A stretch of DNA of 64,000 bases from Sphingomonas sp. (GTDB lineage Bacteria > Pseudomonadota > Alphaproteobacteria > Sphingomonadales > Sphingomonadaceae): contig NZ_JAFKLZ010000002.1 of assembly GCF_017304615.1 (NCBI RefSeq), positions 806,001 through 870,000 on the forward strand, given 5' to 3'. The notes below the pieces were generated by a model. That model did no database searches. It was given only the letters and a program-made list of their open reading frames with translations, and was not told where the DNA came from. Each line of letters starts with the position of its first letter. The stretch's first letter is position 1. Positions 1-64,000 of this stretch are shown here, piece by piece. The position numbers were made by a program, and so were the translations under genes.

Positions 1-959
1 CGAAAGCCGATACGGTCGCGCCATTCGTCGCCGCCGGCGGTGATCGTCACGTCATAGAGCTTGGGCCGGTCGGGGGACCAGCGGATCAGCGCGCTGGGCG
101 CTGCCGCGGTCGCGCGCCAGTCTCCCTTCGCATCGGTTGTCCCGGCAAGGTCGAGGCCCAACTCCGCGATGCGCAGGCGCACTGGGCGGTTGGCGGCCTG
201 CGCCCCGTCGAGATGAGCGTCGATCGCCAGCTTGCCGTCGCGCGTCATCCGCACCCAGGCATCGTCGACATAGGTGTCGGGGGTCGAGATCAGCCGGACC
301 GGCCGCGTGATGCCGCCATAATTCTCCCAGTCGGTGACGGGCGGCGGAACGGTTGCTTCGGTGGCCTGCGAATCGACGCCGACGGTGATCTGATTGTCGC
401 CGTCGCGAAGCAGCTTCGTCACTTCGAACGCGAACGGCGTGAAGCCGCCTTCGTGCCGCCCGACGGGCTTGCCGTTGAGATAGACGACGGTCGAATAATT
501 GGCCGCGCCGAAGCGGAGGAAATAGCGGCCCTTGCGGTTCACCGGCGCAGTGAACGTGCGCTGGTACCACATCAGCCCCTGATAATAACGCAGCTCGGGC
601 GCTTCGGTCAGCCATGAGGAGGGCAGGGTGGTGACTGGCGACCTCGAGAGGTCGAACTCGTACATCGCAAGGCTATCGTCGCGCATCGCCTTGCTGACGT
701 CGAGGTCGAGGTAGCGCAACTGGCTGTCGCCGGGCGTTTCGCCGTGGAAGCCGGCGATGCCCGCACGGAACGGATCGACCGAATAATGCCACGGCCCGGA
801 CAAATCGAGACCGGGGCGCATGTCGGCGGATACGAGCAGGGGGCTGGTCTTGACCGTCGCCAGCGGCAGGTTGGCGGGAGCCGCCAGTTGCGCCGCCGCG
901 GGCATCGCGCCGATCGCCGCTACGGCGATCAGCCGCCGGATCATCTTCACCATCTGCAC
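1..959 (-). CDS. Exported glycoside hydrolase family 2 protein, N-terminal part (cut by window edge)
   Basis: The visible ~319 residues are the N-terminal part of a GH2 enzyme of the beta-glucuronidase/beta-galactosidase type. After a hydrophobic signal peptide ending near AMPAAAQ comes the sugar-binding jelly-roll, with WYQRTFTAP, YLNGKPVGRHEGGFTPF and ENYGGITRPV, all typical of this family. It then enters the immunoglobulin-like domain (PKLYDVTI, RDRIGF) before the window ends, so the catalytic barrel and its two glutamates cannot be seen. I chose GTG at 959 because GGGAG lies six bases upstream; ATG at 953 or 944 is possible. It is the last visible gene of the TBDR-hydrolase-uxuA run, with 19 bases between it and uxuA. 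Mannonate dehydratase next door suggests that glucuronides are the substrate. The GH2 family call is firm; the exact substrate is inference. Confidence 0.85.
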   Translation of the reverse strand, partial: MQMVKMIRRLIAVAAIGAMPAAAQLAAPANLPLATVKTSPLLVSADMRPGLDLSGPWHYSVDPFRAGIAGFHGETPGDSQLRYLDLDVSKAMRDDSLAMYEFDLSRSPVTTLPSSWLTEAPELRYYQGLMWYQRTFTAPVNRKGRYFLRFGAANYSTVVYLNGKPVGRHEGGFTPFAFEVTKLLRDGDNQITVGVDSQATEATVPPPVTDWENYGGITRPVRLISTPDTYVDDAWVRMTRDGKLAIDAHLDGAQAANRPVRLRIAELGLDLAGTTDAKGDWRATAAAPSALIRWSPDRPKLYDVTITAGGDEWRDRIGF

Positions 960-978
960 GTCGCTCTCCCGTTAGTTA

Positions 979-2160
979 TTAGTCGGCGCGCTCCCGATCG
1001 CGCGCAAAGGCGATCCCGCGTTCCAATCCGCGAAGTTCGGCGAGACCCCGCATCCGGCCGAGCAGCGAGTAACCGGGGTTGGTCCGCTTCGGCAGGTCGT
1101 CGAGCATCTGATGGCCATGGTCCGGCCGCATCGGCAGCGACCGGCCGGTCCGTCGTTGCAGCCGGTGCACCGCGCCCACGATCGCCGCCATGTCAGCATC
1201 GCCTTCCAGGTGCGCGGCCTCGTGAAACGCGCTTCGCGCCTCGCGCTGGACCGACCGCAGATGCAGGAAGCCGATGCGGTCGCCGAGCCGATCGACCATT
1301 CCGGGCAAGTCGTTATCCGCTCGCACCCCGAACGACCCTGCGCAAAAGCACAGGCCGTTCGACGGGTTGGGCACCTGGGTGAACAGATGCGCGACATCGG
1401 CCTCCGTGCTGACGACGCGCGGCAGGCCGAACATCGGGAAGGGTGGATCGTCGGGATGCACGACCAGGCGGATGCCGGCTTCGTCCGCGACCGGGCAGAC
1501 GGCCTGAAGAAAGGCGATGTGGTTGCGGCGCAGCTCGTCCGGGCCGGTATCGGCATAGGTGCCGATCGCCGTCAGGAACTCGCCGGTCGTGAAGCTTTCC
1601 TCGCTGCCGGGCAGGCCGGCGATGATCGTCTGCGCCAGCGCCGCCCTGGCCGCATCGTCCATCGCATGGAACCGGCGCGCCGCCGCCTCCACCATATCGG
1701 GTGCATAGTCGGCCGTGGCGCCGGGCCGGCCGAGGATATGGATGTCGTAAGCGGCGACGGCCTCCAGCTCGAAGCGCAAAGCGAGCGCGCCGTCGGGCAT
1801 TTCCCAGGCCAGGTCGGTCCGCGTCCAGTCGAGCAGTGGCATGAAATTGTAGGTGACGACTGTGATCCCGCACGCCGCTAGATTGCGCAGGCTGTCGCGA
1901 TATTGCTCGATCAGCCGATCGTACCCGGCGCTGCGCGTCTTGATCGCTTCGTGCACGGGCAAGCTTTCGACGACGGTCCAGCCAAGCCCCGATCGTTCGA
2001 TCATCGCCTTGCGCGCGGCGATGGCGTCCGGCGCCCAGACTTCCCCGTTGGCGGCATCGTGCAGCGCGGTCACGACCTCCGCCGCGCCAGCCTGACGGAT
2101 GTCACGCAGCGATACCGGGTCATCCGGTCCGAACCAGCGCATGGTCTGAGTCATGAACAT
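979..2160 (-). CDS. uxuA: Mannonate dehydratase
   Basis: This 393-residue protein matches the usual length of UxuA (about 394). It should dehydrate D-mannonate to 2-keto-3-deoxygluconate, the step that brings glucuronate carbon into the Entner-Doudoroff route, in the cytoplasm with a divalent metal. Recognisable family stretches are MRWFGPDDPVSL at the N-terminus, GITVVTYNFMPLLDWTRTDL, LVVHPDDPPFPMFGLPR, NGLCFCAGSFG and MRPDHGHQMLDD. I start at ATG 2160; the open frame continues upstream, but only as a shadow of the preceding hydrolase. ATG 2154 is an alternative. Fourteen bases separate it from the upstream hydrolase. No uxuB or uxaC is visible in the window, so the rest of the pathway must lie elsewhere. 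Confidence 0.95.
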   Translation of the reverse strand: MFMTQTMRWFGPDDPVSLRDIRQAGAAEVVTALHDAANGEVWAPDAIAARKAMIERSGLGWTVVESLPVHEAIKTRSAGYDRLIEQYRDSLRNLAACGITVVTYNFMPLLDWTRTDLAWEMPDGALALRFELEAVAAYDIHILGRPGATADYAPDMVEAAARRFHAMDDAARAALAQTIIAGLPGSEESFTTGEFLTAIGTYADTGPDELRRNHIAFLQAVCPVADEAGIRLVVHPDDPPFPMFGLPRVVSTEADVAHLFTQVPNPSNGLCFCAGSFGVRADNDLPGMVDRLGDRIGFLHLRSVQREARSAFHEAAHLEGDADMAAIVGAVHRLQRRTGRSLPMRPDHGHQMLDDLPKRTNPGYSLLGRMRGLAELRGLERGIAFARDRERAD

Positions 2161-2174
2161 GCCGGGGCGCGCTC

Positions 2175-3485
2175 CTATTGCGCCGCTTTGAATTCGAAGG
2201 TCATTCCGGACGCCTTGTTCGGCTGGAAACCCTTCCACAAGGTGACGGGCGCGCCGGGGCTGTAGCCTGCATAACGCCCCGTCGGCGCGTCGGTCCACGT
2301 GCCGTCGTTCGAATTCGGCACCAGCCCGTCGATAAAGGCGGCCTTCGCCTGGTCGCCCTTGACGTAGCGATCGAGGAACGCGGTGATGAAATGCGCCTGG
2401 ATGGCGATCAACCGGTCCTTGCGCCAAACGGGGTCCTCGAACCAGTCCCAGTCCCAATAGGACGCGCGCATTTCCGGCGGTGCACCGATCAGCGCGATGC
2501 TGTGTCCGGCGTCGCGGAACGTCAGCAGGTATCGCGGGGCGCACACTTCCTGATCGAACAACGTACGCACGCCGGGGTCGTAGCCAACACTGCGATCGAG
2601 GCTGCCGACGATGAACAAGGTCGGTGCGGTGATCGCGCCGACACCGGGGGACGACCACAGGTTCGCGCCGCGCAGGATGCTCGCCGGCGCGATCGCGACC
2701 ACCGCCTTGACGTTGGCGACCTTGAGTTCCGCCGCTTTGGGTCCGCCCGCGACATAGGGCTTGAGCACGTCGCGCGTCCGCCCCGCCATGCCCGGGTCGA
2801 GCGGCGCGCCCGCGGCGGTCAGCACGCCATAACCACCCATCGAATACCCAATCAGGACGGTGCGATCGGCGTCGGCGGCGGCGAACGGCCCCTGCCCCCG
2901 GCGCGCGCGCCGCTGCGCCTCGGCGGCGACGAACGCGATGTCGAGCGGCCGCCGGGCAAGCGGCCCCGCCTGCGCCGCCGCGGTGCGGATGCTGATCGGC
3001 GGGTCGCGGAACGCCGGGGCGACGACGACATAGCCCTTGCTCGCCAGATTCTCGCCGAGCCACGACAGCGCCTCGGGCGTGTTGCTATAGCCGTGCGCCA
3101 GAATCGCGAGCGGGTAGCGGCCTTTCGCCGCCAGCGCGCCGGGCGTCGCGATGCCGGGGACGGTGAATGCGACATCCTTGCCGTTCTCGCCTGGCAAGGC
3201 GCTGCGGTAGATCGTACCCTTGCCGGGCGCGGCGGCCGGGTACCAGACCTTCAGCGGCAGGCGGCGGTCACCCACCGCAGGCCGTTCCTCGCCCTTCAGC
3301 GGATCGGCCTGGTCAGGCTGGATCATTTCCATATCGACCACGCCGACCGGGTTGGGGCCCAGCGCGGCGAGTTGGGGCGCATCGACGCCGGGGCGTGCGG
3401 GGGGAGTCTGCTGCGCGTTGACCGCCGCCGTCATCAACGCCGCCGCCGCGCACGTCAGAGCCGGCAGGATCACAATACGCATCAT
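2175..3485 (-). CDS. Exported alpha/beta hydrolase (dienelactone hydrolase/PAF-acetylhydrolase-like)
   Basis: This 436-residue protein has a Sec signal peptide (MMRIVILPALTCAAAALMTA, cleavage near VNAQ). The alpha/beta-hydrolase core shows an oxyanion region LAILAHGYSNTPEAL, the nucleophile elbow GYSMGG with the catalytic Ser, a later strand with LFIVGSLDRS that may supply the acid, and DAGHSIAL for the catalytic His. The overall pattern resembles the PAF-acetylhydrolase/dienelactone-hydrolase group. It probably removes an ester from a sugar ligand in the periplasm, because it sits between a TBDR (43 bases upstream) and uxuA (14 bases downstream). It lacks the GCSRxGK-type motif of CE15 glucuronoyl esterases. 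The substrate is unknown. Confidence 0.8.
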   Translation of the reverse strand: MMRIVILPALTCAAAALMTAAVNAQQTPPARPGVDAPQLAALGPNPVGVVDMEMIQPDQADPLKGEERPAVGDRRLPLKVWYPAAAPGKGTIYRSALPGENGKDVAFTVPGIATPGALAAKGRYPLAILAHGYSNTPEALSWLGENLASKGYVVVAPAFRDPPISIRTAAAQAGPLARRPLDIAFVAAEAQRRARRGQGPFAAADADRTVLIGYSMGGYGVLTAAGAPLDPGMAGRTRDVLKPYVAGGPKAAELKVANVKAVVAIAPASILRGANLWSSPGVGAITAPTLFIVGSLDRSVGYDPGVRTLFDQEVCAPRYLLTFRDAGHSIALIGAPPEMRASYWDWDWFEDPVWRKDRLIAIQAHFITAFLDRYVKGDQAKAAFIDGLVPNSNDGTWTDAPTGRYAGYSPGAPVTLWKGFQPNKASGMTFEFKAAQ

Positions 3486-3528
3486 GTCGCCCCTGTTTAC
3501 GTCACGCCGACGGCGCGTCGCCGTACGA

Positions 3529-5844
3529 TCAGAAATTCACCCCGAGCCGCACGCCAGCATACCGGCGGAAATCACGTGGCAGGATCGCCTGAGTCGCGAT
3601 CTTGTTGCCGAAGTTTCCCGCCGTGTTGACGAGCGAGGGGTAGTATTGCTTGTCGAACACATTGTTGACGAACGCGACGATCTCCCACTTGCGATCCTTG
3701 TCGCGGACGCCGAGCCCGGCATTGACGATGCCGTAGGCCGGCTGGAACGTCTGGGGGTCTTCCGCAACGTAATAGACGCTGCTCTGATACTGCCAGTTGG
3801 CCTGCACGATCCCCTTCAAGTCACCGCCGAGCGACGGCGAGTAATCGGCGGCGAGCGAGAATTTCCATTTCGGCGCTTGCACGGCGCGCGCGCCGGTCAG
3901 GTTCTGGCGCGTCGGGGAGCCCGTGCAACCCTGCGCCGCGGTCTGCAGCGGATAACATTGGGCCACGTCGAACGACGTGTATTTGGCGTCCAGATAGACG
4001 ACGGAAGCGGCGAGGTTCAGGTCGCTGCCGATCCGCGCCCCTCCTTCCACTTCGACGCCCTTGGCGTTCAGGCCGCCGACATTGGTCAGGCGGAAGTTGG
4101 TCGTCCCGTCGGCCAGCGTTTCGATCGTCTGCGCCTGCAGGTTCTTGTAGTTCGTATCGAAGTAGGTGGCGTTTAGCGTCAGGCGGCGATCGAGGAACTG
4201 CGCGCGCATGCCGATTTCCTTGTCGCGCGAGCGTTCGGGCTTGATCGGACCGGCGGCCGCGCGATTGGCGTTGAAGCCGGTCGTCAGGTCGTAGGTCTGG
4301 CCCTTATACCCCGTCGAATAGGTCGCGAAGAACATCACGTCTGGCGTGACCTGGTAACTGCCGCTGATGCGATAGGTCCCCGCGGTATCTTCCGCGCTAC
4401 CGCTGAAGAACGACCGCGCAGGAGCAACGGCAAGGTTGTCCTGGAAGGTGTAGGATACGCGTTCGTTCTGTACCCGGCCGCCCAGGGTCACCGTCAGCTT
4501 GGGGACGAGTTCCCAGTCGATCTGTCCGAACGCGGCAAGCTGGCGCGAATTCGACGTCGCATACCAATTGGCCAGCGAGAAAGCCGGGCCGCGCAGGAAC
4601 GGGCGCTTGAAATGGACGCTGGCGCCATACAGGCCGAGCGTATAGCGGAACGGCTTGTCGCTGGGCGACTGCAGACGAAATTCCTGCGTGATCAGCCGCG
4701 AGCGAAAGATGCCGATCTGCGTGTTGTTGCCGACGGCGGCGGACGACGACGTGTCGTCATGGTCGAGATAGTCGTTCAGGCGGAACTTGTCGTACGAACT
4801 GATCGATACGAACGTCATGTCGCCCACCCCGACCTCCGAGCGGAGCGATACCCCACCGCCTTCATATTTGGTGCGTGACGGGTAGTTGTTGCTGATGTCG
4901 CGATTGTCGGGACCGATCGTCACGCCGGGGAACACCACGGCTGGGGTCTGGCCGGCGGTGTTGCGGAGCAAGGCGGTGGGATCGAGGCGAATGAAGGGCC
5001 GCCCGACGGTGCTGTTGCCGTTCAGGTAATTGCCCGACAGCGTGAAGCTGACGTCGGACACTGGTTCCCAACGCAGCTTGCCGCGCATGTTGAACGCCTC
5101 GCGCCCGTTGACCTTCTGACCGTTGAACAAGTTACGGACGTTGCCGTCCCAATGCGAATAGCTGGCCGACAGCACGTAGCCGAGTTGCGGGCTGAGCGGG
5201 CCGGAAATACTGAAATTGCCGCCATATTCGCTGTCGGTGGTGCCCATCACATTGGCCCGCACGCGCAGCGTGTCGGTGGGCTGGCGGGTGATGATGTTGA
5301 TCAGGCCGGCGGAGGCCGACTTGCCGTAGAGCGTGCTCTGCGGGCCGCGCAACACTTCGATACGCTCTACGTCGGGCAGATCGGTGAACGCGCGCGCCTG
5401 GAAGGCCAGCGGGACTTCGTCGACCAGCACCGCGACGCTCGATTCGACGCCGATCCCGAACGCGAAGGTGCCGACGCCGCGCAGCGACACGTTTGCGTTG
5501 ACCGGGTGTTCGGCGGGGCGAACGGTCAGCGATGGCGCGACCTTGCCCAGGTCCTGGAACTGGGTGATGCCGGAGGCCTTCAACTGCGCCTCCCCCACGA
5601 CCGACACGGCGAGCGGCACGCGCTGGACGTTTTCCGAGCGCTTCTGGGCGGTGATGATGATGTCGCCTTCGCCCCAGGTATCGGACGCGGAGTCGCTGGT
5701 CGGACCAGTCGGCGCCGTCTGAGGGGCCGGGGTCGCCGGGTCGGCGGGCTTCGCGGGATCGTTTTTCGCTAACGCCGGCGCCGCATTTAACGCGAGCACG
5801 ATGGCCAGAGCGCCACGGCCGACCGATGAACGCAATCCGAGCAT
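3529..5844 (-). CDS. TonB-dependent outer-membrane receptor, hexuronate locus
   Basis: This 771-residue receptor has a signal peptide ending near APALAK, a proline/threonine-rich linker and a TonB box around GDIIITAQKR. The plug domain shows VPLAVSVVGEAQL, NANVSLRGVGTF, VERIEVLRGPQSTLYG and GLINIITRQP. A long beta-barrel follows, ending in YAGVRLGVNF with the terminal Phe typical of outer-membrane barrels. It should take up a ligand in a TonB/ExbBD-dependent way. As first gene of the run with a hydrolase, UxuA and a GH2 enzyme, it probably imports a glucuronic-acid-containing oligosaccharide or glycoside. The promoter region holds a perfect TGGTCTGACCA palindrome 73 bases upstream of the start, so repression by the divergent GntR protein is likely. 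Confidence 0.93.
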   Translation of the reverse strand: MLGLRSSVGRGALAIVLALNAAPALAKNDPAKPADPATPAPQTAPTGPTSDSASDTWGEGDIIITAQKRSENVQRVPLAVSVVGEAQLKASGITQFQDLGKVAPSLTVRPAEHPVNANVSLRGVGTFAFGIGVESSVAVLVDEVPLAFQARAFTDLPDVERIEVLRGPQSTLYGKSASAGLINIITRQPTDTLRVRANVMGTTDSEYGGNFSISGPLSPQLGYVLSASYSHWDGNVRNLFNGQKVNGREAFNMRGKLRWEPVSDVSFTLSGNYLNGNSTVGRPFIRLDPTALLRNTAGQTPAVVFPGVTIGPDNRDISNNYPSRTKYEGGGVSLRSEVGVGDMTFVSISSYDKFRLNDYLDHDDTSSSAAVGNNTQIGIFRSRLITQEFRLQSPSDKPFRYTLGLYGASVHFKRPFLRGPAFSLANWYATSNSRQLAAFGQIDWELVPKLTVTLGGRVQNERVSYTFQDNLAVAPARSFFSGSAEDTAGTYRISGSYQVTPDVMFFATYSTGYKGQTYDLTTGFNANRAAAGPIKPERSRDKEIGMRAQFLDRRLTLNATYFDTNYKNLQAQTIETLADGTTNFRLTNVGGLNAKGVEVEGGARIGSDLNLAASVVYLDAKYTSFDVAQCYPLQTAAQGCTGSPTRQNLTGARAVQAPKWKFSLAADYSPSLGGDLKGIVQANWQYQSSVYYVAEDPQTFQPAYGIVNAGLGVRDKDRKWEIVAFVNNVFDKQYYPSLVNTAGNFGNKIATQAILPRDFRRYAGVRLGVNF

Positions 5845-5911
5845 GTTTCTTCTCCCCTAGACCTTGGCGGCAGGTTCTTTCCTGCCCGCGTTTGGCCAGT
5901 CAGCTAGCAAA

Positions 5912-5922
5912 TGGTCTGACCA
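5912..5922. promoter_or_regulatory. Candidate GntR (UxuR-like) operator in the divergent TBDR/gntR promoter region
   Basis: TGGTCTGACCA is a perfect 5+1+5 palindrome. It lies between the divergent TBDR and GntR-regulator genes. A close relative (ATTGGTCAGGCCAAT) occurs before the MFS-GH31 unit. FadR-type GntR proteins bind TGGTC-N-GACCA-like sites, so it is the natural target of the adjacent regulator. Confidence 0.7.
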
Positions 5923-6018
5923 CATGCAAGTCCTGCCTGACATGTCGGGTCGAAGTCTTTAGCGTGAGCATGCCCTCTATTGCCCCCTCGTGTGAGTGCC
6001 GTTACGTTCGACCAAGTC

Positions 6019-6816
6019 ATGTCCGCCAAAAGATTGATCAGGCCAGTTGTGAAACTCCCGCCCGCCGCGCCCGATGGGCGAAAGCTCTATCAGCAAGTTG
6101 CGGCGGCGGTGGCCGACGCGATCCAGCGCGGCGATTTCGCGCCGGGGCAGCGCATTCCGTCCGAACGCGAACTGGCCGAGGAATATAAGGTCAGCCGCCC
6201 GACCATCCGCGAGGCGATGATTGCGCTCGAAGTCATCGGCGTCGTACGGTCCCGCCACGGCTCGGGTATCTTCGTCGTCGACAATCCTCCGCTCGACGCG
6301 CCGACGATCAGCCTCGACATCGGCGCGTTCGAGCTGACCGAGGCGCGCCGGCTGTTCGAGGCGGAGGCGGCGGCGCTCGCCGCCGTGTCGATCACCGATG
6401 AGGAAATCGCCACGCTGGAAACGCTGATCGGCGACATGGAGCGCGAGAATCTGGAGCATGTCGCGGGCGAACATGCCGATCACGAATTCCACATGACGAT
6501 CGCGCGCGCGACGCGCAATTCGGCGGTGGTCGATGTGGTCCAGTCGCTATGGGAAGCGCGCTTCCGCTCACCGCTATGCCAGCACATGCTCGAACGGGCG
6601 CGCAGTGTCGGCGTCGTGCCGCGGATCGACGAGCACCAGACGATCTTGGCGGCGTTGCGCGATCGCAACCCGAACGCGGCGCGCAAGGCGATGCGCGATC
6701 ACTTGGCGCGCGTGATCGACGGGCTGCTCAAGGCGACGGAAAGCGACGCGTTCGAGCGGGCGCGGGCGGAAGTCGAGGCGAAGCGGACCGATCTGGCGCG
6801 CCGCGTCGCCGTCTGA
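6019..6816 (+). CDS. GntR-family transcriptional regulator, FadR subfamily (UxuR/ExuR-like)
   Basis: The N-terminal winged helix-turn-helix is textbook GntR: LYQQVAAAVADAIQRGDF, PGQRIPSERELAEEY, VSRPTIREAMIALEVIG and RHGSGIFV. The C-terminal all-helical FCD domain includes FEAEAAALAAV, HEFHMTIARAT and EHQTILAALRDRN, whose Asp/His residues usually bind metal and ligand. From ATG 6019 it has 265 residues. The frame stays open back to TTG 5980 and GTG 5992, but I see no convincing ribosome-binding site for any of the three. It diverges from the TBDR-hydrolase-uxuA-GH2 run and converges, 12 bases apart, with the GH31 gene. It probably represses both hexuronate units and is relieved by a hexuronate or an intermediate; the ligand is inferred from context. 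Confidence 0.9.
   Translation: MSAKRLIRPVVKLPPAAPDGRKLYQQVAAAVADAIQRGDFAPGQRIPSERELAEEYKVSRPTIREAMIALEVIGVVRSRHGSGIFVVDNPPLDAPTISLDIGAFELTEARRLFEAEAAALAAVSITDEEIATLETLIGDMERENLEHVAGEHADHEFHMTIARATRNSAVVDVVQSLWEARFRSPLCQHMLERARSVGVVPRIDEHQTILAALRDRNPNAARKAMRDHLARVIDGLLKATESDAFERARAEVEAKRTDLARRVAV
6033..6047. promoter_or_regulatory. Weak operator-like sequence inside the 5' end of the GntR gene
   Basis: ATTGATCAGGCCAGT matches the site at 10563 (ATTGGTCAGGCCAAT) at 13 of 15 positions. It lies just inside the chosen gntR reading frame and could serve autoregulation, or may be chance. Confidence 0.3.
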
Positions 6817-6828
6817 AACGTCAGCGGG

Positions 6829-9228
6829 TTACGCGCCGATCGTCAGCGTGACGCCGCGCCGGCGGTCATGCTCGACCGGGCTGCCCGCGCCGCCATTGAC
6901 CACCAGCGGTCGAGTCTCATCGGGCGGCAACAGCAAGGTGACCGTGTCGTCACCCCAAGTTCCAGGGCCGTCGCGGCGTACCTCGATGATGATTTGCGTC
7001 GCATCCGCTCTGCCTGACAGATGCCAGCGATCGACCGGCCCGGTGCCGTCGCCCGCATCCTCGATCGCCGATCGGGCGAACGCGCCGTCGCGGGGCGGGA
7101 ACAACCAGAAGCCGCGGCGATAGGGTCCCGGCCGCCATCCGCCCTTCGCAAGATCGACCAGCATCGCCGATCCGGCGCGCGCCAATAACGGTGGCGGCCC
7201 GTCGAGCGGGGCAGGGAGCTCGACCTCCGATCCTCCCGCGATGCACGCGCCGGTCCACACGTCGATCCATTCGGCGCCGACGGGGGGGCGGACACGGCGA
7301 GTCTCCGCGCTCGGTTCCATCACTGGCGCGACCAGCAGGTCGGGGCCGAGCAGATGTTCGTCACTTTCTTCCCACGCTTTCGGATCGCCCGGGAAATCGA
7401 GCCACGTCGGCCGCACCATCGGCTCGTAATCGGCGTGGTAGCGGTGGAGCAGGTCGTAGAGGAACGGGATCAGCGTCTGGCGGAGCGCCATCAACCGGCG
7501 GATCGTGGGCAGCGCCTCGGGGAACATCCAGGGTTCGTTGACGCTCCTGTCGTCGTTCCAGCTATGGATGCTGAACCGCGGCATCACCACGCCCGCCTGC
7601 ACCCAGCGCACCAGCAGTTCGGGTGACGGCGCCGGTCCCGCGAACCCGCCGACGTCGTGGCCGTTGTTCGACACGCCCGACAGCGCCATCCCGATCGCCA
7701 TCCGCGCATTGTAGCGCAGCGTCTTCCAGGCGGTGAAATTGTCCCCGCTCCATGTCTGGGCATAACGTTGCAGTCCTGCCATCCCGGCGCGCGTGACCGC
7801 GAAGGGCCGGCGTTCCGGCAACGCTTCGGCCTGCGCGCGGCGCGATGCGCGCGTCATCAGCAGCGGCTGGACCGGGCGCATTGCCGCGGCAGGCTGCGGA
7901 TCGCCGAACCCCGCGAAGCGCGCGCGGGCGTCCCACAGCTCATATTCGTTATTGTCGTTCCAGCTCGCAACCATGCCCTGGTCGAGCAGCGCGGCCTTCA
8001 CCTGGTCTCGCCACCACGCGGCTGCGTGGGGGTTGGTGAAGTCGATCTGGCTGCCAACCTCGTCCCAGAACTGCGCCTCGACGGGCGTACCGTCCTCGTC
8101 GCCGACGAACAGTCCGGCGGCGGCGACGTCGTCGTAACGCGGATGGCTGCGCAGCAATGCCGGTTTGATGTTGGGCACGAGTTCGACGCCCGCCTGCGCG
8201 TAGCTGGCGACAAACGCGGCGGGGTCGGGAAACTTGTCGGTATTCCAGTGGAATACATATCTTTTGTCGCCGATCGATGTATAGCCCGACGACAGATGGA
8301 AGGACGAACAGCCGATGTCGTGCTCGGCGAGCTTGTCGAGGAACCGCGCCATCTGCTCGGCCGCGTCGGGCGCGTCGGTATAGCTCATCGTCGAGCCCGA
8401 ATAGCCCAGCGACCAGCGTGGCATCAGCGCCGGCCGGCCGGTCAGCCAGGTGAACCGGCGCGTCACTGCGAGCGGGTCAGGCCCCGCGATCATCCAGAGG
8501 TCCAGGTCGCCGGCGTCCGCCACCATGCGGCGATACCAGCCGTGATAATTGTCCATCTCGCGGCCGAAATCGAACTGGACGTCCGCGACCGTGTCGTAGA
8601 ACGCGCCGTGGCAGCGACCGTCCGCATCCGCGACGAGAATGTAGGGGATGGACTTGTAGAGCGGATCGCTGGCTTCCGCGTCGTAGCCCATCGCGTCGAG
8701 GTTGGTCAGGCGAAAGCTGCGCCCGGCGCGGTCGGTGTCGCCGCTCTTTTCGCCAAGGCCGAAGAAACGCTCGCCCTTACGCCGTGCGCAATAATGGTGC
8801 GCCCGTCCGTCCCACCAGCCGAAATCGTAGGATTGCGTGGGGCGGTCCGCCGCCATCAGGCGCCAACCGTCGCCATCCTGCTGTTCCCAAGTGCAATGCA
8901 GGCCGTGGAGGCGGATGGTGACGCGCAGGCGGGCGGTTTCGACGACGAGAACGCCGTCGGCCCTGCCCGCGCGGAAATCGGGGCAAGTGAAGCCGTTGAT
9001 GTCCAGCCGGTCGCGTCCCGGCTCGGCGATGTCCGATGCGCCCGGCGCGATCGCCCAGCTCGGCGGGCTGGTCACCGTGCCATCGGCCAGCAGCAACAGC
9101 CGGACGATGTCGTCCTCGAGCACGAAAAGATGCGCCACCGCGCCGGTGTCCGACGTGAGCGTCAGCTTTCCCCGCTCGCGCCCGGCCGGCGTGAAAAGGG
9201 GCGGGTTGGACAGGGTGGCGCGTCTCAT
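6829..9228 (-). CDS. Glycoside hydrolase family 31 (alpha-glucosidase/alpha-xylosidase type)
   Basis: This 799-residue protein has the GH31 layout: N-terminal beta-sandwich with ERFFGLGEKSGDTDR, then the catalytic barrel and C-terminal beta domains. The nucleophile motif is SWNDNNEYE (Asp ~425) and the acid/base motif is WSGDNFTAW (Asp ~496). Other family marks are GYSGSTMSY, VPNIKPALL, GVSNNGHDVGGFAG and RFSIHSWN. I see no signal peptide, so it probably acts in the cytoplasm after import. ATG 9228 has GGAGG seven bases upstream, and its ATGA overlaps the stop of the upstream MFS gene, so the two are translationally coupled. Next to a hexuronate-type carrier it may split an alpha-linked glycoside of the imported sugar. 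Exact linkage specificity cannot be read from the sequence. Confidence 0.9.
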   Translation of the reverse strand: MRRATLSNPPLFTPAGRERGKLTLTSDTGAVAHLFVLEDDIVRLLLLADGTVTSPPSWAIAPGASDIAEPGRDRLDINGFTCPDFRAGRADGVLVVETARLRVTIRLHGLHCTWEQQDGDGWRLMAADRPTQSYDFGWWDGRAHHYCARRKGERFFGLGEKSGDTDRAGRSFRLTNLDAMGYDAEASDPLYKSIPYILVADADGRCHGAFYDTVADVQFDFGREMDNYHGWYRRMVADAGDLDLWMIAGPDPLAVTRRFTWLTGRPALMPRWSLGYSGSTMSYTDAPDAAEQMARFLDKLAEHDIGCSSFHLSSGYTSIGDKRYVFHWNTDKFPDPAAFVASYAQAGVELVPNIKPALLRSHPRYDDVAAAGLFVGDEDGTPVEAQFWDEVGSQIDFTNPHAAAWWRDQVKAALLDQGMVASWNDNNEYELWDARARFAGFGDPQPAAAMRPVQPLLMTRASRRAQAEALPERRPFAVTRAGMAGLQRYAQTWSGDNFTAWKTLRYNARMAIGMALSGVSNNGHDVGGFAGPAPSPELLVRWVQAGVVMPRFSIHSWNDDRSVNEPWMFPEALPTIRRLMALRQTLIPFLYDLLHRYHADYEPMVRPTWLDFPGDPKAWEESDEHLLGPDLLVAPVMEPSAETRRVRPPVGAEWIDVWTGACIAGGSEVELPAPLDGPPPLLARAGSAMLVDLAKGGWRPGPYRRGFWLFPPRDGAFARSAIEDAGDGTGPVDRWHLSGRADATQIIIEVRRDGPGTWGDDTVTLLLPPDETRPLVVNGGAGSPVEHDRRRGVTLTIGA

Positions 9229-10487
9229 GCGGTGGCCTCCGTTCGGCGAGGGGTCAGTCGGCGGATGAAGGCGATCAGCACGGCAGCGCCGATCAAGTCG
9301 AACACGCCCAGCGCGGCGAACAACGGCGCATAGCCGATACTGTCGACATAGCGTCCGATCAGGAAGGTGAAAATCAGCCCGCCGATCCATCCGGCCTGGC
9401 CGACGAACCCGTTGGCGGTGCCCACCTCCTCGGGATCAAACACGTCGGCGGACAGGGTGTTGATCAGCACCGAGATCACCTGATGCGCGAAGCCGCCGAT
9501 GCAGAACAGCGCGATGGCGGTGTAGGGACTGACCGCCAGCCCGATGCACCCCGGCGCGATCATCAACACCGCCGCCAGGCTGATCCCCAGCACGCGTGAC
9601 GGGATCAACGACACGCGGAAACGCTTCATGAAGAACGGCGACAGATAACCGCCGAGCACGCCGCCCAGATCGGCGGCAAGAAAAGGCAGCCACGCGAACG
9701 CCGCGATTTGCGCCAGGTCCATATGCCGCTCGGTCGCTAGATAGAGCGGGATCCAGAAGCTGAAGGTCTGCCACGCCGGTTCGGCGAGGAAGCGCGGAAC
9801 CGCAATCACCCAGAAGCGCGCGGACGACAGGATTTCCCACGCGCTCGCTTTTCGCGGCGCAGCGGCGGGACGGTCCTCGGCGATCATCGCCTGTTCCGCC
9901 GGGGTGATTGCCGGGTGATCCTGTGGCGGACGGTAGAAGGCGTACCACGCCGCCGCCCAGAACAGGCCGATCGCGCCCGTCACGACGAAAGCGAGCCGCC
10001 AGTCGCCCCATAACGTGACCGCCACGACCAAAGGCGGCGCGATCAACGCGCCGAGCGAGGTGCCCGCATTGAACCAGCCGGTCGCGACCGACCGCTCGCG
10101 CGCGGGGAACCATTCGGCGATCGCCTTCATCCCGGACGGGATCGCCGCAGCTTCGGCAAGCCCCAGCAGGCCGCGGAAGAAAGCGAGGCTCACCCACCCC
10201 CGCGCCAGCGCGTGCAGCATGTTGGCGATCGACCAGGCAATGGCGAACAGCGCGAACCCGGTACGCAGCCCGAACCGGTCGACGACGAAGCCAGCGACCG
10301 GCTGCATCGCCGTATAGGCAAGCTGGAAGGCCATCACGACATAGCTGTATTCGGCAGTAGAGATCGCCATCGAGGTCTTGAGTTCCGGGGCCAGCACGCC
10401 CAGCGAATTGCGCGCCAGATAATTGGCGATCGTGCCGGCGCAAATCAGCGCGACGATCCACCACCGCAGATGCGGGATCCGTTTCAC
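9225..10487 (-). CDS. MFS transporter, hexuronate/anion:cation symporter type (ExuT-like)
   Basis: This 420-residue protein has about twelve membrane segments and the hallmarks of the ACS family of sugar-acid transporters: RWWIVALICAGTIANYLARNSLGVLAP in the first segment (family N-Y-x-x-R region), FRGLLGLAEAAAIPSGMKAIAEWFPARERS between helices 4 and 5, and GWFNAGTSLGALIAPP. ExuT, GudP and GarP belong here. It should move a hexuronate or short uronic-acid glycoside across the inner membrane with protons. It is the first gene of a two-gene unit, overlapping the GH31 gene by four bases. Two operator-like palindromes sit about 50 and 83 bases upstream of its start, so it probably shares the GntR regulator of the uxuA unit. 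Confidence 0.88.
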   Translation of the reverse strand: MKRIPHLRWWIVALICAGTIANYLARNSLGVLAPELKTSMAISTAEYSYVVMAFQLAYTAMQPVAGFVVDRFGLRTGFALFAIAWSIANMLHALARGWVSLAFFRGLLGLAEAAAIPSGMKAIAEWFPARERSVATGWFNAGTSLGALIAPPLVVAVTLWGDWRLAFVVTGAIGLFWAAAWYAFYRPPQDHPAITPAEQAMIAEDRPAAAPRKASAWEILSSARFWVIAVPRFLAEPAWQTFSFWIPLYLATERHMDLAQIAAFAWLPFLAADLGGVLGGYLSPFFMKRFRVSLIPSRVLGISLAAVLMIAPGCIGLAVSPYTAIALFCIGGFAHQVISVLINTLSADVFDPEEVGTANGFVGQAGWIGGLIFTFLIGRYVDSIGYAPLFAALGVFDLIGAAVLIAFIRRLTPRRTEATA

Positions 10488-10531
10488 TCTATCTCTCCCG
10501 CCCCGGGACGTCGCCCGTCATCGTTGGCATA

Positions 10532-10544
10532 GCGGTTAGACCAA
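10532..10544. promoter_or_regulatory. Candidate GntR operator, distal copy relative to window, proximal to MFS gene
   Basis: GCGGTTAGACCAA matches the ideal TTGGTC-N-GACCAA well in its right half and partly in its left. Its centre is 32 bases, about three helical turns, from the stronger site at 10563. Confidence 0.45.
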
Positions 10545-10562
10545 CATAGCCCCTTTGTCGAT

Positions 10563-10577
10563 ATTGGTCAGGCCAAT
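10563..10577. promoter_or_regulatory. Candidate GntR operator before the MFS-GH31 unit
   Basis: ATTGGTCAGGCCAAT is a 7+1+7 palindrome with one mismatched pair. It shares its core with TGGTCTGACCA at 5912, which suggests that one regulator controls both hexuronate units. Confidence 0.65.
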
Positions 10578-10719
10578 CTCTCTGCGGGCAGACGCTCTCG
10601 CGCACCCAGACCGGCGAGATTGACAAGAAAGCGCTGTGAAAAGGGCTGGAAGATCGGGATTAGTCTCGCGCTTCGCGGAGGATCGATGCAGAGTGGAAAA
10701 AAGTGAAAGGGTCTGAAGG

Positions 10720-12291
10720 ATGACGCTGGCGCGGAGAGACGTTCTGCTGACCCTTGGCGCCGGCGTTGCCGCCCGTGCGGTGCCGGTGCGGGCGGGCGCC
10801 GCCGGAGCGCCGTTGAAAACGATCAATCGCGCTTGGATTGTTACGCCGAAGGAGGCGGTCGACTGGCATCGGTACAAGGACGATAACGGACCGGCGCTTA
10901 CCGGGAACGACTCCTGGCGATCGTTTCTGGCGTTCCTGGAAACCAAGCTGAAGGCTTATGGCTGCGTCGACGTCCGGCGGTCGCCATGGACGTTCCAGCG
11001 GCTGGTGAGCAGCGTCTGGCCCGACGACTCCAAATGGGGGCTGGTGTCCAACGGCAAGCGAATCCACGTCGCCAATTTCGGCGCCAATTGCGGGACGACG
11101 GGGTCGCAAGGCGTTACCGCCGACCTCGTTCTGTGGGACCCCGACGCCAAGCCGGATGTCGCCGGGAAGATCGTCGTGTTCCGGCCCGGTCCGCGCGCCG
11201 AAGTGCGAGATGCGTTTGCCGACAGCGACTATGAATCGCGGACGCCGTTCGACAGCTGGCCGGTCGAAGGCAAGCCGGTGTCGCAGGAGCCCGCCACCAC
11301 AAACTCGGTGTCGAGCATCGTCTGGGACGAGATGACCGCGACCTCTCTATTCGTCGCCCAGATGCGCGACGCGAAGCCGGCGGGTATCGTGTTCGCGATG
11401 AACCTCAACCGCGCGCTGACGGAGGGTCTCTACACGTTCCGCGTGCCCGCCGATTATGATTTCCCATCGGTTTATGTCGATCGCACGAACGGCGACGTGC
11501 TGGTGGCCGACGCCAGGGCCGGGCGCAGCGCGACCATCCGGGTCGAGGGCGAGCGTGTGGCGTCGGAGGCCTATCAGTTGACCGCGTATCTGCCCGGCCG
11601 CGACTATGGGACGGCCAAGGACGAACAGGTCCAGCTCCGCACGCATACCGACGGCCCGTCGATCAGCCAGGACGACGGTGCGCTCGGGCTGTTGGGCGTG
11701 GTGAAATATGTCAGCCATATCCCGCAAAAGGACCGGCCCCGGACTCTGATGATCGAGCTCGATTGCCGCCACTTCATGCCGGGGGCGGAACGCGCGTGGG
11801 CGAGCCAGGATTATTTCATCAAGAATCCAAGCGCGCGCGACAAGATCGTCGCGATGGTCGCGATGGAGCATCTCGGCCAGATCGAATATGTCGTCGATGG
11901 CGAGGCGATAAAGCCGAGCGGCCGTTCGCTCGAAACATGGATCTACGCGTCGCCCGACACCGGCATGCTGGCGGAGGCGCTGCGCGCCGTGTCCGACAAT
12001 CAGGTGCGCTCCGCGGTTATCCGCTCGCCCGGCCGCAACGGCGTGCACGGCAAATCGCAAGGGCCGTGGTACGGCATGTCGAGCGGCGGCCAGTATCTCG
12101 GCCTGCCCACCTATGGCGTGCAGGGCGATCTAGGCGCTTATTGGGCGCATTCGGCGAGGATCGATCGCTTCGATGCCAGGTCCTATTGCCGCCAAGTTGC
12201 GGTGTTCGCGCAGCTGACCGGTTATCTGATGACCGCGGCCTTGCCCAGGGTTCCGAAGGTCGAGCGGCCGCAGGGACAATCGGCAGGCTAA
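10720..12291 (+). CDS. Tat-exported M28-like (PA-domain) peptidase-fold protein, active site uncertain
   Basis: This 523-residue protein begins MTLARRDVLLTLGAGVAAR, a twin-arginine signal. The middle (GVTADLVLWDPD, AGKIVVFRPG, PSVYVDRTNGDVLV) looks like the protease-associated insert found in many M28 aminopeptidases. The later part (LRTHTDGPSISQDDGALGLLGVVKYV, then DRPRTLMIELDCRH, then VAMEHLGQ) follows the M28 order of HxD, bridging Asp and hydrophobic strands. However, where M28 enzymes have a Glu-Glu pair I see CRHF, so catalysis is doubtful by this alignment. The gene stands alone, diverging from the MFS gene and 31 bases ahead of a DUF3089 gene with which it may be cotranscribed. Fold call moderate; function unknown. 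Confidence 0.6.
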   Translation: MTLARRDVLLTLGAGVAARAVPVRAGAAGAPLKTINRAWIVTPKEAVDWHRYKDDNGPALTGNDSWRSFLAFLETKLKAYGCVDVRRSPWTFQRLVSSVWPDDSKWGLVSNGKRIHVANFGANCGTTGSQGVTADLVLWDPDAKPDVAGKIVVFRPGPRAEVRDAFADSDYESRTPFDSWPVEGKPVSQEPATTNSVSSIVWDEMTATSLFVAQMRDAKPAGIVFAMNLNRALTEGLYTFRVPADYDFPSVYVDRTNGDVLVADARAGRSATIRVEGERVASEAYQLTAYLPGRDYGTAKDEQVQLRTHTDGPSISQDDGALGLLGVVKYVSHIPQKDRPRTLMIELDCRHFMPGAERAWASQDYFIKNPSARDKIVAMVAMEHLGQIEYVVDGEAIKPSGRSLETWIYASPDTGMLAEALRAVSDNQVRSAVIRSPGRNGVHGKSQGPWYGMSSGGQYLGLPTYGVQGDLGAYWAHSARIDRFDARSYCRQVAVFAQLTGYLMTAALPRVPKVERPQGQSAG

Positions 12292-12322
12292 CTAGAAAAG
12301 GCATGGTTCGAGGAGCCGAACG

Positions 12323-13564
12323 ATGATCAGACTGACGAACAGGCCGCTCTCCAAGCCGGGCCGCGCGTTGCTGGCGGCGGGCCTCGCTTTGCTGGGGCTG
12401 GCCGCGGCTAGCGCTCCCGCGTACGCTCAGGTCGCGCCCGATCCCCGGATTCCGCACGCCGACTATGCCAATCCGGCGCTGTGGCTGTGCCGGCCCGATC
12501 TTGCGGTCAACTATTGCCGCGTCAATCTCGACGCGACGGTGATCGCCGCCGACGGATCGACCACGATCGAGCGCTACGTCCCCGCCAAGGATCCGCCGAT
12601 CGACTGCTTCTTCGTCTATCCCACCGTGTCCAAGGATCCGGGCTGGCAGTCCGATTTCATTCCCGACTTTCGCGAAACCGACGACGTCAAGGAGCAATTC
12701 GCGCGCTTCGGAAAGGTGTGTCGCCAGTTCGCGCCGATGTACCGGCAGGGCACGCTGACCGCGCTGCGCCGCAACGTGGGCGGGCCGCAACCGGTCGGCG
12801 AAAAGCTGCCCGACGGGGTCGGCGGGCTGAACGACGTCCGGGATGCGTGGAACTGGTATCTCGCGCACGAAAATCAGGGGCGCGGCGTTGTGCTGATCGG
12901 GCACAGCCAGGGCGCGGCGATGATCGCGCGGCTGCTGGCGCAGGATATTGACGGCAAGTCGGTGCAGTCGCGGATCGTCTCGGCGTTGATCCTCGGCGCG
13001 GCGGTCTATGTCCCGCCGGGCAAGGATGTCGGCGGCAGCTTCAAGAACGTGCCGCTATGCCGCGCAAAGGGGCAGACGGGTTGCATCGTGAGCTATGCGA
13101 CCTTCCGCGATTCGTATCCGCCGCCCGCCAAGACACTGTTCGGGCGAACGCGCGACGGGATGCGGGTTGCGTGCACCAATCCCGCCAATCTCGGCGGCGG
13201 GGCTGGGCTGGCTGAATCTTATTTCGTCACCAAGGGTTTCCTCAACGACGCCGGCGGCACTACCCAGCCCGACTGGATCAACCCGCCGCAGCCGATCGGT
13301 ACGCCGTTCGTCAAGACGCCGGGCCTGATCACGACGCGCTGCATCGAAAGCGGTGAGTTCGATTATCTCGCGCTCAGCGTGAACACCGATCCGCGCGGCA
13401 AGCGGACCAACCGGCTGGCGGGCGAGATCGTGCGGCCGTTCGGGATCGACTATTCATGGGGGCTGCACATCCTCGACGTCGATCATTCGATCGGCAACCT
13501 GATCGCGATCGTCGCAGCGCAGAGCCGCACGTATCTCGCCCGCAACCCCACGCCGCGTCCCTGA
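12323..13564 (+). CDS. DUF3089 family lipase-like alpha/beta hydrolase, exported
   Basis: This 413-residue protein has a signal peptide (GLALLGLAAASAPAYAQ) and the DUF3089 pattern: DYANPALWLCRPD, CFFVYPTVSKDPGWQSDF, FAPMYRQGTLTAL, DAWNWYLAHENQGRGVVLIGHSQGA and NVPLCRAKGQTGCIVSYATF. GHSQG is the nucleophile elbow, and the late GLHILDVDHSIGNL supplies a plausible catalytic His. Several Cys pairs fit a periplasmic, disulfide-bonded protein. GAGGAG lies eight bases before ATG 12323. The family is named a lipase-like hydrolase but its natural substrate is not known. It converges with the large TBDR at 13643. Confidence 0.85.
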   Translation: MIRLTNRPLSKPGRALLAAGLALLGLAAASAPAYAQVAPDPRIPHADYANPALWLCRPDLAVNYCRVNLDATVIAADGSTTIERYVPAKDPPIDCFFVYPTVSKDPGWQSDFIPDFRETDDVKEQFARFGKVCRQFAPMYRQGTLTALRRNVGGPQPVGEKLPDGVGGLNDVRDAWNWYLAHENQGRGVVLIGHSQGAAMIARLLAQDIDGKSVQSRIVSALILGAAVYVPPGKDVGGSFKNVPLCRAKGQTGCIVSYATFRDSYPPPAKTLFGRTRDGMRVACTNPANLGGGAGLAESYFVTKGFLNDAGGTTQPDWINPPQPIGTPFVKTPGLITTRCIESGEFDYLALSVNTDPRGKRTNRLAGEIVRPFGIDYSWGLHILDVDHSIGNLIAIVAAQSRTYLARNPTPRP

Positions 13565-13642
13565 CGGGCGGGGGCGGCTAGCCGGGGGGGGCGACGGGTC
13601 AAGCAATCCTGACGTCGTCGGCTCCCGCCATCTCCCCCGCCC

Positions 13643-16501
13643 CTAGAACTTCGCTCTGAAGCCCATCCGGAAGGCGCGGCCCATGGGGTCGTAGAGGTCG
13701 AAACGGCCGCCCAGCCCCGGCGCGGAATATTGCACCGTGGCGGGAACCACCGGCAGGTCGATCGGATCGCGATCGAACAGATTGTCCACGCCAAGGGTCA
13801 GCGCATAGGTCGCCCCCTTGATGTCGAACTTGTAGACGGCGGTGAGCCCGAACGTCATGAAGCTGCCGACCCGGTTGTTGTCGACGTCGACGCCGGTCTT
13901 CCACGCATTCTGGAGCACCCCCGGTCCGACATAGCGCGAGGCCAGCGTCAGCGAGAGCGGTCCCTGCTCGTACGTCAGGGTGGCGTTCGCCTTGAATTTG
14001 GGCTGGCCCGGATTGAGGTCCGCCACCTGTCCGGCGAACTTGGTGACGTTGCCCAGGGCGTCGATCTGCGTGAACACCGGCACGTAGGAGCCGAGCGCCC
14101 GGAAACTGACTTGTCCCGGCCCAATGGGGTGACGATAGGCAAGCTCGAAGTCCCAGCCCAGCGTCTTCAGGCTGGCGATGTTGAAGGGAACAGTGTCGAT
14201 CGACAGGATCGCCAGGTTCGCGTCGCGATGGATATATTGGCAATATTGCGTCTGGCCGGCGTTGCAGAAGGCAAGCTCCTGCGCCGCGGAGATCGAGGAA
14301 ATCGCGCCCTTCAGGTTGATGCGATAATAATCGACCGACAGCTGCAGACCCGGAATGAAGCTGGGGCTGTAGATGACACCCGCGGTCAGCGTGTTGGCGA
14401 TCTCGGGCTTGAGCGCCGGATTGCCCTTCGCATTGGTATATTGCGGATAGGTCGTGTTGGTCAGCGAATCGAAGACCGGTTGCTGCGTCAGCGTCCCGCC
14501 CGAAAACAGATCGGTCAGCGTCGGCGCGCGGATGTCGCGCGACAGCGTGGCGCGCACACGCAAGTCGTTGAAGATCTGGTCGGTAATGCCGAGCTTCCAG
14601 GTCTTGACCGTGCCGCTGGTGCTGTAGTCGGTCAGGCGACCGGCGGCGTTGATGTCGAGTTTCTGGAACAGCGGCACGTTCTTCAGCAGCGGGACGCTGA
14701 TCTCGGCGAACGCTTCCTTGACGTGGCGCCTGCCCGAGAAGGGCTGGAAGTTCTGGACCGCATAGGCGCGCGCCAGCGCCAGCGCGTCCTGCGTGGAGAA
14801 GGCCTGGTTCTTGATATAGTCGGCGCCGAACGCGACGGAGACGTCACCCGCGGGAAGACGGAACAGGGTGCCCGACGCATCGATCGATGCGACATCCAGC
14901 TTGACGATCGACCGCTGATACGCGGTGCCGTGCGTATAGGCGACGACATCGGCCGGCACCGCGCCGGTGCCGAACACATTGTAGGGGCGGCAGCCGTTGT
15001 TCGGATTGGTCAGCGTGCTCCGGCAGGCGACAGACCCGATCGCCAGGCCCGACGAGCCAACGTTGGCCGCCGTCACGCGCACCGCATCGACCGCATTGAG
15101 GAAGTTGGCGATGATCGTGTCGTTGTCGGCGTAGAGGTTGGTCTTCGACTCGCCGTGCGTGTAGTAAGCATGCCACCGCCAGGTCGACCCGATCTTGCCG
15201 TCCAGTCCGACCACGGCACGCCAGATGTCGCGGTTATTGCGCGACGTCGGCGGACCCATGTTGATCGTACTCTTGCCAAGGCTGAAGGTCGTCTGTCCGG
15301 CTGTCGCCAGGCGTCCGGCCAGGGTCGGGTCGAGATAGGCATTGTCCGCGTTGATCGTCAGATTGCCCTGACGCAGATAATATAGGTAGCCATTCTCGTT
15401 ATAGTTCGTCCGGCCGTAGAAGCCTTCGGCATAGGCTGTCACATTCGGCGTGACGTCGTAATCGACGTGCGCGAACGTGTTGGCGTAGTTGAGCGGGGTC
15501 GAGATCGACCGGGCCAGCCCGACCGTATTGTCGACATCGCCCCCATATTGGACCAGACCCGACTGATTGCCGAAATTATAGGATGCGGGCGTTCCGTTCG
15601 GGCCAAGGAACTGAGTACCCCGCAGGATTCCGGAGACGATGACGCCGCCCGGCGATGTGTTCGACGTGCCCGTGTTGCTAACGGTGATCTGGCGCGGCTG
15701 GCCGTTGGTCGCGGTATAAGCGGGGTTATTGACGACGGCGCGGCTCTTGAACCAGTCGCGGTCGATCAGGTCGACGCCCCTTCCCTGGTTGAAATAGTCG
15801 AATTCCGCAACGAATCGGCCCTTGCCGCCGGCGAACCCGAACCCGGCCGTTAGGTTGCCTTTCACATAGCCGGCGTCGCCGCGACCGCTGACGCCGGACT
15901 CGAGATTGACGCCAAAACCCTTATAGTCGCGATTGAGGATGAAGTTGACCACGCCGGCGACAGCGTCCGACCCCCACGCGGCCGAGGCGCCGCCCGTCAC
16001 GACTTCGACTCGCTTGATCAGGCCGAACGGCAGCGTGACCGTGTCAACGCCGCCGGCGCTGGTCGATTCGACCACGCGGCGAGTGTCGAGCAGGACAAGC
16101 GTGCGGGTCGGACCCAGGTTGCGCAAATTGACGAATTCCGCACCGCCGCCCGCGACGTTGATCGCCGGGTTCTTCGCCGATGTCGCGTTACCGAAGGAAG
16201 GCAGCTGGTTGAGGTAGCTGGCGATGGTCGGAGGAGCCTGACGCTGGATCTCGACCTCGCCGACGACCGTCACGGGCGTCGGCTGCTGGAAGCCGTTGGT
16301 GACGATGCGGGATCCCGTGACGACGATGTCGGGAGAGGCCGGCGAAGAAGCGTTCGCGGTGTCCTGATCGGTCGACTTCGCCGTGGTGCTATCGGATGCT
16401 GCGGGGCTAGCCGCCGGCGGGGTTACCGGCGCGGATTGCGCGGCGGCCGCAGTCGGCAGAGTGATCGCAGCGACGCCGCACAGCAGAATAGACCTGACCA
16501 T
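13643..16501 (-). CDS. TonB-dependent receptor (large, TIR-type plug)
   Basis: This 952-residue receptor has a signal peptide (LCGVAAITLPTAAAAQ), a Ser/Ala/Thr-rich linker and TonB box SPDIVVTGSRIV. The plug has NLRNLGPTRTLVLLDTRRVV, IKRVEVVTGGASAAWGSDAVAGVVNFILNRDY, typical of the sphingomonad/Caulobacter group with long plugs. The barrel ends DPMGRAFRMGFRAKF. Ligand unknown. It has no close co-oriented partner: its 3' end faces the DUF3089 gene and its 5' side is 250 bases from the end of the STN-type receptor. That 250-base leader is relatively AT-rich near 16560-16620 and probably holds its promoter; I found no sure operator there. Confidence 0.93.
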   Translation of the reverse strand: MVRSILLCGVAAITLPTAAAAQSAPVTPPAASPAASDSTTAKSTDQDTANASSPASPDIVVTGSRIVTNGFQQPTPVTVVGEVEIQRQAPPTIASYLNQLPSFGNATSAKNPAINVAGGGAEFVNLRNLGPTRTLVLLDTRRVVESTSAGGVDTVTLPFGLIKRVEVVTGGASAAWGSDAVAGVVNFILNRDYKGFGVNLESGVSGRGDAGYVKGNLTAGFGFAGGKGRFVAEFDYFNQGRGVDLIDRDWFKSRAVVNNPAYTATNGQPRQITVSNTGTSNTSPGGVIVSGILRGTQFLGPNGTPASYNFGNQSGLVQYGGDVDNTVGLARSISTPLNYANTFAHVDYDVTPNVTAYAEGFYGRTNYNENGYLYYLRQGNLTINADNAYLDPTLAGRLATAGQTTFSLGKSTINMGPPTSRNNRDIWRAVVGLDGKIGSTWRWHAYYTHGESKTNLYADNDTIIANFLNAVDAVRVTAANVGSSGLAIGSVACRSTLTNPNNGCRPYNVFGTGAVPADVVAYTHGTAYQRSIVKLDVASIDASGTLFRLPAGDVSVAFGADYIKNQAFSTQDALALARAYAVQNFQPFSGRRHVKEAFAEISVPLLKNVPLFQKLDINAAGRLTDYSTSGTVKTWKLGITDQIFNDLRVRATLSRDIRAPTLTDLFSGGTLTQQPVFDSLTNTTYPQYTNAKGNPALKPEIANTLTAGVIYSPSFIPGLQLSVDYYRINLKGAISSISAAQELAFCNAGQTQYCQYIHRDANLAILSIDTVPFNIASLKTLGWDFELAYRHPIGPGQVSFRALGSYVPVFTQIDALGNVTKFAGQVADLNPGQPKFKANATLTYEQGPLSLTLASRYVGPGVLQNAWKTGVDVDNNRVGSFMTFGLTAVYKFDIKGATYALTLGVDNLFDRDPIDLPVVPATVQYSAPGLGGRFDLYDPMGRAFRMGFRAKF

Positions 16502-16751
16502 CAGTCATCCTCCTCCAAATGACCCGCACTCTCCGGTGCGGCGCAATCATCATGGCTGTGAGACGGGCGAAATGCAATATTAATTCACACGACAGTGAAA
16601 AACATTCAAAGAATGCGTCTGAAGGAGTTCAAGCAGCTCGCCTACTGGGCGGACACAGCGAGTCTGTCGTCATGTTGAAGCCGCGCTAGGTTGCCGACCC
16701 GATAATTAGGTCGCCAACGGACGATAGACGTGTTCGGCAGCCGGCCGTCGC

Positions 16752-19184
16752 CTACCAGTCGACGGCAAAGCCCAGGCGTGCGTTGAGGGGGCGCAACGGT
16801 GTCAGCTGATTCCGCGTCACCAAGGTGAACGGGTTGCCGAAGGCGAAACGGTTGGCCTGGTTGTTGCCGGCATTGTCGACGGTCAGCGACAGTTCGACGT
16901 TGCGCCACTGCAACCCCGCGCTGGCGCCCAGCACGGCGTAATTCCCCTGATTGACGTCGAGAAGATCGCCGGTGCCCAGCACCGACCGGCCGACATAATC
17001 GACCGTCGCACCGATCCGGGGGCTGAGGTTCCCCGCGGTCCATTCGTATGACAAGCCAATGTGCGATGCGAATGGCGGCGTTTCGGGCAAGCGGCGATTG
17101 TCGCGCTTCGATTGGTCCGCAATCGGCCCCGTGACTCGATTGTTCGTCAGCAGGAACGCGGCGCGTAGGTTGAGGCCGGCGACCGGGATCCAGTCCAGAT
17201 TCCCCTCCAGCGTCGCGATCCGCGCATCGCCGATATTGGCCGTATAGGGCTGCCCCCGCGCGCTGATCAGGTCGGCTTGAATGCCATGCCAGCGAGCGAA
17301 GGATATGCCGCCCGACAAGGAGACTCCGATCGGGCCGTCCCGCAGTTTGCGGATGCCGAGTTCGCCGACCGTGATCGAATCGGCCCGGTAATCGGCGACT
17401 CGTCCCACTCCGGGCGCAACCGCCAGACCGCCGGTGCGATAACCGGTCTGAAAGCGGGCATAGGCCGCCAGCCGCGGCGCGATCGTCCAGGACAAAGCGA
17501 TCGTCGGATCGACTCGCTGGGTCGACCGGCCCTTGACGAAATTCTCGGAGCGCGGCCGGCTCGACGGCTCGCCATCGACGCGCGCATAGGTCGCGCGGCC
17601 ACCGAACGTCGCGAACAAGCCGGGTAGTACGCCGAACGTCGCTTCGCCGAACGCCGATCCCGCCTTGGTCACGTTGGTGACGCCGATGATGTTGGGCGGG
17701 GCGTCGGGCGAGCCGATCGATCGCGACAAGATGTCGCGGTCGGAAATGAACGTGAAGCCGCCGACCCACGAATTGCCGTTGGGCAAGGAGCGCGAGAGGC
17801 GCGTTTCCTGGCTCAAAAGCTGTTTGCGTCGCGTGGAGGTGTAGGTCGCCGGCGTTCGCGGCATTCCGGGCGCCGGCGGCGGCGTCGCGTCGAATTGATC
17901 GCTCGACCGATAGCCGACGATACCCGTGGCCGATGTCAGTTGCAGCCCGTCGTCCCACTCCTTCGACACGACCGCACGGCCGAACAGCAGCCGGTTGCTG
18001 AACGGTTGCGCGATCGACGAACGGCGCTTCAGTGGCGCTTCGGCGCGTTCGGCATATTGTCCGTCGCTGGTATCGATCTGCTGCGCTGCGCCACTCAGGT
18101 CGATCCGCCATCCATCGCCCGCGACCCAGCGGAGCGCGGCTCGCCCGCCGACCGTGTCCGTGCGATTTACGTTGGACAGCCGACGCATCGAGTCGTCGAT
18201 ATAGCCGCCGTCGCGGACTCGGTACGCGACCATGCGGAGACCGAGCCTATCGGCAACGATGGGGAGGTTGATCATGCCCGCCGCGTCGAACCCGGGGCTG
18301 CCACCTTTCGTGGCGGTCGCGCCGCCCGCGATGCTCGCCCCAACCTTGTCGAGCGCGACGGGGTTGGAATTGAGCCGGATAACGCCGCCGATCGCGCCCG
18401 CGCCGTAGAGCGTGCCTTGCGGCCCCTCCATCACCTCGACGGACTTGACGTCGTAGAGCCGCAGCCCGGGATCGGGGCCGGAATAGTTGAGCTGGACGTC
18501 GTCCAGATAGATGCTGACCGTCGATTGCGTGCTGCCGTTGAAGCTGCTGTCGGCGACGCCGCGAATGAACACCTTGTTGCGGCCAGCGCCGAGTTGCGTA
18601 CTCTGGAGGATCGGCTGGGTCCGCGCCAGATCGGACATGTTGCCGTCGCTGATGCTATCCGTCGGCAGTCGCCGTTCGACCACCGTCAGGCTGCCGGGAT
18701 AGCGCAATAAGGGCACGCGTTGCTTGCTGGCGGTCACGACGATGTCGGGCTGGGCCTCGGGCCGCGCGGGCGCGGTGGGCACAGCGCGGCGCGGCGCGAT
18801 CTTGGCGGCAGCACGGACGACGCGATAGCCGCCGCCGGGCATCGAGATCGCACGAAAACCGGTACCGTCGAGCAGTAGCGCCAGCGCCTTGCGCACCGGC
18901 ATGGTTCCCGAAACCCCGCGCGTCCTGACCTGACGCAGCGCCGGTTCGGTGCTGACGATTTCGACGTTCGTCTCCCTCGCCAGCGTCACCAGCGCGACGT
19001 CCAATGTCGTTGCGGGGATCGAGATGATGGCATCGCGCGCTATCGCCGGGTGCGGGGAATAGATGGCCCCCGCGATCAACAGCGCAAAAAGATCAACGCG
19101 TAGGCGGCGCGCCGTTCGACAATATCCACCGCTGCCCGTCACGCCGCCAATTCGCCCCGATCGCTGTGGCCAGATGCGGTACAT
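16752..19184 (-). CDS. FecA-like TonB-dependent receptor with STN signalling domain
   Basis: About 810 residues. After an Arg-rich n-region and hydrophobic signal (VDLFALLIAGAI) comes an STN domain: AIISIPATTLDVALVTLARETNVEIVS, then VRKALALLLDGTGFRAI and GGGYRVV. This periplasmic domain passes ligand-binding to FecR-type anti-sigma factors. Then follow a TonB box (QPDIVVTASKQRV), plug motifs (NKVFIRGVADSSF, VKSVEVMEGPQGTLYGAGAIGGVI) and a barrel ending LNARLGFAVDW. The start is uncertain because the gene overlaps fecR: I give ATG 19184; GTG 19142 would give a shorter, equally good signal peptide. Gene order sigma, fecR, receptor makes it the transducer of a cell-surface signalling system. The ligand could be a siderophore or another large molecule. 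Confidence 0.92.
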   Translation of the reverse strand: MYRIWPQRSGRIGGVTGSGGYCRTARRLRVDLFALLIAGAIYSPHPAIARDAIISIPATTLDVALVTLARETNVEIVSTEPALRQVRTRGVSGTMPVRKALALLLDGTGFRAISMPGGGYRVVRAAAKIAPRRAVPTAPARPEAQPDIVVTASKQRVPLLRYPGSLTVVERRLPTDSISDGNMSDLARTQPILQSTQLGAGRNKVFIRGVADSSFNGSTQSTVSIYLDDVQLNYSGPDPGLRLYDVKSVEVMEGPQGTLYGAGAIGGVIRLNSNPVALDKVGASIAGGATATKGGSPGFDAAGMINLPIVADRLGLRMVAYRVRDGGYIDDSMRRLSNVNRTDTVGGRAALRWVAGDGWRIDLSGAAQQIDTSDGQYAERAEAPLKRRSSIAQPFSNRLLFGRAVVSKEWDDGLQLTSATGIVGYRSSDQFDATPPPAPGMPRTPATYTSTRRKQLLSQETRLSRSLPNGNSWVGGFTFISDRDILSRSIGSPDAPPNIIGVTNVTKAGSAFGEATFGVLPGLFATFGGRATYARVDGEPSSRPRSENFVKGRSTQRVDPTIALSWTIAPRLAAYARFQTGYRTGGLAVAPGVGRVADYRADSITVGELGIRKLRDGPIGVSLSGGISFARWHGIQADLISARGQPYTANIGDARIATLEGNLDWIPVAGLNLRAAFLLTNNRVTGPIADQSKRDNRRLPETPPFASHIGLSYEWTAGNLSPRIGATVDYVGRSVLGTGDLLDVNQGNYAVLGASAGLQWRNVELSLTVDNAGNNQANRFAFGNPFTLVTRNQLTPLRPLNARLGFAVDW

Positions 19185-20055
19185 CCCGATCGGCGGCTCC
19201 CGTGAAGCGAAGCATGCCGGTAAAAGGCCGGGCGGACAAGTCGGGGTCGGCGACGACGTCGGCGCCGTAAAGCCGGTTGAATGTCGCGATTGCTTCACCG
19301 ACCGTCGCGCCGTCGAAACTGAGGTCGCCGCTCCGCCATCCGCCGACCGACTCCGGCGACACCTTGCTCCGCACCGCGCTCCCGCTCCGCTGGTCGATGG
19401 TCAGCGCATCGCCGCGGACCAGCGTCACGCCGTCGCGGCCGGGTTCGACGCTCACCGACCCCTCGGCCACGGCCACGGTTACCTTGTCGCCTTCGCGATC
19501 GACGTTGAACACCGTACCGAGATCGCGAATCGTGATCCCGCCCGTCTTGATCGCGAAAGGCCGGTCGGCGTCGTGCCGGACGTGGAAGGTCGCTTCACCC
19601 TGTTGGAGTGATGCGACGCGCGGATCGGCGCGGTCCAGCCGGATACGCGTGCCGCCGCTCATTTCGATGCGGGTGCCGTCATCCAGCGCGACCATGCGGC
19701 GTTCGCCGGGTTTCGTGGCGAGCTCGTACGGCGCAGGGCGCGTGGCGAGCATGCCAGGCGCCAGCAATGCGGCGATTGCCGCGGCGGCCGCCGCGCCGCC
19801 CGCGACGAACCACCGGCGCGACCGGGAATTGTCGTTCGCTGCCTCGGGCACCGGCTCGGGAAAGCGCGCATCGCCGACGATGTGGTCCTCACGCGCGACG
19901 ATGTCATAGGCTGCGGCGTGGGCCGGGTCAGCCTCGAGCCAGGCGACGAAATCGCCCCATTCGTCGTCACGCGCTTCGGCCAGGCGCACATGCCAGCCGA
20001 TCGCCTGATCGATGATTGCACCCCGTTCAATCTGCACGATCCGGGCCCCTTTCAT
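19093..20055 (-). CDS. FecR-family anti-sigma/sigma-regulator
   Basis: About 320 residues. The cytoplasmic N-terminal DUF4880-type segment (DQAIGWHVRLAEARDDEWGDF, WLEADPAHAAAYD) contacts the sigma factor. One membrane segment follows (FVAGGAAAAAAIAALLAPGM). The periplasmic FecR domain shows GERRMVALDDGTRIEM, LQQGEATFHV and FAIKTGGITIRDLGTVFNV, and the C-terminus has the STN-like repeat GATVGEAIATFNRLYGADVV. I start at ATG 20055, overlapping the sigma gene by 29 bases; GTG 20037 is possible. Its 3' end overlaps the STN receptor. It should hold the ECF sigma factor until the receptor signals. Confidence 0.92.
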   Translation of the reverse strand: MKGARIVQIERGAIIDQAIGWHVRLAEARDDEWGDFVAWLEADPAHAAAYDIVAREDHIVGDARFPEPVPEAANDNSRSRRWFVAGGAAAAAAIAALLAPGMLATRPAPYELATKPGERRMVALDDGTRIEMSGGTRIRLDRADPRVASLQQGEATFHVRHDADRPFAIKTGGITIRDLGTVFNVDREGDKVTVAVAEGSVSVEPGRDGVTLVRGDALTIDQRSGSAVRSKVSPESVGGWRSGDLSFDGATVGEAIATFNRLYGADVVADPDLSARPFTGMLRFTGAADRDVPHLATAIGANWRRDGQRWILSNGAPPTR

Positions 20056-20584
20056 AGTCAGGACGACGCGAGCCCACCGAATCCTCACCGGATCGATCGA
20101 GCCGGTCGTGAATCTTGCGGTACGCGCGCTGCAGCAGCTTCTCGACCCCGCTGACGCTGATCCCCAGATTTTCGGCGATGTCGCGTTGCGGCCGACCTTC
20201 GATGCGGAACAGCCGCAGCGCGGTGGCCATGCGTTCGGGCATGTCGTTCAGCGCGCTCTCGACCGCCTGCCATTCGCTCCGCCCGATCGAGACTCGCTCG
20301 GCATCGGGAAGGTCGTCGGCGTCTGGCTGATGGTCGGCCCAGGCGGCATCGCGCACCACGCGGCGGCTGGCGGCGATGCGGCGATCGGTCGCCAGGTTGG
20401 CGGCGACCCGATAGAGGAACGCCGCAGGCTGATCGACCGGCCGGTCGCTGAGCTGGTCGATCCGCAGCCACATGTCCTGCAACGCATCTTCGGCATCGTC
20501 GCGGCTGCCGAGCCGAGCGGTCAGCAACCGCAGCAGCATCGGCCGCTGCGCAAGGAAAATGGCGGTCAGGCCGCTGTCAGCCAC
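20027..20584 (-). CDS. ECF sigma factor, FecI-like
   Basis: This 185-residue protein has sigma region 2 (LTARLGSRDDAEDALQDMWLRI, FLYRVAANLATDRR) and region 4 (ALNDMPERMATALRLFRIEGRPQRDIAENLGISVSGVEKLLQRAYRKI). The latter includes the helix-turn-helix for the -35 element. I start at GTG 20584 because GGAG lies five bases upstream; longer frames run back into the preceding gene and read as a shadow. Seventeen bases separate it from the ChbG/YdjC gene. It forms a surface-signalling trio with the following FecR and STN receptor. Confidence 0.93.
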   Translation of the reverse strand: MADSGLTAIFLAQRPMLLRLLTARLGSRDDAEDALQDMWLRIDQLSDRPVDQPAAFLYRVAANLATDRRIAASRRVVRDAAWADHQPDADDLPDAERVSIGRSEWQAVESALNDMPERMATALRLFRIEGRPQRDIAENLGISVSGVEKLLQRAYRKIHDRLDRSGEDSVGSRRPDYERGPDRAD

Positions 20585-20601
20585 ACTGCTCCAATCTCGA
20601 G

Positions 20602-21405
20602 TCAGGTCGGAAACGCCAAACCGGCGGCAGCAGCAATGTCGGCGATCGGCAAGTTTCGCAAGGCTTCGGCCTCGCGTTCGCGGGCGGCGGCGATGGTGTC
20701 GCCGGGGCGCTGCCCCGCGCCGGGATGACACATCACGACGTGCATCTTGCCCGGCCGCCGAAGAAAGCGCGGGAAGATGTCGCGATAGTCGCTGGCGAAA
20801 TCATAGTGGCCCGCGAACCCGTCGTTGCACGCTAGCCCATGCGACGCCGCCGCTGCGCGCAGTCCCCGGGAGTGATAGGCGCTGCCGATCGCCTTACCGA
20901 CGAACGGCCGTGCCAAAATGCCCCATGGGCGGTCGGCGCAATTGCGGACCCAGGCGCCGGGCGCGAGGCGGGCTGTCTGGGCCAAAACGATCTCGCGAAT
21001 GTCGGGCAGGGCATGGGCGTGCTGATGCCCGTCGATGAACGCCGGGGGGCGGCCCATCGCGGCGATGAACGAATCGAACTGCGCGACCACCTCGGCCACG
21101 ATCTCCCCTAGCGGAAGCATGCCCCTACGCGCCGATCGCCGCAGGGTCTCAATCGTCGGCAATACACCGTCGGGGGTCAGCCGCGGCATCGCGGTCAGCG
21201 GCCGCTCGCCGGTCAGCGTCAGGTGCAGCCCGATCTGGACGTGATCGGGCAGGCCATTGAGCAGTCTGCTGTCGGCGCGCCAGTTCGGCATTGCGGTCAT
21301 GCAGCCGATCGCGTTGAGCTTTCCGTACCGCGCCAGTCCGGCAATCGTCTCGGTGACGTCGCGCGAGAAGGCGAAATCGTCAGAACATAGAATGAGACGT
21401 GGCAA
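20602..21405 (-). CDS. ChbG/YdjC-family carbohydrate deacetylase (hopanoid HpnK-like)
   Basis: This 267-residue protein starts MPRLILCSDDFAFSRDVTE, with the metal-binding DD pair. It has GLHLTLTGERPL, the DGHQHAHALP motif with metal-binding His residues, and VVMCHPGAG near the C-terminus. These mark the YdjC family, which includes the chitooligosaccharide deacetylase ChbG and HpnK. Here the gene lies directly downstream of a GT2 gene and overlaps it by 26 bases. Together they could build or edit an N-acetyl-sugar-containing glycolipid or glycan. The placement directly before a FecI-type sigma gene, 17 bases apart, is unusual. No signal peptide is visible. Confidence 0.88.
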   Translation of the reverse strand: MPRLILCSDDFAFSRDVTETIAGLARYGKLNAIGCMTAMPNWRADSRLLNGLPDHVQIGLHLTLTGERPLTAMPRLTPDGVLPTIETLRRSARRGMLPLGEIVAEVVAQFDSFIAAMGRPPAFIDGHQHAHALPDIREIVLAQTARLAPGAWVRNCADRPWGILARPFVGKAIGSAYHSRGLRAAAASHGLACNDGFAGHYDFASDYRDIFPRFLRRPGKMHVVMCHPGAGQRPGDTIAAAREREAEALRNLPIADIAAAAGLAFPT

Positions 21406-22249
21406 GGGCCGGCCCCTCGAGCATCTGGAACCGTCGCTCGCGCATGCGATGGCTGAGCAGCCGGCGCCGGGCGAGCCGCCGCGCCAGGAACGAATAGAAG
21501 AACCAGTCCCCGGCCCATGGCGCGGTCGCCAGATAGGTCAGCCGCTCGACCAGTGTCCACCGGATCGAAGCGCGGTCGCGTTTGCGCGGGGAGGGCACGC
21601 ACCAGAGGTCGGACGAGTATCGCATCGTGCCGAACGGCATCACGCGATGGATGATCTCATGATCTTCGAGCACGAAGCTCCAGCGCCGCGGATCGAACCC
21701 TCCGGCTGCCCGCAACGCACTGGCGCGGAACGCCTGGCCGGCGCCGCCGGTATGACATTGCCGGGGCAATAGCCGCGCGACAGCGAGGAACGAGCGCGAT
21801 TTGGCGCGGCGATCCTCATCGTCGGCGTCGGGCGCGACGAAATAGGCACCGGCAATCGCGCAGCCGGGTCGTTCGAGGACGCGCTGCGCCTCGGCCAGGT
21901 AATGCGCGGGGTATATCGTGTCGGCGTCGCACGTCGCGACATAGGGCGTCCGCACCGCGTCGAGTCCCGCGCGCAAGGCGGCGATCTTTCCCGGCGTGCG
22001 TTCGGTGAACAGGGCGTGCGCGATATGGTTATCACGGCACGCCTCGAGCGCGATGATTGCGCTGCCATCGGTCGATCCGTTGTCGATCAGGACGATCGTC
22101 GTCGCCACCGTCTGCCGCGCGAGGCTGGCGATGGTCGCAGCGATATAGTCGCGCTCGTTGAAGAACGGGATCAGCACGGTCCAGTCCGCCGAACGCCGAT
22201 CAGACTGGCGAGCGTCGGTCATCGGGGGTGAGGCGAGGTCGAGATACAT
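21380..22249 (-). CDS. Glycosyltransferase family 2
   Basis: This 289-residue GT-A fold protein has the classic N-terminal motifs WTVLIPFFNERDYIAATI, VLIDNGSTDGS and YVATCDADTIYP, whose DAD is the nucleotide-sugar/metal site. Acceptor-site motifs are HTGGAGQAFRASALRAAGGFDP and FVLEDHEIIHRV (ED). There is no obvious membrane segment, so it is probably a cytoplasmic or peripheral enzyme. I use ATG 22249; ATG 22222 is an alternative but has no upstream Shine-Dalgarno. It overlaps the downstream deacetylase gene and begins a same-strand chain of five genes. Donor and acceptor are unknown. Confidence 0.88.
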   Translation of the reverse strand: MYLDLASPPMTDARQSDRRSADWTVLIPFFNERDYIAATIASLARQTVATTIVLIDNGSTDGSAIIALEACRDNHIAHALFTERTPGKIAALRAGLDAVRTPYVATCDADTIYPAHYLAEAQRVLERPGCAIAGAYFVAPDADDEDRRAKSRSFLAVARLLPRQCHTGGAGQAFRASALRAAGGFDPRRWSFVLEDHEIIHRVMPFGTMRYSSDLWCVPSPRKRDRASIRWTLVERLTYLATAPWAGDWFFYSFLARRLARRRLLSHRMRERRFQMLEGPALATSHSMF

Positions 22250-22557
22250 TTGCCGTCCAGCGGGGCGTCGGTGTTAAAGAAACCGGAGCCGAAACAGGAC
22301 TAAAACGGCTGCCCTCCAGCAGAATGCCGCCCGTCGCTGCGCCGGCACCGGTTTCCGCTGCCCCCGATCTGACGACGACGCGGCGACCTGGGACCCGCAC
22401 ACCCGAACTGCAAAAGTTTACAAATTATTTTCCATGATGCCGCCGCCCGGGTCGCGCCGCAGGGCCTTTAAGACGACGCCGGATGCGCAAACCTCACACC
22501 CGGACGCAAAAATAAGTCGCATGACGCAAGGCACCCGCCCGCCTTAAAAAATGGCGG
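22250..22557. other. Intergenic region between divergent GT2 and membrane-glycosyltransferase genes
   Basis: No convincing gene here. An imperfect inverted repeat has arms at 22279-22291 and 22343-22355 (12 of 13 pairs match, 51-base spacer) and would fall in the leader of the GT2 transcript. An AT-rich patch near 22405-22435 could hold promoter elements for either side. Confidence 0.6.
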
Positions 22558-24048
22558 ATGGAGATGGCGTATTTCACGACGGCGGCGATTCAGAGCCGAC
22601 CGAAGCAAAGCCATTCGCTTGCCCTGTTCGCAGCGCTGCTCGTCATCGTGGTTGCGTTGCGTGCACACGATTTCGGCAATCCGGCCATCCATGTCGATGA
22701 GGAATATTATCTGCTCGTCGGCGACCGGATGCTGCACGGCGCGGTGCCCTATGTCGACGTCTGGGATCGCAAGCCGGTCGGCCTCTTCCTGATCTTCGCG
22801 GCGATCCGGCTGATACCCGGCGACGGCATCATCGCCTATCAAATGATCGCGACGGCGTTCGCTGCGGCGACCGCGGTGCTGGTCGGCAAGGCCGGACGGC
22901 GTCTGGGGGCAAGCCGCGAAGGCGCGTTCGCCGCTGCCGTCGCCTATGTCCTCTGGCTGTCGCTGCTCAGCGGCCGGGGCGGCCAGTCGCCGATATTCTA
23001 CAACCTGTTCGTCGCTGCTGGCGGCCTGCTGACGTTGCGGCTGCCCGATCTTGCCGCCCGGCGCGATGGGCGGGCGATCATCCTCAACGGCGCGGCGACG
23101 TGCGCACTGGCCGGGCTGGCGATCCAGACCAAATATACGCCGATGGTCGAAGGCGCTTTCTTCGGCGTGATGCATGTCGTGTACCTGCGTCGCGCCCGCG
23201 CCTCTTTGGTGATGACGGCCGGCGCGGCGGTGGCGTGGATGGTGCTCGGCATTCTTCCGACCGCGCTGGTTGTCGCCTGGTATTACCAACAGGGACCGGC
23301 GACCTTCGATGCGTTCTGGTTCGCCAATTTTACGTCGGTGGCGCTGCGCCGGGGCTATCCCGCCGCGAAGATCGTGGCTCGCCTAGCCGGCACGACGGCG
23401 CAATTGTTGCCGCTCGTGGTTAGCACCGTCATCGCGTGGCGGCACGTTCCGCGCAGTGCGGAAACATCGATAGCCCTCGGATGGCTGATCGCCGCGCTCG
23501 TCGCGTTCGCCATGATCGGCGCGTTCTTCGACCATTACGCGCTGCCGCTGATGGTCCCGCTGACGATGCTTGCTGCGCCGGTGTTCGGGCGTCACCGCGT
23601 CGCGCTGGGGGCGACGATGAGCTGGGGGGCGATGCTGTTCCTTTTCCACCTCACCACCGAGCCGAACAATGGCACATCCACGCGCGATGTCGCGCGGCTG
23701 ATCAAGGCCGAGAGCGGGCGCGAATGCCCTTATGTCTTTGCCGGGGACGCTGTTCTGTATCTGCTGGCCGACGCCTGCCTGCCGACCCCCTATGCTTTTC
23801 CGTCGACCCTGGCCTATGAACCCGAACGCGGCGCAACCGGCGTCGACGAGGCGGCGGAGGTGCGCAGGATCATCGCCGGGCGTCCGCCCGTCATCGTGAC
23901 GATGGACCATCCGCTCGCGCCATGGAACGAAGCGAGCCTTGCCGTCGTGCGCGCGGCGCTGGCCAGCGACTATCGACTGGTGCTTTCGGCGCCGCGCGGG
24001 CCGGACCGCCTTTTGGTCTATCGCCGCCGCGATGCCGGGAATCGATGA
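22558..24048 (+). CDS. Polytopic membrane glycosyltransferase (GT39/GT83, PMT/ArnT-like)
   Basis: This 496-residue protein has about ten hydrophobic segments. The first periplasmic loop carries HVDEEYYLLVGDRML, the acidic motif where PMT/ArnT-type enzymes bind the lipid-linked sugar, followed by VPYVDVWDRKPVGLFLIFA. The C-terminal soluble tail (CPYVFAGDAVLYLLADA, RPPVIVTMDHPLAPWNE) is like that of other bacterial RgtA/B-like proteins. It should transfer a sugar from a polyprenyl-phosphate donor to an outer-surface acceptor such as lipid A, a protein or a glycan. ATG 22564 is an alternative start. It is divergent from the GT2 gene. Substrate not determinable. Confidence 0.82.
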   Translation: MEMAYFTTAAIQSRPKQSHSLALFAALLVIVVALRAHDFGNPAIHVDEEYYLLVGDRMLHGAVPYVDVWDRKPVGLFLIFAAIRLIPGDGIIAYQMIATAFAAATAVLVGKAGRRLGASREGAFAAAVAYVLWLSLLSGRGGQSPIFYNLFVAAGGLLTLRLPDLAARRDGRAIILNGAATCALAGLAIQTKYTPMVEGAFFGVMHVVYLRRARASLVMTAGAAVAWMVLGILPTALVVAWYYQQGPATFDAFWFANFTSVALRRGYPAAKIVARLAGTTAQLLPLVVSTVIAWRHVPRSAETSIALGWLIAALVAFAMIGAFFDHYALPLMVPLTMLAAPVFGRHRVALGATMSWGAMLFLFHLTTEPNNGTSTRDVARLIKAESGRECPYVFAGDAVLYLLADACLPTPYAFPSTLAYEPERGATGVDEAAEVRRIIAGRPPVIVTMDHPLAPWNEASLAVVRAALASDYRLVLSAPRGPDRLLVYRRRDAGNR

Positions 24049-24128
24049 GATTATTTGGGGGTGGAGGTGCGGGAAGACCGCCTGCGCACCGTCTAGCTTA
24101 ACAGACCCTTACCGCCCGGATTTCCCTT

Positions 24129-24647
24129 ATGCGTTTCACGTTAGCCGCCCTCCCGCTCATCGTTTGCGGGGCCTTCACCGCGACCCCACTAGCGGCGGAG
24201 ACGATCGGAGAGGATGCCGCGCTCTGCCGGGCGGGCCGCGGGCCGGCGGTCGAAGTCGATGTCCAGGGGTTGAAGGACCGCAAGGGCGAGTTGTGGCTCG
24301 AACTGTATCCGGCGACTGCGGCGGATTACCTCGCGCCCGACATGGATCTGGTCGCTGCCGGAAAGACGTTCCGGCGAACTCGCGCCATTGTGCCGGCGTC
24401 GGGCAATGTGGCGATCTGCATCCGCGTTCCGCGTCCGGGCCGCTACGCGTTGATGCTGCGGCACAATCGCGTCGGCCGCGACAAATTCTCGTTCTGGAGC
24501 GACGGCGCGGGCATACCCGCCAACCGCGTGTTGGGGCGCAGCAAGCCGACGGTCGACGAGGCCACGGTGACCGCCGGACCGGGAATTACCACCGTGAACA
24601 TCAAGGTTCAGTATCTGCGCGGTTTCGGGTTCGCGCCGCTCAATTGA
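24129..24647 (+). CDS. DUF2141 family secreted protein
   Basis: This 172-residue protein has a clear signal peptide (MRFTLAALPLIVCGAFTATP, cleavage near LAAE). The body has the DUF2141 beta-sandwich pattern: VEVDVQGLKDRKGELWLELYP, NVAICIRVPRPGRYALMLRHN and KFSFWSDGAGIPAN. The family is common and has no settled function. Two Cys residues could pair in the periplasm. It lies 80 bases after the membrane glycosyltransferase and 130 bases before the M20 peptidase, all in the same direction. Confidence 0.85.
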   Translation: MRFTLAALPLIVCGAFTATPLAAETIGEDAALCRAGRGPAVEVDVQGLKDRKGELWLELYPATAADYLAPDMDLVAAGKTFRRTRAIVPASGNVAICIRVPRPGRYALMLRHNRVGRDKFSFWSDGAGIPANRVLGRSKPTVDEATVTAGPGITTVNIKVQYLRGFGFAPLN

Positions 24648-24777
24648 CGGCGGCGCTGGGGGCTTGACCACGGCCACCTCGTGCCGGTCGAGTTTCGGCC
24701 GAACCGATAACCGTTCCTATCGCCTTGCGCGGAACGGATTGTTGCCCGACAACGCCGGCGTCGCGCGGGAGACGTTG

Positions 24778-26172
24778 ATGAACAGATTGGGCTGGATCGC
24801 TGTAACGGGACTGATGATGGCGGCCGCGGCATCGGCGCAGGTTCGGTCCGCGCATCCAGTCGCCGACGCCGCGGCGCTGGATCTCGCCAAGCGGGCGATT
24901 GCGCTACGGTCGGTCGCGGGTCCGAGCAACAAGACGCCCGAGGTTGCCGCGTTGTTCAAGGCCGCGCTGGTAGCGGGCGGGTTCGCCGACAGCGATGTCG
25001 AGATCACGCGGGTCGATGATACCGCCTATCTGATCGGCACTTGGCCGGGCACCGATCCCACGCTGAAGCCGCTGGTCATTTCCGGCCACATGGACGTGGT
25101 CGAGGCCAAGCCGTCCGACTGGCAGCGCGATCCGTTCACGCCGGTGGTGGAGGATGGCTATCTCTACGGGCGTGGCGCCACCGACATGAAGCTGGACGGT
25201 GCGATCGCGATCGCCGCGCTGACCGAACTGCGCCGCCAGGGGTACAAGCCGCGCCGCACGATCATCATTGAATTTTCCGGTGACGAGGAAACGGTGATGA
25301 AGACGTCGGCGATCATCGCCGAACGGCTCAAGAATGCCGATCTCGTGCTCAATATCGACGGCGGCGGCGGCGTCCTCGACGAAGCGACCGGCAAGCCCGA
25401 ATATTTTACCTGGCAGGGCGCCGAAAAGACCTATGCCGATTTCGAGATCACGATCACCAACCCCGGCGGGCATTCGTCGGCGCCGCGCCCCGTCAACGCC
25501 ATCGTGCAACTATCGCGCGTGCTGGAGCGGATCGGCGCGTATCGTTTCAAGCCCGAGCTGAGCCCGCTGACTCGCGCCGCGCTGACCGCCGCCGCGCCGT
25601 ATGAGGAGCCGGAGATCGGCAAGGCGATGCTGGCGTTCGTCGCCGATCCGACCGACGAACGGGCGATCGCGACGCTGGTTGCCAATCCCAGCACGGTCGG
25701 GCGGATCGGCACGACCTGCGTGGCGACGATGGTCAGCGCAGGACATGCGCTGAACGCGCTGCCGCAGAAAGCGGTCGCCAACATCAATTGCCGCATCTTC
25801 CCCGGCCACAAGCCCGCCGAGATCATGGCGGAGCTGCAACGCGTCGCGGCCGAACCGGCGGCGACGTTCAAGGACGTGACAGAAGGATCGGTGCCCAACG
25901 ACGCCTCGCCGATGCGGCCGGACTTCATCGCCGCCGTCGAAAAGGCGATGCGGCGCATCTATCCGGGTGTCCCGGTCTTCCCGAGCCAGGCGTCGGGTGC
26001 GAGCGACAGCATGTGGTTCCGCTATCACAATGTGCCGAGCTATGGTGCCAGCCCGACCTTCCTCAAGGAATCCGACGACTTCAGCCACGGCCTCAATGAG
26101 CGCACGCCGGTGATGAACATCGCGCCGGGCATCACCTATTACCTGTCGCTGTTCGCCGATCTGTCGAAATAG
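24778..26172 (+). CDS. Exported M20-family metallopeptidase
   Basis: This 464-residue protein starts MNRLGWIAVTGLMMAAAASAQ, a signal peptide, at ATG 24778 with GGGAGA seven bases upstream. M20 motifs are in order: VISGHMDVVEA (His and Asp), YGRGATDMK (bridging Asp), EFSGDEETV (catalytic and metal Glu), NIDGGGG, NPGGHSSAPRPVNAI and DDFSHGLNER with the last metal His. It should act as a di-zinc exo- or dipeptidase in the periplasm. It is followed three bases later by the TPR-sulfotransferase and then a TBDR, a setting that suggests peptide or amino-acyl-compound processing linked to uptake. Confidence 0.9.
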   Translation: MNRLGWIAVTGLMMAAAASAQVRSAHPVADAAALDLAKRAIALRSVAGPSNKTPEVAALFKAALVAGGFADSDVEITRVDDTAYLIGTWPGTDPTLKPLVISGHMDVVEAKPSDWQRDPFTPVVEDGYLYGRGATDMKLDGAIAIAALTELRRQGYKPRRTIIIEFSGDEETVMKTSAIIAERLKNADLVLNIDGGGGVLDEATGKPEYFTWQGAEKTYADFEITITNPGGHSSAPRPVNAIVQLSRVLERIGAYRFKPELSPLTRAALTAAAPYEEPEIGKAMLAFVADPTDERAIATLVANPSTVGRIGTTCVATMVSAGHALNALPQKAVANINCRIFPGHKPAEIMAELQRVAAEPAATFKDVTEGSVPNDASPMRPDFIAAVEKAMRRIYPGVPVFPSQASGASDSMWFRYHNVPSYGASPTFLKESDDFSHGLNERTPVMNIAPGITYYLSLFADLSK

Positions 26173-26175
26173 AGC

Positions 26176-27774
26176 GTGGCGGCGGCGGGCATAGCGGCGA
26201 GCGGGCGCTATCCACCTCGGCTGGTCGAGGCGGCGCTGGCGCTCAACGACAACCGGCTGAGCGATGCCGAGCCGTTGCTGAAGCGGCATTTGCACGACGA
26301 TCCCTTCGACGTCGCGGCGATGCGGATGCTGGCGGAACTGGCGGGGCGGATCGGGCGGTATCGCGATGCGGAAAACTTGCTGCGGCGCGCGGTCGAACTG
26401 TCGCCTGGGTTCACCGCAGCACGGTCGAACCTCGCCTTGGTGCTCTATCGCCTCAACCGTCCGGCGGAGGCGATCGCCGAACTGGACCGGGTGATCGCCG
26501 ACGATCCCGACAATGTCGGCCATGCCAACCTTCAGGCCGCCGCCTATGGCCGGATCGGCGATTTCGACGAGGCGATCGCGCTCTACGACCGCGTACTGCG
26601 CGAAGCGCCCGACCAACCGCGCGTCTGGATGAGCTATGGCCATATGCTCAAGACGGTCGGGCGTCAGGCCGACGGTGTCGCCGCCTATCGCCGCGCGATC
26701 GACCTAATGCCGGCGCTTGGTGAGGCATGGTGGAGCCTCGCCAACCTGAAAACTGTCCGCTTCGACGACGCGGACATCGCCGCGATGGAGGCCGCGCTCG
26801 CGGAACCCGGCATTTCCGACGAGGATCGCTTCCACCTCGATTTCGCTTTGGGCAAGGCGTTCGAGGATCGGCAGCAGCCCGAGCCGGCCTTTCGTCACTA
26901 TGCCGCGGGCAATGCGCTCCGCAGGACGCGGCAGTCCTACGACGCCGACGAGACCGAGCGGTTCGTCGATCGCAGCATCGCCTTGTTCTCCGCCGATTTC
27001 CTCGCGGCCGGCGCCGGCCTCGGCTGTAGCGCGCCAGACCCGATCTTCATCCTCGGCATGCCGCGCGCCGGATCGACGCTGATCGAACAGATCCTCGCCA
27101 GTCACAGCCTGGTCGAGGGGACGACCGAATTGCCCGACATCCCAGCCCTCGCGCGGCGCGAGGACAATTATCCCGAGGCGGTCGGTCATTTCACCGCCGA
27201 CAAGCTCAGGTCGATGGGCGAGGAATATCTGCGGCGCGCGCGGATCCAGCGTCGCACCGACCGGCAGTTCTTCATCGACAAATTGCCCAACAACTGGGCG
27301 CATCTGCCGTTCATCCACCTGATCCTGCCCAATGCGAAGATCATCGACGCGCGGCGGCACCCGCTCGGCTGTTGTTTCTCCAATTTCAAACAGCATTTCG
27401 CGCGCGGTCAGGCGTTCAGTTACGACTTGACTGACATGGGCCGTTACTATCGCGACTATGTCCGGTTGATGGCGCATGTCGATAGCGTGCTGCCAGGCCG
27501 CGTTCATCGCGTGATCTACGAGGAAATGGTGGACGATCCGGAGCGCGAGACGCGCGCGCTGCTCGCCTATTGCGGGCTGGACTTCGAACCGGCCTGCCTG
27601 TCGTTTCACGAGACCGAGCGCGCTGTGCGGACGGCGAGTTCCGAACAGGTCCGCCAGCCGATCTTCCGCGACGGGACGGAAGCATGGAAGCCGTTCGCCG
27701 AATGGCTCGGCCCGCTTGAGGCGGCGCTGGGCGACGTGCTGTCCGCTTATCCCGCGGCGCCTGCTGCGTTGTAA
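26176..27774 (+). CDS. TPR-repeat sulfotransferase
   Basis: This 532-residue protein starts at GTG 26176, three bases after the M20 stop. The first ~270 residues form TPR repeats (RYRDAENLLRRAVELSPGFTAA, RPAEAIAELDRVIADDPDN, DFDEAIALYDRVLREAPDQP, ADGVAAYRRAIDLMPALGEA). The C-terminal half is a PAPS-dependent sulfotransferase: PIFILGMPRAGSTLIEQIL is the 5'-phosphosulfate loop, and KIIDARRHPLGCCFSNF fits the 3'-phosphate-binding region. Such fusions are common in sphingomonads, often beside TBDR genes as here (TBDR 105 bases downstream). What it sulfates is not established; a peptide or a sugar is possible. No signal peptide, so it acts in the cytoplasm. Confidence 0.9.
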   Translation: MAAAGIAASGRYPPRLVEAALALNDNRLSDAEPLLKRHLHDDPFDVAAMRMLAELAGRIGRYRDAENLLRRAVELSPGFTAARSNLALVLYRLNRPAEAIAELDRVIADDPDNVGHANLQAAAYGRIGDFDEAIALYDRVLREAPDQPRVWMSYGHMLKTVGRQADGVAAYRRAIDLMPALGEAWWSLANLKTVRFDDADIAAMEAALAEPGISDEDRFHLDFALGKAFEDRQQPEPAFRHYAAGNALRRTRQSYDADETERFVDRSIALFSADFLAAGAGLGCSAPDPIFILGMPRAGSTLIEQILASHSLVEGTTELPDIPALARREDNYPEAVGHFTADKLRSMGEEYLRRARIQRRTDRQFFIDKLPNNWAHLPFIHLILPNAKIIDARRHPLGCCFSNFKQHFARGQAFSYDLTDMGRYYRDYVRLMAHVDSVLPGRVHRVIYEEMVDDPERETRALLAYCGLDFEPACLSFHETERAVRTASSEQVRQPIFRDGTEAWKPFAEWLGPLEAALGDVLSAYPAAPAAL

Positions 27775-27879
27775 AAGGGCAACGGCCTGACACTTTTGTT
27801 ACGTAAACCATGCCGCCCGCTTGACGCTTGCTGCACCCGCGAACAGTCTGACGTCGCAAAATAATAAGGGGCTCTTGCG

Positions 27880-30462
27880 ATGTCGCTTTCCGTTCGTCGT
27901 GCCGGTTTCGCCGCCTTGCTCGCCTCCGCTGCGTTCGTCGCCATGCCCGCGATGGCGCAGGACGCGCCGCCGGCCGCGGCCCCCGACGCGTCGGCTGGTC
28001 CCGACGACATCGTCATCACCGCGACCAAGCGGTCGGAAAGCCTGCAGAACGTGCCGATTTCGGTCTCCGTGCTGACGACGAAGAAGCTCGACGACCTCAA
28101 CATCACCAACTTCTCGCAATATGCCCTGATGCTGCCGTCGGTGTCGTTCCAGGCGCTGGGCGGCACGCCGGGCACCAACGTGATCTACATGCGCGGCGTC
28201 GCGTCGGGCGGCGACGGCAACCATTCGGGGACGTTGCCGTCGGTCGGCGTCTATCTCGACGAACAGCCGGTGACGACGATCGGCGGCAATCTCGACGTCC
28301 ATATCTATGACATCGCCCGGATCGAGAGCCTGTCGGGGCCGCAGGGCACGCTGTACGGTGCGTCCTCCGAAGCCGGCACGATCCGCATCATCACCAACAA
28401 GCCGGACCTGTCGGGCACCTACGGCCGCATCGACCTGGAAGGGAACAAGGTCAGCAAGGGCGGATACGGTGGCAAGGCGGAGGGGATGATCAACATCCCG
28501 CTGACGGCGAACATCGCGTTCCGCGCGGTCGGCTATTACGAGCGTGACGCCGGGTTTATCGACAATGTCCCCGGCACGCGCACCTTCGACGTATCGGCGG
28601 CGCTCGCCCCGCTCGCGCCGGGTTATACCGGGACCATCACCAACACGGCCTTCGTGAAGAAGAACTATAACGACACGGAGATCGCCGGTGGGCGCGCCGC
28701 GCTGAAGATCGACCTGAACGACAGTTGGACGGTCACGCCCAGCTTCATGTACCAGGACACGCGCAGCCACGGCGCCTATGGCTACGACCCGAGCGTCGGC
28801 GACCTCAAGGTCCAGCATTTCTTCCCCGAATTCCGTCGCGACCGCTTCTGGCAGGCGGGGCTGACGATCGAAGGCAAGCTGGGCAATTGGGACCTGACCT
28901 ATGCGGGTGCCTATCTCGACCGCAAGGATTACCAGTCGAGCGACTATACCGACTATGCCGAGGCGTACGACAATCTCTATTCGTCGGTCGGCGGCATTGC
29001 GGGCTATTTCTATTTCCAAAACGCGGCCGGCCTGACGATCGATCCGCGGCAAAAGGTGATCGGCACCGATCACTTCAGGAAGATGAGCCAGGAATTCCGC
29101 GTCGCCTCGCCATCGACCGACCGGTTCCGCATCGTCGCCGGCGCGTTCTATCAGCGTCAGTCGAACGAGATCCACCAGGACTATCAAGTCGCCGGCCTGG
29201 CCCCGTTGCTGTCGGTCAACGGTTCGCCCGGCACGCTGTGGCTGACTCAGCAACGCCGCGTCGACAGGGACTATGCGATGTTCGGCGAAGCGAGCTTCGA
29301 CGTGACGCCGACGCTGACCCTAACCGCGGGCGGCCGCGCCTTCATCTACGACAATACGTTGATCGGGTTCTTCGGGTTCGGGCGTAACCCGGCATTCGAT
29401 CAGGTGAACGGCGGGCCGCCGCCCAACGCGGCCTATTCGACCCGGACCGGCGTGGCGGGGTGCTTCACGACGAGCGGCACTCGCTTGCGCGCTGCCCAGC
29501 TGGCGGGTCAGGCCGACACGACCCTGCTGCCCGCGGCGGTCGCGGGGAGTCCCTGTACGAACCTCGCCATCTATTCAGGCGGCAAGCTGTTGCCCGTGAA
29601 GGCCAGCGGCGAGGGTGTCACGTATCGCTTCAACCTGTCGTGGAAACCGATTTCGGGCGTGCTGGCCTATGCCACCTGGTCACGCGGTTTCCGGCCTGGC
29701 GGTATCAATCGCCGCAACGACATCCCGCCTTATGCCGCCGACTTCCTGACCAATTACGAAGCGGGGCTGAAGACCACCTGGCTGGGCGGCAAGCTGAGGT
29801 TCAACGCCGCCGTCTATCGACAGGACTGGAAGAAATTCCAGTTCGCGTTCCTCGGCGCGAACAGCTTCACCGAAATCCACAACGGGCCGAACGCGCGGAT
29901 CTGGGGCGCGGAGTTCGACAGTTCGCTGACGCTGGGTGGGCTGAACCTAACCGCTTCCGGTTCCTATACAGACGCCAAGACGACCCGGAATCTGTGCCTG
30001 TTCGACGATCCCAGCTTTACCTGCACGCTGCCGAGTCCGGATGGCATTCCTAACATGGTCTCGGCCCCCAAGGGCACGCGATTGCCGATTACGCCGCGCG
30101 TGAAGCTCAACGGGTCGGCGCGCTATACCGTGCCGGTGGGTGGAGTGAAGGTCTATGGTCAGGGCGTCGTGTCCTACCAGAGTTCGGCGGCGTCCGACAT
30201 CCGCACCGCCGTCTACGAGACGTTCAGCGGCAACGTCATCAACCCAGCAGCGCAGTTCGGCCGGCTGAAATCGTTCACGACCGCCGATTTCGCGCTGGGT
30301 GCGGAGTTCAGCCGCTTCACCTTCGAAGTGTTCCTGCAGAACGCCTTCGACACGCGCGGCCAATTGTCGCGGTTCGTGGCGTGCGGCAGTTGCGGCCAGC
30401 GGCCCTATATCGTGCCGATCACGCCGCAGACGATGGGCGTGCGACTCGGAGCCAAATTCTAG
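27880..30462 (+). CDS. TonB-dependent receptor downstream of TPR-sulfotransferase
   Basis: This 860-residue receptor has signal peptide MSLSVRRAGFAALLASAAF to AMAQ and TonB box DDIVITATKRSES. The plug carries VPISVSVLTTKKL, VIYMRGVASGGDGN, IARIESLSGPQGTLYGASSEAGTIRIITN. The long barrel ends MGVRLGAKF. The plug resembles receptors of the pesticin/FyuA-type group that includes many oligosaccharide and natural-product transporters. Its ligand is unknown; the upstream M20 peptidase and sulfotransferase are the only functional hints. It converges with the next receptor at 30635 across a 172-base gap in which I see no gene. Confidence 0.93.
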   Translation: MSLSVRRAGFAALLASAAFVAMPAMAQDAPPAAAPDASAGPDDIVITATKRSESLQNVPISVSVLTTKKLDDLNITNFSQYALMLPSVSFQALGGTPGTNVIYMRGVASGGDGNHSGTLPSVGVYLDEQPVTTIGGNLDVHIYDIARIESLSGPQGTLYGASSEAGTIRIITNKPDLSGTYGRIDLEGNKVSKGGYGGKAEGMINIPLTANIAFRAVGYYERDAGFIDNVPGTRTFDVSAALAPLAPGYTGTITNTAFVKKNYNDTEIAGGRAALKIDLNDSWTVTPSFMYQDTRSHGAYGYDPSVGDLKVQHFFPEFRRDRFWQAGLTIEGKLGNWDLTYAGAYLDRKDYQSSDYTDYAEAYDNLYSSVGGIAGYFYFQNAAGLTIDPRQKVIGTDHFRKMSQEFRVASPSTDRFRIVAGAFYQRQSNEIHQDYQVAGLAPLLSVNGSPGTLWLTQQRRVDRDYAMFGEASFDVTPTLTLTAGGRAFIYDNTLIGFFGFGRNPAFDQVNGGPPPNAAYSTRTGVAGCFTTSGTRLRAAQLAGQADTTLLPAAVAGSPCTNLAIYSGGKLLPVKASGEGVTYRFNLSWKPISGVLAYATWSRGFRPGGINRRNDIPPYAADFLTNYEAGLKTTWLGGKLRFNAAVYRQDWKKFQFAFLGANSFTEIHNGPNARIWGAEFDSSLTLGGLNLTASGSYTDAKTTRNLCLFDDPSFTCTLPSPDGIPNMVSAPKGTRLPITPRVKLNGSARYTVPVGGVKVYGQGVVSYQSSAASDIRTAVYETFSGNVINPAAQFGRLKSFTTADFALGAEFSRFTFEVFLQNAFDTRGQLSRFVACGSCGQRPYIVPITPQTMGVRLGAKF

Positions 30463-30634
30463 GCTCGAACTGGTCGAGGTGAGTGCGGCAAACTGCTTCA
30501 GGCTCCGGGGGAGACTGAAAGTGAGTGACCTCGACCGGCTGCCATGGCGGTGTTCAAGCGCATGATGGAAGCACTCTCCACCATCGCACGTGCCACCGCC
30601 GTCATCTTCTGGCTCTGATGAGTGAGTCCTGACC

Positions 30635-33235
30635 CTAGAACTTCACCTGCACCCCGGCCTTGATCAGACGGCCGTATTGCTCCCGTTCGACCAGGAAGCT
30701 CTTGCTGCCGATGAACCGGCGCCACGGCGCGTTGTTGAGGTTGGAACCCTCGACATAGACCTCGACCGCCTTCTTGATCGTGATCCCGATACGCGCATCG
30801 AGCTGGCCGTTGAAGTCGGTGTATTGGTCGCTCGCGGCACTGGTCCCGATTGTGTCGAGATATTTCGACCGGAATGAATAGGCGACGCGGCCCGAGATGC
30901 CGTATTTCTCGTAGGTCAGCTGGACCGAGCCGATATTGTTCGACTGGAAGAACAGCGGAAACTCGCCGGTGCGCCCCGGCAGCCCCGATCCGTGTCCGCC
31001 GACGATCGTGTAGTTGGCCGACACGCCCAGCCCGCCTAGCGGTCCCGGCAGGAAATCGAGCGTATATTGCAGGTTGAACTCAATGCCCTTGATCGTCGCC
31101 TTGTCGGCGTTGACGGGCTGCGTCACGAATGCGGTCGCGAAGGTCTGGCCGGCATAGGTGACGTTGGTGACCGTCGCTCCCTGCGTGTAGATCGGGTTGT
31201 CGATTTCCTTGAGGAAAAGTCCGACCGAAACGATGCCGCGCTTGCCCAGATAATATTCCGCGGTCGCGTCGAAATTGACCGCCTTGTATGGCTGGATCGC
31301 GGTGTTGCCCAGCGTGATCGCGGTCGGGCTGGCGGTGGCGTCGACCGATACGAACGGGGTGAGATCGGGATAGTTCGGCCGGCCCATCGATGTCGTGATC
31401 GCGCCACGCAGGATCAGATCCTTGGTCGCCTCGAACTTCAAATTGATCCCGGGGAAGGCGTAGGTGTACGAGCGGCTGCCGACGCTGTTGAACCCCTGTG
31501 TCGGCGTCGAGGTGGCGGTGATCAGCTTGCCGAGCGCGTAATCCTCGGTCCGTTCGATACGGACACCCGGAATGATGGTCAGCCCGCCGACCTTGATCGT
31601 CGCCATCGCATATCCGGCGATGATCTTTTCGGTCACGTCATAGTCGTTGACCAGGCTGTTGTTGCGCGTCGATTGCAGGTTCGACGCGCTTTGCGACAAT
31701 ACAGCTGGGTTGGCCGCTATATAGGCCTGTGCGCGATCGTAATCGATGCGCGGCCCGAACACGAACCGATCGCCGTAGAAGCTGGTGTCGCCGATATAGG
31801 ACGCGTTACCCGCGGTGAACGTCTGGCCGCTGGCCAGCCCGTATTGCTGATAGTTGCGATCGTTGGTCTTGCGGCGGTGAAGGTATTTTGCGCCGACCTT
31901 GATCGACGATCCGTCGCCGACCGGGATCGGCAGCGTGAAGTCGGCACGGATCTGCCATAGATCTTCCTGCGCGCGGCGCTTGTCGTAATTGACGCTGTTG
32001 AGCGAATAGGCCGTGGTGAACGCCGGCGACACCGTGAAGGTGTAGGGCGATGTCGATATGTCATACGTACCCGTTACCGAATTGGCGCCGGTCGCGCTGC
32101 CGCGGAAATTGAATTCGCTGCGCAGATTGTCGATCTTGACCGCGCTGGCATAGGCGCCCGCGACGTCGAGTTGCGCGCCGCCATCGAACTTGAACGAGCC
32201 GCCGCCCGACACCGACTTGGTATTGTCATCCTCGATCCGGCGACGGATCAGGATCGACGGACGGCCGCGGAACGAATTGGCGTTGGCGGGCGCGGTGGTG
32301 AACCCGCACGTGGTGCCGCCCGAATAATAGCAAAGGCTGTCGACGCGATTTTGATCGCGGAATTCGTTGTCCGAATATTTCGAATAGGTGCCGCGCAGGA
32401 ACAGCTTGATCGCGTCTGTTGGGCGATAGTCGAGGTTGAGCACGAAGCCGGTGCGCTTGCGGACCAGATTATAGTCGCGCAGGCCGAACTGGTCGGGGCG
32501 CCCTGCACTGTCGAACGTGGTGCTGCCCTGGAAATTTTCCGATTCGATCGGGCGATACGAATAGCTTGCCGACGCGACGATGCCGAAATCGCCGACCCGG
32601 CCGCCAACTTGCGCGTCGGCCGCATAGGGGCTTTTGCCGTTGAGCTTGTACCAGCCATATTCGCCGCGCGCGCTGGCGAAGAAGGTCTTGGCGCGGTCGA
32701 ACGCCGACAGCGTGCGGATGTCGACCGCACCGCCGATCGCGTTGGCGTCCTGGTCGGGCGTGAGCGACTTCGAAATCGTCACGACGGCGATCAACGACGA
32801 GGGAATATCGTCGAGCTTGACCTGACGGCCATCGGGTTCGGGGGCGGGCTGGGTCTGGCCGTTGACGGTGACGTTGACCAGATTCGGATTGACGCCGCGG
32901 ATAATGACGTAGCGGCCTTCGCCCTGGTCGTTCGCGACCGACAGGCCGGGGAGGCGGCGGACCGCTTCGGCGACGTTCTGGTCGGGCAGCTTGCCGACAT
33001 CGTCGGCCACCAACGACTCGCTTACGGCGTCCGATGATTTTTTCAGCTCGACGGCGGCGCGTTCAGCGGCGCGGCGGCCGGTGATGACGATGTCGCCGAC
33101 GGTGCCCTCGGCATCTTGCAAGGCCGCGCTCGGCGCGGTCGAGGCATCCTGCGCGACCGCCGGCTGTGCGCACACCACCGCGAACGCAATGACGCTGGCG
33201 CCGGCCAAGCCGCGGCCACGAAAAGTAATAGTCAT
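30635..33235 (-). CDS. TonB-dependent receptor, Caulobacter/Xanthomonas clade (TIGR01782-like)
   Basis: This 866-residue receptor begins MTITFRGRGLAGASVIAFA with cleavage near PAVAQ; GGGGGA lies six bases before ATG 33235. After TonB box GDIVITGRRAAER comes the clade signature VADDVGKLPDQNVAEAVRRLPG, YVIIRGVNPNLVNVTVNG and LTPDQDANAIGGAVDI. The barrel ends EREQYGRLIKAGVQVKF. Members of this clade import sugars and other organic ligands. It diverges from a histidine acid phosphatase across about 200 bases, so phosphate-ester ligands such as inositol phosphates are a fair guess, but only from context. Confidence 0.93.
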   Translation of the reverse strand: MTITFRGRGLAGASVIAFAVVCAQPAVAQDASTAPSAALQDAEGTVGDIVITGRRAAERAAVELKKSSDAVSESLVADDVGKLPDQNVAEAVRRLPGLSVANDQGEGRYVIIRGVNPNLVNVTVNGQTQPAPEPDGRQVKLDDIPSSLIAVVTISKSLTPDQDANAIGGAVDIRTLSAFDRAKTFFASARGEYGWYKLNGKSPYAADAQVGGRVGDFGIVASASYSYRPIESENFQGSTTFDSAGRPDQFGLRDYNLVRKRTGFVLNLDYRPTDAIKLFLRGTYSKYSDNEFRDQNRVDSLCYYSGGTTCGFTTAPANANSFRGRPSILIRRRIEDDNTKSVSGGGSFKFDGGAQLDVAGAYASAVKIDNLRSEFNFRGSATGANSVTGTYDISTSPYTFTVSPAFTTAYSLNSVNYDKRRAQEDLWQIRADFTLPIPVGDGSSIKVGAKYLHRRKTNDRNYQQYGLASGQTFTAGNASYIGDTSFYGDRFVFGPRIDYDRAQAYIAANPAVLSQSASNLQSTRNNSLVNDYDVTEKIIAGYAMATIKVGGLTIIPGVRIERTEDYALGKLITATSTPTQGFNSVGSRSYTYAFPGINLKFEATKDLILRGAITTSMGRPNYPDLTPFVSVDATASPTAITLGNTAIQPYKAVNFDATAEYYLGKRGIVSVGLFLKEIDNPIYTQGATVTNVTYAGQTFATAFVTQPVNADKATIKGIEFNLQYTLDFLPGPLGGLGVSANYTIVGGHGSGLPGRTGEFPLFFQSNNIGSVQLTYEKYGISGRVAYSFRSKYLDTIGTSAASDQYTDFNGQLDARIGITIKKAVEVYVEGSNLNNAPWRRFIGSKSFLVEREQYGRLIKAGVQVKF

Positions 33236-33438
33236 CGATTTTCCCCCGAGGGGGGCATTCACCCCCCAACCCCATCTCCGGCCGACTCCGGTCTGGGTTG
33301 ATCGGCGCCTAGCCCCGCTCAATGACGCTTAGGTGACGGAAACTTTGCAGTATCTTGACGGCATTCGCGGACGTACGCGCCGTCATAAAATTGTCGTCGG
33401 GCGCTCGCATGCAGAGAGATCAGCCGGGGGAAATACGC

Positions 33439-34677
33439 ATGAAGATCGCCGTTGCCATCGCCTTGTTGGCCGCCACTGCAGCCGGGACGATCGCCACTGC
33501 TAGACAGCCGCGCGCAAATGCTGCCGCACCTGCGCTTAAGCTCGAGCGCGTCGTGATGATGATGCGCCATGGCATCAGACCGCCGACCAAGGCGATGCCG
33601 GTCGCCAAGCGCTATTCCGCCGAAGGCTGGCCGAGCTGGACGGTCGATTACGGCCTGCTAACTGACCGCGGCGCGTCGGGCGTCAAGCTGTTGGGCGAGG
33701 CCGACCGCGCTTATTACTCGTCACGCGGACTGTTCGGCCCCGGTTGCCCCGCGCCCGGCGTCGTGTCGCTCCAGGCGAGCGGCAAGTCGCGCGCGATCCG
33801 CACCGCGGAAAATTGGCGCGACGGCTTCATGCCAGGCTGCACGGCAGAGGTCGCGCACCCGACCGAAGATGGTCCGGATCCGATCTTCCACGGTCTCGAC
33901 GACAAGCCGGCCGGGTTCGACAGCCAGCGCGCTTATCGGGAAGCGCTGAAGCTTGCGCCGGGCGGCAATGTCGAAGCGGACGTAAAGGCGTATCGCGGCG
34001 ACCTGGAACTGCTCGCCAAGGTGCTCAACTGTCCCGTGCTTTGCCCGCTCCTGACCGAGCCAAACAAGCTTGTCGTGGTCGATCGCGACCGCCCTGAACT
34101 CGACGGTCCCGTCGATGTCGGATCGACCGCCAGCCAGACCTTTCTGCTCGAATATCTCGAAGGCATGCCAATGAAGGACGTCGGCTGGGGCCGCGTAACG
34201 CGCCCGCAGATCGAACAGCTGCTGCGCTTCCATCCGCTCAAGTTCAAATATTCGAACCGGCCTGATTATGTCGCGCGCGCCGCTGCCGCGCCGCTGATCA
34301 GCGCGATGCTCGACGCGATGGAGCAGCCGGGAGCGACCAAGCTGGCGCTGTTCGCGGGCCATGATACCAACATCGCCGACCTGGGTGCTTTCCTGAAGGT
34401 GCACTGGAAAGTGCCGAGCTACCCCGCCGACGACGTGCCGCCGGGCAGCGCCCTGGGGTTCGAGGTGCTGAAGGACGCGAAGGGCACGCGCTACGTCCGC
34501 GCCTTCTACCGCGCGCAGACGATGGACCAACTCCGCGAGCAGCGCCCGCTGACCGGGAAGGAGGGGCCATATCGCCAGTACTTGCCGATCCCCGGCTGCG
34601 GCAATTCCAAAGCCGCGACCGCTTGCCGGCTCGACATGTTCTCAGCCTGGGTAAAGGCGCGGCGGATTCAATATTGA
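33439..34677 (+). CDS. Histidine acid phosphatase (phytase/AppA-like), exported
   Basis: This 412-residue protein has a signal peptide (MKIAVAIALLAATAAGTIAT) and GGGGGA seven bases before ATG 33439. The active-site RHGIRPPTK holds the nucleophilic His and phosphate-binding Arg residues. GKSRAIRTAENW provides another Arg, and FAGHDTNIADLG carries the HD pair with the proton donor. Length and motifs fit the periplasmic branch-2 histidine acid phosphatases (AppA phytase, Agp glucose-1-phosphatase). It should hydrolyse phosphomonoesters at acid pH. Cys residues late in the chain (PGCGNSKAATACRLD) may form disulfides. It diverges from a TBDR, so it may release phosphate from a ligand the receptor imports. 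Phytate versus sugar-phosphate specificity cannot be decided here. Confidence 0.9.
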   Translation: MKIAVAIALLAATAAGTIATARQPRANAAAPALKLERVVMMMRHGIRPPTKAMPVAKRYSAEGWPSWTVDYGLLTDRGASGVKLLGEADRAYYSSRGLFGPGCPAPGVVSLQASGKSRAIRTAENWRDGFMPGCTAEVAHPTEDGPDPIFHGLDDKPAGFDSQRAYREALKLAPGGNVEADVKAYRGDLELLAKVLNCPVLCPLLTEPNKLVVVDRDRPELDGPVDVGSTASQTFLLEYLEGMPMKDVGWGRVTRPQIEQLLRFHPLKFKYSNRPDYVARAAAAPLISAMLDAMEQPGATKLALFAGHDTNIADLGAFLKVHWKVPSYPADDVPPGSALGFEVLKDAKGTRYVRAFYRAQTMDQLREQRPLTGKEGPYRQYLPIPGCGNSKAATACRLDMFSAWVKARRIQY

Positions 34678-35124
34678 CGCTCGATAGGGATGCGCTGCGA
34701 TACCGGTCGTGTCGGTGGCGCACCTCCCGGACCCTGTCGTACTGGGTCCGTCAACGCTTACTTCCTCGGCATTGGCCTTGGCCGAATTGCCGATCGCGGT
34801 CGCACCGGACTTGCTGCCCGTCGTCGGATTGGCGCTCGATCCCTGGCCGATCGCGACCGAATTTGTCGCGCCGCCGGTGCCGCCCGTCGTGGCGCCGGTG
34901 CCGGCCGTGGTCGATCCACTTGCGGGAGCCATGCCCCCGCCAACGCTCTGCGCCATCGCCGCGCCCGGCATCGCGATCAGGCCGATCGCCGACAGCGCCG
35001 GGACTACGAGGCGAAGGCGGTTGGCGGCTGGCCGCTGAGCTTGTTGAGCGGCGTCGGGCAAAAACGGCATTGCCGTCGACGACAGCAGCGAGCGGGCACA
35101 TACGCGAAAGGTCTTGAACATCAT
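34642..35124 (-). CDS. Small exported Gly/Ser/Thr-rich protein with YadA-head-like repeats
   Basis: About 160 residues. A long n-region leads to a hydrophobic stretch (LRLVVPALSAIGLIAMPGAA, then MAQ), a good signal peptide. The mature part is low-complexity (SGSTTAGTGATTGGTGGAT) and then has two copies of the SVAIGxxSxA-type motif of trimeric autotransporter heads: NSVAIGQGSSA and GATAIGNSAKA. There is no anchor domain, so it is not a complete adhesin. Start ATG 35124 (or 35121) has GAGG just upstream. Its last 36 bases overlap the 3' end of the convergent phosphatase gene. Expression and function are unproven; I rate the coding call moderate because signal peptide, ribosome site and repeats agree. 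Confidence 0.6.
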   Translation of the reverse strand: MMFKTFRVCARSLLSSTAMPFLPDAAQQAQRPAANRLRLVVPALSAIGLIAMPGAAMAQSVGGGMAPASGSTTAGTGATTGGTGGATNSVAIGQGSSANPTTGSKSGATAIGNSAKANAEEVSVDGPSTTGSGRCATDTTGIAAHPYRASILNPPRLYPG

Positions 35125-35425
35125 AAGCCTCACATGTCGCGGACCCGATCGGCCCGGCGAGTGCGGCATGGTTAATGTTGTCTGTCTTTCCTCTAAGTTG
35201 ACACCCGGTAACATGGTGTAACGCACGGTTTTGCGTGCTTTCGCGCTGGTCGCGACCCTGTTCCTCCCGCGTGAATATGTCGTGCGGGAAGCACCCGAAG
35301 GGCTTGGCTACACTATAATTTAGGTACGGAAGGTGGGCAATGAAGCCGCGGGTTAGTTCGCACTTCCAGCCCTTAAGCGAACCCAACGGGCCTCGGGAGC
35401 TTGTAGCTCGCCGAGGCCCGCGCTC
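35125..35425. other. Intergenic region with perfect TATAAT and a strong hairpin
   Basis: About 300 bases without a firm gene. It holds a TATAAT at 35314-35319 on the plus strand without a clear -35 box, and the hairpin at 35388-35419. A 29-codon frame with a plausible ribosome site (35340-35429, plus) runs through the hairpin; I do not call it a gene. Confidence 0.55.
35388..35419. terminator. Strong hairpin after the SulP gene (terminator-like, no U tract)
   Basis: GGGCCTCGGGAGCT, a short loop, then AGCTCGCCGAGGCCC form a stem of about 14 pairs with one bulged G. It starts seven bases past the SulP stop codon. No run of T follows on either strand, so it may stabilise the 3' end rather than terminate by itself. 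Confidence 0.55.
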
Positions 35426-36946
35426 CTAGGCCGCCAATCGGGCCAGCGGACCGGATCCGCCCAGCACGGTGACTTGGTTGTCGCTCGATCGGCGCCGCGC
35501 TAGCCAGTCGCGCATCAGTTCCGCGCAGGTGTGATCGACCGTGGCCAGTTGCGTGCCGTCGAGTACTACCGGCTTGCCCGCCGGTGCGCGGTCGAGCACG
35601 TCGCTGAGCTTGGGCAACTGCACGAAGGTCGCTGCCCCCGACAGTCGGATCGCGACGCCGTGATCGCCCTCGTCCTGTTCGACGCCGAGCTTGAGGCGCC
35701 GGAAATGCGGAATGACTTCGATCAGCGACAGGCCGATCCCGACCAGCACGCCGGTCAGCAAGTCCTCGGCCACGACGACGATCAACGTCGCCGCCCAGAT
35801 CACGGCGGGAAGGACGCCGTGATGCTGGAACAGTTCGCGCACATGGCTGAGATTGACCAGCTTCCAGCCTGTCACCACCAGCACCGCGCCGAGCGTCGCC
35901 ATCGGGATCTCGCGTAGCAGCCACGGCAGCAGCGCGACGAATCCCAGAATCCAGACGCCGTGGAGCATCGCCGACAGCCGCGTCACCGCGCCCGCCTGCA
36001 CGTTGGCCGAGCTGCGCACGATCACGCCGGTCATCGGCAGCGCGCCCGCCGCGCCGCACAACAGGTTGCCGACGCCCTGTGCGCGGAGTTCCTTGTTGTA
36101 ATCGGTGCGCACGCCGTCGTGCATCTTGTCGACCGCGGCGGCCGACAGCAGCGTCTCCGCGCTGGCGATGAACGCGATGGCGAGCGCCGAAAGCAGGATC
36201 GACGGATCGAGCCACTTCGCGAAGATCGACGCGTCGGGCAAGGCGACCGCGCTTGCGATCGATTCCGGCACGTTCACGCGCGTCACGTCGAGCCCGGCGA
36301 AATAGGCGACCAGGGTCGCCGCGACGACGCCGAGCAATGCGCTTGGCACGAGCTTGAGTGAGGCGGGACGGAATTTGTCCCATGCGATCATGATCCCGAT
36401 CGTCAGCACCGCCAGCGCCAGCGCGAGTTCTGTCGCGGTGACATTGGCGGGATCGAGGCCGAGCAAGCGGCCGGGCATCGCGGTCAGGTTATCGAGCCCG
36501 CTCGACAGCGGCTTGGCGTCGAACAGGACGTGGAACTGGCCGACGACGATCAGCACGCCGATGCCCGCGAGCATGCCGTGCACCACGGCGGGGGAGATCG
36601 CGCGGAACCAGCCGCCCAATCTGAAGATGCCGGCCGCGACCTGAATCGCGCCGGCCAGGATCAGGATCGGCCCCAGCGCCGACAGGCCCTGATCGCGGAT
36701 CAGCTCGAACACGATCACCGCGAGACCGGCGGCAGGGCCACTGACTTGCAGCGGTGAGCCGGCCAGCGCACCGACGACGATGCCGCCGATGATGCCAGTG
36801 ATCAGACCCTTTTCGGGCGGTACGCCGGATGCGATGGCGATGCCCATACAGAGCGGCATCGCGACCAGGAAAACGACGATCGACGCGGTGAAATCGCGCG
36901 CGAGGAAGCCGCCAGCGGGCTTGGCCGCGTTGGTGGCGGTGCTCAT
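35426..36946 (-). CDS. SulP-family anion transporter with STAS domain (probable bicarbonate transporter)
   Basis: This 506-residue SLC26/SulP protein has about 10-14 membrane segments. Family marks are LARDFTASIVVFLVAMPLCMGIAIASGVPPEKGLITGIIGGIVVGALAGSP-type helices 1-2 (key PLCMGIAIASGVPPE), GSPLQVSGPAAG, and SAETLLSAAAVDKM with NLLCGAAGALPMTGVIVRSSANV. A STAS domain lies at the C-terminus (VAIRLSGAATFVQLPKLSDVL, VVLDGTQLATVDHTCAELM). It overlaps the carbonic-anhydrase stop by ATGA, which strongly suggests coupled expression and bicarbonate as substrate rather than sulfate. Other SulP proteins carry sulfate or dicarboxylates, so the ion is inferred. Confidence 0.9.
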   Translation of the reverse strand: MSTATNAAKPAGGFLARDFTASIVVFLVAMPLCMGIAIASGVPPEKGLITGIIGGIVVGALAGSPLQVSGPAAGLAVIVFELIRDQGLSALGPILILAGAIQVAAGIFRLGGWFRAISPAVVHGMLAGIGVLIVVGQFHVLFDAKPLSSGLDNLTAMPGRLLGLDPANVTATELALALAVLTIGIMIAWDKFRPASLKLVPSALLGVVAATLVAYFAGLDVTRVNVPESIASAVALPDASIFAKWLDPSILLSALAIAFIASAETLLSAAAVDKMHDGVRTDYNKELRAQGVGNLLCGAAGALPMTGVIVRSSANVQAGAVTRLSAMLHGVWILGFVALLPWLLREIPMATLGAVLVVTGWKLVNLSHVRELFQHHGVLPAVIWAATLIVVVAEDLLTGVLVGIGLSLIEVIPHFRRLKLGVEQDEGDHGVAIRLSGAATFVQLPKLSDVLDRAPAGKPVVLDGTQLATVDHTCAELMRDWLARRRSSDNQVTVLGGSGPLARLAA

Positions 36947-37638
36947 TCCGCGGCCTCCATCATCGGCTCGTCCATCGCCAGCCGCTGCCCCGCGGGGAGC
37001 GCGACGGGCAGTGGGCGGTCGTCGCGGATCGGCAGGAAGCGCCCGCTCACGCCGTCGAGGCCGAGCACCTGACCGGCGTGGATGTCGACGAACCAGCCGT
37101 GCAGCGAAATCTCGCCACGCGCGATCCCGGCCGCGACCGACGGATGGGTGCGCAGGTGCGCGAGCTGGACAACGACGTTCTCCAGGCTTGCCGCGCGGAC
37201 CTTGTCCTTGTTGTCGAGCGGGCCGTAGCCCGCCTTCACGACGGATTCGGCGGCGTGGCTGTGGCGCAGCCAGGCGGCGACGTTGGGCATCCCCTCCAGC
37301 ATTTCGGGATTCATCAGCGCCTTCATCGCGCCGCAGTCGGAATGACCGCAGACGATGATGTCGCGCACGCCGAGCGCGGCGACGGCATATTCGACGGTCG
37401 ACGACACGCCGCCATTCTGCGTCGCGAACGGCGGGACGATGTTGCCGGCGTTCCGGCAGACGAACAGGTCGCCGGGGTCGGCCTGCATGATCAGCTCGGG
37501 GACGACACGGCTGTCGGCGCAGGAGATCATCAACGCCTTGGGGCTCTGTCCATGCGCCGCCAGCTTGGCATACAGGTCGTTGCGGCTGGGGAAGACCCGC
37601 TTCTCGAAATCGAATACACGCCCGATCAGGTCGTTCAC
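36943..37638 (-). CDS. Beta-class carbonic anhydrase
   Basis: This 231-residue enzyme interconverts CO2 and bicarbonate. Zinc ligands and the catalytic dyad are plain: SCADSRVVPE (Cys40, Asp42, Arg44) and CGHSDCGAMKAL (His99, Cys102). Flanking motifs GDLFVCRNAGNIVPP and SSTVEYAVAALGVRDIIVCGH are typical of the plant-type beta class. The start is GTG 37638, with GAGGAG eight bases upstream. It is translationally coupled to the SulP gene, forming a bicarbonate-handling pair. An inverted repeat TTTCTGC-N6-GCAGAAA lies 48 bases upstream of the start and may be an operator. Confidence 0.95.
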   Translation of the reverse strand: MNDLIGRVFDFEKRVFPSRNDLYAKLAAHGQSPKALMISCADSRVVPELIMQADPGDLFVCRNAGNIVPPFATQNGGVSSTVEYAVAALGVRDIIVCGHSDCGAMKALMNPEMLEGMPNVAAWLRHSHAAESVVKAGYGPLDNKDKVRAASLENVVVQLAHLRTHPSVAAGIARGEISLHGWFVDIHAGQVLGLDGVSGRFLPIRDDRPLPVALPAGQRLAMDEPMMEAAE

Positions 37639-37685
37639 GATACATGCTCCTCGTCAGTATGAGCCGAGAAGGTAGCGACCTAGAT

Positions 37686-37705
37686 TTTCTGCAGTGCAGC
37701 AGAAA
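37686..37705. promoter_or_regulatory. Inverted repeat upstream of carbonic anhydrase
   Basis: TTTCTGC, six bases, GCAGAAA. The inner part also reads CTGCA-G-TGCAG, a perfect palindrome. It lies between the histidine-kinase stop and the carbonic-anhydrase start. No T run follows, which favours an operator over a terminator. Confidence 0.45.
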
Positions 37706-37723
37706 CGTAAGGAAATGTTGCCG

Positions 37724-39049
37724 TCACCGGCGGGGCAGGGTGATCCGTGCGCTGAGGCCTCCCGACGGGGCGGTGTCGAGCGTGAACCGGCCATTATGGG
37801 TGGCGACGGCCCGCTGAACGATCGCCAGGCCCAGCCCGAAGCCTTGCGTATCGCGACCGCGAGCCGGATCGAGTCGAACGAACGGTTCCAGCGCACGCGC
37901 GCGATCGTCGGGCGCGATCCCGGGCCCGTCGTCCTCGACCGCGATGGTCACGGTTTCGGGGGTGGCGTCCAGCCGGACATCGACGCGATCGCCATAATGG
38001 AGCGCGTTGTCGATCAGGTTGGTCAGCGCCCGTTTGAGCACGACATAGCGCACGGTGAGCTCGCAATGATCCGGCCCATGATATGTCGCTTGTCCGCCAC
38101 GATCGCGAACATCGTCAACCAGGGTTGCGCACATGACGGCCAGATCGGTTGATGCGGGCGTTTCTGCATCGGCTTCGTCCTCGCCGGCGAGATAGGCGAG
38201 CAGCGAGGTCACCATCTGGCCCATTTCGACGACGTCGTGCTGGATGGAATGGCGCAAGTCGTCGTCGGCGATCGCGTCGGCGCGCAAGCGCAGGCGAGCA
38301 AGCGGGGTGCGGAAATCATGGCCGACCGCCGCCAGTGCCTGGGTGCGATCGGCGATCAGGCGGTGGATACGCGCCTGCATCGCATTAAACGCGACCACCA
38401 CGTCGCGCACCTCGCCCGGCCCGCGCTCGGGCACCGGCTCGATCGCGACCGCGCCGTGCCCGACGCGATCGGCGGCGCGCGCCAGGTCGCGCATCGGGCG
38501 GAGCGTCTGCCGCAACAGCAACCCGCCGATCAGGATCAGCGCGACCGCCGGGGTCAGCGCAAGCAGGATGCGGCTGAACGCCAGGTCGAGCGCCGCGACG
38601 GGCTGGCGCGTGCGGAACGTGATCCAACTCCCGTCGGTCAGCTTCAAGGCGCCCGCAATGAACCCGTCGCGTCCCGGCGACGTCAAGGACACGCGCAGAT
38701 CGCGCTGAGCAAGGTCGGGTTCCCAATCGACGATCTGCCGCGCCAGCTTGTCCAGCGACGGCGACACTGCGGGCGGCCTGGGCAAGGTGGCGCGCCAGGC
38801 GATCGCGTAGCGCGCTGTGGTCAGTTCGGCGGCTTCATCCGGCCGGTCCGCCGGCTTCTGCTCCTCGATCAGCTTGCTGGCGATCAGCAGGTGCTCGGCC
38901 AGCCGATGCGCTTCGTCCTGCCGGACCGAAAACTGGCTGGCGCGTTCGTAGAGAAAAGTGCTTGCGCCATATTCGACGAGCACTGCGAGCAGCAGGATGG
39001 CGAAAACCCGGCCGATCAGGCCGAGCGCGAAGTGCGGTGCCCGGCTCAA
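37724..39049 (-). CDS. Sensor histidine kinase, EnvZ-like
   Basis: This 441-residue membrane kinase has an N-terminal membrane segment (VFAILLLAVLVEYGASTFLY), a periplasmic sensor of about 120 residues, a second segment (ILLALTPAVALILIGGLLL), a HAMP domain, the H-box AAVGHDFRTPLARLRLRAD and HATPase boxes (LTNLIDNALHYGD, VEDDGPGIAPDDR, GFGLGLAIVQRAV). The start is TTG 39049: its TTGA overlaps the regulator's stop by four bases and GGAG lies five bases upstream. No ATG or GTG start fits better. It pairs with the OmpR-type regulator directly upstream. The signal is unknown. Confidence 0.92.
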   Translation of the reverse strand: MSRAPHFALGLIGRVFAILLLAVLVEYGASTFLYERASQFSVRQDEAHRLAEHLLIASKLIEEQKPADRPDEAAELTTARYAIAWRATLPRPPAVSPSLDKLARQIVDWEPDLAQRDLRVSLTSPGRDGFIAGALKLTDGSWITFRTRQPVAALDLAFSRILLALTPAVALILIGGLLLRQTLRPMRDLARAADRVGHGAVAIEPVPERGPGEVRDVVVAFNAMQARIHRLIADRTQALAAVGHDFRTPLARLRLRADAIADDDLRHSIQHDVVEMGQMVTSLLAYLAGEDEADAETPASTDLAVMCATLVDDVRDRGGQATYHGPDHCELTVRYVVLKRALTNLIDNALHYGDRVDVRLDATPETVTIAVEDDGPGIAPDDRARALEPFVRLDPARGRDTQGFGLGLAIVQRAVATHNGRFTLDTAPSGGLSARITLPRR

Positions 39050-39780
39050 CTGCGCTCCACGGGCGTATTGAGCATATAGCCGACCCCGCGCACGGTGATG
39101 ATCGGCGCCGGGTTGCCGGTGCTGGACAGTTTGCGGCGCAACCGGCTGATCAGCACATCGACGCTGCGGTCGGAGCTGTCGCCGAGCCGCGTGCGGGAAA
39201 GTTCGATCAGCCGTTCGCGCGCGATCACGCGCTGCGCATTGTCGCACAGACTGACGAGCAGGTCGAACTCGGCACCCGTCAGGTCGACCAGGGCGCCGGT
39301 CGGAGACTTCAGCTCGCGGCGCGGCAGGTTGACCGTCCAGCGGTTGAACGTCAGTTCGCCTTTCTCGCGATCGGCGGGCGCGCGTTCCATCGCATGGCGG
39401 CGCAACACCGCGCGCACTCGTGCGACGAGTTCGCGCGTCCCGAACGGCTTGACGAGATAATCGTCGGCGCCGAGTTCGAGGCCTACGACACGATCGGTTT
39501 CGCTGCCCTTGGCGGAAATGAAGATGATCGGCACGTCGCTGATCCGCCGGAGTTCGCGGCACAGGTCGATCCCGCTGGTCCCCGGCAGCATGATGTCGAG
39601 CAGGACCAGATCGACCGGCCCCTGCTCGAACGCGCGCCACATTTCGGGCGCGCTGGCGGCCGGGCGGACCGCATAACCATTTTCCTGCAGCGCGCGCGCG
39701 GTCAGCGTGCGAAGCGGCGGATCGTCCTCGACGAGAATGATGTTGGGCGTCGTCATCGCGGTGCGAGCTAGGCCCGGCAT
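39046..39780 (-). CDS. OmpR-family response regulator
   Basis: Receiver domain with NIILVEDDPPLRTLT (acidic pair), VDLVLLDIMLPGTSG (phospho-acceptor Asp), FISAKG and YLVKPFG (Lys), followed by a winged-helix DNA-binding domain (LVDLTGAEFDLLVSLCDNAQRVIARERL, SVDVLISRLRRKL, ITVRGVGYML). From ATG 39780 it has 244 residues, and TGAGG lies seven bases upstream. ATG 39756 would fit the usual receiver start but lacks a ribosome site. The gene is divergent from the small secreted protein at 39938, whose promoter it may control. Confidence 0.93.
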   Translation of the reverse strand: MPGLARTAMTTPNIILVEDDPPLRTLTARALQENGYAVRPAASAPEMWRAFEQGPVDLVLLDIMLPGTSGIDLCRELRRISDVPIIFISAKGSETDRVVGLELGADDYLVKPFGTRELVARVRAVLRRHAMERAPADREKGELTFNRWTVNLPRRELKSPTGALVDLTGAEFDLLVSLCDNAQRVIARERLIELSRTRLGDSSDRSVDVLISRLRRKLSSTGNPAPIITVRGVGYMLNTPVERS

Positions 39781-39937
39781 GCCGAGGCCTCAAGCCCGCA
39801 GTGCCGGTCCAGCAACGATTTGTCACAATCATACGGCCAAGTAGCGACTCGTTCTCGCAATCTTTCGTTACACAACCGCAAGGCTCGTCCTGCCGTGTTG
39901 GGATAGCGCCATCGGCTTTCCATCAAGGAGCCGATCC

Positions 39938-40219
39938 GTGAAATTCGTCCCGATCCTCGCCGCCATCGCAGTGACCTTTCCTATGGCCGCCAATGCCCAG
40001 TCCCTCGCTGACACGCACGAGCTGGTCTGGGCACCGTCCGGCAAAACGCCGGCCGCCACTTATCGGATGCGCGACAAGCCGGTCTGCGCGACGGGATCAA
40101 GCCATCACCGCGCCGGGAAGGGTCAGTTCATGCCGAAGGCGCCGTGCGCGGCCGCTACGATCGCCAAGGCCCCGGTGGACGCGGAAAGCGCGTCAAAGCC
40201 GGAATATGCGACCAAATGA
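39938..40219 (+). CDS. Small secreted protein, unknown function
   Basis: This 93-residue protein starts at GTG 39938 with AAGGAG eight bases upstream. A signal peptide (MKFVPILAAIAVTFPMAANA, then Q) leaves a mature chain of about 72 residues with two Cys (PVCATGSSHH, KAPCAAATIA) that could pair, and several His and Lys residues. I recognise no family. Its place divergent from an OmpR/EnvZ-type pair suggests that it is a target of that system. It is well supported as a gene by its ribosome site and signal peptide. Confidence 0.7.
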   Translation: MKFVPILAAIAVTFPMAANAQSLADTHELVWAPSGKTPAATYRMRDKPVCATGSSHHRAGKGQFMPKAPCAAATIAKAPVDAESASKPEYATK

Positions 40220-40393
40220 TCGTGTCTTTAATGCTAATCGCGGGAGCATGGGAGTTGGACCGAGCGCCAAAGCCTCGAGATAGTGCTGACTGACTGACGG
40301 GAAGTCGTTTCCGGACGGTCGAGGTTAGTTCGACACCCGGCGCGTGCCGCAGCACCTTTGCGTAATCCTCCCGCTTTCAGCTAGACCGGCCGC

Positions 40394-41407
40394 ATGGCGA
40401 ACTCAGTTCCTCCCGCGGTCGATCGAGTTACCTTGGCGGACGTCGCGACGGTCGCGGGCGTTTCCAAGATTACGGTGTCCCGTGCATTGCGGGGCAGCGA
40501 ACTGGTCAAACCGGCCGTTCGAAAGCGTATCAGCGAAGTGGCCGCCCAGATGGGCTACCGCGTCAATCTGGCGGCGCGCGACCTGCGGCTGAAGCGTCGC
40601 ATGCGAATCGCGGTGGTAGTCGATATGAAGGCGAGCGACGACCGCCCGTTATACGATCCCTATCCGCTCGCGCTGCTGGGCGGAATCATGCAGGAATGCG
40701 CAGCCGCCGGCTTCGCGGTCGTGCTGACCACCAGCGACCCCAAGATGAATGCCGAGGCGATGGACACGAGTGGCGTCATCGTGCTTGGCCAGGGCGCGGA
40801 GCACGAGACGGTGAGGGCGCTGGCCGGACTTAACCTGCCGCTTGCCGTATGGGGGGCGGACGACGGCGTGGAAAACGAAATCGGCGCCGCGGTCGTCGGC
40901 AGCGACAACCGCCAGGGCGGGATACTGGCGGCGCAGCATCTTCAGCACCGCGGCTGCAAGCGTCTGGTGTTCCTCGGCGATACCCACCACGCCGAACTGG
41001 CTGATCGCGTCCACGGCTTTCGCGCCGGGATTCAGGCCGGAACCGAAATCGTGGCGACGCAAAGCGCCGATTTCACTCGCGAAGCGGGGCGCCGCGCGAT
41101 GCGGGAGGTGATCGAGGCCGGGATTTCCTTTGACGGCGTGTTCGCGGGAAGCGATCTGGTTGCGTTGGGCGCGATCGATGCCCTGCGCGAGGCGGGCGGC
41201 GCCCTTCGCCCCAATATCGCGATCGTCGGCTATGACGACACGCCGGCGGCGGCCGCCCATGCGCCGCGGCTCACCACCATCCGTCAGGATTGGACCGAGG
41301 GCGGCAGGCTGCTGGCCCGCACCTTGTTTGCGCGCCTGAGTCCCGATCGGTTCGCAGCGCCGCGTTCGCGAATCCTGCCCGTACAGCTTGTCGAAAGAGA
41401 GACTTAA
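40394..41407 (+). CDS. LacI-family transcriptional regulator of the sulfatase/trehalase locus
   Basis: This 337-residue protein has the LacI headpiece VTLADVATVAGVSKITVSRALRG, then VKPAVRKRISEVAAQMGYRVNLAA with the hinge helix, and a periplasmic-binding-protein-like effector domain (MRIAVVVDM, NRQGGILAAQHLQHRGCKRLVFLGD, FDGVFAGSDLVALGAIDALREAGG, IAIVGYDDTPAAAAHAPRLTTIRQD). Immediately after its stop lies a perfect inverted repeat whose halves are each centred on ATCGAT, the form LacI proteins bind. It therefore probably represses the following TBDR-sulfatase-esterase-MFS-trehalase genes and possibly itself. Enterobacterial TreR, the trehalose regulator, is also LacI-type; the inducer here is unknown. 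Confidence 0.93.
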   Translation: MANSVPPAVDRVTLADVATVAGVSKITVSRALRGSELVKPAVRKRISEVAAQMGYRVNLAARDLRLKRRMRIAVVVDMKASDDRPLYDPYPLALLGGIMQECAAAGFAVVLTTSDPKMNAEAMDTSGVIVLGQGAEHETVRALAGLNLPLAVWGADDGVENEIGAAVVGSDNRQGGILAAQHLQHRGCKRLVFLGDTHHAELADRVHGFRAGIQAGTEIVATQSADFTREAGRRAMREVIEAGISFDGVFAGSDLVALGAIDALREAGGALRPNIAIVGYDDTPAAAAHAPRLTTIRQDWTEGGRLLARTLFARLSPDRFAAPRSRILPVQLVERET

Positions 41408-41412
41408 TGGGA

Positions 41413-41455
41413 AAATGACATCGATAACATTTTTCGATTGTTATCGATGTCATTT
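41413..41455. promoter_or_regulatory. Double LacI-type operator: perfect 17-bp inverted repeat
   Basis: AAATGACATCGATAACA (41413-41429), nine bases, then TGTTATCGATGTCATTT (41439-41455), a perfect match. Each arm contains a 14-base near-palindrome centred on CG (ideal TGTTATCGATAACA, 12 of 14). The two centres are 23 bases apart, about two helical turns. It lies five bases past the lacI stop and about 80 bases before the TBDR start. As RNA it could also fold as a hairpin ending the lacI message. Confidence 0.8.
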
Positions 41456-41533
41456 GGCGATATTTCCCGCTTCAACCGCTCGGTCACGCCTGTCACCAGA
41501 ACAGTCGGGCCGGCATCGCAAGGAGGGGATGTT

Positions 41534-44044
41534 ATGAAATCGCGACTGTTCCTGCTGGCATCCACGGCCGCAATGGCGACGGCGATGCCTGCCTTCGCCA
41601 ACGACAAGGCCGACGGGGGAAAGACGCCGCAAACCAACGCCCAGGACAATGTCGGTGCGGCCGCCGCCGTCCCCGCGACGTCGGCTGACACGGGAGACGG
41701 GCAGGACGATATTGTCGTGACCGGCACCGCCATGTCGAGCGGCCTGAAGCGGCTCGACGCCGGTTTCTCGATCACCACGGTCGATGCCCAGACGATCCAG
41801 CGCACGACGCCGCTCAGCACCGCCGATGTGCTGAAGACCGTTCCCGGCACCTATATCGAATCGTCGGGCGGCGTGGCCGGTCTGCGTGTCGGCGTTCGTG
41901 GTTTCCCGATGAACGGGGGTGGTCAGTTTTCCACGGTCCAGCTCGACGGCGCCACGCTGTTTCCGCCGAATACCCTGGGCTTTATCGAGAGTTTCAGCCT
42001 GTTTCGCGTCGATGACACGGTCGAGCGGGTCGAGGTGCTGCGGGGTGGTCCCAGCCCGATCTTCTCCGCGGGCCAGCCGGGCATCACGCTGAATTTCATC
42101 CAGCGAACCGGGAAGGACGTTCCCGCGGGCAGCGCGCGCGTGACGGTCGGCGCCGAAGGTCTCTATCGCTTCGACGGCTTTGTCGGCGGCAAGATCGGTG
42201 AAGGCTGGTATGCGACGATCGGCGGTTTCTATCGAGTCAGCGACGGCGTCCGCAACCCGCAATATCGCGCCGATGACGGCGGTCAGATCAGCGCCACTCT
42301 GACGCGACGCTTCGACGACGGCCAGGTCACGGTCTGGGGCCGGCGGGTGAAGGACTCCAACATCTTCTTCTCCGGCGCGCCGTTATTGTCGTCGGCCGAC
42401 GGCAAGCTCAGCGTCTATCCCTATTTCGACCAGCGCAAGGATACGCTGGCCGGTGAGGACACCCGGCTGCTCACGTTCGAAACCACGCCCGGCTCGACCC
42501 CCGGCACGATCAGTCGCGACTTTTCCGACGGCCGCACCATCGATCTGACGCAGTTCGGCGGCAGTTTCGATTTCACGCCCGGTGAATGGCGGATCAGCGA
42601 CCGCATCGGCTATCTATCCGGCACCGCCAATACGCGGGCGATCTTCACCAGCGCCGTCCCGACCACCTTGAGCGCCTATATCGCCGGCCGCATCTCGGCG
42701 GTGAACGCGACGCCGGCGATCGTCACCGCTGGGGGCCTTGCAACCGCCGGAACGGCCCGCTTCAGCACATCGGGCACGGTGATCACCGATGGCAATCAAC
42801 CCGTCATCGTCGCCGGCTTCTGGTCGGTCGACAAGCATATCAAGACGTTCAGCAACGACCTGCGCATCAGCCGCCAGTTCGGCAACCACAGCCTGACGCT
42901 GGGGTCGTATCTGGCGACCCACGCGATCACCGACTTGTGGTACCAGGGCAATAACGCCCTGCTGGCGTTCGAGAACAATGCGCGGCGAATCGACCTGGTG
43001 CTGAACAACGGCGCCCAGATCACCAAGAACGGCTTCACCGGCTTCGCGACCAACAATTTCAGCGACAGCTTCAACGGCACCAATATCGCCGGGTTCCTGG
43101 CCGACGAATGGAAGATCAGCGACACGCTGCGGGTGGATGCCGGCATCCGCGTCGAGCATTACAAGGTGAGCGGCAGCGTCGGATTGGCGTCGAACGTCAA
43201 CCTGGATGGCAACGTCCTTACCGTCTACAATAACAGCGTGTCGGTGCTGAACGGCCAGACGCGCAGCTACGAATATTCGGGGACGCAATTATCCTATACC
43301 GCTGGCGCGAACTATTACCTGACGCCGCGGCTGACGACGTTCGTGCGGATCAATTCCGGGTTCCGCTTCCCCACGTTCGATGAAATCTTTGGCGGCTTCC
43401 GCACCGTCCAGAAGATCAAGCAGTATGAACTGGGGTTCAAGACGTCGCAGCGTTTCCTCGATGCGTCGCTGACCTTCTTCCGCAACGACTTTGTCGGCCA
43501 GACCTATTCGCAACAGATCGTCGATCCGGTGACGAACGCAATCACCACGGTCATCGCGGTGGCGGGATCGCGAACCTGGGGCGCCGAACTGGAAGGATCG
43601 CTCCGCCCGCTCGAAAACCTTTCGATCGACTTCAACGCGACGGCGTTCCGCGCGCGGTTCCGCGACATCAGCGCGGGCGTCGCGAGCGGCGTGCAGAACG
43701 GGTACAAGGTACCGCGCCAGCCCGATTTCCAGGCGCGGATCGGCCCCGCTTACACCATTCCGTTCAGCGGCGGGTCGGCGACCTTGTTCGGCGCCTACAC
43801 GCATGTCGGGTCGCGTTTCTCCGACATCCAGAACCTGCAGCTGCTGCCGGCCTATGACACGTTCGATCTGGGCGCGTCGGTCAAGGTCGGCCGGATCGAG
43901 TTCCAGGTGACCGCGAACAATTTGACCAACACGCTGGCCCTGACCGAAGGCAATGCCCGCATCATCGGTACGACCGGCGGATCGGTGATCGCGCGCTCCA
44001 ATTTCGGGCGCTCGTTCCAGGCGACGGCGGTCTACCGGTTCTGA
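41534..44044 (+). CDS. TonB-dependent receptor of the sulfatase/trehalase locus
   Basis: This 836-residue receptor starts at ATG 41534 with AGGAGGGG upstream. Signal peptide MKSRLFLLASTAAMATAMPAFA, TonB box QDDIVVTGTAMSS, plug motifs GVAGLRVGVRGFPMNGGG, STVQLDGATLFPP, VERVEVLRGGPSPIFSAGQPGITLNFI and a barrel ending FGRSFQATAVYRF. The plug is of the siderophore/catecholate-like type by shape, yet the genes that follow encode sugar enzymes. As first gene after the LacI operator it should bring the locus's substrate through the outer membrane. An intrinsic terminator directly after its stop would let it be made in excess over the downstream enzymes. Confidence 0.93.
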   Translation: MKSRLFLLASTAAMATAMPAFANDKADGGKTPQTNAQDNVGAAAAVPATSADTGDGQDDIVVTGTAMSSGLKRLDAGFSITTVDAQTIQRTTPLSTADVLKTVPGTYIESSGGVAGLRVGVRGFPMNGGGQFSTVQLDGATLFPPNTLGFIESFSLFRVDDTVERVEVLRGGPSPIFSAGQPGITLNFIQRTGKDVPAGSARVTVGAEGLYRFDGFVGGKIGEGWYATIGGFYRVSDGVRNPQYRADDGGQISATLTRRFDDGQVTVWGRRVKDSNIFFSGAPLLSSADGKLSVYPYFDQRKDTLAGEDTRLLTFETTPGSTPGTISRDFSDGRTIDLTQFGGSFDFTPGEWRISDRIGYLSGTANTRAIFTSAVPTTLSAYIAGRISAVNATPAIVTAGGLATAGTARFSTSGTVITDGNQPVIVAGFWSVDKHIKTFSNDLRISRQFGNHSLTLGSYLATHAITDLWYQGNNALLAFENNARRIDLVLNNGAQITKNGFTGFATNNFSDSFNGTNIAGFLADEWKISDTLRVDAGIRVEHYKVSGSVGLASNVNLDGNVLTVYNNSVSVLNGQTRSYEYSGTQLSYTAGANYYLTPRLTTFVRINSGFRFPTFDEIFGGFRTVQKIKQYELGFKTSQRFLDASLTFFRNDFVGQTYSQQIVDPVTNAITTVIAVAGSRTWGAELEGSLRPLENLSIDFNATAFRARFRDISAGVASGVQNGYKVPRQPDFQARIGPAYTIPFSGGSATLFGAYTHVGSRFSDIQNLQLLPAYDTFDLGASVKVGRIEFQVTANNLTNTLALTEGNARIIGTTGGSVIARSNFGRSFQATAVYRF

Positions 44045-44055
44045 TACCTCCCCTG

Positions 44056-44083
44056 GCGCGGGGCTAGTCCCCGCGCTTTTTTT
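44056..44083 (+). terminator. Rho-independent terminator between TBDR and sulfatase genes
   Basis: GCGCGGGG, loop CTAGT, CCCCGCGC, then seven T. The stem is a perfect eight pairs of G and C. It begins 11 bases past the TBDR stop and ends 18 bases before the sulfatase start, so it should reduce rather than abolish expression of the genes downstream unless they have their own promoter. Confidence 0.88.
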
Positions 44084-44101
44084 CACGACACGGAGGCAGG
44101 C

Positions 44102-45520
44102 ATGAAACGCAGGCATTTTCTCGGTGCGGCGACTGGCGCGGCGCTGGGCCTGGCGCCTGCCACGCGCGCGCTGTCGGCCGGCATCGACCGGGCAAAGCGG
44201 CGCAACGTCCTCCTCATCGTGAGCGACGATCAGGGGATGGATCTCGGATGTCTCGGCGTCGCGGTTCAAACGCCCAATCTCGACGCCCTTGCGCAGCAGG
44301 GCACCCGGTTCGATCAGGCCTATGCGGCCGTGTCGTCGTGCAGCTCGAGCCGCGCGGTGGTGTACACGGGACTCTATACGCACCAGAACGGCATGTACGG
44401 CCTGGCCCATGACGCCCATAATCAGGGGCTGCGCGACGGCATCGAAACCCTGCCCTACTGGCTGAAGAAGGCTGGCTATGCCACCGCTCTGGTCGGCAAG
44501 AAGCACGTCAAGCCCGAAGGCGCCTTTCCCTATGACGCGGAACTGGCGCCCGAACGCGCCGGGATTCGCGACGTGGCCTTGTTGTCGGACGCGGTCGAAC
44601 TGTTCCTGCGCGGCATCGGCGATGCGCCGTTCTTCGTCACGGTCGGCTTCAGCGACCCCCACCGCGCGCCAGTAAACTTCGGCAACAACCAGCCCTGGCC
44701 GCGGGTCAAGGACGTGCGGTACGATCCGGCCAAGGTGACGGTGCCGTCGCACTTGCCCGACCTGCCGGCGGTGCGCGGCGATCTGGCGCAATATTACGAA
44801 TCGCTCAGCCGGCTCGATGACGGGGTGGGCATGATCCGCGCGGCGATCGAACGGTGCGGCCGCGCCGACGACACGCTGATCGTTTTCCTCAGCGACAATG
44901 GCCGCCCCTTTCCGGGCGCCAAGACTAACCTCTACGACCCCGGTCTCCACTTGCCGTTGATCGTGCATGCACCGGGCTTGCGCGGCGGCGCGACCAGCGA
45001 CGCGATGGTCAGCTGGATCGACATCGCGCCAACCATTCTGGAATGGACCGGCGCCGCTGGTCCCGCTTACCCGCTGCCTGGGCGGTCGGTGCTGCCGTTG
45101 CTCGGCGAACGCGGCAAGCCGGGTTGGGACATGGTCTTCGCCAGCCACGAATTCCACGAAATCGACCAATATTATCCAATGCGCGCGATCCGTACCCGAA
45201 CCCGCAGCTATATCGAGAACCTGGCGTGGCAATTGCCGTATCCGATCGCCGGCGACGTGGCGGGATCGGACAGCTGGAAGGCGATCGCCGCCGATCCCCG
45301 GACCCGCATCGGCAAGCGCACCCAGGCCGCATACCGAAACAGGCCGGCGCGCGAATTCTACGATCTCGAGCGGGATCCCGACGAAGTGGTCAATCTGGGG
45401 TCGGGCCGGGCGCGCGCGGCTGAGCGCGATGCCCTGGCGGCGAAGCTTACAGCTTTTCGCAAAGCAACCGGCGACCCCTGGACCGAAGGCCTGGCCGCCA
45501 CCGGCAAGGCCGAGGGCTGA
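44102..45520 (+). CDS. Tat-exported sulfatase, N-sulfoglucosamine sulfohydrolase-like (family S1)
   Basis: This 472-residue protein starts MKRRHFLGAATGAALG, a twin-arginine signal; GGAGG precedes ATG. It closely follows the human SGSH (heparan N-sulfatase) pattern as I recall it: NVLLIVSDDQGMDLG (metal-binding Asp42, Asp43), SSCSSSRAVVYTGLYTHQNGMYGL, VGKKHVKPEG, FSDPHRAP, LSDNGRPFPGAKTNLYDPG, YPMRAIRTRTRSYIENL and FYDLERDPDE. Cys80 is the expected formylglycine precursor, but the signature reads C-S-S-S-R where most sulfatases have C-x-P/A-x-R. It should remove sulfate from a sugar in the periplasm. Downstream genes (esterase, sugar MFS, trehalase) hint at a sulfated disaccharide rather than heparan. 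Confidence 0.9.
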   Translation: MKRRHFLGAATGAALGLAPATRALSAGIDRAKRRNVLLIVSDDQGMDLGCLGVAVQTPNLDALAQQGTRFDQAYAAVSSCSSSRAVVYTGLYTHQNGMYGLAHDAHNQGLRDGIETLPYWLKKAGYATALVGKKHVKPEGAFPYDAELAPERAGIRDVALLSDAVELFLRGIGDAPFFVTVGFSDPHRAPVNFGNNQPWPRVKDVRYDPAKVTVPSHLPDLPAVRGDLAQYYESLSRLDDGVGMIRAAIERCGRADDTLIVFLSDNGRPFPGAKTNLYDPGLHLPLIVHAPGLRGGATSDAMVSWIDIAPTILEWTGAAGPAYPLPGRSVLPLLGERGKPGWDMVFASHEFHEIDQYYPMRAIRTRTRSYIENLAWQLPYPIAGDVAGSDSWKAIAADPRTRIGKRTQAAYRNRPAREFYDLERDPDEVVNLGSGRARAAERDALAAKLTAFRKATGDPWTEGLAATGKAEG

Positions 45521-45523
45521 CGG

Positions 45524-46552
45524 ATGTCGCTGGGGAGGCGTGGCAAGCGGCTGTTCGTAATCGGTATGCTGCTCGCGGCCCCGGCCGGGGCGCAAGTGAG
45601 CAATTCCTCGTCGCTGCCGCCCTCGAACCAGTTGAGCGCGGCTGCGCTCGTCGTGCTCGATCGGATGCGCGCCGCCACGGCGCCCGACGCGATCAAGGGC
45701 GACATCACGCGGCAACGCGCCTTCTACCAGAAGTATAACGACGACCGGCTGGCCGAGATGCGCCGACACTTCGCGACACGCGAGCGGCGTGAGACGATCA
45801 ACGGCGTCACGGTCGATACGGTCGAACCGGTGGCGGGCGTCTCCCGCGCAAATGCTCGCCGCGTGCTCATCAACGTGCATGGTGGCGCGTTCATGTGGGG
45901 ATCGGGCAGCGGTGCGCTGGTCGAAGCCATTCCCGTCGCCGCGACGATGCGGATACGCGTCGTCACGGTCGATTACCGCCTGGCCCCCGAACACCGTTAT
46001 CCGGCCGCGTCGGAAGATGTCGCCGCCGTGTATCGCGCCCTGCTGAAACGCTATGCGGCCGCCAATATCGGTATCTATGGCTGTTCGGCCGGCGGCGTCA
46101 TCACCGCGCAGACGACCGCGTGGATCCGCCGTGAGGGTCTGCCCCGGCCGGGTGCGATCGGCACGTTCTGCGGCACCGGCGCGCCCTATTCCGGCGACAG
46201 TCCCTATCTTGCCGGTACGGCTCCCCCCGGATCGCGCCTGCCCGATACCGTGCCAAGCCTCTATATGTCCGGCGTTCCGGCGAGCGACGCCGCCGCCTAT
46301 CCGCTGAGCAATGACGCCGAAATCAGGGCGATGCCGCCGACCCTGGTGCTGGCGGGCGGGCGCGACTTTGCGGTGAGCGCGTTGACGCTGGCGCATCGCC
46401 GGCTCGCCGCCGCCGGCGTGCCGTCCGAACTCTACCTGTTCGACGGCCTGCCGCACGCCTTCTTCGTGTGGTCCGACATGCCCGAATCGAACGAAGCCTA
46501 TCGCCTGATCGCGCGCTTCTTCGAACGCTATCTCGGCAACGGCGCCCGATGA
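45524..46552 (+). CDS. Exported alpha/beta-hydrolase-3 (HSL-type) esterase
   Basis: This 342-residue protein has a signal peptide (RLFVIGMLLAAPAGAQ). HSL-family marks are NVHGGAFMWGSGSG (oxyanion hole), VVTVDYRLAPEHRYPAASEDV, the nucleophile elbow GIYGCSAGG, LVLAGGRDF with the acidic residue and GLPHAFFVW with the catalytic His. In most relatives the elbow is GDSAG; here it is GCSAG. It starts three bases after the sulfatase stop and overlaps the MFS gene by ATGA, so it belongs to the same unit. It probably removes acetyl or longer acyl groups from the imported sugar in the periplasm. Confidence 0.88.
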   Translation: MSLGRRGKRLFVIGMLLAAPAGAQVSNSSSLPPSNQLSAAALVVLDRMRAATAPDAIKGDITRQRAFYQKYNDDRLAEMRRHFATRERRETINGVTVDTVEPVAGVSRANARRVLINVHGGAFMWGSGSGALVEAIPVAATMRIRVVTVDYRLAPEHRYPAASEDVAAVYRALLKRYAAANIGIYGCSAGGVITAQTTAWIRREGLPRPGAIGTFCGTGAPYSGDSPYLAGTAPPGSRLPDTVPSLYMSGVPASDAAAYPLSNDAEIRAMPPTLVLAGGRDFAVSALTLAHRRLAAAGVPSELYLFDGLPHAFFVWSDMPESNEAYRLIARFFERYLGNGAR

Positions 46553-47784
46553 ACCGGACGCGCATCATCGTCGCGCTGGCGCTGACCTACGCCGTGCTCG
46601 GCATTCTGATGAACAGCGTCGGCGCGGTTATCCTGCAATCGATCCGCCATTTCGACGCGACCAAGCCGATGGGATCGACGCTGGAAGCGTGCAAGGACCT
46701 GTCGGTCGTCGCCGCGTCGTTCGCGCTGGCGACGCGGATTCCATCGATCGGTTATCGCCGGTCGCTGATCGGCGTCATGGCCGTGATGGGTGTCGCGTGC
46801 GTGGCGGCGTCGTTCGCCGATCGCTTCCTGGCGATGCAGGCCTTGTTCGTCGTCACGGGATTGAGTTTCGGCGTCGCCAAGGTCGCGACCTACGCCACGA
46901 TCGGACTGCTGGCGCGCGATCCCGCCGACCATGCCAGCGTCACCGGCGTCATAGAGGGCGTGTTCATGATCGGCTTGCTCGCCGGGGTATGGCTGTTCGG
47001 CTGGTTCGTCGGCGGCGATCATTCCGCCCGGGACTGGCTGCATGTCTATTGGGTGATCGCTGCGGCATGTGGGGTGCTCGTCATGGCGTGGCTGGGCACG
47101 CCGCTCGACGAGAGCGCGGCGGTTGCGCCCGATACGCCCAAGGCGGACTGGAGCGATATGGCGCGGCTTGCCGTCCTGCCGGCGACGGTCGCGGTGCTGG
47201 TCGGCCTGTTCCTCTATGTCCTGATCGAACAGGGGATCGGCACGTGGCTGCCGACCTTCAACAACCAGGTTCTGCACCTGCCGCCGGCGATGAGCGTCCA
47301 GATGTCGAGCATCTTCGTCGGATCGCTGGCGGTCGGGCGGCTGGCGTCGGGGCTGGCGCTGCGCCGGTTCGACTGGCTGGCGGTGTTGCTCGCCTGTCTG
47401 GCGGGTATCGCGCTGATGATCCTCGTCTCCCTGCCGCTGGCGGCGGGCGCCGGGCATGGTGCGATTGCCGGATGGCGCGATGCGCCGCTCGCCGCCTATC
47501 TCTTCCCGTTGCTCGGCATCTTCCTCGCGCCGATTTACCCGACCCTCTGTTCGATAGCACTCAGTAACCTCCCCCGCCCCCGCCACGCCGCGATGATGGG
47601 GTTGATTGTCATCTTCTCGGCGCTCGGCGGGACGCTTGGCTCGTTCTTGACCGGGTTGCTGTTTCAGAAAGTCGCCGGGGCGTTCGCCTTTTACGCCACC
47701 CTGTTGCCGGTCGCGCTGATCGCCATGGCATTGCCGATCATCAGACGCCGGCAGCGAGCGATGCAGGTCGGTGCGACAGCATGA
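46549..47784 (+). CDS. MFS sugar transporter (FucP/glucose-galactose porter-like)
   Basis: This 411-residue inner-membrane protein has about twelve segments. The N-terminus (IIVALALTYAVLGILMNSVGAVI, LEACKDLSVVAASFALA) and the late PLLGIFLAPIYPTLCSIALSNLP plus AAMMGLIVIFSALGGTLGSFLTGLLF are typical of FHS-type sugar/proton symporters such as FucP. It should carry the desulfated, deacylated sugar into the cytoplasm. ATG 46549 overlaps the esterase stop, and its own stop overlaps the trehalase start, both as ATGA, so all four genes are translationally linked. With a cytoplasmic trehalase next, trehalose is the likely cargo. Confidence 0.87.
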   Translation: MNRTRIIVALALTYAVLGILMNSVGAVILQSIRHFDATKPMGSTLEACKDLSVVAASFALATRIPSIGYRRSLIGVMAVMGVACVAASFADRFLAMQALFVVTGLSFGVAKVATYATIGLLARDPADHASVTGVIEGVFMIGLLAGVWLFGWFVGGDHSARDWLHVYWVIAAACGVLVMAWLGTPLDESAAVAPDTPKADWSDMARLAVLPATVAVLVGLFLYVLIEQGIGTWLPTFNNQVLHLPPAMSVQMSSIFVGSLAVGRLASGLALRRFDWLAVLLACLAGIALMILVSLPLAAGAGHGAIAGWRDAPLAAYLFPLLGIFLAPIYPTLCSIALSNLPRPRHAAMMGLIVIFSALGGTLGSFLTGLLFQKVAGAFAFYATLLPVALIAMALPIIRRRQRAMQVGATA

Positions 47785-49310
47785 GCCTGTCCGTGTCGCC
47801 GCCTCCTTCGGAATTGTACGCCGAGCTGTTTTCCCAAGTGCAGGAAGCAGCGTTGTTTGCGGATTCGAAGACCTTCGCCGACGCTGATCCCCGCCGTGAT
47901 CCCGCCGCCATCCTAGCGGACTGGCACCGTGATCCGCCCCGCGATCCGGCGGCAATGCGAGCCTTTGTCCACGCCAATTTCCTGTTGCCGGGCCCCGACA
48001 ATGCGGTTCCCCTAAATTGGCAACCGCTGACCCAACACATCTCGGCGTTGTGGCCGATGCTGACCCGCGAACCGCAGCAGCCTCCGCCAGGGTCCTCGTT
48101 GTTGCCGTTGCCGCGCCCGCATGTGGTCCCCGGCGGAAGGTTCCGCGAACTATATTATTGGGACAGCTACTTCACTATGCTGGGCCTCGCGCGATCGGGG
48201 CGGCAGGATCTGGTCGAGGATATGGTCGTCAACTTCGGCAGCCTGCTCGACCGTTTCGACCGGATACCCAACGGGACGCGCAACTATTATCTCGGGCGTT
48301 CGCATCCCCCCGTTTTCTACCTCATTGCAAGCCTGTCACAGGATCAGTCGGTCGATGCGCGCCGGCGACGGCTGCGTTGGATGATGGCGGAACATCGTTT
48401 CTGGATGGCATGCGCAGGTGACCTCGCGCCGGGCAATGAAGCTGGCCGCGTCGTGCGACTTGCCGACGGCGCGTTGCTCAACCGCTATTGGGACGACCAC
48501 ACTGCCCCGCGCGACGAATCCTGGCGCGAGGACATAGCCCTGGCCAGGGAAACGCCTGGCAGGGTGGCGGCAGAGTTATGGCGCGACTTGCGCGCCGCGG
48601 CCGAAAGCGGGTGGGATTTCAGTTCGCGCTGGTTGGGCGACCGACGGTCGTTGGGTACGATCCGCACCACGCGGCTGCTGCCCGTCGATTTGAACGCGCT
48701 GCTTTACGGTCTTGAAGATATGGTGGCCCGGGAGGCGGACACGCTCGGCGACCCGCAAACCGCGACGCTGTTTGCGACGTATGCCGCGGCGAGGCGGCGG
48801 GCTATCGCATCGCATCTGTGGAACGCGGGGTCGGGCTTTTATGCCGATTTCGATCTTGATGTCGCCGCGCCCAGCGATCAGCCGACGGCGGCAATGGTTT
48901 TCCCCTTGTTCACCGGGGCGGCGGAGCCAGGACGGGCGTCAAGCACTGCAACGGCGCTGGCGGCGCTGGTCGGGCAGGGAGGGCTGCTGACGACACTCGA
49001 TCGCACAGGTCAGCAATGGGATGCGCCGAACGGCTGGGCGCCGTTGCAGTGGATCGCCGTGAAAGGCCTGGAAAACTATGGAGAACAGGCGCTGGCCGAC
49101 CAGATAGCGCTGCGCTGGCTTACGACTGTGGGCGACCATTATCGGGAAGCCGGCCGGCTTCTGGAGAAATACGATGTGGAAAAGGGAGGCGCCGGCGGTG
49201 GCGGTGAGTATGCGTCGCAGACCGGATTCGGCTGGACCAATGGCGTGACACTCGAGTTGCTGGCGCGATCTGCCATGTCAGATCCAGGGACTGATCACTG
49301 CTCGCTGTGA
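47781..49310 (+). CDS. Trehalase, glycoside hydrolase family 37, probably cytoplasmic
   Basis: This 509-residue enzyme splits trehalose into two glucose units. Both trehalase signatures are complete: PGGRFRELYYWDSYF (signature 1) and QWDAPNGWAPLQW (signature 2). It also has the glycine-rich GGAGGGGEY with the catalytic base Glu, and ESGWDFSSRW with the catalytic acid Asp, plus VDLNALLYGLEDM. No signal peptide is evident (MSLSVSPPPSELYAELF), which makes it TreF-like in location, though the pattern also fits TreA. It is the last gene of the LacI-controlled unit, overlapping the MFS gene by four bases. This strongly points to trehalose as the core of the locus's substrate. The symbol is left blank because treA and treF cannot be told apart. 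Confidence 0.95.
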   Translation: MSLSVSPPPSELYAELFSQVQEAALFADSKTFADADPRRDPAAILADWHRDPPRDPAAMRAFVHANFLLPGPDNAVPLNWQPLTQHISALWPMLTREPQQPPPGSSLLPLPRPHVVPGGRFRELYYWDSYFTMLGLARSGRQDLVEDMVVNFGSLLDRFDRIPNGTRNYYLGRSHPPVFYLIASLSQDQSVDARRRRLRWMMAEHRFWMACAGDLAPGNEAGRVVRLADGALLNRYWDDHTAPRDESWREDIALARETPGRVAAELWRDLRAAAESGWDFSSRWLGDRRSLGTIRTTRLLPVDLNALLYGLEDMVAREADTLGDPQTATLFATYAAARRRAIASHLWNAGSGFYADFDLDVAAPSDQPTAAMVFPLFTGAAEPGRASSTATALAALVGQGGLLTTLDRTGQQWDAPNGWAPLQWIAVKGLENYGEQALADQIALRWLTTVGDHYREAGRLLEKYDVEKGGAGGGGEYASQTGFGWTNGVTLELLARSAMSDPGTDHCSL

Positions 49311-49502
49311 TTACAGCATAACACCGAGATGATGTTCGCGGGCTACGTGATTGCGGGCACCGTGGCTGCGCAACCCGTCGCCCGAGGTGATCCGCGTTGT
49401 GGCGCATCCAGTCTGACAAGGCTGGCAGACTTGTAACGGTAGAGACCGGCGCACTACTGAAGGGGGGTGGTGATTGCGCGGGGGTCCGGAAGTCTGGCCG
49501 GC

Positions 49503-50630
49503 ATGACTGAGTTTTCTGACAAAGGCCCTCCTGTTTTCGGTACAACGCCCGGACTCGAGAAGCGGACGGGACTGGACGGCGTTGCGGTGAAGCGCCTGCT
49601 CGGGGGCGCCGTGTTGAGGGGGAAGGATCCGCGCGCGTTGCTGCAGCAGGCGGGAATTGATCCGCGCGTCTATGGCAACGTCCATGCAGCGATCGACGGC
49701 CGCGAACTGTTCCGACTGGTTCGACAAGCGCAAGTCGCACTCGACGATTCGTTCTTTGGCTTTTTCGCGGAGCGCTTTCGCTTAGCGCTCGAATTGGAGC
49801 GCACGCTGACCTATCTGCACTGCGAGACGTTCGGCGAATCAATCCGGGTCAGCATCCGCTTCACCCAAGCCTTGTCGGAGGACATCGGGCCGCAGCTCAT
49901 CGAAGACCGCGCCGGCCTGAAACACGTCTGTGTCTATCACACGGTCGATGGCGTCGATCGCGACATTTTCGTCTGGCTGCGTTTCGTTTGGATATTCCAG
50001 TGGTTCAGCTGGCTGATCGGCCGTCCACTCCGCCTGCGTTCCGTTTCCGTCCGCGCCTCCCGCCCGGTGCAGGCGAATGGTTTCGACCGGTTCGCCGTTT
50101 TCGGCTGTCCGATAGAATATGACGCGCCGGTCGACGCGCTCTGCTACGATCGGGCCGATCTCGGTGCCCGGCTCGTCCACCATACGCTCGCGGAATTCGA
50201 CCAGTACAATGCCAGCAACCCAGACTGGTTTGCGACGCCGATCGGCCGCTCGACCTGGCGCGCGCAGACCGAGCATGTGCTCGCCGACTTTCAACGCGCG
50301 CGCATCTGGTCGGTCTCGATCGATACCGTGGCCGAGCGGTTGCGCAGCCGCCCGCGCCGGCTCCGGCGCGACCTAGCGCGCGAGGGGGAAAGTTTTCAGC
50401 ACATCCGCACGCGCCTGCGCGGCGAACTCGCGGGCGCGTACCTGCTGGCGACCGAACTGCCGATCACAGAGGTGGGCTACCGCGTCGGGTTCAGCGAACC
50501 GGGCAGCTTCACGCGCAACTTCACCGAATGGGCGGGCGTGACACCGTCCGATTATCGCACGCGCTATAAGTCGGACGGCGCGCGCGTGACCGCGGCGACG
50601 TTGCTGCTCGGAGACCAGGCTCCCGCTTAA
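49503..50630 (+). CDS. AraC-family regulator with arabinose-binding-type N-terminal domain
   Basis: About 375 residues. The N-terminal part (LLQQAGIDPRVYGN, ELFRLVRQAQVALDDSFFGFF, LRLRSVSVRAS, FGCPIEYDAP) is the domain called Arabinose_bd in regulators such as OruR. The C-terminal AraC HTH pair shows SIDTVAERLRSRPRRLRRDLAREGESFQHI and LPITEVGYRVGFSEPGSFTRNFTEWAGVTPSDYR. I start at ATG 49503; GTG 49467 or 49470 directly after a GGGGGG run is possible. It precedes the TBDR-ligase-dehydrogenase-MFS-esterase operon by 114 bases and is its likely activator. Relatives often govern fatty-acid, lipase or amino-acid genes. Confidence 0.88.
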   Translation: MTEFSDKGPPVFGTTPGLEKRTGLDGVAVKRLLGGAVLRGKDPRALLQQAGIDPRVYGNVHAAIDGRELFRLVRQAQVALDDSFFGFFAERFRLALELERTLTYLHCETFGESIRVSIRFTQALSEDIGPQLIEDRAGLKHVCVYHTVDGVDRDIFVWLRFVWIFQWFSWLIGRPLRLRSVSVRASRPVQANGFDRFAVFGCPIEYDAPVDALCYDRADLGARLVHHTLAEFDQYNASNPDWFATPIGRSTWRAQTEHVLADFQRARIWSVSIDTVAERLRSRPRRLRRDLAREGESFQHIRTRLRGELAGAYLLATELPITEVGYRVGFSEPGSFTRNFTEWAGVTPSDYRTRYKSDGARVTAATLLLGDQAPA

Positions 50631-50636
50631 CGTGAC

Positions 50637-50651
50637 TGACCAATCTGGTCA
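50637..50651. promoter_or_regulatory. Inverted repeat between araC-type gene and TBDR
   Basis: TGACC, five bases, GGTCA, lying 94 bases before the TBDR start. It may be a regulator or RNA-polymerase-proximal site for the operon. AraC proteins more often use direct repeats, so the binder is uncertain. Confidence 0.4.
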
Positions 50652-50744
50652 CTTCGGTTAAATATCCCTGTCATCCCGGCCATCGCCAGAACCGCGTCGG
50701 ATCGACGACGATGCCTCCCAATAAAAAAGCGTGGGAGAGGATAG

Positions 50745-53408
50745 ATGATCGCGACTTGGAAGCTTCGTAGGCGGATTGCACTGTCCGGCACGTCCGCGCT
50801 GGCGGCCGTGCTGTGCATGGCCGGGCCGGCATCCGCCCAGACCGCGAGCGCCGCCCCGCAGACCACCCCTCCGTCATCGGCGCAGGCGGACGACGCCAAT
50901 GCGCCGCAGGACACCGACATCGTCGTCACCGGCACCAGCATTCGCGGCGTGCCACCGACGGGGTCCAATCTTCTCAGGGTCACGCGCGACGACATCAAGC
51001 TGATCGGCGCGACCACGACCGCCGAACTGCTGGCGACCGTGCCGCAGCTCAACAGCTTCAACACCGCGCCGCGCACCAGCAACGGTGGGCTGGGATCGTT
51101 CGCCCCCGGGCTACGCGGCTTGCCGTCGAGCGCCACGCTCCCTCTGATGAACGGGCACCGCCTGATTTCGGGCAGCACGCAGCAGACCAACCCGGACTAC
51201 CCGTTTCTCCCCGAACTCGCCATCGAGCGCGTCGAAATCGTCGCGGATGGCGCCTCGGCGATCTACGGGTCGGACGCCGTTGCCGGGGTCGTGAACTTCA
51301 TCACGCGGAAGCCGTTTTCCGGCGTCGAGGCGACTGCGCGCTATGGCATGGCGGACGACTATCGGACGGTCAGCGCCGGGGCGATCGTCGGAAAGGACTG
51401 GGGCAGCGGATCGGTCTCGCTGTCCTATCAATTCACCACCAACAACAACATCACCGGGGCCGACAGGCGATACCGGACGCTCGATTTCCGGCCGGCCGGC
51501 GGTGTCGACACGCGATCGGCGGTCTGCCCGCTGGCTAACGTCAACCTTTTCCTCGGCACGATCTACGCCGCGCCGACCCTGGCGCCCGGGACCAACTATT
51601 GTGATCCGCGCGGGCCGGTCGATCTGGTCCCGACCAATCGCATGCACACCGGTTTCCTGTCCGCGCGTCAGACGCTTGCGCCGAACGTGACGCTGTGGGG
51701 CGAGCTGCTCTATACCGATCGCAAGGATACGGTGCAGGCCGCGCTGCCGGGGCAGACATTTGTCCTCATCCTGCCGACCAACCCGTTCTATCGCGCCCCG
51801 CCGGGCACCGCCGCCGGCTACGAATATGTCGATTTCCGGCCGGACAATCTCGTCGGCGCTGACCATTTCGACCAGACGTATCGTGTCAGGAGCGGCAATT
51901 CGTCGGTCGGGGTCGATGCCCGGCTCGGCGCGTTCAACCTGACCGTCTCGGGCACCGCCGACTGGTCGCGCAACGACACGTTCCAGCCGGGGATCAACAC
52001 GACCGCGCTGACGGCGGCGGCCAGCGGCACCACTACGGCGACGGCGCTGGACCCGTTCGGGACCGGCACCAGCCCGGCCGTCGTCGCCGCCATCCTGAAC
52101 AATCCCACGACGTTCGTGAACCATCAGCGCACGTTGCTGGGCGCGATCAAGATCGACGGTCCGCTTGCCGAATTGCCCGGCGGCGCGATCAAGATCGCCG
52201 CGGGCGCCGAATATCGCCGCGAAACCTATTCGCAGCGCGGGCAGAGCGGAGGGGTCGGCTTCCCCGAAAATCTCGATCGCAACATCGCGTCGGTGTACGG
52301 CGAACTGTTCGTGCCGATCTTCGGCGACGGCAATGCCGCGCCGTTGATGCGCCGGCTCTCGCTCTCTCTTTCGGCACGGTATGACCATTACAGCGATTTC
52401 GGATCGACCACGAACCCGAAGTTCGGCGTCGTGTGGGAGCCGGTCGACGGCTTGTCGCTGCGCGGCACGTACGGCCGGTCGTTCCGCGCGCCAGGTCTGC
52501 GCGATCTGGGGTCGACGGTCGGCTCCTATTATTCGGCGGCCGGGCTCGTCGATGCGTTCGGCGTGCGCGATCCTTCGCGTGGAGCGGCGCAGGTCAACTC
52601 GATGCTGCTGATCGGCGGCAACAAGTCGCTGCAACCGGAAAAGGCGAGAACCTTCTCGTTCGGTGCCGATCTGCGGCCGCATTTCCTGCCCGGCTTCAGC
52701 GCGAGCGCGACGTTCTACGACATCAGCTATAACAACGTGATCGGCTCGGCCTATGGCGTGGGTTCGCTGTTGTTCACCGATCCGACCTTCGCGACGCGCG
52801 TCATCCGCAACCCGACCGCCGCACAGGTTTCGGCGGCGCTTGTCGGGACGGTGCCATTTTACTTCACCTTCGCGGCCGTGCCGACGATCGGCAACCTGCT
52901 CGACTTGCGCCAGGGCAATTTCGGCACCCGCAAGACCAACGGCCTCGACTTCGACGTCAATTACCGTCGGGCAATCGGGTTCGGCACGGTGTTTGCGGGC
53001 GCGGCGGGTAATTACATCTTCAAATACGAAACGCAGCTCTCAGCCACATCGCCCGCCAGCGATTCGCTACAGGCCGGCGTGTCGCGGACGACCTTGCGCA
53101 CGACGCTTGGTCTGACGGCGGGTCCCGTGACGATCGCGAACTTCGTCAATCATCGTAGCGGGGTGACCGGTGCGTTCGCCACGCCGACGGGCACGGGCAT
53201 CTACACCGCCAAGGGGTATACGACGGTCGATCTGCGGCTGACCGTCCGGCTGCCCGATGTCGGGATTGCCAAGGGAACCGAGCTGTCGGCGCAGGTCAAC
53301 GATCTGTTCGATGCGACGCCGCCGTATTTCCCGGCGACCGACGGGATCGGCGGCAGTTACAACGCGATCGGGCGTTACGTCGCAATCAACCTTCGGAAAA
53401 AGTTCTAG
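50745..53408 (+). CDS. TonB-dependent receptor of the acyl-ester operon
   Basis: This 887-residue receptor starts at ATG 50745 with GGAGAGGA upstream. Signal peptide (LAAVLCMAGPASAQ), TonB box DTDIVVTGTSIRG, plug with TAELLATVPQLNSFN, LRGLPSSATLPLMNGHRLI, IERVEIVADGASAIYGSDAVAGVVNFIT, and barrel ending NAIGRYVAINLRKKF. It belongs to the long-plug group also seen at 13643. Leading an operon for an acyl-CoA ligase, dehydrogenase, MFS and two esterases, it should import an ester-containing compound. The gene is 113 bases from the next start, which leaves room for a short leader but I see no terminator. Confidence 0.93.
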   Translation: MIATWKLRRRIALSGTSALAAVLCMAGPASAQTASAAPQTTPPSSAQADDANAPQDTDIVVTGTSIRGVPPTGSNLLRVTRDDIKLIGATTTAELLATVPQLNSFNTAPRTSNGGLGSFAPGLRGLPSSATLPLMNGHRLISGSTQQTNPDYPFLPELAIERVEIVADGASAIYGSDAVAGVVNFITRKPFSGVEATARYGMADDYRTVSAGAIVGKDWGSGSVSLSYQFTTNNNITGADRRYRTLDFRPAGGVDTRSAVCPLANVNLFLGTIYAAPTLAPGTNYCDPRGPVDLVPTNRMHTGFLSARQTLAPNVTLWGELLYTDRKDTVQAALPGQTFVLILPTNPFYRAPPGTAAGYEYVDFRPDNLVGADHFDQTYRVRSGNSSVGVDARLGAFNLTVSGTADWSRNDTFQPGINTTALTAAASGTTTATALDPFGTGTSPAVVAAILNNPTTFVNHQRTLLGAIKIDGPLAELPGGAIKIAAGAEYRRETYSQRGQSGGVGFPENLDRNIASVYGELFVPIFGDGNAAPLMRRLSLSLSARYDHYSDFGSTTNPKFGVVWEPVDGLSLRGTYGRSFRAPGLRDLGSTVGSYYSAAGLVDAFGVRDPSRGAAQVNSMLLIGGNKSLQPEKARTFSFGADLRPHFLPGFSASATFYDISYNNVIGSAYGVGSLLFTDPTFATRVIRNPTAAQVSAALVGTVPFYFTFAAVPTIGNLLDLRQGNFGTRKTNGLDFDVNYRRAIGFGTVFAGAAGNYIFKYETQLSATSPASDSLQAGVSRTTLRTTLGLTAGPVTIANFVNHRSGVTGAFATPTGTGIYTAKGYTTVDLRLTVRLPDVGIAKGTELSAQVNDLFDATPPYFPATDGIGGSYNAIGRYVAINLRKKF

Positions 53409-53521
53409 CGGGGGAACGCTGTCGCAGGAGCGCACGGTCAGCCGTGCTCTCCGGCGGCAGCGGGCTGACCCGTTGCGGTTTCGACGCCGAGTTCCTTCAA
53501 GAGTGCCAAGCAGTATATCGG

Positions 53522-55135
53522 ATGCAGAATTACCCGCTCACCCTAGACCGGTTCATCGACCACGCCGCAAAGTGGCACACGAACGCGAGGGTAGTGACCG
53601 CGAACCGCGGCGTCGTGGCGAACCGAGTCGATTATGCCGCGCTGCGATCGCGCAGCAATATGCTGTCCGGCGCGCTGCAAGCGCTGGGTCTGCGGGTCGG
53701 CGACCGGGTCGGCACGCTGGCGTGGAACACTGCGCAGCATCTTGAAGTCTATTATGCGACGATGAATGCGGGCATCGTCTGCCACACGCTGAACCCGCGT
53801 TTGACGACGTCGCATCTGGCCGCAATGATCAACCAAGCGGAGGACCGGGTGCTGGCCATCGCCGCCAGTCTGATGCCGGTGCTCGCTGACCTGTTGCCGT
53901 TGTGTCCGACGGTCGAGCGGGTCATCGTGCTCGACGATGCCGATCGCGATGCGGCGGTGCGTGACTTTGCCGTTCCGGTCGACGGCCTCGATGCAATTCT
54001 CGCGGCGCACGGCGCGCCTATGGCCTGGGGCGCCTTTCCCGAAGAGGCGCCGGCCGGGCTTTGCTTTACGTCAGGGACGACCGGTGCGCCCAAGGGTGTC
54101 GTCTTCACCCATCGTTCCAATTATCTTCATACGCTGATGTCGATCCAGCCGGACGCGTATTGCCTGTCGGCCAAGGACACGATCCTCGTCGCGATCCCGA
54201 TGTTCCACGCCAACGCCTGGGGATTTCCCTTCTCCGCGCCGTCGGTGGGCGCGAGCCTTGTCCTGCCGGGCCGAGATCTTGACGGCGCCAGCCTCGCCGC
54301 GTTGATCCGGAGCGAGAACGTGACGATCGCCGGCGGCGTGCAGACCGTATGGATCGGCCTGCTCGACCATCTCGACGCGACCGGCGGGGACGTGCCCAGC
54401 CTTGAACGGATCATCATCGGCGGATCGAAATGCCCCGATGCGCTGATCCGGCGCATGGAGGAGCGGCTCGGCGTGCGTGTTCAGACGACGTGGGGGATGA
54501 CCGAGATGTCGCCGCTCGGCACCGTCGATTCGATTCAGTTTCCGCCAGCGGCCGAGCGATCGTCCGGGCGTCCGCCGATCGGGGTCGATCTGAAGCTCAC
54601 CGACGCCGACGGCGAGGCGCTTGCCGAACAACGCGGGACGGTCGGGCGGCTCAAGGTCAGGGGCGCGTCGATTATCGACCGCTATTTCGGTGCGGATTCC
54701 GATGTGCTCGACCAGCAGGGATATTTCGACACGGGCGACCTCGCGACGATCGACGACAGTGGCGCGCTCACCATCTGCGGCCGGTCGAAGGACCTGATCA
54801 AGTCCGGCGGGGAATGGATCAACCCGTCCGAGATCGAGGAGATCGTCGGCCGCGACCCGCGCGTCGCGCAAGTCGCGGTGATCGGCAAAGCGCATCCCAA
54901 ATGGGGCGAGCGTCCGGTGCTGGTCGTCGAACTGCGCCGGGGCGGGGAGGTCGCGGGCGGGGCGTTGATCGATACGCTCCGCGGGCGGATCGCCGACTGG
55001 TGGTTGCCCGACGAGGTCGTTGTCCTACCCCGCATGCCAGTCGCCGCCACGGGCAAGATCGACAAGGTACGGTTGCGCGCGGACTATGAGGCGGGCGCAC
55101 TTGCCGGTCACGTCAAGCCGCGGGTTTCGGCATGA
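53522..55135 (+). CDS. AlkK-like medium-chain acyl-CoA synthetase (AMP-forming)
   Basis: About 537 residues with the ANL-superfamily motifs: LCFTSGTTGAPKGVVFTHRS (P-loop), TTWGMTEMSP, YFDTGDLATID (ATP-binding Asp) and GRSKDLIKSGGEWINPSEIE, ending with the catalytic Lys in PVAATGKIDK. It follows Pseudomonas AlkK throughout, including AWNTAQHLEVYYATMNAGIVCHTLNPRL-type wording (key LEVYYA, CHTLNPRL) and PMFHANAWG. It should activate a carboxylic acid with CoA in the cytoplasm; chain length is not certain and aromatic acids are possible. I start at ATG 53522; the frame is open further back but lacks family similarity. Its stop overlaps the dehydrogenase start (ATGA). Confidence 0.9.
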   Translation: MQNYPLTLDRFIDHAAKWHTNARVVTANRGVVANRVDYAALRSRSNMLSGALQALGLRVGDRVGTLAWNTAQHLEVYYATMNAGIVCHTLNPRLTTSHLAAMINQAEDRVLAIAASLMPVLADLLPLCPTVERVIVLDDADRDAAVRDFAVPVDGLDAILAAHGAPMAWGAFPEEAPAGLCFTSGTTGAPKGVVFTHRSNYLHTLMSIQPDAYCLSAKDTILVAIPMFHANAWGFPFSAPSVGASLVLPGRDLDGASLAALIRSENVTIAGGVQTVWIGLLDHLDATGGDVPSLERIIIGGSKCPDALIRRMEERLGVRVQTTWGMTEMSPLGTVDSIQFPPAAERSSGRPPIGVDLKLTDADGEALAEQRGTVGRLKVRGASIIDRYFGADSDVLDQQGYFDTGDLATIDDSGALTICGRSKDLIKSGGEWINPSEIEEIVGRDPRVAQVAVIGKAHPKWGERPVLVVELRRGGEVAGGALIDTLRGRIADWWLPDEVVVLPRMPVAATGKIDKVRLRADYEAGALAGHVKPRVSA

Positions 55136-56001
55136 GCGGCGTCGCGGGGATGAAGGTCGGTGTGGTCGGCGCCGGGCTGATGGGCGCCGAGATCGCGCTC
55201 GTCTTCGCCTTGGCCGGGGCGGACGTGCTGCTCAACGATCGCGATCCGGCGGCGCTCGACGGTGCGATCGCGCGCTTGGCGGCGCTGACGGAGAGGGGCG
55301 TCGCGCGCGGATTTTATACGGCTGCACAGCGCGGTGAGGCGCTGGCACGCCTCCGTCCCGCGCCTGATCTGGCGAGCTTCGCCGATCGCGACTTGGTGAC
55401 CGAAGCGGTTTTCGAATCGCTGGAGGTCAAGAGCGCGGTGTTGAGTTCGCTGGACGGCATATGCCGGGGCGACTGCGTGATCGCGTCGAACACCTCGACC
55501 CTCCCGATCTCGACGCTTGCCGCCGCGCTGGCGCCGAGACGGCGCGCGCAGCTTATCGGCACGCATTATTTTTCGCCGGTATCGCGCATGCAGTTGGTCG
55601 AGGTGATCCCAGCTTTCGACACCGAGCCTGCGATCGTCGAGGACGTCACGGCCACGCTTCGGGCGATCGGCAAGTCGCCGATCCGAGTGAACGATGTCGC
55701 CGGGTTCGCGGTCAATCGCCTGCTCCACGCCATGCTGATCGAAGCTGTAAAGCTGGTCGAAGAAGGCGTCGCGTCGCCGGGGGATCTGGATACGGCTTGC
55801 CGGCTCGGGCTGGGGCATCCGATCGGCCCGTTCGCGCTGATGGATACGGTCACCTCGGGGCTGTGCCTCCAGGTTCAGCAGATTCTGCACGACAATTATG
55901 GCGAGCGGTTCCGGCCGCCGGCATTGCTCAAGCAGCGCGTCGCTGCCGGTTATGGCGGCGGCCGTACTGCGCCGGGCTGGCTCGAGAGGGCCGAAGCGTG
56001 A
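55132..56001 (+). CDS. 3-hydroxyacyl-CoA dehydrogenase (HBD-like)
   Basis: This 289-residue enzyme oxidises a 3-hydroxyacyl-CoA to the 3-ketoacyl-CoA with NAD. It has the Rossmann GVVGAGLMGAEIALVFALAG, VTEAVFESLEVKSAVL, the catalytic region ASNTSTLPIS and GTHYFSPVSRMQLVEVIP (His), and the C-terminal KSPIRVNDVAGFAVNRLLHAM with GLGHPIGPFALMD. Its length suits the monofunctional HBD/PaaH type, not the large FadB fusion. It is coupled by ATGA to the acyl-CoA ligase. No enoyl-CoA hydratase or thiolase is present in the window. Confidence 0.93.
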   Translation: MSGVAGMKVGVVGAGLMGAEIALVFALAGADVLLNDRDPAALDGAIARLAALTERGVARGFYTAAQRGEALARLRPAPDLASFADRDLVTEAVFESLEVKSAVLSSLDGICRGDCVIASNTSTLPISTLAAALAPRRRAQLIGTHYFSPVSRMQLVEVIPAFDTEPAIVEDVTATLRAIGKSPIRVNDVAGFAVNRLLHAMLIEAVKLVEEGVASPGDLDTACRLGLGHPIGPFALMDTVTSGLCLQVQQILHDNYGERFRPPALLKQRVAAGYGGGRTAPGWLERAEA

Positions 56002-56014
56002 TCAGGAGGCGGAT

Positions 56015-57325
56015 ATGACGGCGGCACCGACAAAATCGCGCGACGCGCCGAACCGGAGCGCGTCGCCGCAGGGCGTGGTGCTGGGCATGCTGGCCTTCGT
56101 CTATGTCCTCAACTTTCTGGATCGCCAGCTCGTTTCGATCCTCGCCAAGCCGATTCAGGACGCGCTCCAGATTACCGACAGCCGGCTCGGCAGAATCACC
56201 GGTCTCTATTTCGCGCTATTCTACTGTTTTATCGCCATTCCCGTCGGGTGGCTCGCCGACCGTACCAATCGGGTTACCGTACTGTCGGCTGCCTGCGCGC
56301 TATGGAGCGCCGCGACCGCGGCATGCGGCATGGTCGGCAATTACGGTCAGCTCGTCGTCGCGCGTATGATGGTCGGCGTGGGGGAGGCCGGCGGCGTCCC
56401 GCCGTCCTACGCAATCATCTCCGACTATTTCCCGCGCGAGCGGCGGACGACCGCGATGGCGATCTTCAACCTCGGCCCGCCGTTCGGATCGGCGTTGGGC
56501 GTCGCGTTCGGCGCGTCGCTCGCGGCCGCGTTCGACTGGCGCATTCCGTTCCTGACGATCGGCGCGATCGGCGTGGTGACCGCAATCGCCGTCTATTTCG
56601 TCGTCCGCGAGCCCCCGCGCGGCGGGCATGACGCAAAGGCGGAGGCACCCGCCACCGATGCCGCGAGCTTCGGCGCGACCATCGCTCAATTCTTCCGCAA
56701 TCCCGTCCTTCTCCTAGCATCGATCGCGAGCGGCGCGGGCAATTTCATCACCTACGGCCTGCTCAACTTCGCGACGTTGTTCCTGATGCGCGAGAAGGGC
56801 ATGACGCTGAATGAGGTCGCGATCTGGTATGCGCTGGTCGTGGCGATCGGCATGGGGGGCGGCATCTACGTTTCCGGCCGGCTGGTCGACCGGTTCAGCC
56901 GGCGGAGCAAGGCGGCGTATGCGGCGATCCCGGCGCTGTCGCTGGTGCTGGCCCTGCCGTTCTTTCTCGGGTTCGTCTGGGCGCCGAACTGGCAGCCGGC
57001 GTTGCTGTTCCTTGCGGCGCCGATGTTCCTGAACTCGTTCTTCCTGTCCGCCACCGTCACCTTCGTGCAAGGCGAAGTGCCGCCCGAACGGCGCGTTATT
57101 TCCGGGGCGTTGCTCCTGCTCGCCATGAACTTCATCGGCCTTGGCCTGGGTCCGACCTTCGTCGGAATGGCAAGCGATTATTTCCATCCGACGCACGGCG
57201 CTCATGCGTTGCAGGCCGCTTATTATGCGCTGGCGCCGATTTACCTGATCGGCGCGGCTCTGTTCTGGGCGCTCGCACGCCTCATCCGCCGCAACGAGCG
57301 CGCTGCCGAGGGGACGAAAAGATGA
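56015..57325 (+). CDS. MFS transporter, Spinster-like
   Basis: This 436-residue protein has about twelve segments and marks of the Spns/UhpC-like group: FVYVLNFLDRQLVSILAKPIQ, LYFALFYCFIAIPVGWLADRTNR, VGVGEAGGVPPSYAIISDYFPRERRTTAMA. AGGAGG precedes ATG 56015. In proteobacteria such carriers commonly accompany TBDR and esterase genes and are thought to move aromatic or fatty carboxylates; here it would import the acid freed in the periplasm, ready for the AlkK-like ligase. Its stop overlaps the carboxylesterase start (ATGA). Confidence 0.87.
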   Translation: MTAAPTKSRDAPNRSASPQGVVLGMLAFVYVLNFLDRQLVSILAKPIQDALQITDSRLGRITGLYFALFYCFIAIPVGWLADRTNRVTVLSAACALWSAATAACGMVGNYGQLVVARMMVGVGEAGGVPPSYAIISDYFPRERRTTAMAIFNLGPPFGSALGVAFGASLAAAFDWRIPFLTIGAIGVVTAIAVYFVVREPPRGGHDAKAEAPATDAASFGATIAQFFRNPVLLLASIASGAGNFITYGLLNFATLFLMREKGMTLNEVAIWYALVVAIGMGGGIYVSGRLVDRFSRRSKAAYAAIPALSLVLALPFFLGFVWAPNWQPALLFLAAPMFLNSFFLSATVTFVQGEVPPERRVISGALLLLAMNFIGLGLGPTFVGMASDYFHPTHGAHALQAAYYALAPIYLIGAALFWALARLIRRNERAAEGTKR

Positions 57326-58992
57326 ACTGCCTGTCGCGCATTCTTTTCGCCGTCATTGCCGCCTGCACGATGGCTGCCAGTCCGGTCGCGGCGTCGACAG
57401 GTGGTCCAGGCGCGCCGATCCTCAACGCCTCGGCAGGCAGCGTGAAGGGTTTGCGCTCGGGCAACGCAAATGTCTTCCTGGGAATCCCCTATGCCGCCCC
57501 GCCAATCGGTGAGCGCCGCTGGCAACCGCCCGCGCCATTGCCGCGCTGGCGGGGCGTTCGCGCTGCGCAGACCATGGGCGTCGCCTGCATGCAGCCGCCG
57601 ATGGCGCCGGGACCGTACGACCGGGGCCGGGTGCCGATGTCGGAGGACTGTCTGACGCTCGATGTCACCGCGCCCGCCAGCGCGCGCAATGCGCCGGTGA
57701 TGGTGTGGATCCATGGCGGGACGCTGATCTGGGGGTCGGGCCATTCGGCGATGTACGACGGTCGGGAGTTCGCCAAGCGCGGCATCGTATTGGTCTCGAT
57801 CAATTACCGGCTCGGCGTACTGGGCTATCTCGCGCATCCGGAGTTGAGCAAGGAATCGCCCGACGGCGTGTCCGGAAATTATGGACTGCTCGATCAAATC
57901 CAGGCGCTCAAATGGGTGCGCGCGAATATTGCCGCGTTCGGCGGCAATCCCCGCAACGTCTCGATTTTCGGCGAATCCGCTGGCGCTCTCAGCGTCGAGT
58001 ATTTGCTGGCATCGCCGCTCGCCCGAGGGCTGTTCGCCAAGGCGATCGTCGAGAGCGGCTACCTTTTCACGACGCCGGCGCTTCGTGCCAAACAGGGCGA
58101 AGAGCCGACGGCCGAGGCGCTGGGGCAATGGCTGGGCGGCAAGCTGAACGCGCCCACCATCGCGGCGTTGCGGGCCATGGACGCGAACAAGCTGGTGGTT
58201 GCCGCCGGCGCGACCGGATACGCGCCATATGGCACGATCGACGGCAAGATATTGACGCGGCAACTGGTCGACACGTTCGATCGCGGCGAGCAGGCCCGGG
58301 TGCCCTTGATCGCGGGGTTCAACAGCGGCGAGATCCGCACGCTGCGTTTTCTGTTGCCGCCGCCACCAGCCAATGCGGAGGCCTATACGGCGGACATCAG
58401 GGCACGTTACGGTGATCTGGCCGACGCCTATCTTCGGCTCTACCCGCCACGCGACTTCGACCGGACGTTGCTCGCCGCGACGCGTGATACGGTGTTCGGC
58501 TGGACGGCCGAGCGGCTGGTGCGCAAGCAAGCCGCGATCGGCCAGCGCGCGTTCCTCTATTATTTCGACCACGGCTATCCGGCCGCAGATGCGGCGAACC
58601 TGACCGGGTTTCACGCGAGCGAAGTGCCGTTCGTGTTCGGTACGCTTGAGGATACGCCGCCAAACTGGCCCGCGATTGCGCGCACACCGGGCGAGCGGCG
58701 TTTTTCGGACGCGATGCTCAATTACTGGACGAGCTTCGCCCGCACGGGCGCGCCGACGGCGAGGGGCGCACCGGCTTGGCCTCCCTTCGCCCCCACTGGA
58801 ACCGCGATGCGTTTCGCCGATGTGCCGACCTTGTGGAGGGATTTCATGCCGGGCATGTACGACCTGCACGAGCAAGCGACATGCCGCCGCCGCGCCGCGG
58901 GAACGCAGTCGTGGAACTGGCGCACCGGGAGCACGGCGCCGGTGTTGCCGCCGCGCGTGCCGCAATGCGCCACGGGGAGTGCAAAGCCATGA
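57322..58992 (+). CDS. Type-B carboxylesterase, exported
   Basis: This 556-residue protein has a signal peptide (ILFAVIAACTMAASPVAAS) and the type-B carboxylesterase/cholinesterase fold: VFLGIPYAAPPIGERRW, EDCLTLDVTAP, VWIHGGTLIWGSG (oxyanion hole), GNYGLLDQIQALKWVRANIAAFGG-type region (key NYGLLDQ, LKWV), the nucleophile IFGESAGALS, FNSGE (acid) and FHASEVPFVFG (His). It should hydrolyse a carboxylic ester in the periplasm. It overlaps both neighbours by ATGA. The substrate is unknown; the CoA-ligase in the operon suggests that the acid part is used for growth. Confidence 0.92.
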   Translation: MNCLSRILFAVIAACTMAASPVAASTGGPGAPILNASAGSVKGLRSGNANVFLGIPYAAPPIGERRWQPPAPLPRWRGVRAAQTMGVACMQPPMAPGPYDRGRVPMSEDCLTLDVTAPASARNAPVMVWIHGGTLIWGSGHSAMYDGREFAKRGIVLVSINYRLGVLGYLAHPELSKESPDGVSGNYGLLDQIQALKWVRANIAAFGGNPRNVSIFGESAGALSVEYLLASPLARGLFAKAIVESGYLFTTPALRAKQGEEPTAEALGQWLGGKLNAPTIAALRAMDANKLVVAAGATGYAPYGTIDGKILTRQLVDTFDRGEQARVPLIAGFNSGEIRTLRFLLPPPPANAEAYTADIRARYGDLADAYLRLYPPRDFDRTLLAATRDTVFGWTAERLVRKQAAIGQRAFLYYFDHGYPAADAANLTGFHASEVPFVFGTLEDTPPNWPAIARTPGERRFSDAMLNYWTSFARTGAPTARGAPAWPPFAPTGTAMRFADVPTLWRDFMPGMYDLHEQATCRRRAAGTQSWNWRTGSTAPVLPPRVPQCATGSAKP

Positions 58993-60632
58993 AGCGAGTG
59001 TCTGGGGTTTCCCTGCTGGCCGCGGGCAGCCTGTCGGTGTTTCTCCTGGGCGCGCCGTCGGCCACGAGCAAGACGATCGGCGTGGCGGATGCCGGGGCCA
59101 AATGCCGGTCGCTCGTCAACCTGCGCCTGCGCGACACGACAATCGTCAGCGCAGTATTGGTCGACGATCCGGCGGCGACCTTCAATTCGCCTGCTTTGTC
59201 CGACCTGCCGGCGTTCTGCAGAGTCGTCGCGCGCGTCAAATCGGCGCCCGATTCGGACATCGGCGTCGAAGTCTGGCTGCCGGTCAGGAACTGGGTCGGC
59301 GTGTTCCACGGCAACGGCAATGGTGGCTTCGCCGGCACGCTGTCGGCCGGTTATGGCAGCATGCTGAGCGGGCTGCGCCGGAGATATGCAACCGCGACGA
59401 CCGACACGGGCACCGCGCCCGCTACGCCGCTCGATGGTGACCCGCTGATCGGCCATCCCCGCAAATGGAAGGATTGGGGCCGGCTTTCGACGCACGTCAT
59501 GACGGTCACTGGCAAGGCGATCGCGCGCGCTTACTACCGGCGCGGGGCCAGCCGGTCCTATTACACCGGCTGCTCGACCGGCGGGCAGCAGGGGCTTATC
59601 GAGGCGCTATACTATCCGCGCGACTATAACGGCATCCTGGTTGGGGCGCCGGTGATCAACCGGACCTGGGGTCACGCGGCGGTCCTGTGGGGCTTCGCGG
59701 CCGCAAACCGGATGCCCGGCAGCCTGCTGTCCGAGGCCAAGCTGCGGCTGCTCAACACCGCCGCTACCTTGTCCTGCAATCGACGGGGCTATGGCTTTGC
59801 CGGCGACGCCTTCATCAGCGATCCGCTGGCCTGTCGGTTCGATCCGGCCGAACTCGCGTGTCGGGCCGGCGATATGGGCGAGTGCCTGACGTCCCAGGAA
59901 GTCGCGACCGCGCGGGCCTTTTACAGCGGCCCGACGTCGCAGGACGGACGGCCGCTCTTCTACGGCTGGCCGGTCGGCAGCGAGGCGCCGGGTCGCTATG
60001 GCTGGTCGTTTCTGCAAACCGCCGCGAACGGCCAACCGCAATTTGGCGCGCTCTTCAAGTGGGTGTTCGGGGCGAACTGGACATGGCGCGATTTCGCGTT
60101 CGAACGCGACATGCCTATCGTCGACGAAGCGCTTGGACCGTCCGTCAACGACGCCGCCCGCGGCAGTCTGCGCGCATTTCAGGCGTTGGGCGGAAAGCTG
60201 ATTATCTATCACGGCCTGGCGGATTCACTCGTGCCGCCGGCGCAGTCGGTCGCCTTCTACGAGAGGCAGGCGCGTGAACTCGGCGGCATGGCGTCCTTTC
60301 GGCGGAGTGTGCGGCTGTTCATGGTGCCCGGCGTCATGCACTGCGGCGGCGGCTCGGGTCCAGACTCGTTCAATTCGGCCTTGGGGGGCTTGGCGCCTCC
60401 TCCGTCCGCCGATGCGCAATACGATCTGTTTGCGGCTTTGGCCGATTGGACCGAGCGAGGGAGGGCACCGGATAAAGTCATCGCCACCAAGTTCGCCGCC
60501 GCCAAGCCCGCTCGGATCGAATTTCAGCGCCCGGTCTGCGCCTTTCCGGCAACTGCCAAATACAAGCAGGTTGGCTCGCCGCGTGCATCTGCCGGTTTTG
60601 TCTGTGCGGCTAAGCCTGGGCGGAAAGACTAG
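58989..60632 (+). CDS. Tannase/feruloyl esterase family protein, exported
   Basis: This 547-residue protein has an N-terminal signal (GVSLLAAGSLSVFLLGAPSA). Family motifs are VEVWLPVRNWVGVFHGNGNGGFAG, YATATTDTG, YYTGCSTGGQQGL (nucleophile Ser flanked by the paired Cys), IYHGLADSLVPP (Asp) and VPGVMHCGGGSG (His next to the second Cys), the CS-D-HC arrangement special to this family. Members include fungal tannase, feruloyl esterases and bacterial MHETase. ATG 58989 overlaps the carboxylesterase stop. It probably releases a carboxylate from an imported ester. The narrow specificity is not readable. Confidence 0.92.
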   Translation: MKRVSGVSLLAAGSLSVFLLGAPSATSKTIGVADAGAKCRSLVNLRLRDTTIVSAVLVDDPAATFNSPALSDLPAFCRVVARVKSAPDSDIGVEVWLPVRNWVGVFHGNGNGGFAGTLSAGYGSMLSGLRRRYATATTDTGTAPATPLDGDPLIGHPRKWKDWGRLSTHVMTVTGKAIARAYYRRGASRSYYTGCSTGGQQGLIEALYYPRDYNGILVGAPVINRTWGHAAVLWGFAAANRMPGSLLSEAKLRLLNTAATLSCNRRGYGFAGDAFISDPLACRFDPAELACRAGDMGECLTSQEVATARAFYSGPTSQDGRPLFYGWPVGSEAPGRYGWSFLQTAANGQPQFGALFKWVFGANWTWRDFAFERDMPIVDEALGPSVNDAARGSLRAFQALGGKLIIYHGLADSLVPPAQSVAFYERQARELGGMASFRRSVRLFMVPGVMHCGGGSGPDSFNSALGGLAPPPSADAQYDLFAALADWTERGRAPDKVIATKFAAAKPARIEFQRPVCAFPATAKYKQVGSPRASAGFVCAAKPGRKD

Positions 60633-60674
60633 ACATCGGCGCGTCCGCGCGTGCTGGCGCTCTGGCAACCACCT

Positions 60675-61271
60675 TCAGCGAGCCAGATCGAGCTGGCGGG
60701 CGATCGCAACGGCGTGCGTGGCGTTCTTTGCCGACAGTTTGCTGAAGATATTCGCCCGGTGCATGTCGACGGTCCGGAGACTGATGCCGAGGCGATGCGC
60801 AATCAACTTGCTCTGCAAACCTTCGGTCATACCCGCCAAAACTTCGTGTTCGCGCTTCGAAAGGCTTATCGCGGACGCCGTGCGCGTGCGCGCCAGACGA
60901 TGCGCGCGCTCTTTGCCAATTCTTGCCGCGTCGCTCAATGCAGCCTCGAGTTCGGAGCGCCTGAAAGGCTTACGAAGGAATTGCACCGCGCCCCCGCGAA
61001 ACGCGGCAATTGCATCGTCGACCTCACTGGTCCCAGAAATCATCACGACGGGCAGTTCGGTCCTTGTCGCCGTTACCTGAGTCAGGACGTCCAAGCCGTT
61101 TGCGCCGTCTAGGCCGATATCGAGAAGCAAGACGTCTGGAGAAGCCATTTCGATGGCGGAAAGCAAAGCGGCAGGGCCCGTAAAGCCACACACCTGATTA
61201 CCGTCTGAAGACAGCATCCGGGCCAGCGTCCGACACATCGCGGCGTCGTCATCGAGCACGTAAATTCGCAT
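60675..61271 (-). CDS. FixJ/NarL-type response regulator
   Basis: This 198-residue protein has a receiver (MRIYVLDDDAAMCRTLARML, VLLLDIGLDGANGLDVL with the phospho-acceptor Asp, VMISGTSEVDDAI, FLRKPFRRSELE) and a LuxR-type HTH (LSKREHEVLAGMTEGLQSKLIAHRLGISLRTVDMHRANIFSKL). This is the FixJ/TtrR pattern. It is divergent from the LOV histidine kinase across about 216 AT-rich bases and may be its partner, although the kinase carries its own receiver. Convergent with the tannase-family gene, 42 bases apart. Confidence 0.93.
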   Translation of the reverse strand: MRIYVLDDDAAMCRTLARMLSSDGNQVCGFTGPAALLSAIEMASPDVLLLDIGLDGANGLDVLTQVTATRTELPVVMISGTSEVDDAIAAFRGGAVQFLRKPFRRSELEAALSDAARIGKERAHRLARTRTASAISLSKREHEVLAGMTEGLQSKLIAHRLGISLRTVDMHRANIFSKLSAKNATHAVAIARQLDLAR

Positions 61272-61487
61272 GGATCGCCTCAGCCTCCGAGGAACGAATC
61301 ATAGCGATCGAGGTTAACATATCGTTAGGCGAGCGGCTAAGTCGCTAAAATCATTGCTTCCTAATCAGAATTGTATATATATTATAACAATAAACCGTCA
61401 CGCGGGCTAGCTGCGAACCCACTCGAATTAGTGCGCCTGGCCGCGTCACTCTCTCTTCAACGAGACCGGTTTTAAAAGGAATTTGAC

Positions 61488-62993
61488 ATCCCCAAGATCA
61501 AGAGCGCGGCGCTCGATGCGGTATCACAGGGGGTCGTGATTACGGACCCTTTCGCGGCCGATAATCCCATCGTATATTGCAACCCGGCGTTCGAGCGCCT
61601 GAGCGGATACCAACTCTCCGAAATTCGCGGTTCGAACTGCCGTTTTCTGTGTGGATCGGGCACTTCGCAGTCAACAAAGGACGAGATCAGCGCAGCGTTG
61701 GCCGCCCGGCGACCGTTTAGCGGACTCCTGTTGAATTACCGCAAGGATGGGACAAGCTTCTGGAACGAGATCAGCATCACGCCGGTCAACGATGCCGAAG
61801 AAGGACGTTACTTCGTTTGGGTGCTGGCGGATGTGACCGCTCGCCTGGAACTCGAAACACGGCTTCGTGAGTCGCAGAAGATGGAAGCGCTGGGCAAGTT
61901 GTCCGGCGGAATCGCGCATGACTTCAACAACATTCTCGCCTTGGTCCTGGGCAATGCCGAACTGATTGCCGACGAGATCGATGACGATACACCGGTGGGC
62001 GAGGCGATCGCCGACATCATAGACGCGGCCGACGGCGCGTCGAAACTGGTGTCGCGCATGCTTGAATTCGCCCGGGGGCAGGCGAACGCCGCGCAGTCGA
62101 TCGACGTCAATCATTCCGTCCGGAACGTCGTCTCGCTACTGAGCCGGACGATAAGCGAGCCGATCCGGATCGAGGCCGATCTCAGCCCCAACCTGGCTGC
62201 TGTCATCGTCGACAAAACGCTGTTCGAAACCGCCTTGCTCAACTTGGCACTGAACGCCCGGGATGCATTGCCGCGTGGCGGAACGATCAAGATTGCGACG
62301 AGACGTCGCTCCGACGCCGGGCCAGGACTGGAGGATGCCGTGGTGGTCTCCGTCACCGACGATGGCACGGGGATGGACGCGGAAACCGCCGCGCGTGCCT
62401 TCGAGCCGTTTTTCACGACCAAGAACCGGGATCGCGGTACGGGCCTTGGGCTGAGCATGGTCTATAGCTTTGCCGCGCAGTCCGGTGGCCATGCGGTGAT
62501 AGAGAGCGAGCCCGGACACGGCACCACCGTCAACCTGTTACTCCCGGCCGAAGGGTCCGGCGAGAAGCCCGAGGCTGCGGCGGCCGGCGCCCTGCCTCGG
62601 GTCATCGTCGTCGAGGATGACGCCAAGATTCGGAAGGTTTTGGCGCTGCACCTCAACCGCGCAGGCCATCTGGTCGACGATGCGAGCAATGCGAAGGAAG
62701 CGATGGCGCTGATACGTGGACGGACGGATTACGCGCTCTTGATCTCGGACATCCGGTTGGGCGACGGTACGACAGGGATAGAGCTGATCGCCGAAGCGCG
62801 GGCGGAGCGCCCGCGACTGCCGGCAATTCTCATTACCGGTTTTGCCGACGAGCTGGAGGACGCGCGCCCGTTTCTCGAGGGTGTGCCGACCCTGCGCAAG
62901 CCTTTCAAGACGAAGGATCTGCTGCTTGCGGTGTCTCGGATGACGCGCGGGAACTCCGCCACGACCTCAGCGATCCAAGTTCGGCGACGGTGA
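61488..62993 (+). CDS. Hybrid LOV-domain histidine kinase with C-terminal receiver
   Basis: Numbering from GTG 61536: a LOV/PAS domain (residues 1-101) with GSNCRFLCG (adduct Cys35), flavin-contact Asn in LNYRKDGTSFWNE, and YFVWVLADVT. Then a HisKA domain with GGIAHDFNNILALVLGNAEL, HATPase (LNLALNARDALPRGG, VTDDGTGMD, GTGLGLSMVYSFA), and a receiver (RVIVVEDDAKIRKVL, ALLISDIRLGDG, TLRKPFKTKDLL). LOV-type similarity (ALDAVSQGVVITDP) begins upstream of the first usual start codon, and a stop at 61473-61475 limits the frame. AAGGA sits seven bases before an in-frame ATC at 61488, which I give as start; GTG 61536 is the conservative choice. The flavin-contact Gln is Leu97. Blue light is the expected signal. 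Confidence 0.88.
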   Translation: MPKIKSAALDAVSQGVVITDPFAADNPIVYCNPAFERLSGYQLSEIRGSNCRFLCGSGTSQSTKDEISAALAARRPFSGLLLNYRKDGTSFWNEISITPVNDAEEGRYFVWVLADVTARLELETRLRESQKMEALGKLSGGIAHDFNNILALVLGNAELIADEIDDDTPVGEAIADIIDAADGASKLVSRMLEFARGQANAAQSIDVNHSVRNVVSLLSRTISEPIRIEADLSPNLAAVIVDKTLFETALLNLALNARDALPRGGTIKIATRRRSDAGPGLEDAVVVSVTDDGTGMDAETAARAFEPFFTTKNRDRGTGLGLSMVYSFAAQSGGHAVIESEPGHGTTVNLLLPAEGSGEKPEAAAAGALPRVIVVEDDAKIRKVLALHLNRAGHLVDDASNAKEAMALIRGRTDYALLISDIRLGDGTTGIELIAEARAERPRLPAILITGFADELEDARPFLEGVPTLRKPFKTKDLLLAVSRMTRGNSATTSAIQVRRR

Positions 62994-63561
62994 ACGGTTC
63001 CGTCAGTATCACGCCGGCCAAGTCATCGCGCGTCCAACGGACAACGCCGCGCCGCTCGATCCCCGTGTCGGTCGTCACCTTGACCGCAAGACCGGGACGG
63101 AAGCTGCCGTCATGCGCGAGCTTCATACCACGTTGCGAAATATCGACGACGCTCACGGGCTTCAGTCCAAATTCGCTGGCCGTCATCGCCGGACGCCGCA
63201 TGCCCAGACGCAATGGCCGCGTCGCGCCGCTGCGCTGTTCCTCGCACATCTGGCGAAGCAGGTCCGCGCTGTCGACGGGGCGCCGCAGTTTCAATCCGCA
63301 ACGGCCTCCCTCGGTCCAGATGACCTTTCCTTCCAGGGAAACCGTTTCGGTCAGATCGATGCGGACCGTGTCGTTCAGCATCACGGGAAAGCCGAGTTCG
63401 AGCATCATGCCTTCGTCCGACAGATTATGCACGCGGGCCAACCCCTCGTCGCCGCGTGCCCGTACGCGGGCTACTCGGTAGACCGTACGAATACGAGAAG
63501 CTGAACGGCGATCGACTTCGGGCAAAGCAGACGGGGCAAGGGCAAGTGCTTTATCGGCCAC
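62905..63561 (-). CDS. Double PilZ-domain protein
   Basis: This 218-residue protein seems to hold two PilZ-like domains. The first has RRSASRIRTVYRVARVRA and VHNLSDEGMMLEL, close to the c-di-GMP-binding RxxxR and D/NxSxxG pattern. The second has MRRPAMTASEF, VSVVDISQRGMKLAHDG and VVRWTRDDLAGVIL, also PilZ-like but with a weaker Arg motif. It is cytoplasmic with no membrane segment. The start is GTG 63561 with AGAGGA upstream. Its last 89 bases overlap the end of the convergent LOV kinase. It may respond to c-di-GMP to control motility or exopolysaccharide; the target is unknown. Confidence 0.85.
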   Translation of the reverse strand: MADKALALAPSALPEVDRRSASRIRTVYRVARVRARGDEGLARVHNLSDEGMMLELGFPVMLNDTVRIDLTETVSLEGKVIWTEGGRCGLKLRRPVDSADLLRQMCEEQRSGATRPLRLGMRRPAMTASEFGLKPVSVVDISQRGMKLAHDGSFRPGLAVKVTTDTGIERRGVVRWTRDDLAGVILTEPFTVAELGSLRSWRSSRASSETPQAADPSS

Positions 63562-63856
63562 GGCAGAGATCCTCTGTTGGTCTTTATATCCCGATTATGT
63601 CTCCGACAGTTCCACATCGATACCTGTTGATTCCACCGTATTATTATTCGCGGTAGCCGCGGTGTTCGGCTCTCAAATATCTCGTGCGCTGCTACGCGAT
63701 GAGAGTCGGATACGTTTCTATAATTCGTCGAGGCAGAGATGTATCTCGTCTTGTGCCATGGCAAAGCGGACTGCCTTTGGTTGCGGGTGGGCTTGGCATT
63801 CTAGCCGACGAAACACTTTGCCCGAGCCGACCAGGACGTTGCCGTCGGCAAGAAAG

Positions 63857-64000
63857 TCACGATAATTGTCGGGATGGGTGCAATTGCGCGGGCTCGCTCC
63901 GCTCGATCAACCCGTAAAGCGCAGTGACCAAACCGACCGAGACGTGAGCCAGCAGCGTAAGGCTTGAGGTAAGGGCCACGGCAGCCGCCACATCCGCCTC
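63857..64000 (-). CDS. C-terminal end of a probable membrane protein (cut by window edge)
   Basis: An open frame enters from the right edge and stops at TGA 63857. Its last ~47 residues include a hydrophobic segment (VALTSSLTLLAHVSVGLVTA) and a polar tail (LYGLIERSEPAQLHPSRQLS), as at the end of a polytopic membrane protein. Too little is visible to name it. Between it and the PilZ gene (63562-63856) I see no gene, only a moderately AT-rich stretch. Confidence 0.4.
   Translation of the reverse strand, partial: EADVAAAVALTSSLTLLAHVSVGLVTALYGLIERSEPAQLHPSRQLS

What the first reader, a model, noticed from the sequence alone, without database searches (positions are those of the whole stretch)
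40394..49310. Candidate utilisation system for sulfated and/or acylated trehalose
Seen: LacI regulator, operator, TBDR, Tat-exported SGSH-like sulfatase, exported HSL-type esterase, sugar MFS and a signal-less GH37 trehalase; the last four are spaced by 3 bases or overlap as ATGA. Established: GH37 is specific for trehalose; sulfotrehalose is an osmolyte of haloalkaliphilic archaea, and mycobacterial sulfolipids are acylated trehalose sulfates. Inference: the sulfatase and esterase strip sulfate and acyl groups in the periplasm, the MFS imports trehalose and the trehalase splits it. I know of no described locus with this exact combination.
Basis: partly seen in the sequence, partly recalled or inferred. 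Interest (0 to 1): 0.82.

Follow-up and report, generated by a model that had tools for sequence, protein, structure and literature searches.

The report
Uptake locus for sulfate-tagged trehalose
A Sphingomonas-type bacterium carries a set of genes that looks built to take up the sugar trehalose when it carries sulfate and perhaps ester groups, strip those groups off and eat the sugar; the same gene set, reshuffled, is found in other bacteria, but what it really eats has not been tested here.

Summary
In detail: LacI, twin operator, TonB receptor, Tat-type sulfatase, exported esterase, MFS and a GH37 without signal peptide, spaced as stated. The sulfatase has orthologs (63% identity or more) in 22 of 295 genus genomes, own genome included, and 14 more (54-77%) in Sphingobium, Novosphingobium, Rhodanobacter and others. 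In 22 of these 36 loci a trehalose-type enzyme lies nearby: GH37, or in its place a GH65 phosphorylase with beta-phosphoglucomutase. The MFS accompanies 13 of 13 enzymes without signal peptide and 0 of 9 exported GH37s, so it probably imports the intact disaccharide. Operator TGNNATCGATNNCA is present in 7 of 7 loci with this LacI type, 0 of 7 with another. Trehalose is thus well supported. The sulfatase is SGSH/S1_8-like; described S1_8 enzymes act on carbon 2, and the arginine marking the N-sulfatase is lysine in 40 of 40 sequences: this points to 2-O-sulfated trehalose, the known sulfotrehalose. Acylation is inferred only from the esterase. Against: 13 of 36 loci lack such an enzyme, six of them showing the sulfatase alone; some add a 6-sulfatase-like enzyme and GH92; a sister locus has esterase-MFS-GH37 without sulfatase. 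No activity is shown. A new variant of a TonB-type sugar locus.

The parts
40394..41407 (+). LacI-family regulator of the locus
   Evidence: Pfam LacI and Peripla_BP_3; relatives at 44-69% identity in six other loci, each with the same operator motif
41416..41429 (+). operator copy 1, TGACATCGATAACA
   Evidence: only two places in the whole genome match TGWYATCGATRWCA, this one and the next
41439..41452 (+). operator copy 2, inverted, 23 bases from copy 1
   Evidence: L034 and L063 also have two copies, 22 bases apart
41534..44044 (+). TonB-dependent outer-membrane receptor
   Evidence: Pfam Plug and TonB_dep_Rec_b-barrel; a relative lies in the stretch read in 30 of 36 ortholog loci, directly beside the sulfatase (under 300 bases) in 26
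44055..44084 (+). hairpin with T-run between receptor and sulfatase, a possible partial terminator
   Evidence: 9-pair stem, 8 G-C; fold energy -25.8 kcal/mol for the stretch, z -1.8, 9 of 200 shuffles as low; comparable hairpins of other sequence in some relatives
44102..45520 (+). Tat-type exported formylglycine sulfatase, SGSH/S1_8-like, predicted exo-2-O-sulfatase
   Evidence: human SGSH 292 bits, S1_8A 154 bits; active-site residues kept, K274 where SGSH has R282
45524..46552 (+). exported esterase, GCSAG-motif hormone-sensitive-lipase type
   Evidence: NCBIfam NF058650 506 bits over cut-off 410; PDB PMGL2 495 bits
46549..47784 (+). MFS transporter, predicted importer of intact trehalose
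   Evidence: Pfam MFS_1; relatives in 13 of 13 loci with a trehalose-type enzyme without signal peptide and 0 of 9 with an exported GH37
47781..49310 (+). cytoplasmic GH37 trehalase
   Evidence: Pfam trehalase 454 bits, E. coli periplasmic trehalase 537 bits; SGWDFSSRW and GGGGEY present, no signal peptide

Best explanation
A LacI-controlled, TonB-type utilisation locus for trehalose that carries sulfate, most likely on carbon 2 (2-sulfotrehalose or a glycolipid built on it), and probably ester groups. The receptor takes the compound into the periplasm; the Tat-exported sulfatase, after formylglycine maturation, removes the 2-O-sulfate; the exported esterase removes acyl groups; the MFS imports the bare trehalose; the cytoplasmic GH37 splits it into two glucoses; trehalose or a derivative releases LacI from the twin operator. 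Shown by sequence: the genes, their order, the operator and the conserved association. Inferred: every enzyme activity, the sulfate position, the acyl group and the inducer.
For: Gene set and spacing. 22 of 295 genus genomes carry the sulfatase ortholog; in 13 of these 22 a GH37 gene lies within 6.1 kb of it (plus the window itself), whereas GH37 (E 1e-90 or better) occurs in 166 of 295 genomes, mostly once; a single-copy gene would fall that close in well under 1% of cases (my arithmetic; genomes are related, so no p-value). One further genus genome has GH65 plus beta-PGM instead. Of 14 extra ortholog loci from the named genome scan, 4 have GH37 and 4 have GH65 plus PGM, one of these with a distant GH37 match too. 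The tree needs 12 changes for the five states ('none' included; shuffled mean 20.3), and well-supported branches force at least 4 for cytoplasmic GH37 and 3 for GH65, so the link was kept through repeated gains, losses or swaps. MFS 13 of 13 versus 0 of 9. Operator motif in 7 of 7 loci with LacI at or above 44% identity, 0 of 7 with the other LacI type, 34-39%. Esterase in 20 of 36 sulfatase loci (plus the window). S1_8 enzymes are described as acting on the 2-position (Gal-2-S, Xyl-2-S, GlcNS) in PMC12549532 (passages and section 6); sulfotrehalose has its sulfate on C2 (PMC1224877, passages). SGSH Arg282, Lys in O-sulfatases (PMC4014121, passages), is Lys in 40 of 40 aligned sequences (matched to SGSH by my reading of the alignment). 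A formylglycine-generating enzyme (235.7 bits) is in the genome.
Against: 13 of 36 sulfatase orthologs have no GH37 or GH65 in the stretch read, and six of these (L040, L041, L048, L079, L082, L085) show no other part of the system by these queries; a fourteenth, L080, has only a GH65 of the kojibiose-hydrolase side. The window's own genome has a second esterase-MFS-GH37 set without sulfatase, so that trio does not by itself imply sulfate. GH65 specificity is unresolved: nearest solved structures are maltose and kojibiose phosphorylases. 13 of 36 loci add an S1_11-like second sulfatase and 7 a close GH92 alpha-mannosidase, which plain sulfotrehalose does not need. Lys274 is one residue; the bacterial N-sulfamidase could not be compared (its paper is not held). 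The genome scan used two short peptide patterns and misses relatives without them. No expression, growth or enzyme data exist here.
Confidence: 0.6

Rival explanations
1. The locus serves a larger decorated trehalose (a glycolipid or oligosaccharide with a trehalose core that carries sulfates, acyl groups and further sugars); free sulfotrehalose is only an intermediate.
For: Relatives add an S1_11-like sulfatase (13 of 36), GH92 (7 of 36, 8 with a distant one in L080), or GH1 and a further hydrolase (L036); a sister locus with GH1, two esterases, MFS, GH37 and in part GH42 is in the own genome and five others. The esterase was not seen beside plain trehalase genes: 0 of 9 cytoplasmic-type GH37 loci without GH1 (14 examined) and 0 of 6 exported-type loci.
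Against: The window's own locus has no other glycosidase than GH37; GH92 and S1_11-like genes were not found in the stretch read around its nearest relative L034.
Confidence: 0.25
2. It is a plain trehalose uptake locus; sulfatase and esterase are accessory enzymes with unrelated substrates, kept for general scavenging.
For: The esterase-MFS-GH37 trio exists without sulfatase in the own genome; 8 of 14 cytoplasmic-type GH37 loci examined show GH37 alone by these queries; six sulfatase orthologs stand alone.
Against: Receptor and sulfatase are directly adjacent in 26 of 36 loci while the trehalose enzyme is swapped; the same operator motif goes with the set in Alpha- and Gammaproteobacteria; a plain disaccharide hardly needs a sulfatase directly behind its receptor.
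Confidence: 0.08
3. It is a locus for a sulfated polysaccharide (mannan- or heparan-like) and the trehalase is a passenger.
For: The sulfatase resembles SGSH; GH92 plus S1_11-like sulfatase in 6 relatives resembles enzymes described for a diatom C6-sulfated mannan (PMC13063451, passages).
Against: The glycosidases recognised in the gene maps are of exo-acting kinds and no lyase was recognised (not every neighbour gene was scanned against Pfam); GH37 or its GH65 replacement recurs in 22 of 36; R282 to K speaks against N-sulfate.
Confidence: 0.07

Closest known systems
S1_8 sulfatases (human SGSH; lambda-carrageenan S1_8A, B, C of Pseudoalteromonas distincta U2A)
   Same: Same sulfatase type by sequence; described members act on a 2-sulfate or 2-sulfamate of a sugar; active-site residues kept
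   Different: Here linked to trehalose enzymes, not to galactan or heparan enzymes; Lys replaces the SGSH Arg282
E. coli periplasmic trehalase TreA (GH37)
   Same: Full-length match (537 bits, residues 6-495) with the same motifs
   Different: No signal peptide; sits behind a TonB receptor, a sulfatase and an MFS
TonB-dependent carbohydrate utilisation loci of Proteobacteria (receptor, exported enzymes, MFS, LacI; the general plan is recalled)
   Same: Overall plan
   Different: I found no described example for a sulfated trehalose in the held open library (searches; listings and some passages seen)
Sulfotrehalose of haloalkaliphilic archaea and trehalose-2-sulfate of mycobacterial sulfolipids
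   Same: Predicted substrate class; sulfate on C2
   Different: Only the producer side was described in what I read; the present locus would be the consumer side

Membership tests
S1_8 formylglycine sulfatase | closest solved relatives are S1_8 members | tested here: met
   SGSH 292 bits and S1_8A 154 bits rank first; next other sulfatase (5g2v) 107 bits; but S1_8B (100) and S1_8C (66) rank below it
S1_8 formylglycine sulfatase | formylglycine cysteine and metal/sulfate ligands | tested here: met
   C80, R84, D42, D43, D265, K133, H135, H187 in 40 of 40, N266 in 39 of 40; correspondence to SGSH
S1_8 formylglycine sulfatase | formal placement in the SulfAtlas clade | not testable with these tools
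   the SulfAtlas profiles are not held
N-sulfoglucosamine sulfohydrolase (SGSH) | Arg282 in place of the O-sulfatase Lys | tested here: not met
   K274 in 40 of 40; one residue only
GH37 trehalase | full-length GH37 match with catalytic motifs | tested here: met
   Pfam 454 bits, E. coli trehalase 537 bits; SGWDFSSRW (276) and GGGGEY (472); that these hold the catalytic residues is recalled
GH37 trehalase | trehalose-splitting activity | not testable with these tools
   needs an assay
GCSAG hormone-sensitive-lipase esterase | score over the curated cut-off and motif | tested here: met
   506 bits against 410; GCSAG at 186, HGG at 119
TonB-type sugar utilisation locus | one regulator with an operator at the receptor/enzyme unit, conserved in relatives | tested here: met
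   motif in 7 of 7 loci with this LacI type; binding itself not tested

The most novel reading that the evidence does not exclude
This is the consumer side of sulfotrehalose: a dedicated, repeatedly reshuffled catabolic system, in Alpha- and Gammaproteobacteria, for trehalose-2-sulfate and its acylated or glycosylated relatives. It would mean that sulfated trehalose is a common enough nutrient outside salt lakes and mycobacteria for several lineages to keep regulated genes for it.
Probability: 0.4. Interest if true: 0.8.

Novelty: new variant of a known kind. Interest (0 to 1): 0.66.

Why it matters
Producers of 2-sulfotrehalose are described (salt-loving archaea, and mycobacterial sulfolipids built on trehalose-2-sulfate), but in the searches named I found no described way in which another organism takes the compound apart. 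A conserved, regulated gene set with a predicted exo-2-O-sulfatase next to a trehalase gives a direct, cheap test, could extend S1_8 to glucose-2-sulfate, would hint at overlooked sources of sulfated trehalose, and may yield a tool enzyme for trehalose-2-sulfate.

Tried and rejected
AlphaFold2 on the sulfatase with the 22-row alignment gave mean pLDDT 65.3 and poor confidence around the active site; I ran no fold search on it. GH65 substrate from solved structures: nearest are maltose and kojibiose phosphorylase, no decision; NCBIfam gave only GH65 matches below their cut-offs. MFS against solved structures: nothing at E 0.01. The loose operator motif is not specific to the locus in the own genome (7 places); only the stricter pattern is. 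One motif in L135, away from any such LacI, is taken as chance. Stf0-like sulfotransferases (PF09037) are in 9 of 101 genus genomes sampled, not in the own genome, and in 0 of 14 control genomes, so without a positive control; the family is broader than trehalose sulfotransferases (recalled); no conclusion. The 18 more distant loci (27-49%) were left out of the 36; among them only L093 has a GH65 hit beside the sulfatase. A first gene caller was poor and was replaced. In one search four rows were read in a wrong frame; one search repeats the count.
Full report
WHAT IS THERE. The window lies at G000:C8:806001-870000 of a 3.34-Mb genome. The locus runs LacI (40394-41407), two operator copies (41416-41429, 41439-41452), TonB receptor (41534-44044), sulfatase (44102-45520), esterase (45524-46552), MFS (46549-47784), GH37 (47781-49310), all on the + strand. 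The next genes (AraC-type regulator at 49467, second receptor, acyl-CoA ligase, then by eye MFS and esterase genes) look like another unit.

PARTS. The sulfatase has an RR start, the motif CSSSR and the ligands of the family; the genome has a formylglycine-generating enzyme. The esterase passes the curated cut-off of the GCSAG hormone-sensitive-lipase family. GH37 matches E. coli periplasmic trehalase over residues 6-495 but starts at the mature domain without a signal peptide. The operator is an inverted pair; the strict pattern occurs only here in the genome, the loose one at five further places.

IS THE COMBINATION CHANCE? In 295 genomes of the genus the sulfatase has orthologs at 63% identity or more in 22, the own genome included. 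I read 16-19 kb around the 21 others and mapped the parts with tblastn (recount). GH37 is within 6.1 kb of the sulfatase in 13 of 22; GH37 as such occurs in 166 of 295 genomes at E 1e-90, mostly once. A given gene falls that close to another in well under 1% of cases in a 4-Mb genome (my arithmetic; the genomes are related, so this is not a p-value). A scan of 84,980 species genomes, which used two short peptide patterns and so misses relatives without them, gave 44 loci: 12 are the same loci as before, 14 are new orthologs at 54-77%, 18 are more distant (27-49%) and left out. Of the 14 new ones, 4 have GH37 (L064, L068, L073, L076), 4 have a GH65 phosphorylase-type enzyme with beta-PGM (L063, L081, L083, L084, the last with a distant GH37 match too), one (L080) has only a GH65 of the kojibiose-hydrolase side, and 5 have none. 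In all, 22 of 36 have GH37 or GH65 plus PGM; 23 of 36 if L080 is counted. Other parts over the same 36, window included: receptor 30 (directly beside the sulfatase in 26), esterase 20, MFS 13, S1_11-like second sulfatase 13, close GH92 7. Relatives of the receptor were counted by similarity to the window's; L041 and L079 have other receptor-like genes by eye.

WHY TREHALOSE. First, GH37, whose known members are trehalases (recalled), is replaced at the same locus by GH65 plus beta-phosphoglucomutase in G224, S. colocasiae, two Rhodanobacter and one further Rhodanobacteraceae genome; trehalose is a substrate known in both families (recalled). Second, GH37 comes in two forms. The form without a clear signal peptide (8 loci) always has the MFS, as do the 5 GH65 loci (in L035 the MFS is cut by the end of the stretch); the form with a signal peptide (9 loci) has none of this MFS, and one of these, L037, has a sugar porter and a ROK-family gene instead. 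Signal peptides were judged by eye from the N-termini; a simple hydropathy score alone overlaps slightly (up to 1.96 without, from 1.87 with). This pattern is what is expected if the MFS carries the intact disaccharide. Third, the tree of 40 sulfatases needs 12 changes for the five states, 'none' included, with at least 4 for cytoplasmic GH37 and 3 for GH65 forced by well-supported branches; taken alone, cytoplasmic GH37 is hardly more clustered than shuffled labels (49 of 500 as low), and the tree warns of long branches in the outgroup and at L085. So the association has been kept through several gains, losses or swaps. Fourth, TGNNATCGATNNCA stands next to LacI, or before MFS or GH65, in 7 of 7 loci whose LacI is at least 44% like the window's (window, L034, L063, L064, L081, L083, L084; 11 sites) and in 0 of 7 with the other LacI type, 34-39% (L035, L042, L043, L045, L049, L052, L054); elsewhere in the 1.73 Mb of neighbourhoods scanned (duplicates included) there is one site, in L135. 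None of this proves GH65's substrate: its nearest solved relatives are maltose and kojibiose phosphorylases.

WHY SULFATE ON CARBON 2. The best solved relatives of the sulfatase are human SGSH (292 bits) and the lambda-carrageenan enzyme S1_8A (154 bits). SGSH is placed in S1_8 in PMC5066984 (passages). The carrageenan paper (PMC12549532, passages and section 6) describes S1_8A, B and C as galactose-2-O-sulfatases and notes xylose-2-sulfate and N-sulfoglucosamine activities in the subfamily. Sulfotrehalose carries its sulfate on C2 (PMC1224877, passages). The SGSH structure paper (PMC4014121, passages) names Arg282 as the residue that is Lys in O-sulfatases; the aligned residue here, by my reading of the alignment, is Lys274, in 40 of 40 sequences, while the residues proposed there to bind GlcNS (His368, Asp401; His352 and Asp385 here) are kept in 40 of 40. 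So the pocket looks like one for a gluco-type terminal sugar with an O-sulfate at C2. This is inference from family and residues, not an assay.

WHY PERHAPS ACYL GROUPS. The esterase is in 20 of 36 sulfatase loci. To see whether it simply follows trehalases, I read 20 GH37 loci without the sulfatase beside them, chosen from the list: the 14 best-scoring of the cytoplasmic type outside the sulfatase genomes, and 6 of the exported type (three of these from genomes that have the sulfatase elsewhere). Of the 14, five (L118-L122) have two esterases, MFS, GH37 and GH1, one has MFS and GH37 with a receptor, eight have GH37 alone by these queries; the six exported-type loci have no esterase, one (L136) has GH92 and a receptor. 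The esterase therefore goes with decorated-trehalose loci, sulfated or with GH1, in this sample, and not with plain trehalases. What acyl group it removes is unknown.

HOW IT LIKELY WORKS. Receptor uptake, periplasmic desulfation and deacylation, MFS import, cytoplasmic cleavage, LacI release by a trehalose derivative. The hairpin and T-run between receptor and sulfatase may lower enzyme expression relative to the receptor; it is only modestly more stable than shuffles (z -1.8), and the scan found fewer terminator-like sites in the region than in shuffles (4 against 8.1).

WHAT SPEAKS AGAINST. 13 of 36 sulfatase orthologs have no GH37 or GH65 in the stretch read; six of them (L040, L041, L048, L079, L082, L085) show no other part by these queries, and L044 ends at a contig border just beyond its esterase. 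The own genome has a second set (GH42, hydrolase, GH37, MFS, two esterases, two GH1) without sulfatase (L060). The S1_11-like sulfatase and GH92 in other loci resemble enzymes for C6-sulfated mannan (PMC13063451, passages), so some relatives probably handle more than sulfotrehalose. I found no paper on uptake or breakdown of sulfated trehalose by such loci in searches of the held open library (listings, and passages of a few papers); subscription journals are mostly missing there.

SOURCES IN NATURE. Sulfotrehalose is described from haloalkaliphilic archaea and, acylated, from Mycobacterium tuberculosis (PMC1224877, passages). A Rhodococcus genome paper lists trehalose 2-sulfotransferase and papA2 (PMC9229178, passages), and papA2 is named in a non-tuberculous mycobacterium (PMC13095810, passages), so soil actinobacteria are possible producers. 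This is a lead, not evidence.

VERDICT. New variant of a known kind of locus.

Noticed in passing
L060 (G000:C1:1442471-1461889), also L118-L122: A second locus in the own genome, wholly or in part in five others: GH42, alpha/beta hydrolase, GH37 (69%), MFS (74%), esterase (80%), second esterase, GH1 twice, second hydrolase; no sulfatase found. Looks like a locus for acylated, beta-glycosylated trehalose.
   Followed up: partly
L061 (G000:C1:1461900-1480243): Next to it: LacI, by eye an MFS, glycerate 2-kinase, receptor and a glucosylglycerate-hydrolase-like enzyme (331 bits, below the cut-off of 550), perhaps for a glycerate-based compatible solute.
   Followed up: partly
window 44055-44084; L034, L049 (by script); L035, L043, L052, L054 (by eye): A hairpin, in some cases with a T-run, between receptor and sulfatase, of different sequence in each locus; a possible way to make more receptor than enzyme.
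   Followed up: partly
L035, L038, L042, L044, L046, L047, L050, L051, L052, L054, L068, L073, L076: A second, S1_11-like sulfatase (nearest solved relatives: mucin-desulfating and GlcNAc-6-sulfatase) near the first; six of these loci, and L053 without it, also have GH92. Why a trehalose locus would need a mannosidase is unexplained.
   Followed up: partly
L136 (G168): GH92 (80%), a receptor and an exported GH37 together without the sulfatase.
   Followed up: no
window 44338-44355: The formylglycine motif is CSSSR here; 32 of 40 relatives have Pro and 8 Ser at the middle position.
   Followed up: no
L093: A Clostridiales MAG has a 36% relative of the sulfatase directly beside a GH65 gene (35%), possibly the same pairing in another phylum.
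   Followed up: no
window 49467-60632: A neighbouring unit: AraC-type regulator, second TonB receptor, acyl-CoA ligase and, by eye, an MFS, a carboxylesterase and a tannase-like protein; looks like uptake of an ester or aromatic compound.
   Followed up: no
window 35426-37638: Carbonic anhydrase next to a SulP-type transporter (Pfam Pro_CA and Sulfate_transp), perhaps bicarbonate rather than sulfate uptake.
   Followed up: no
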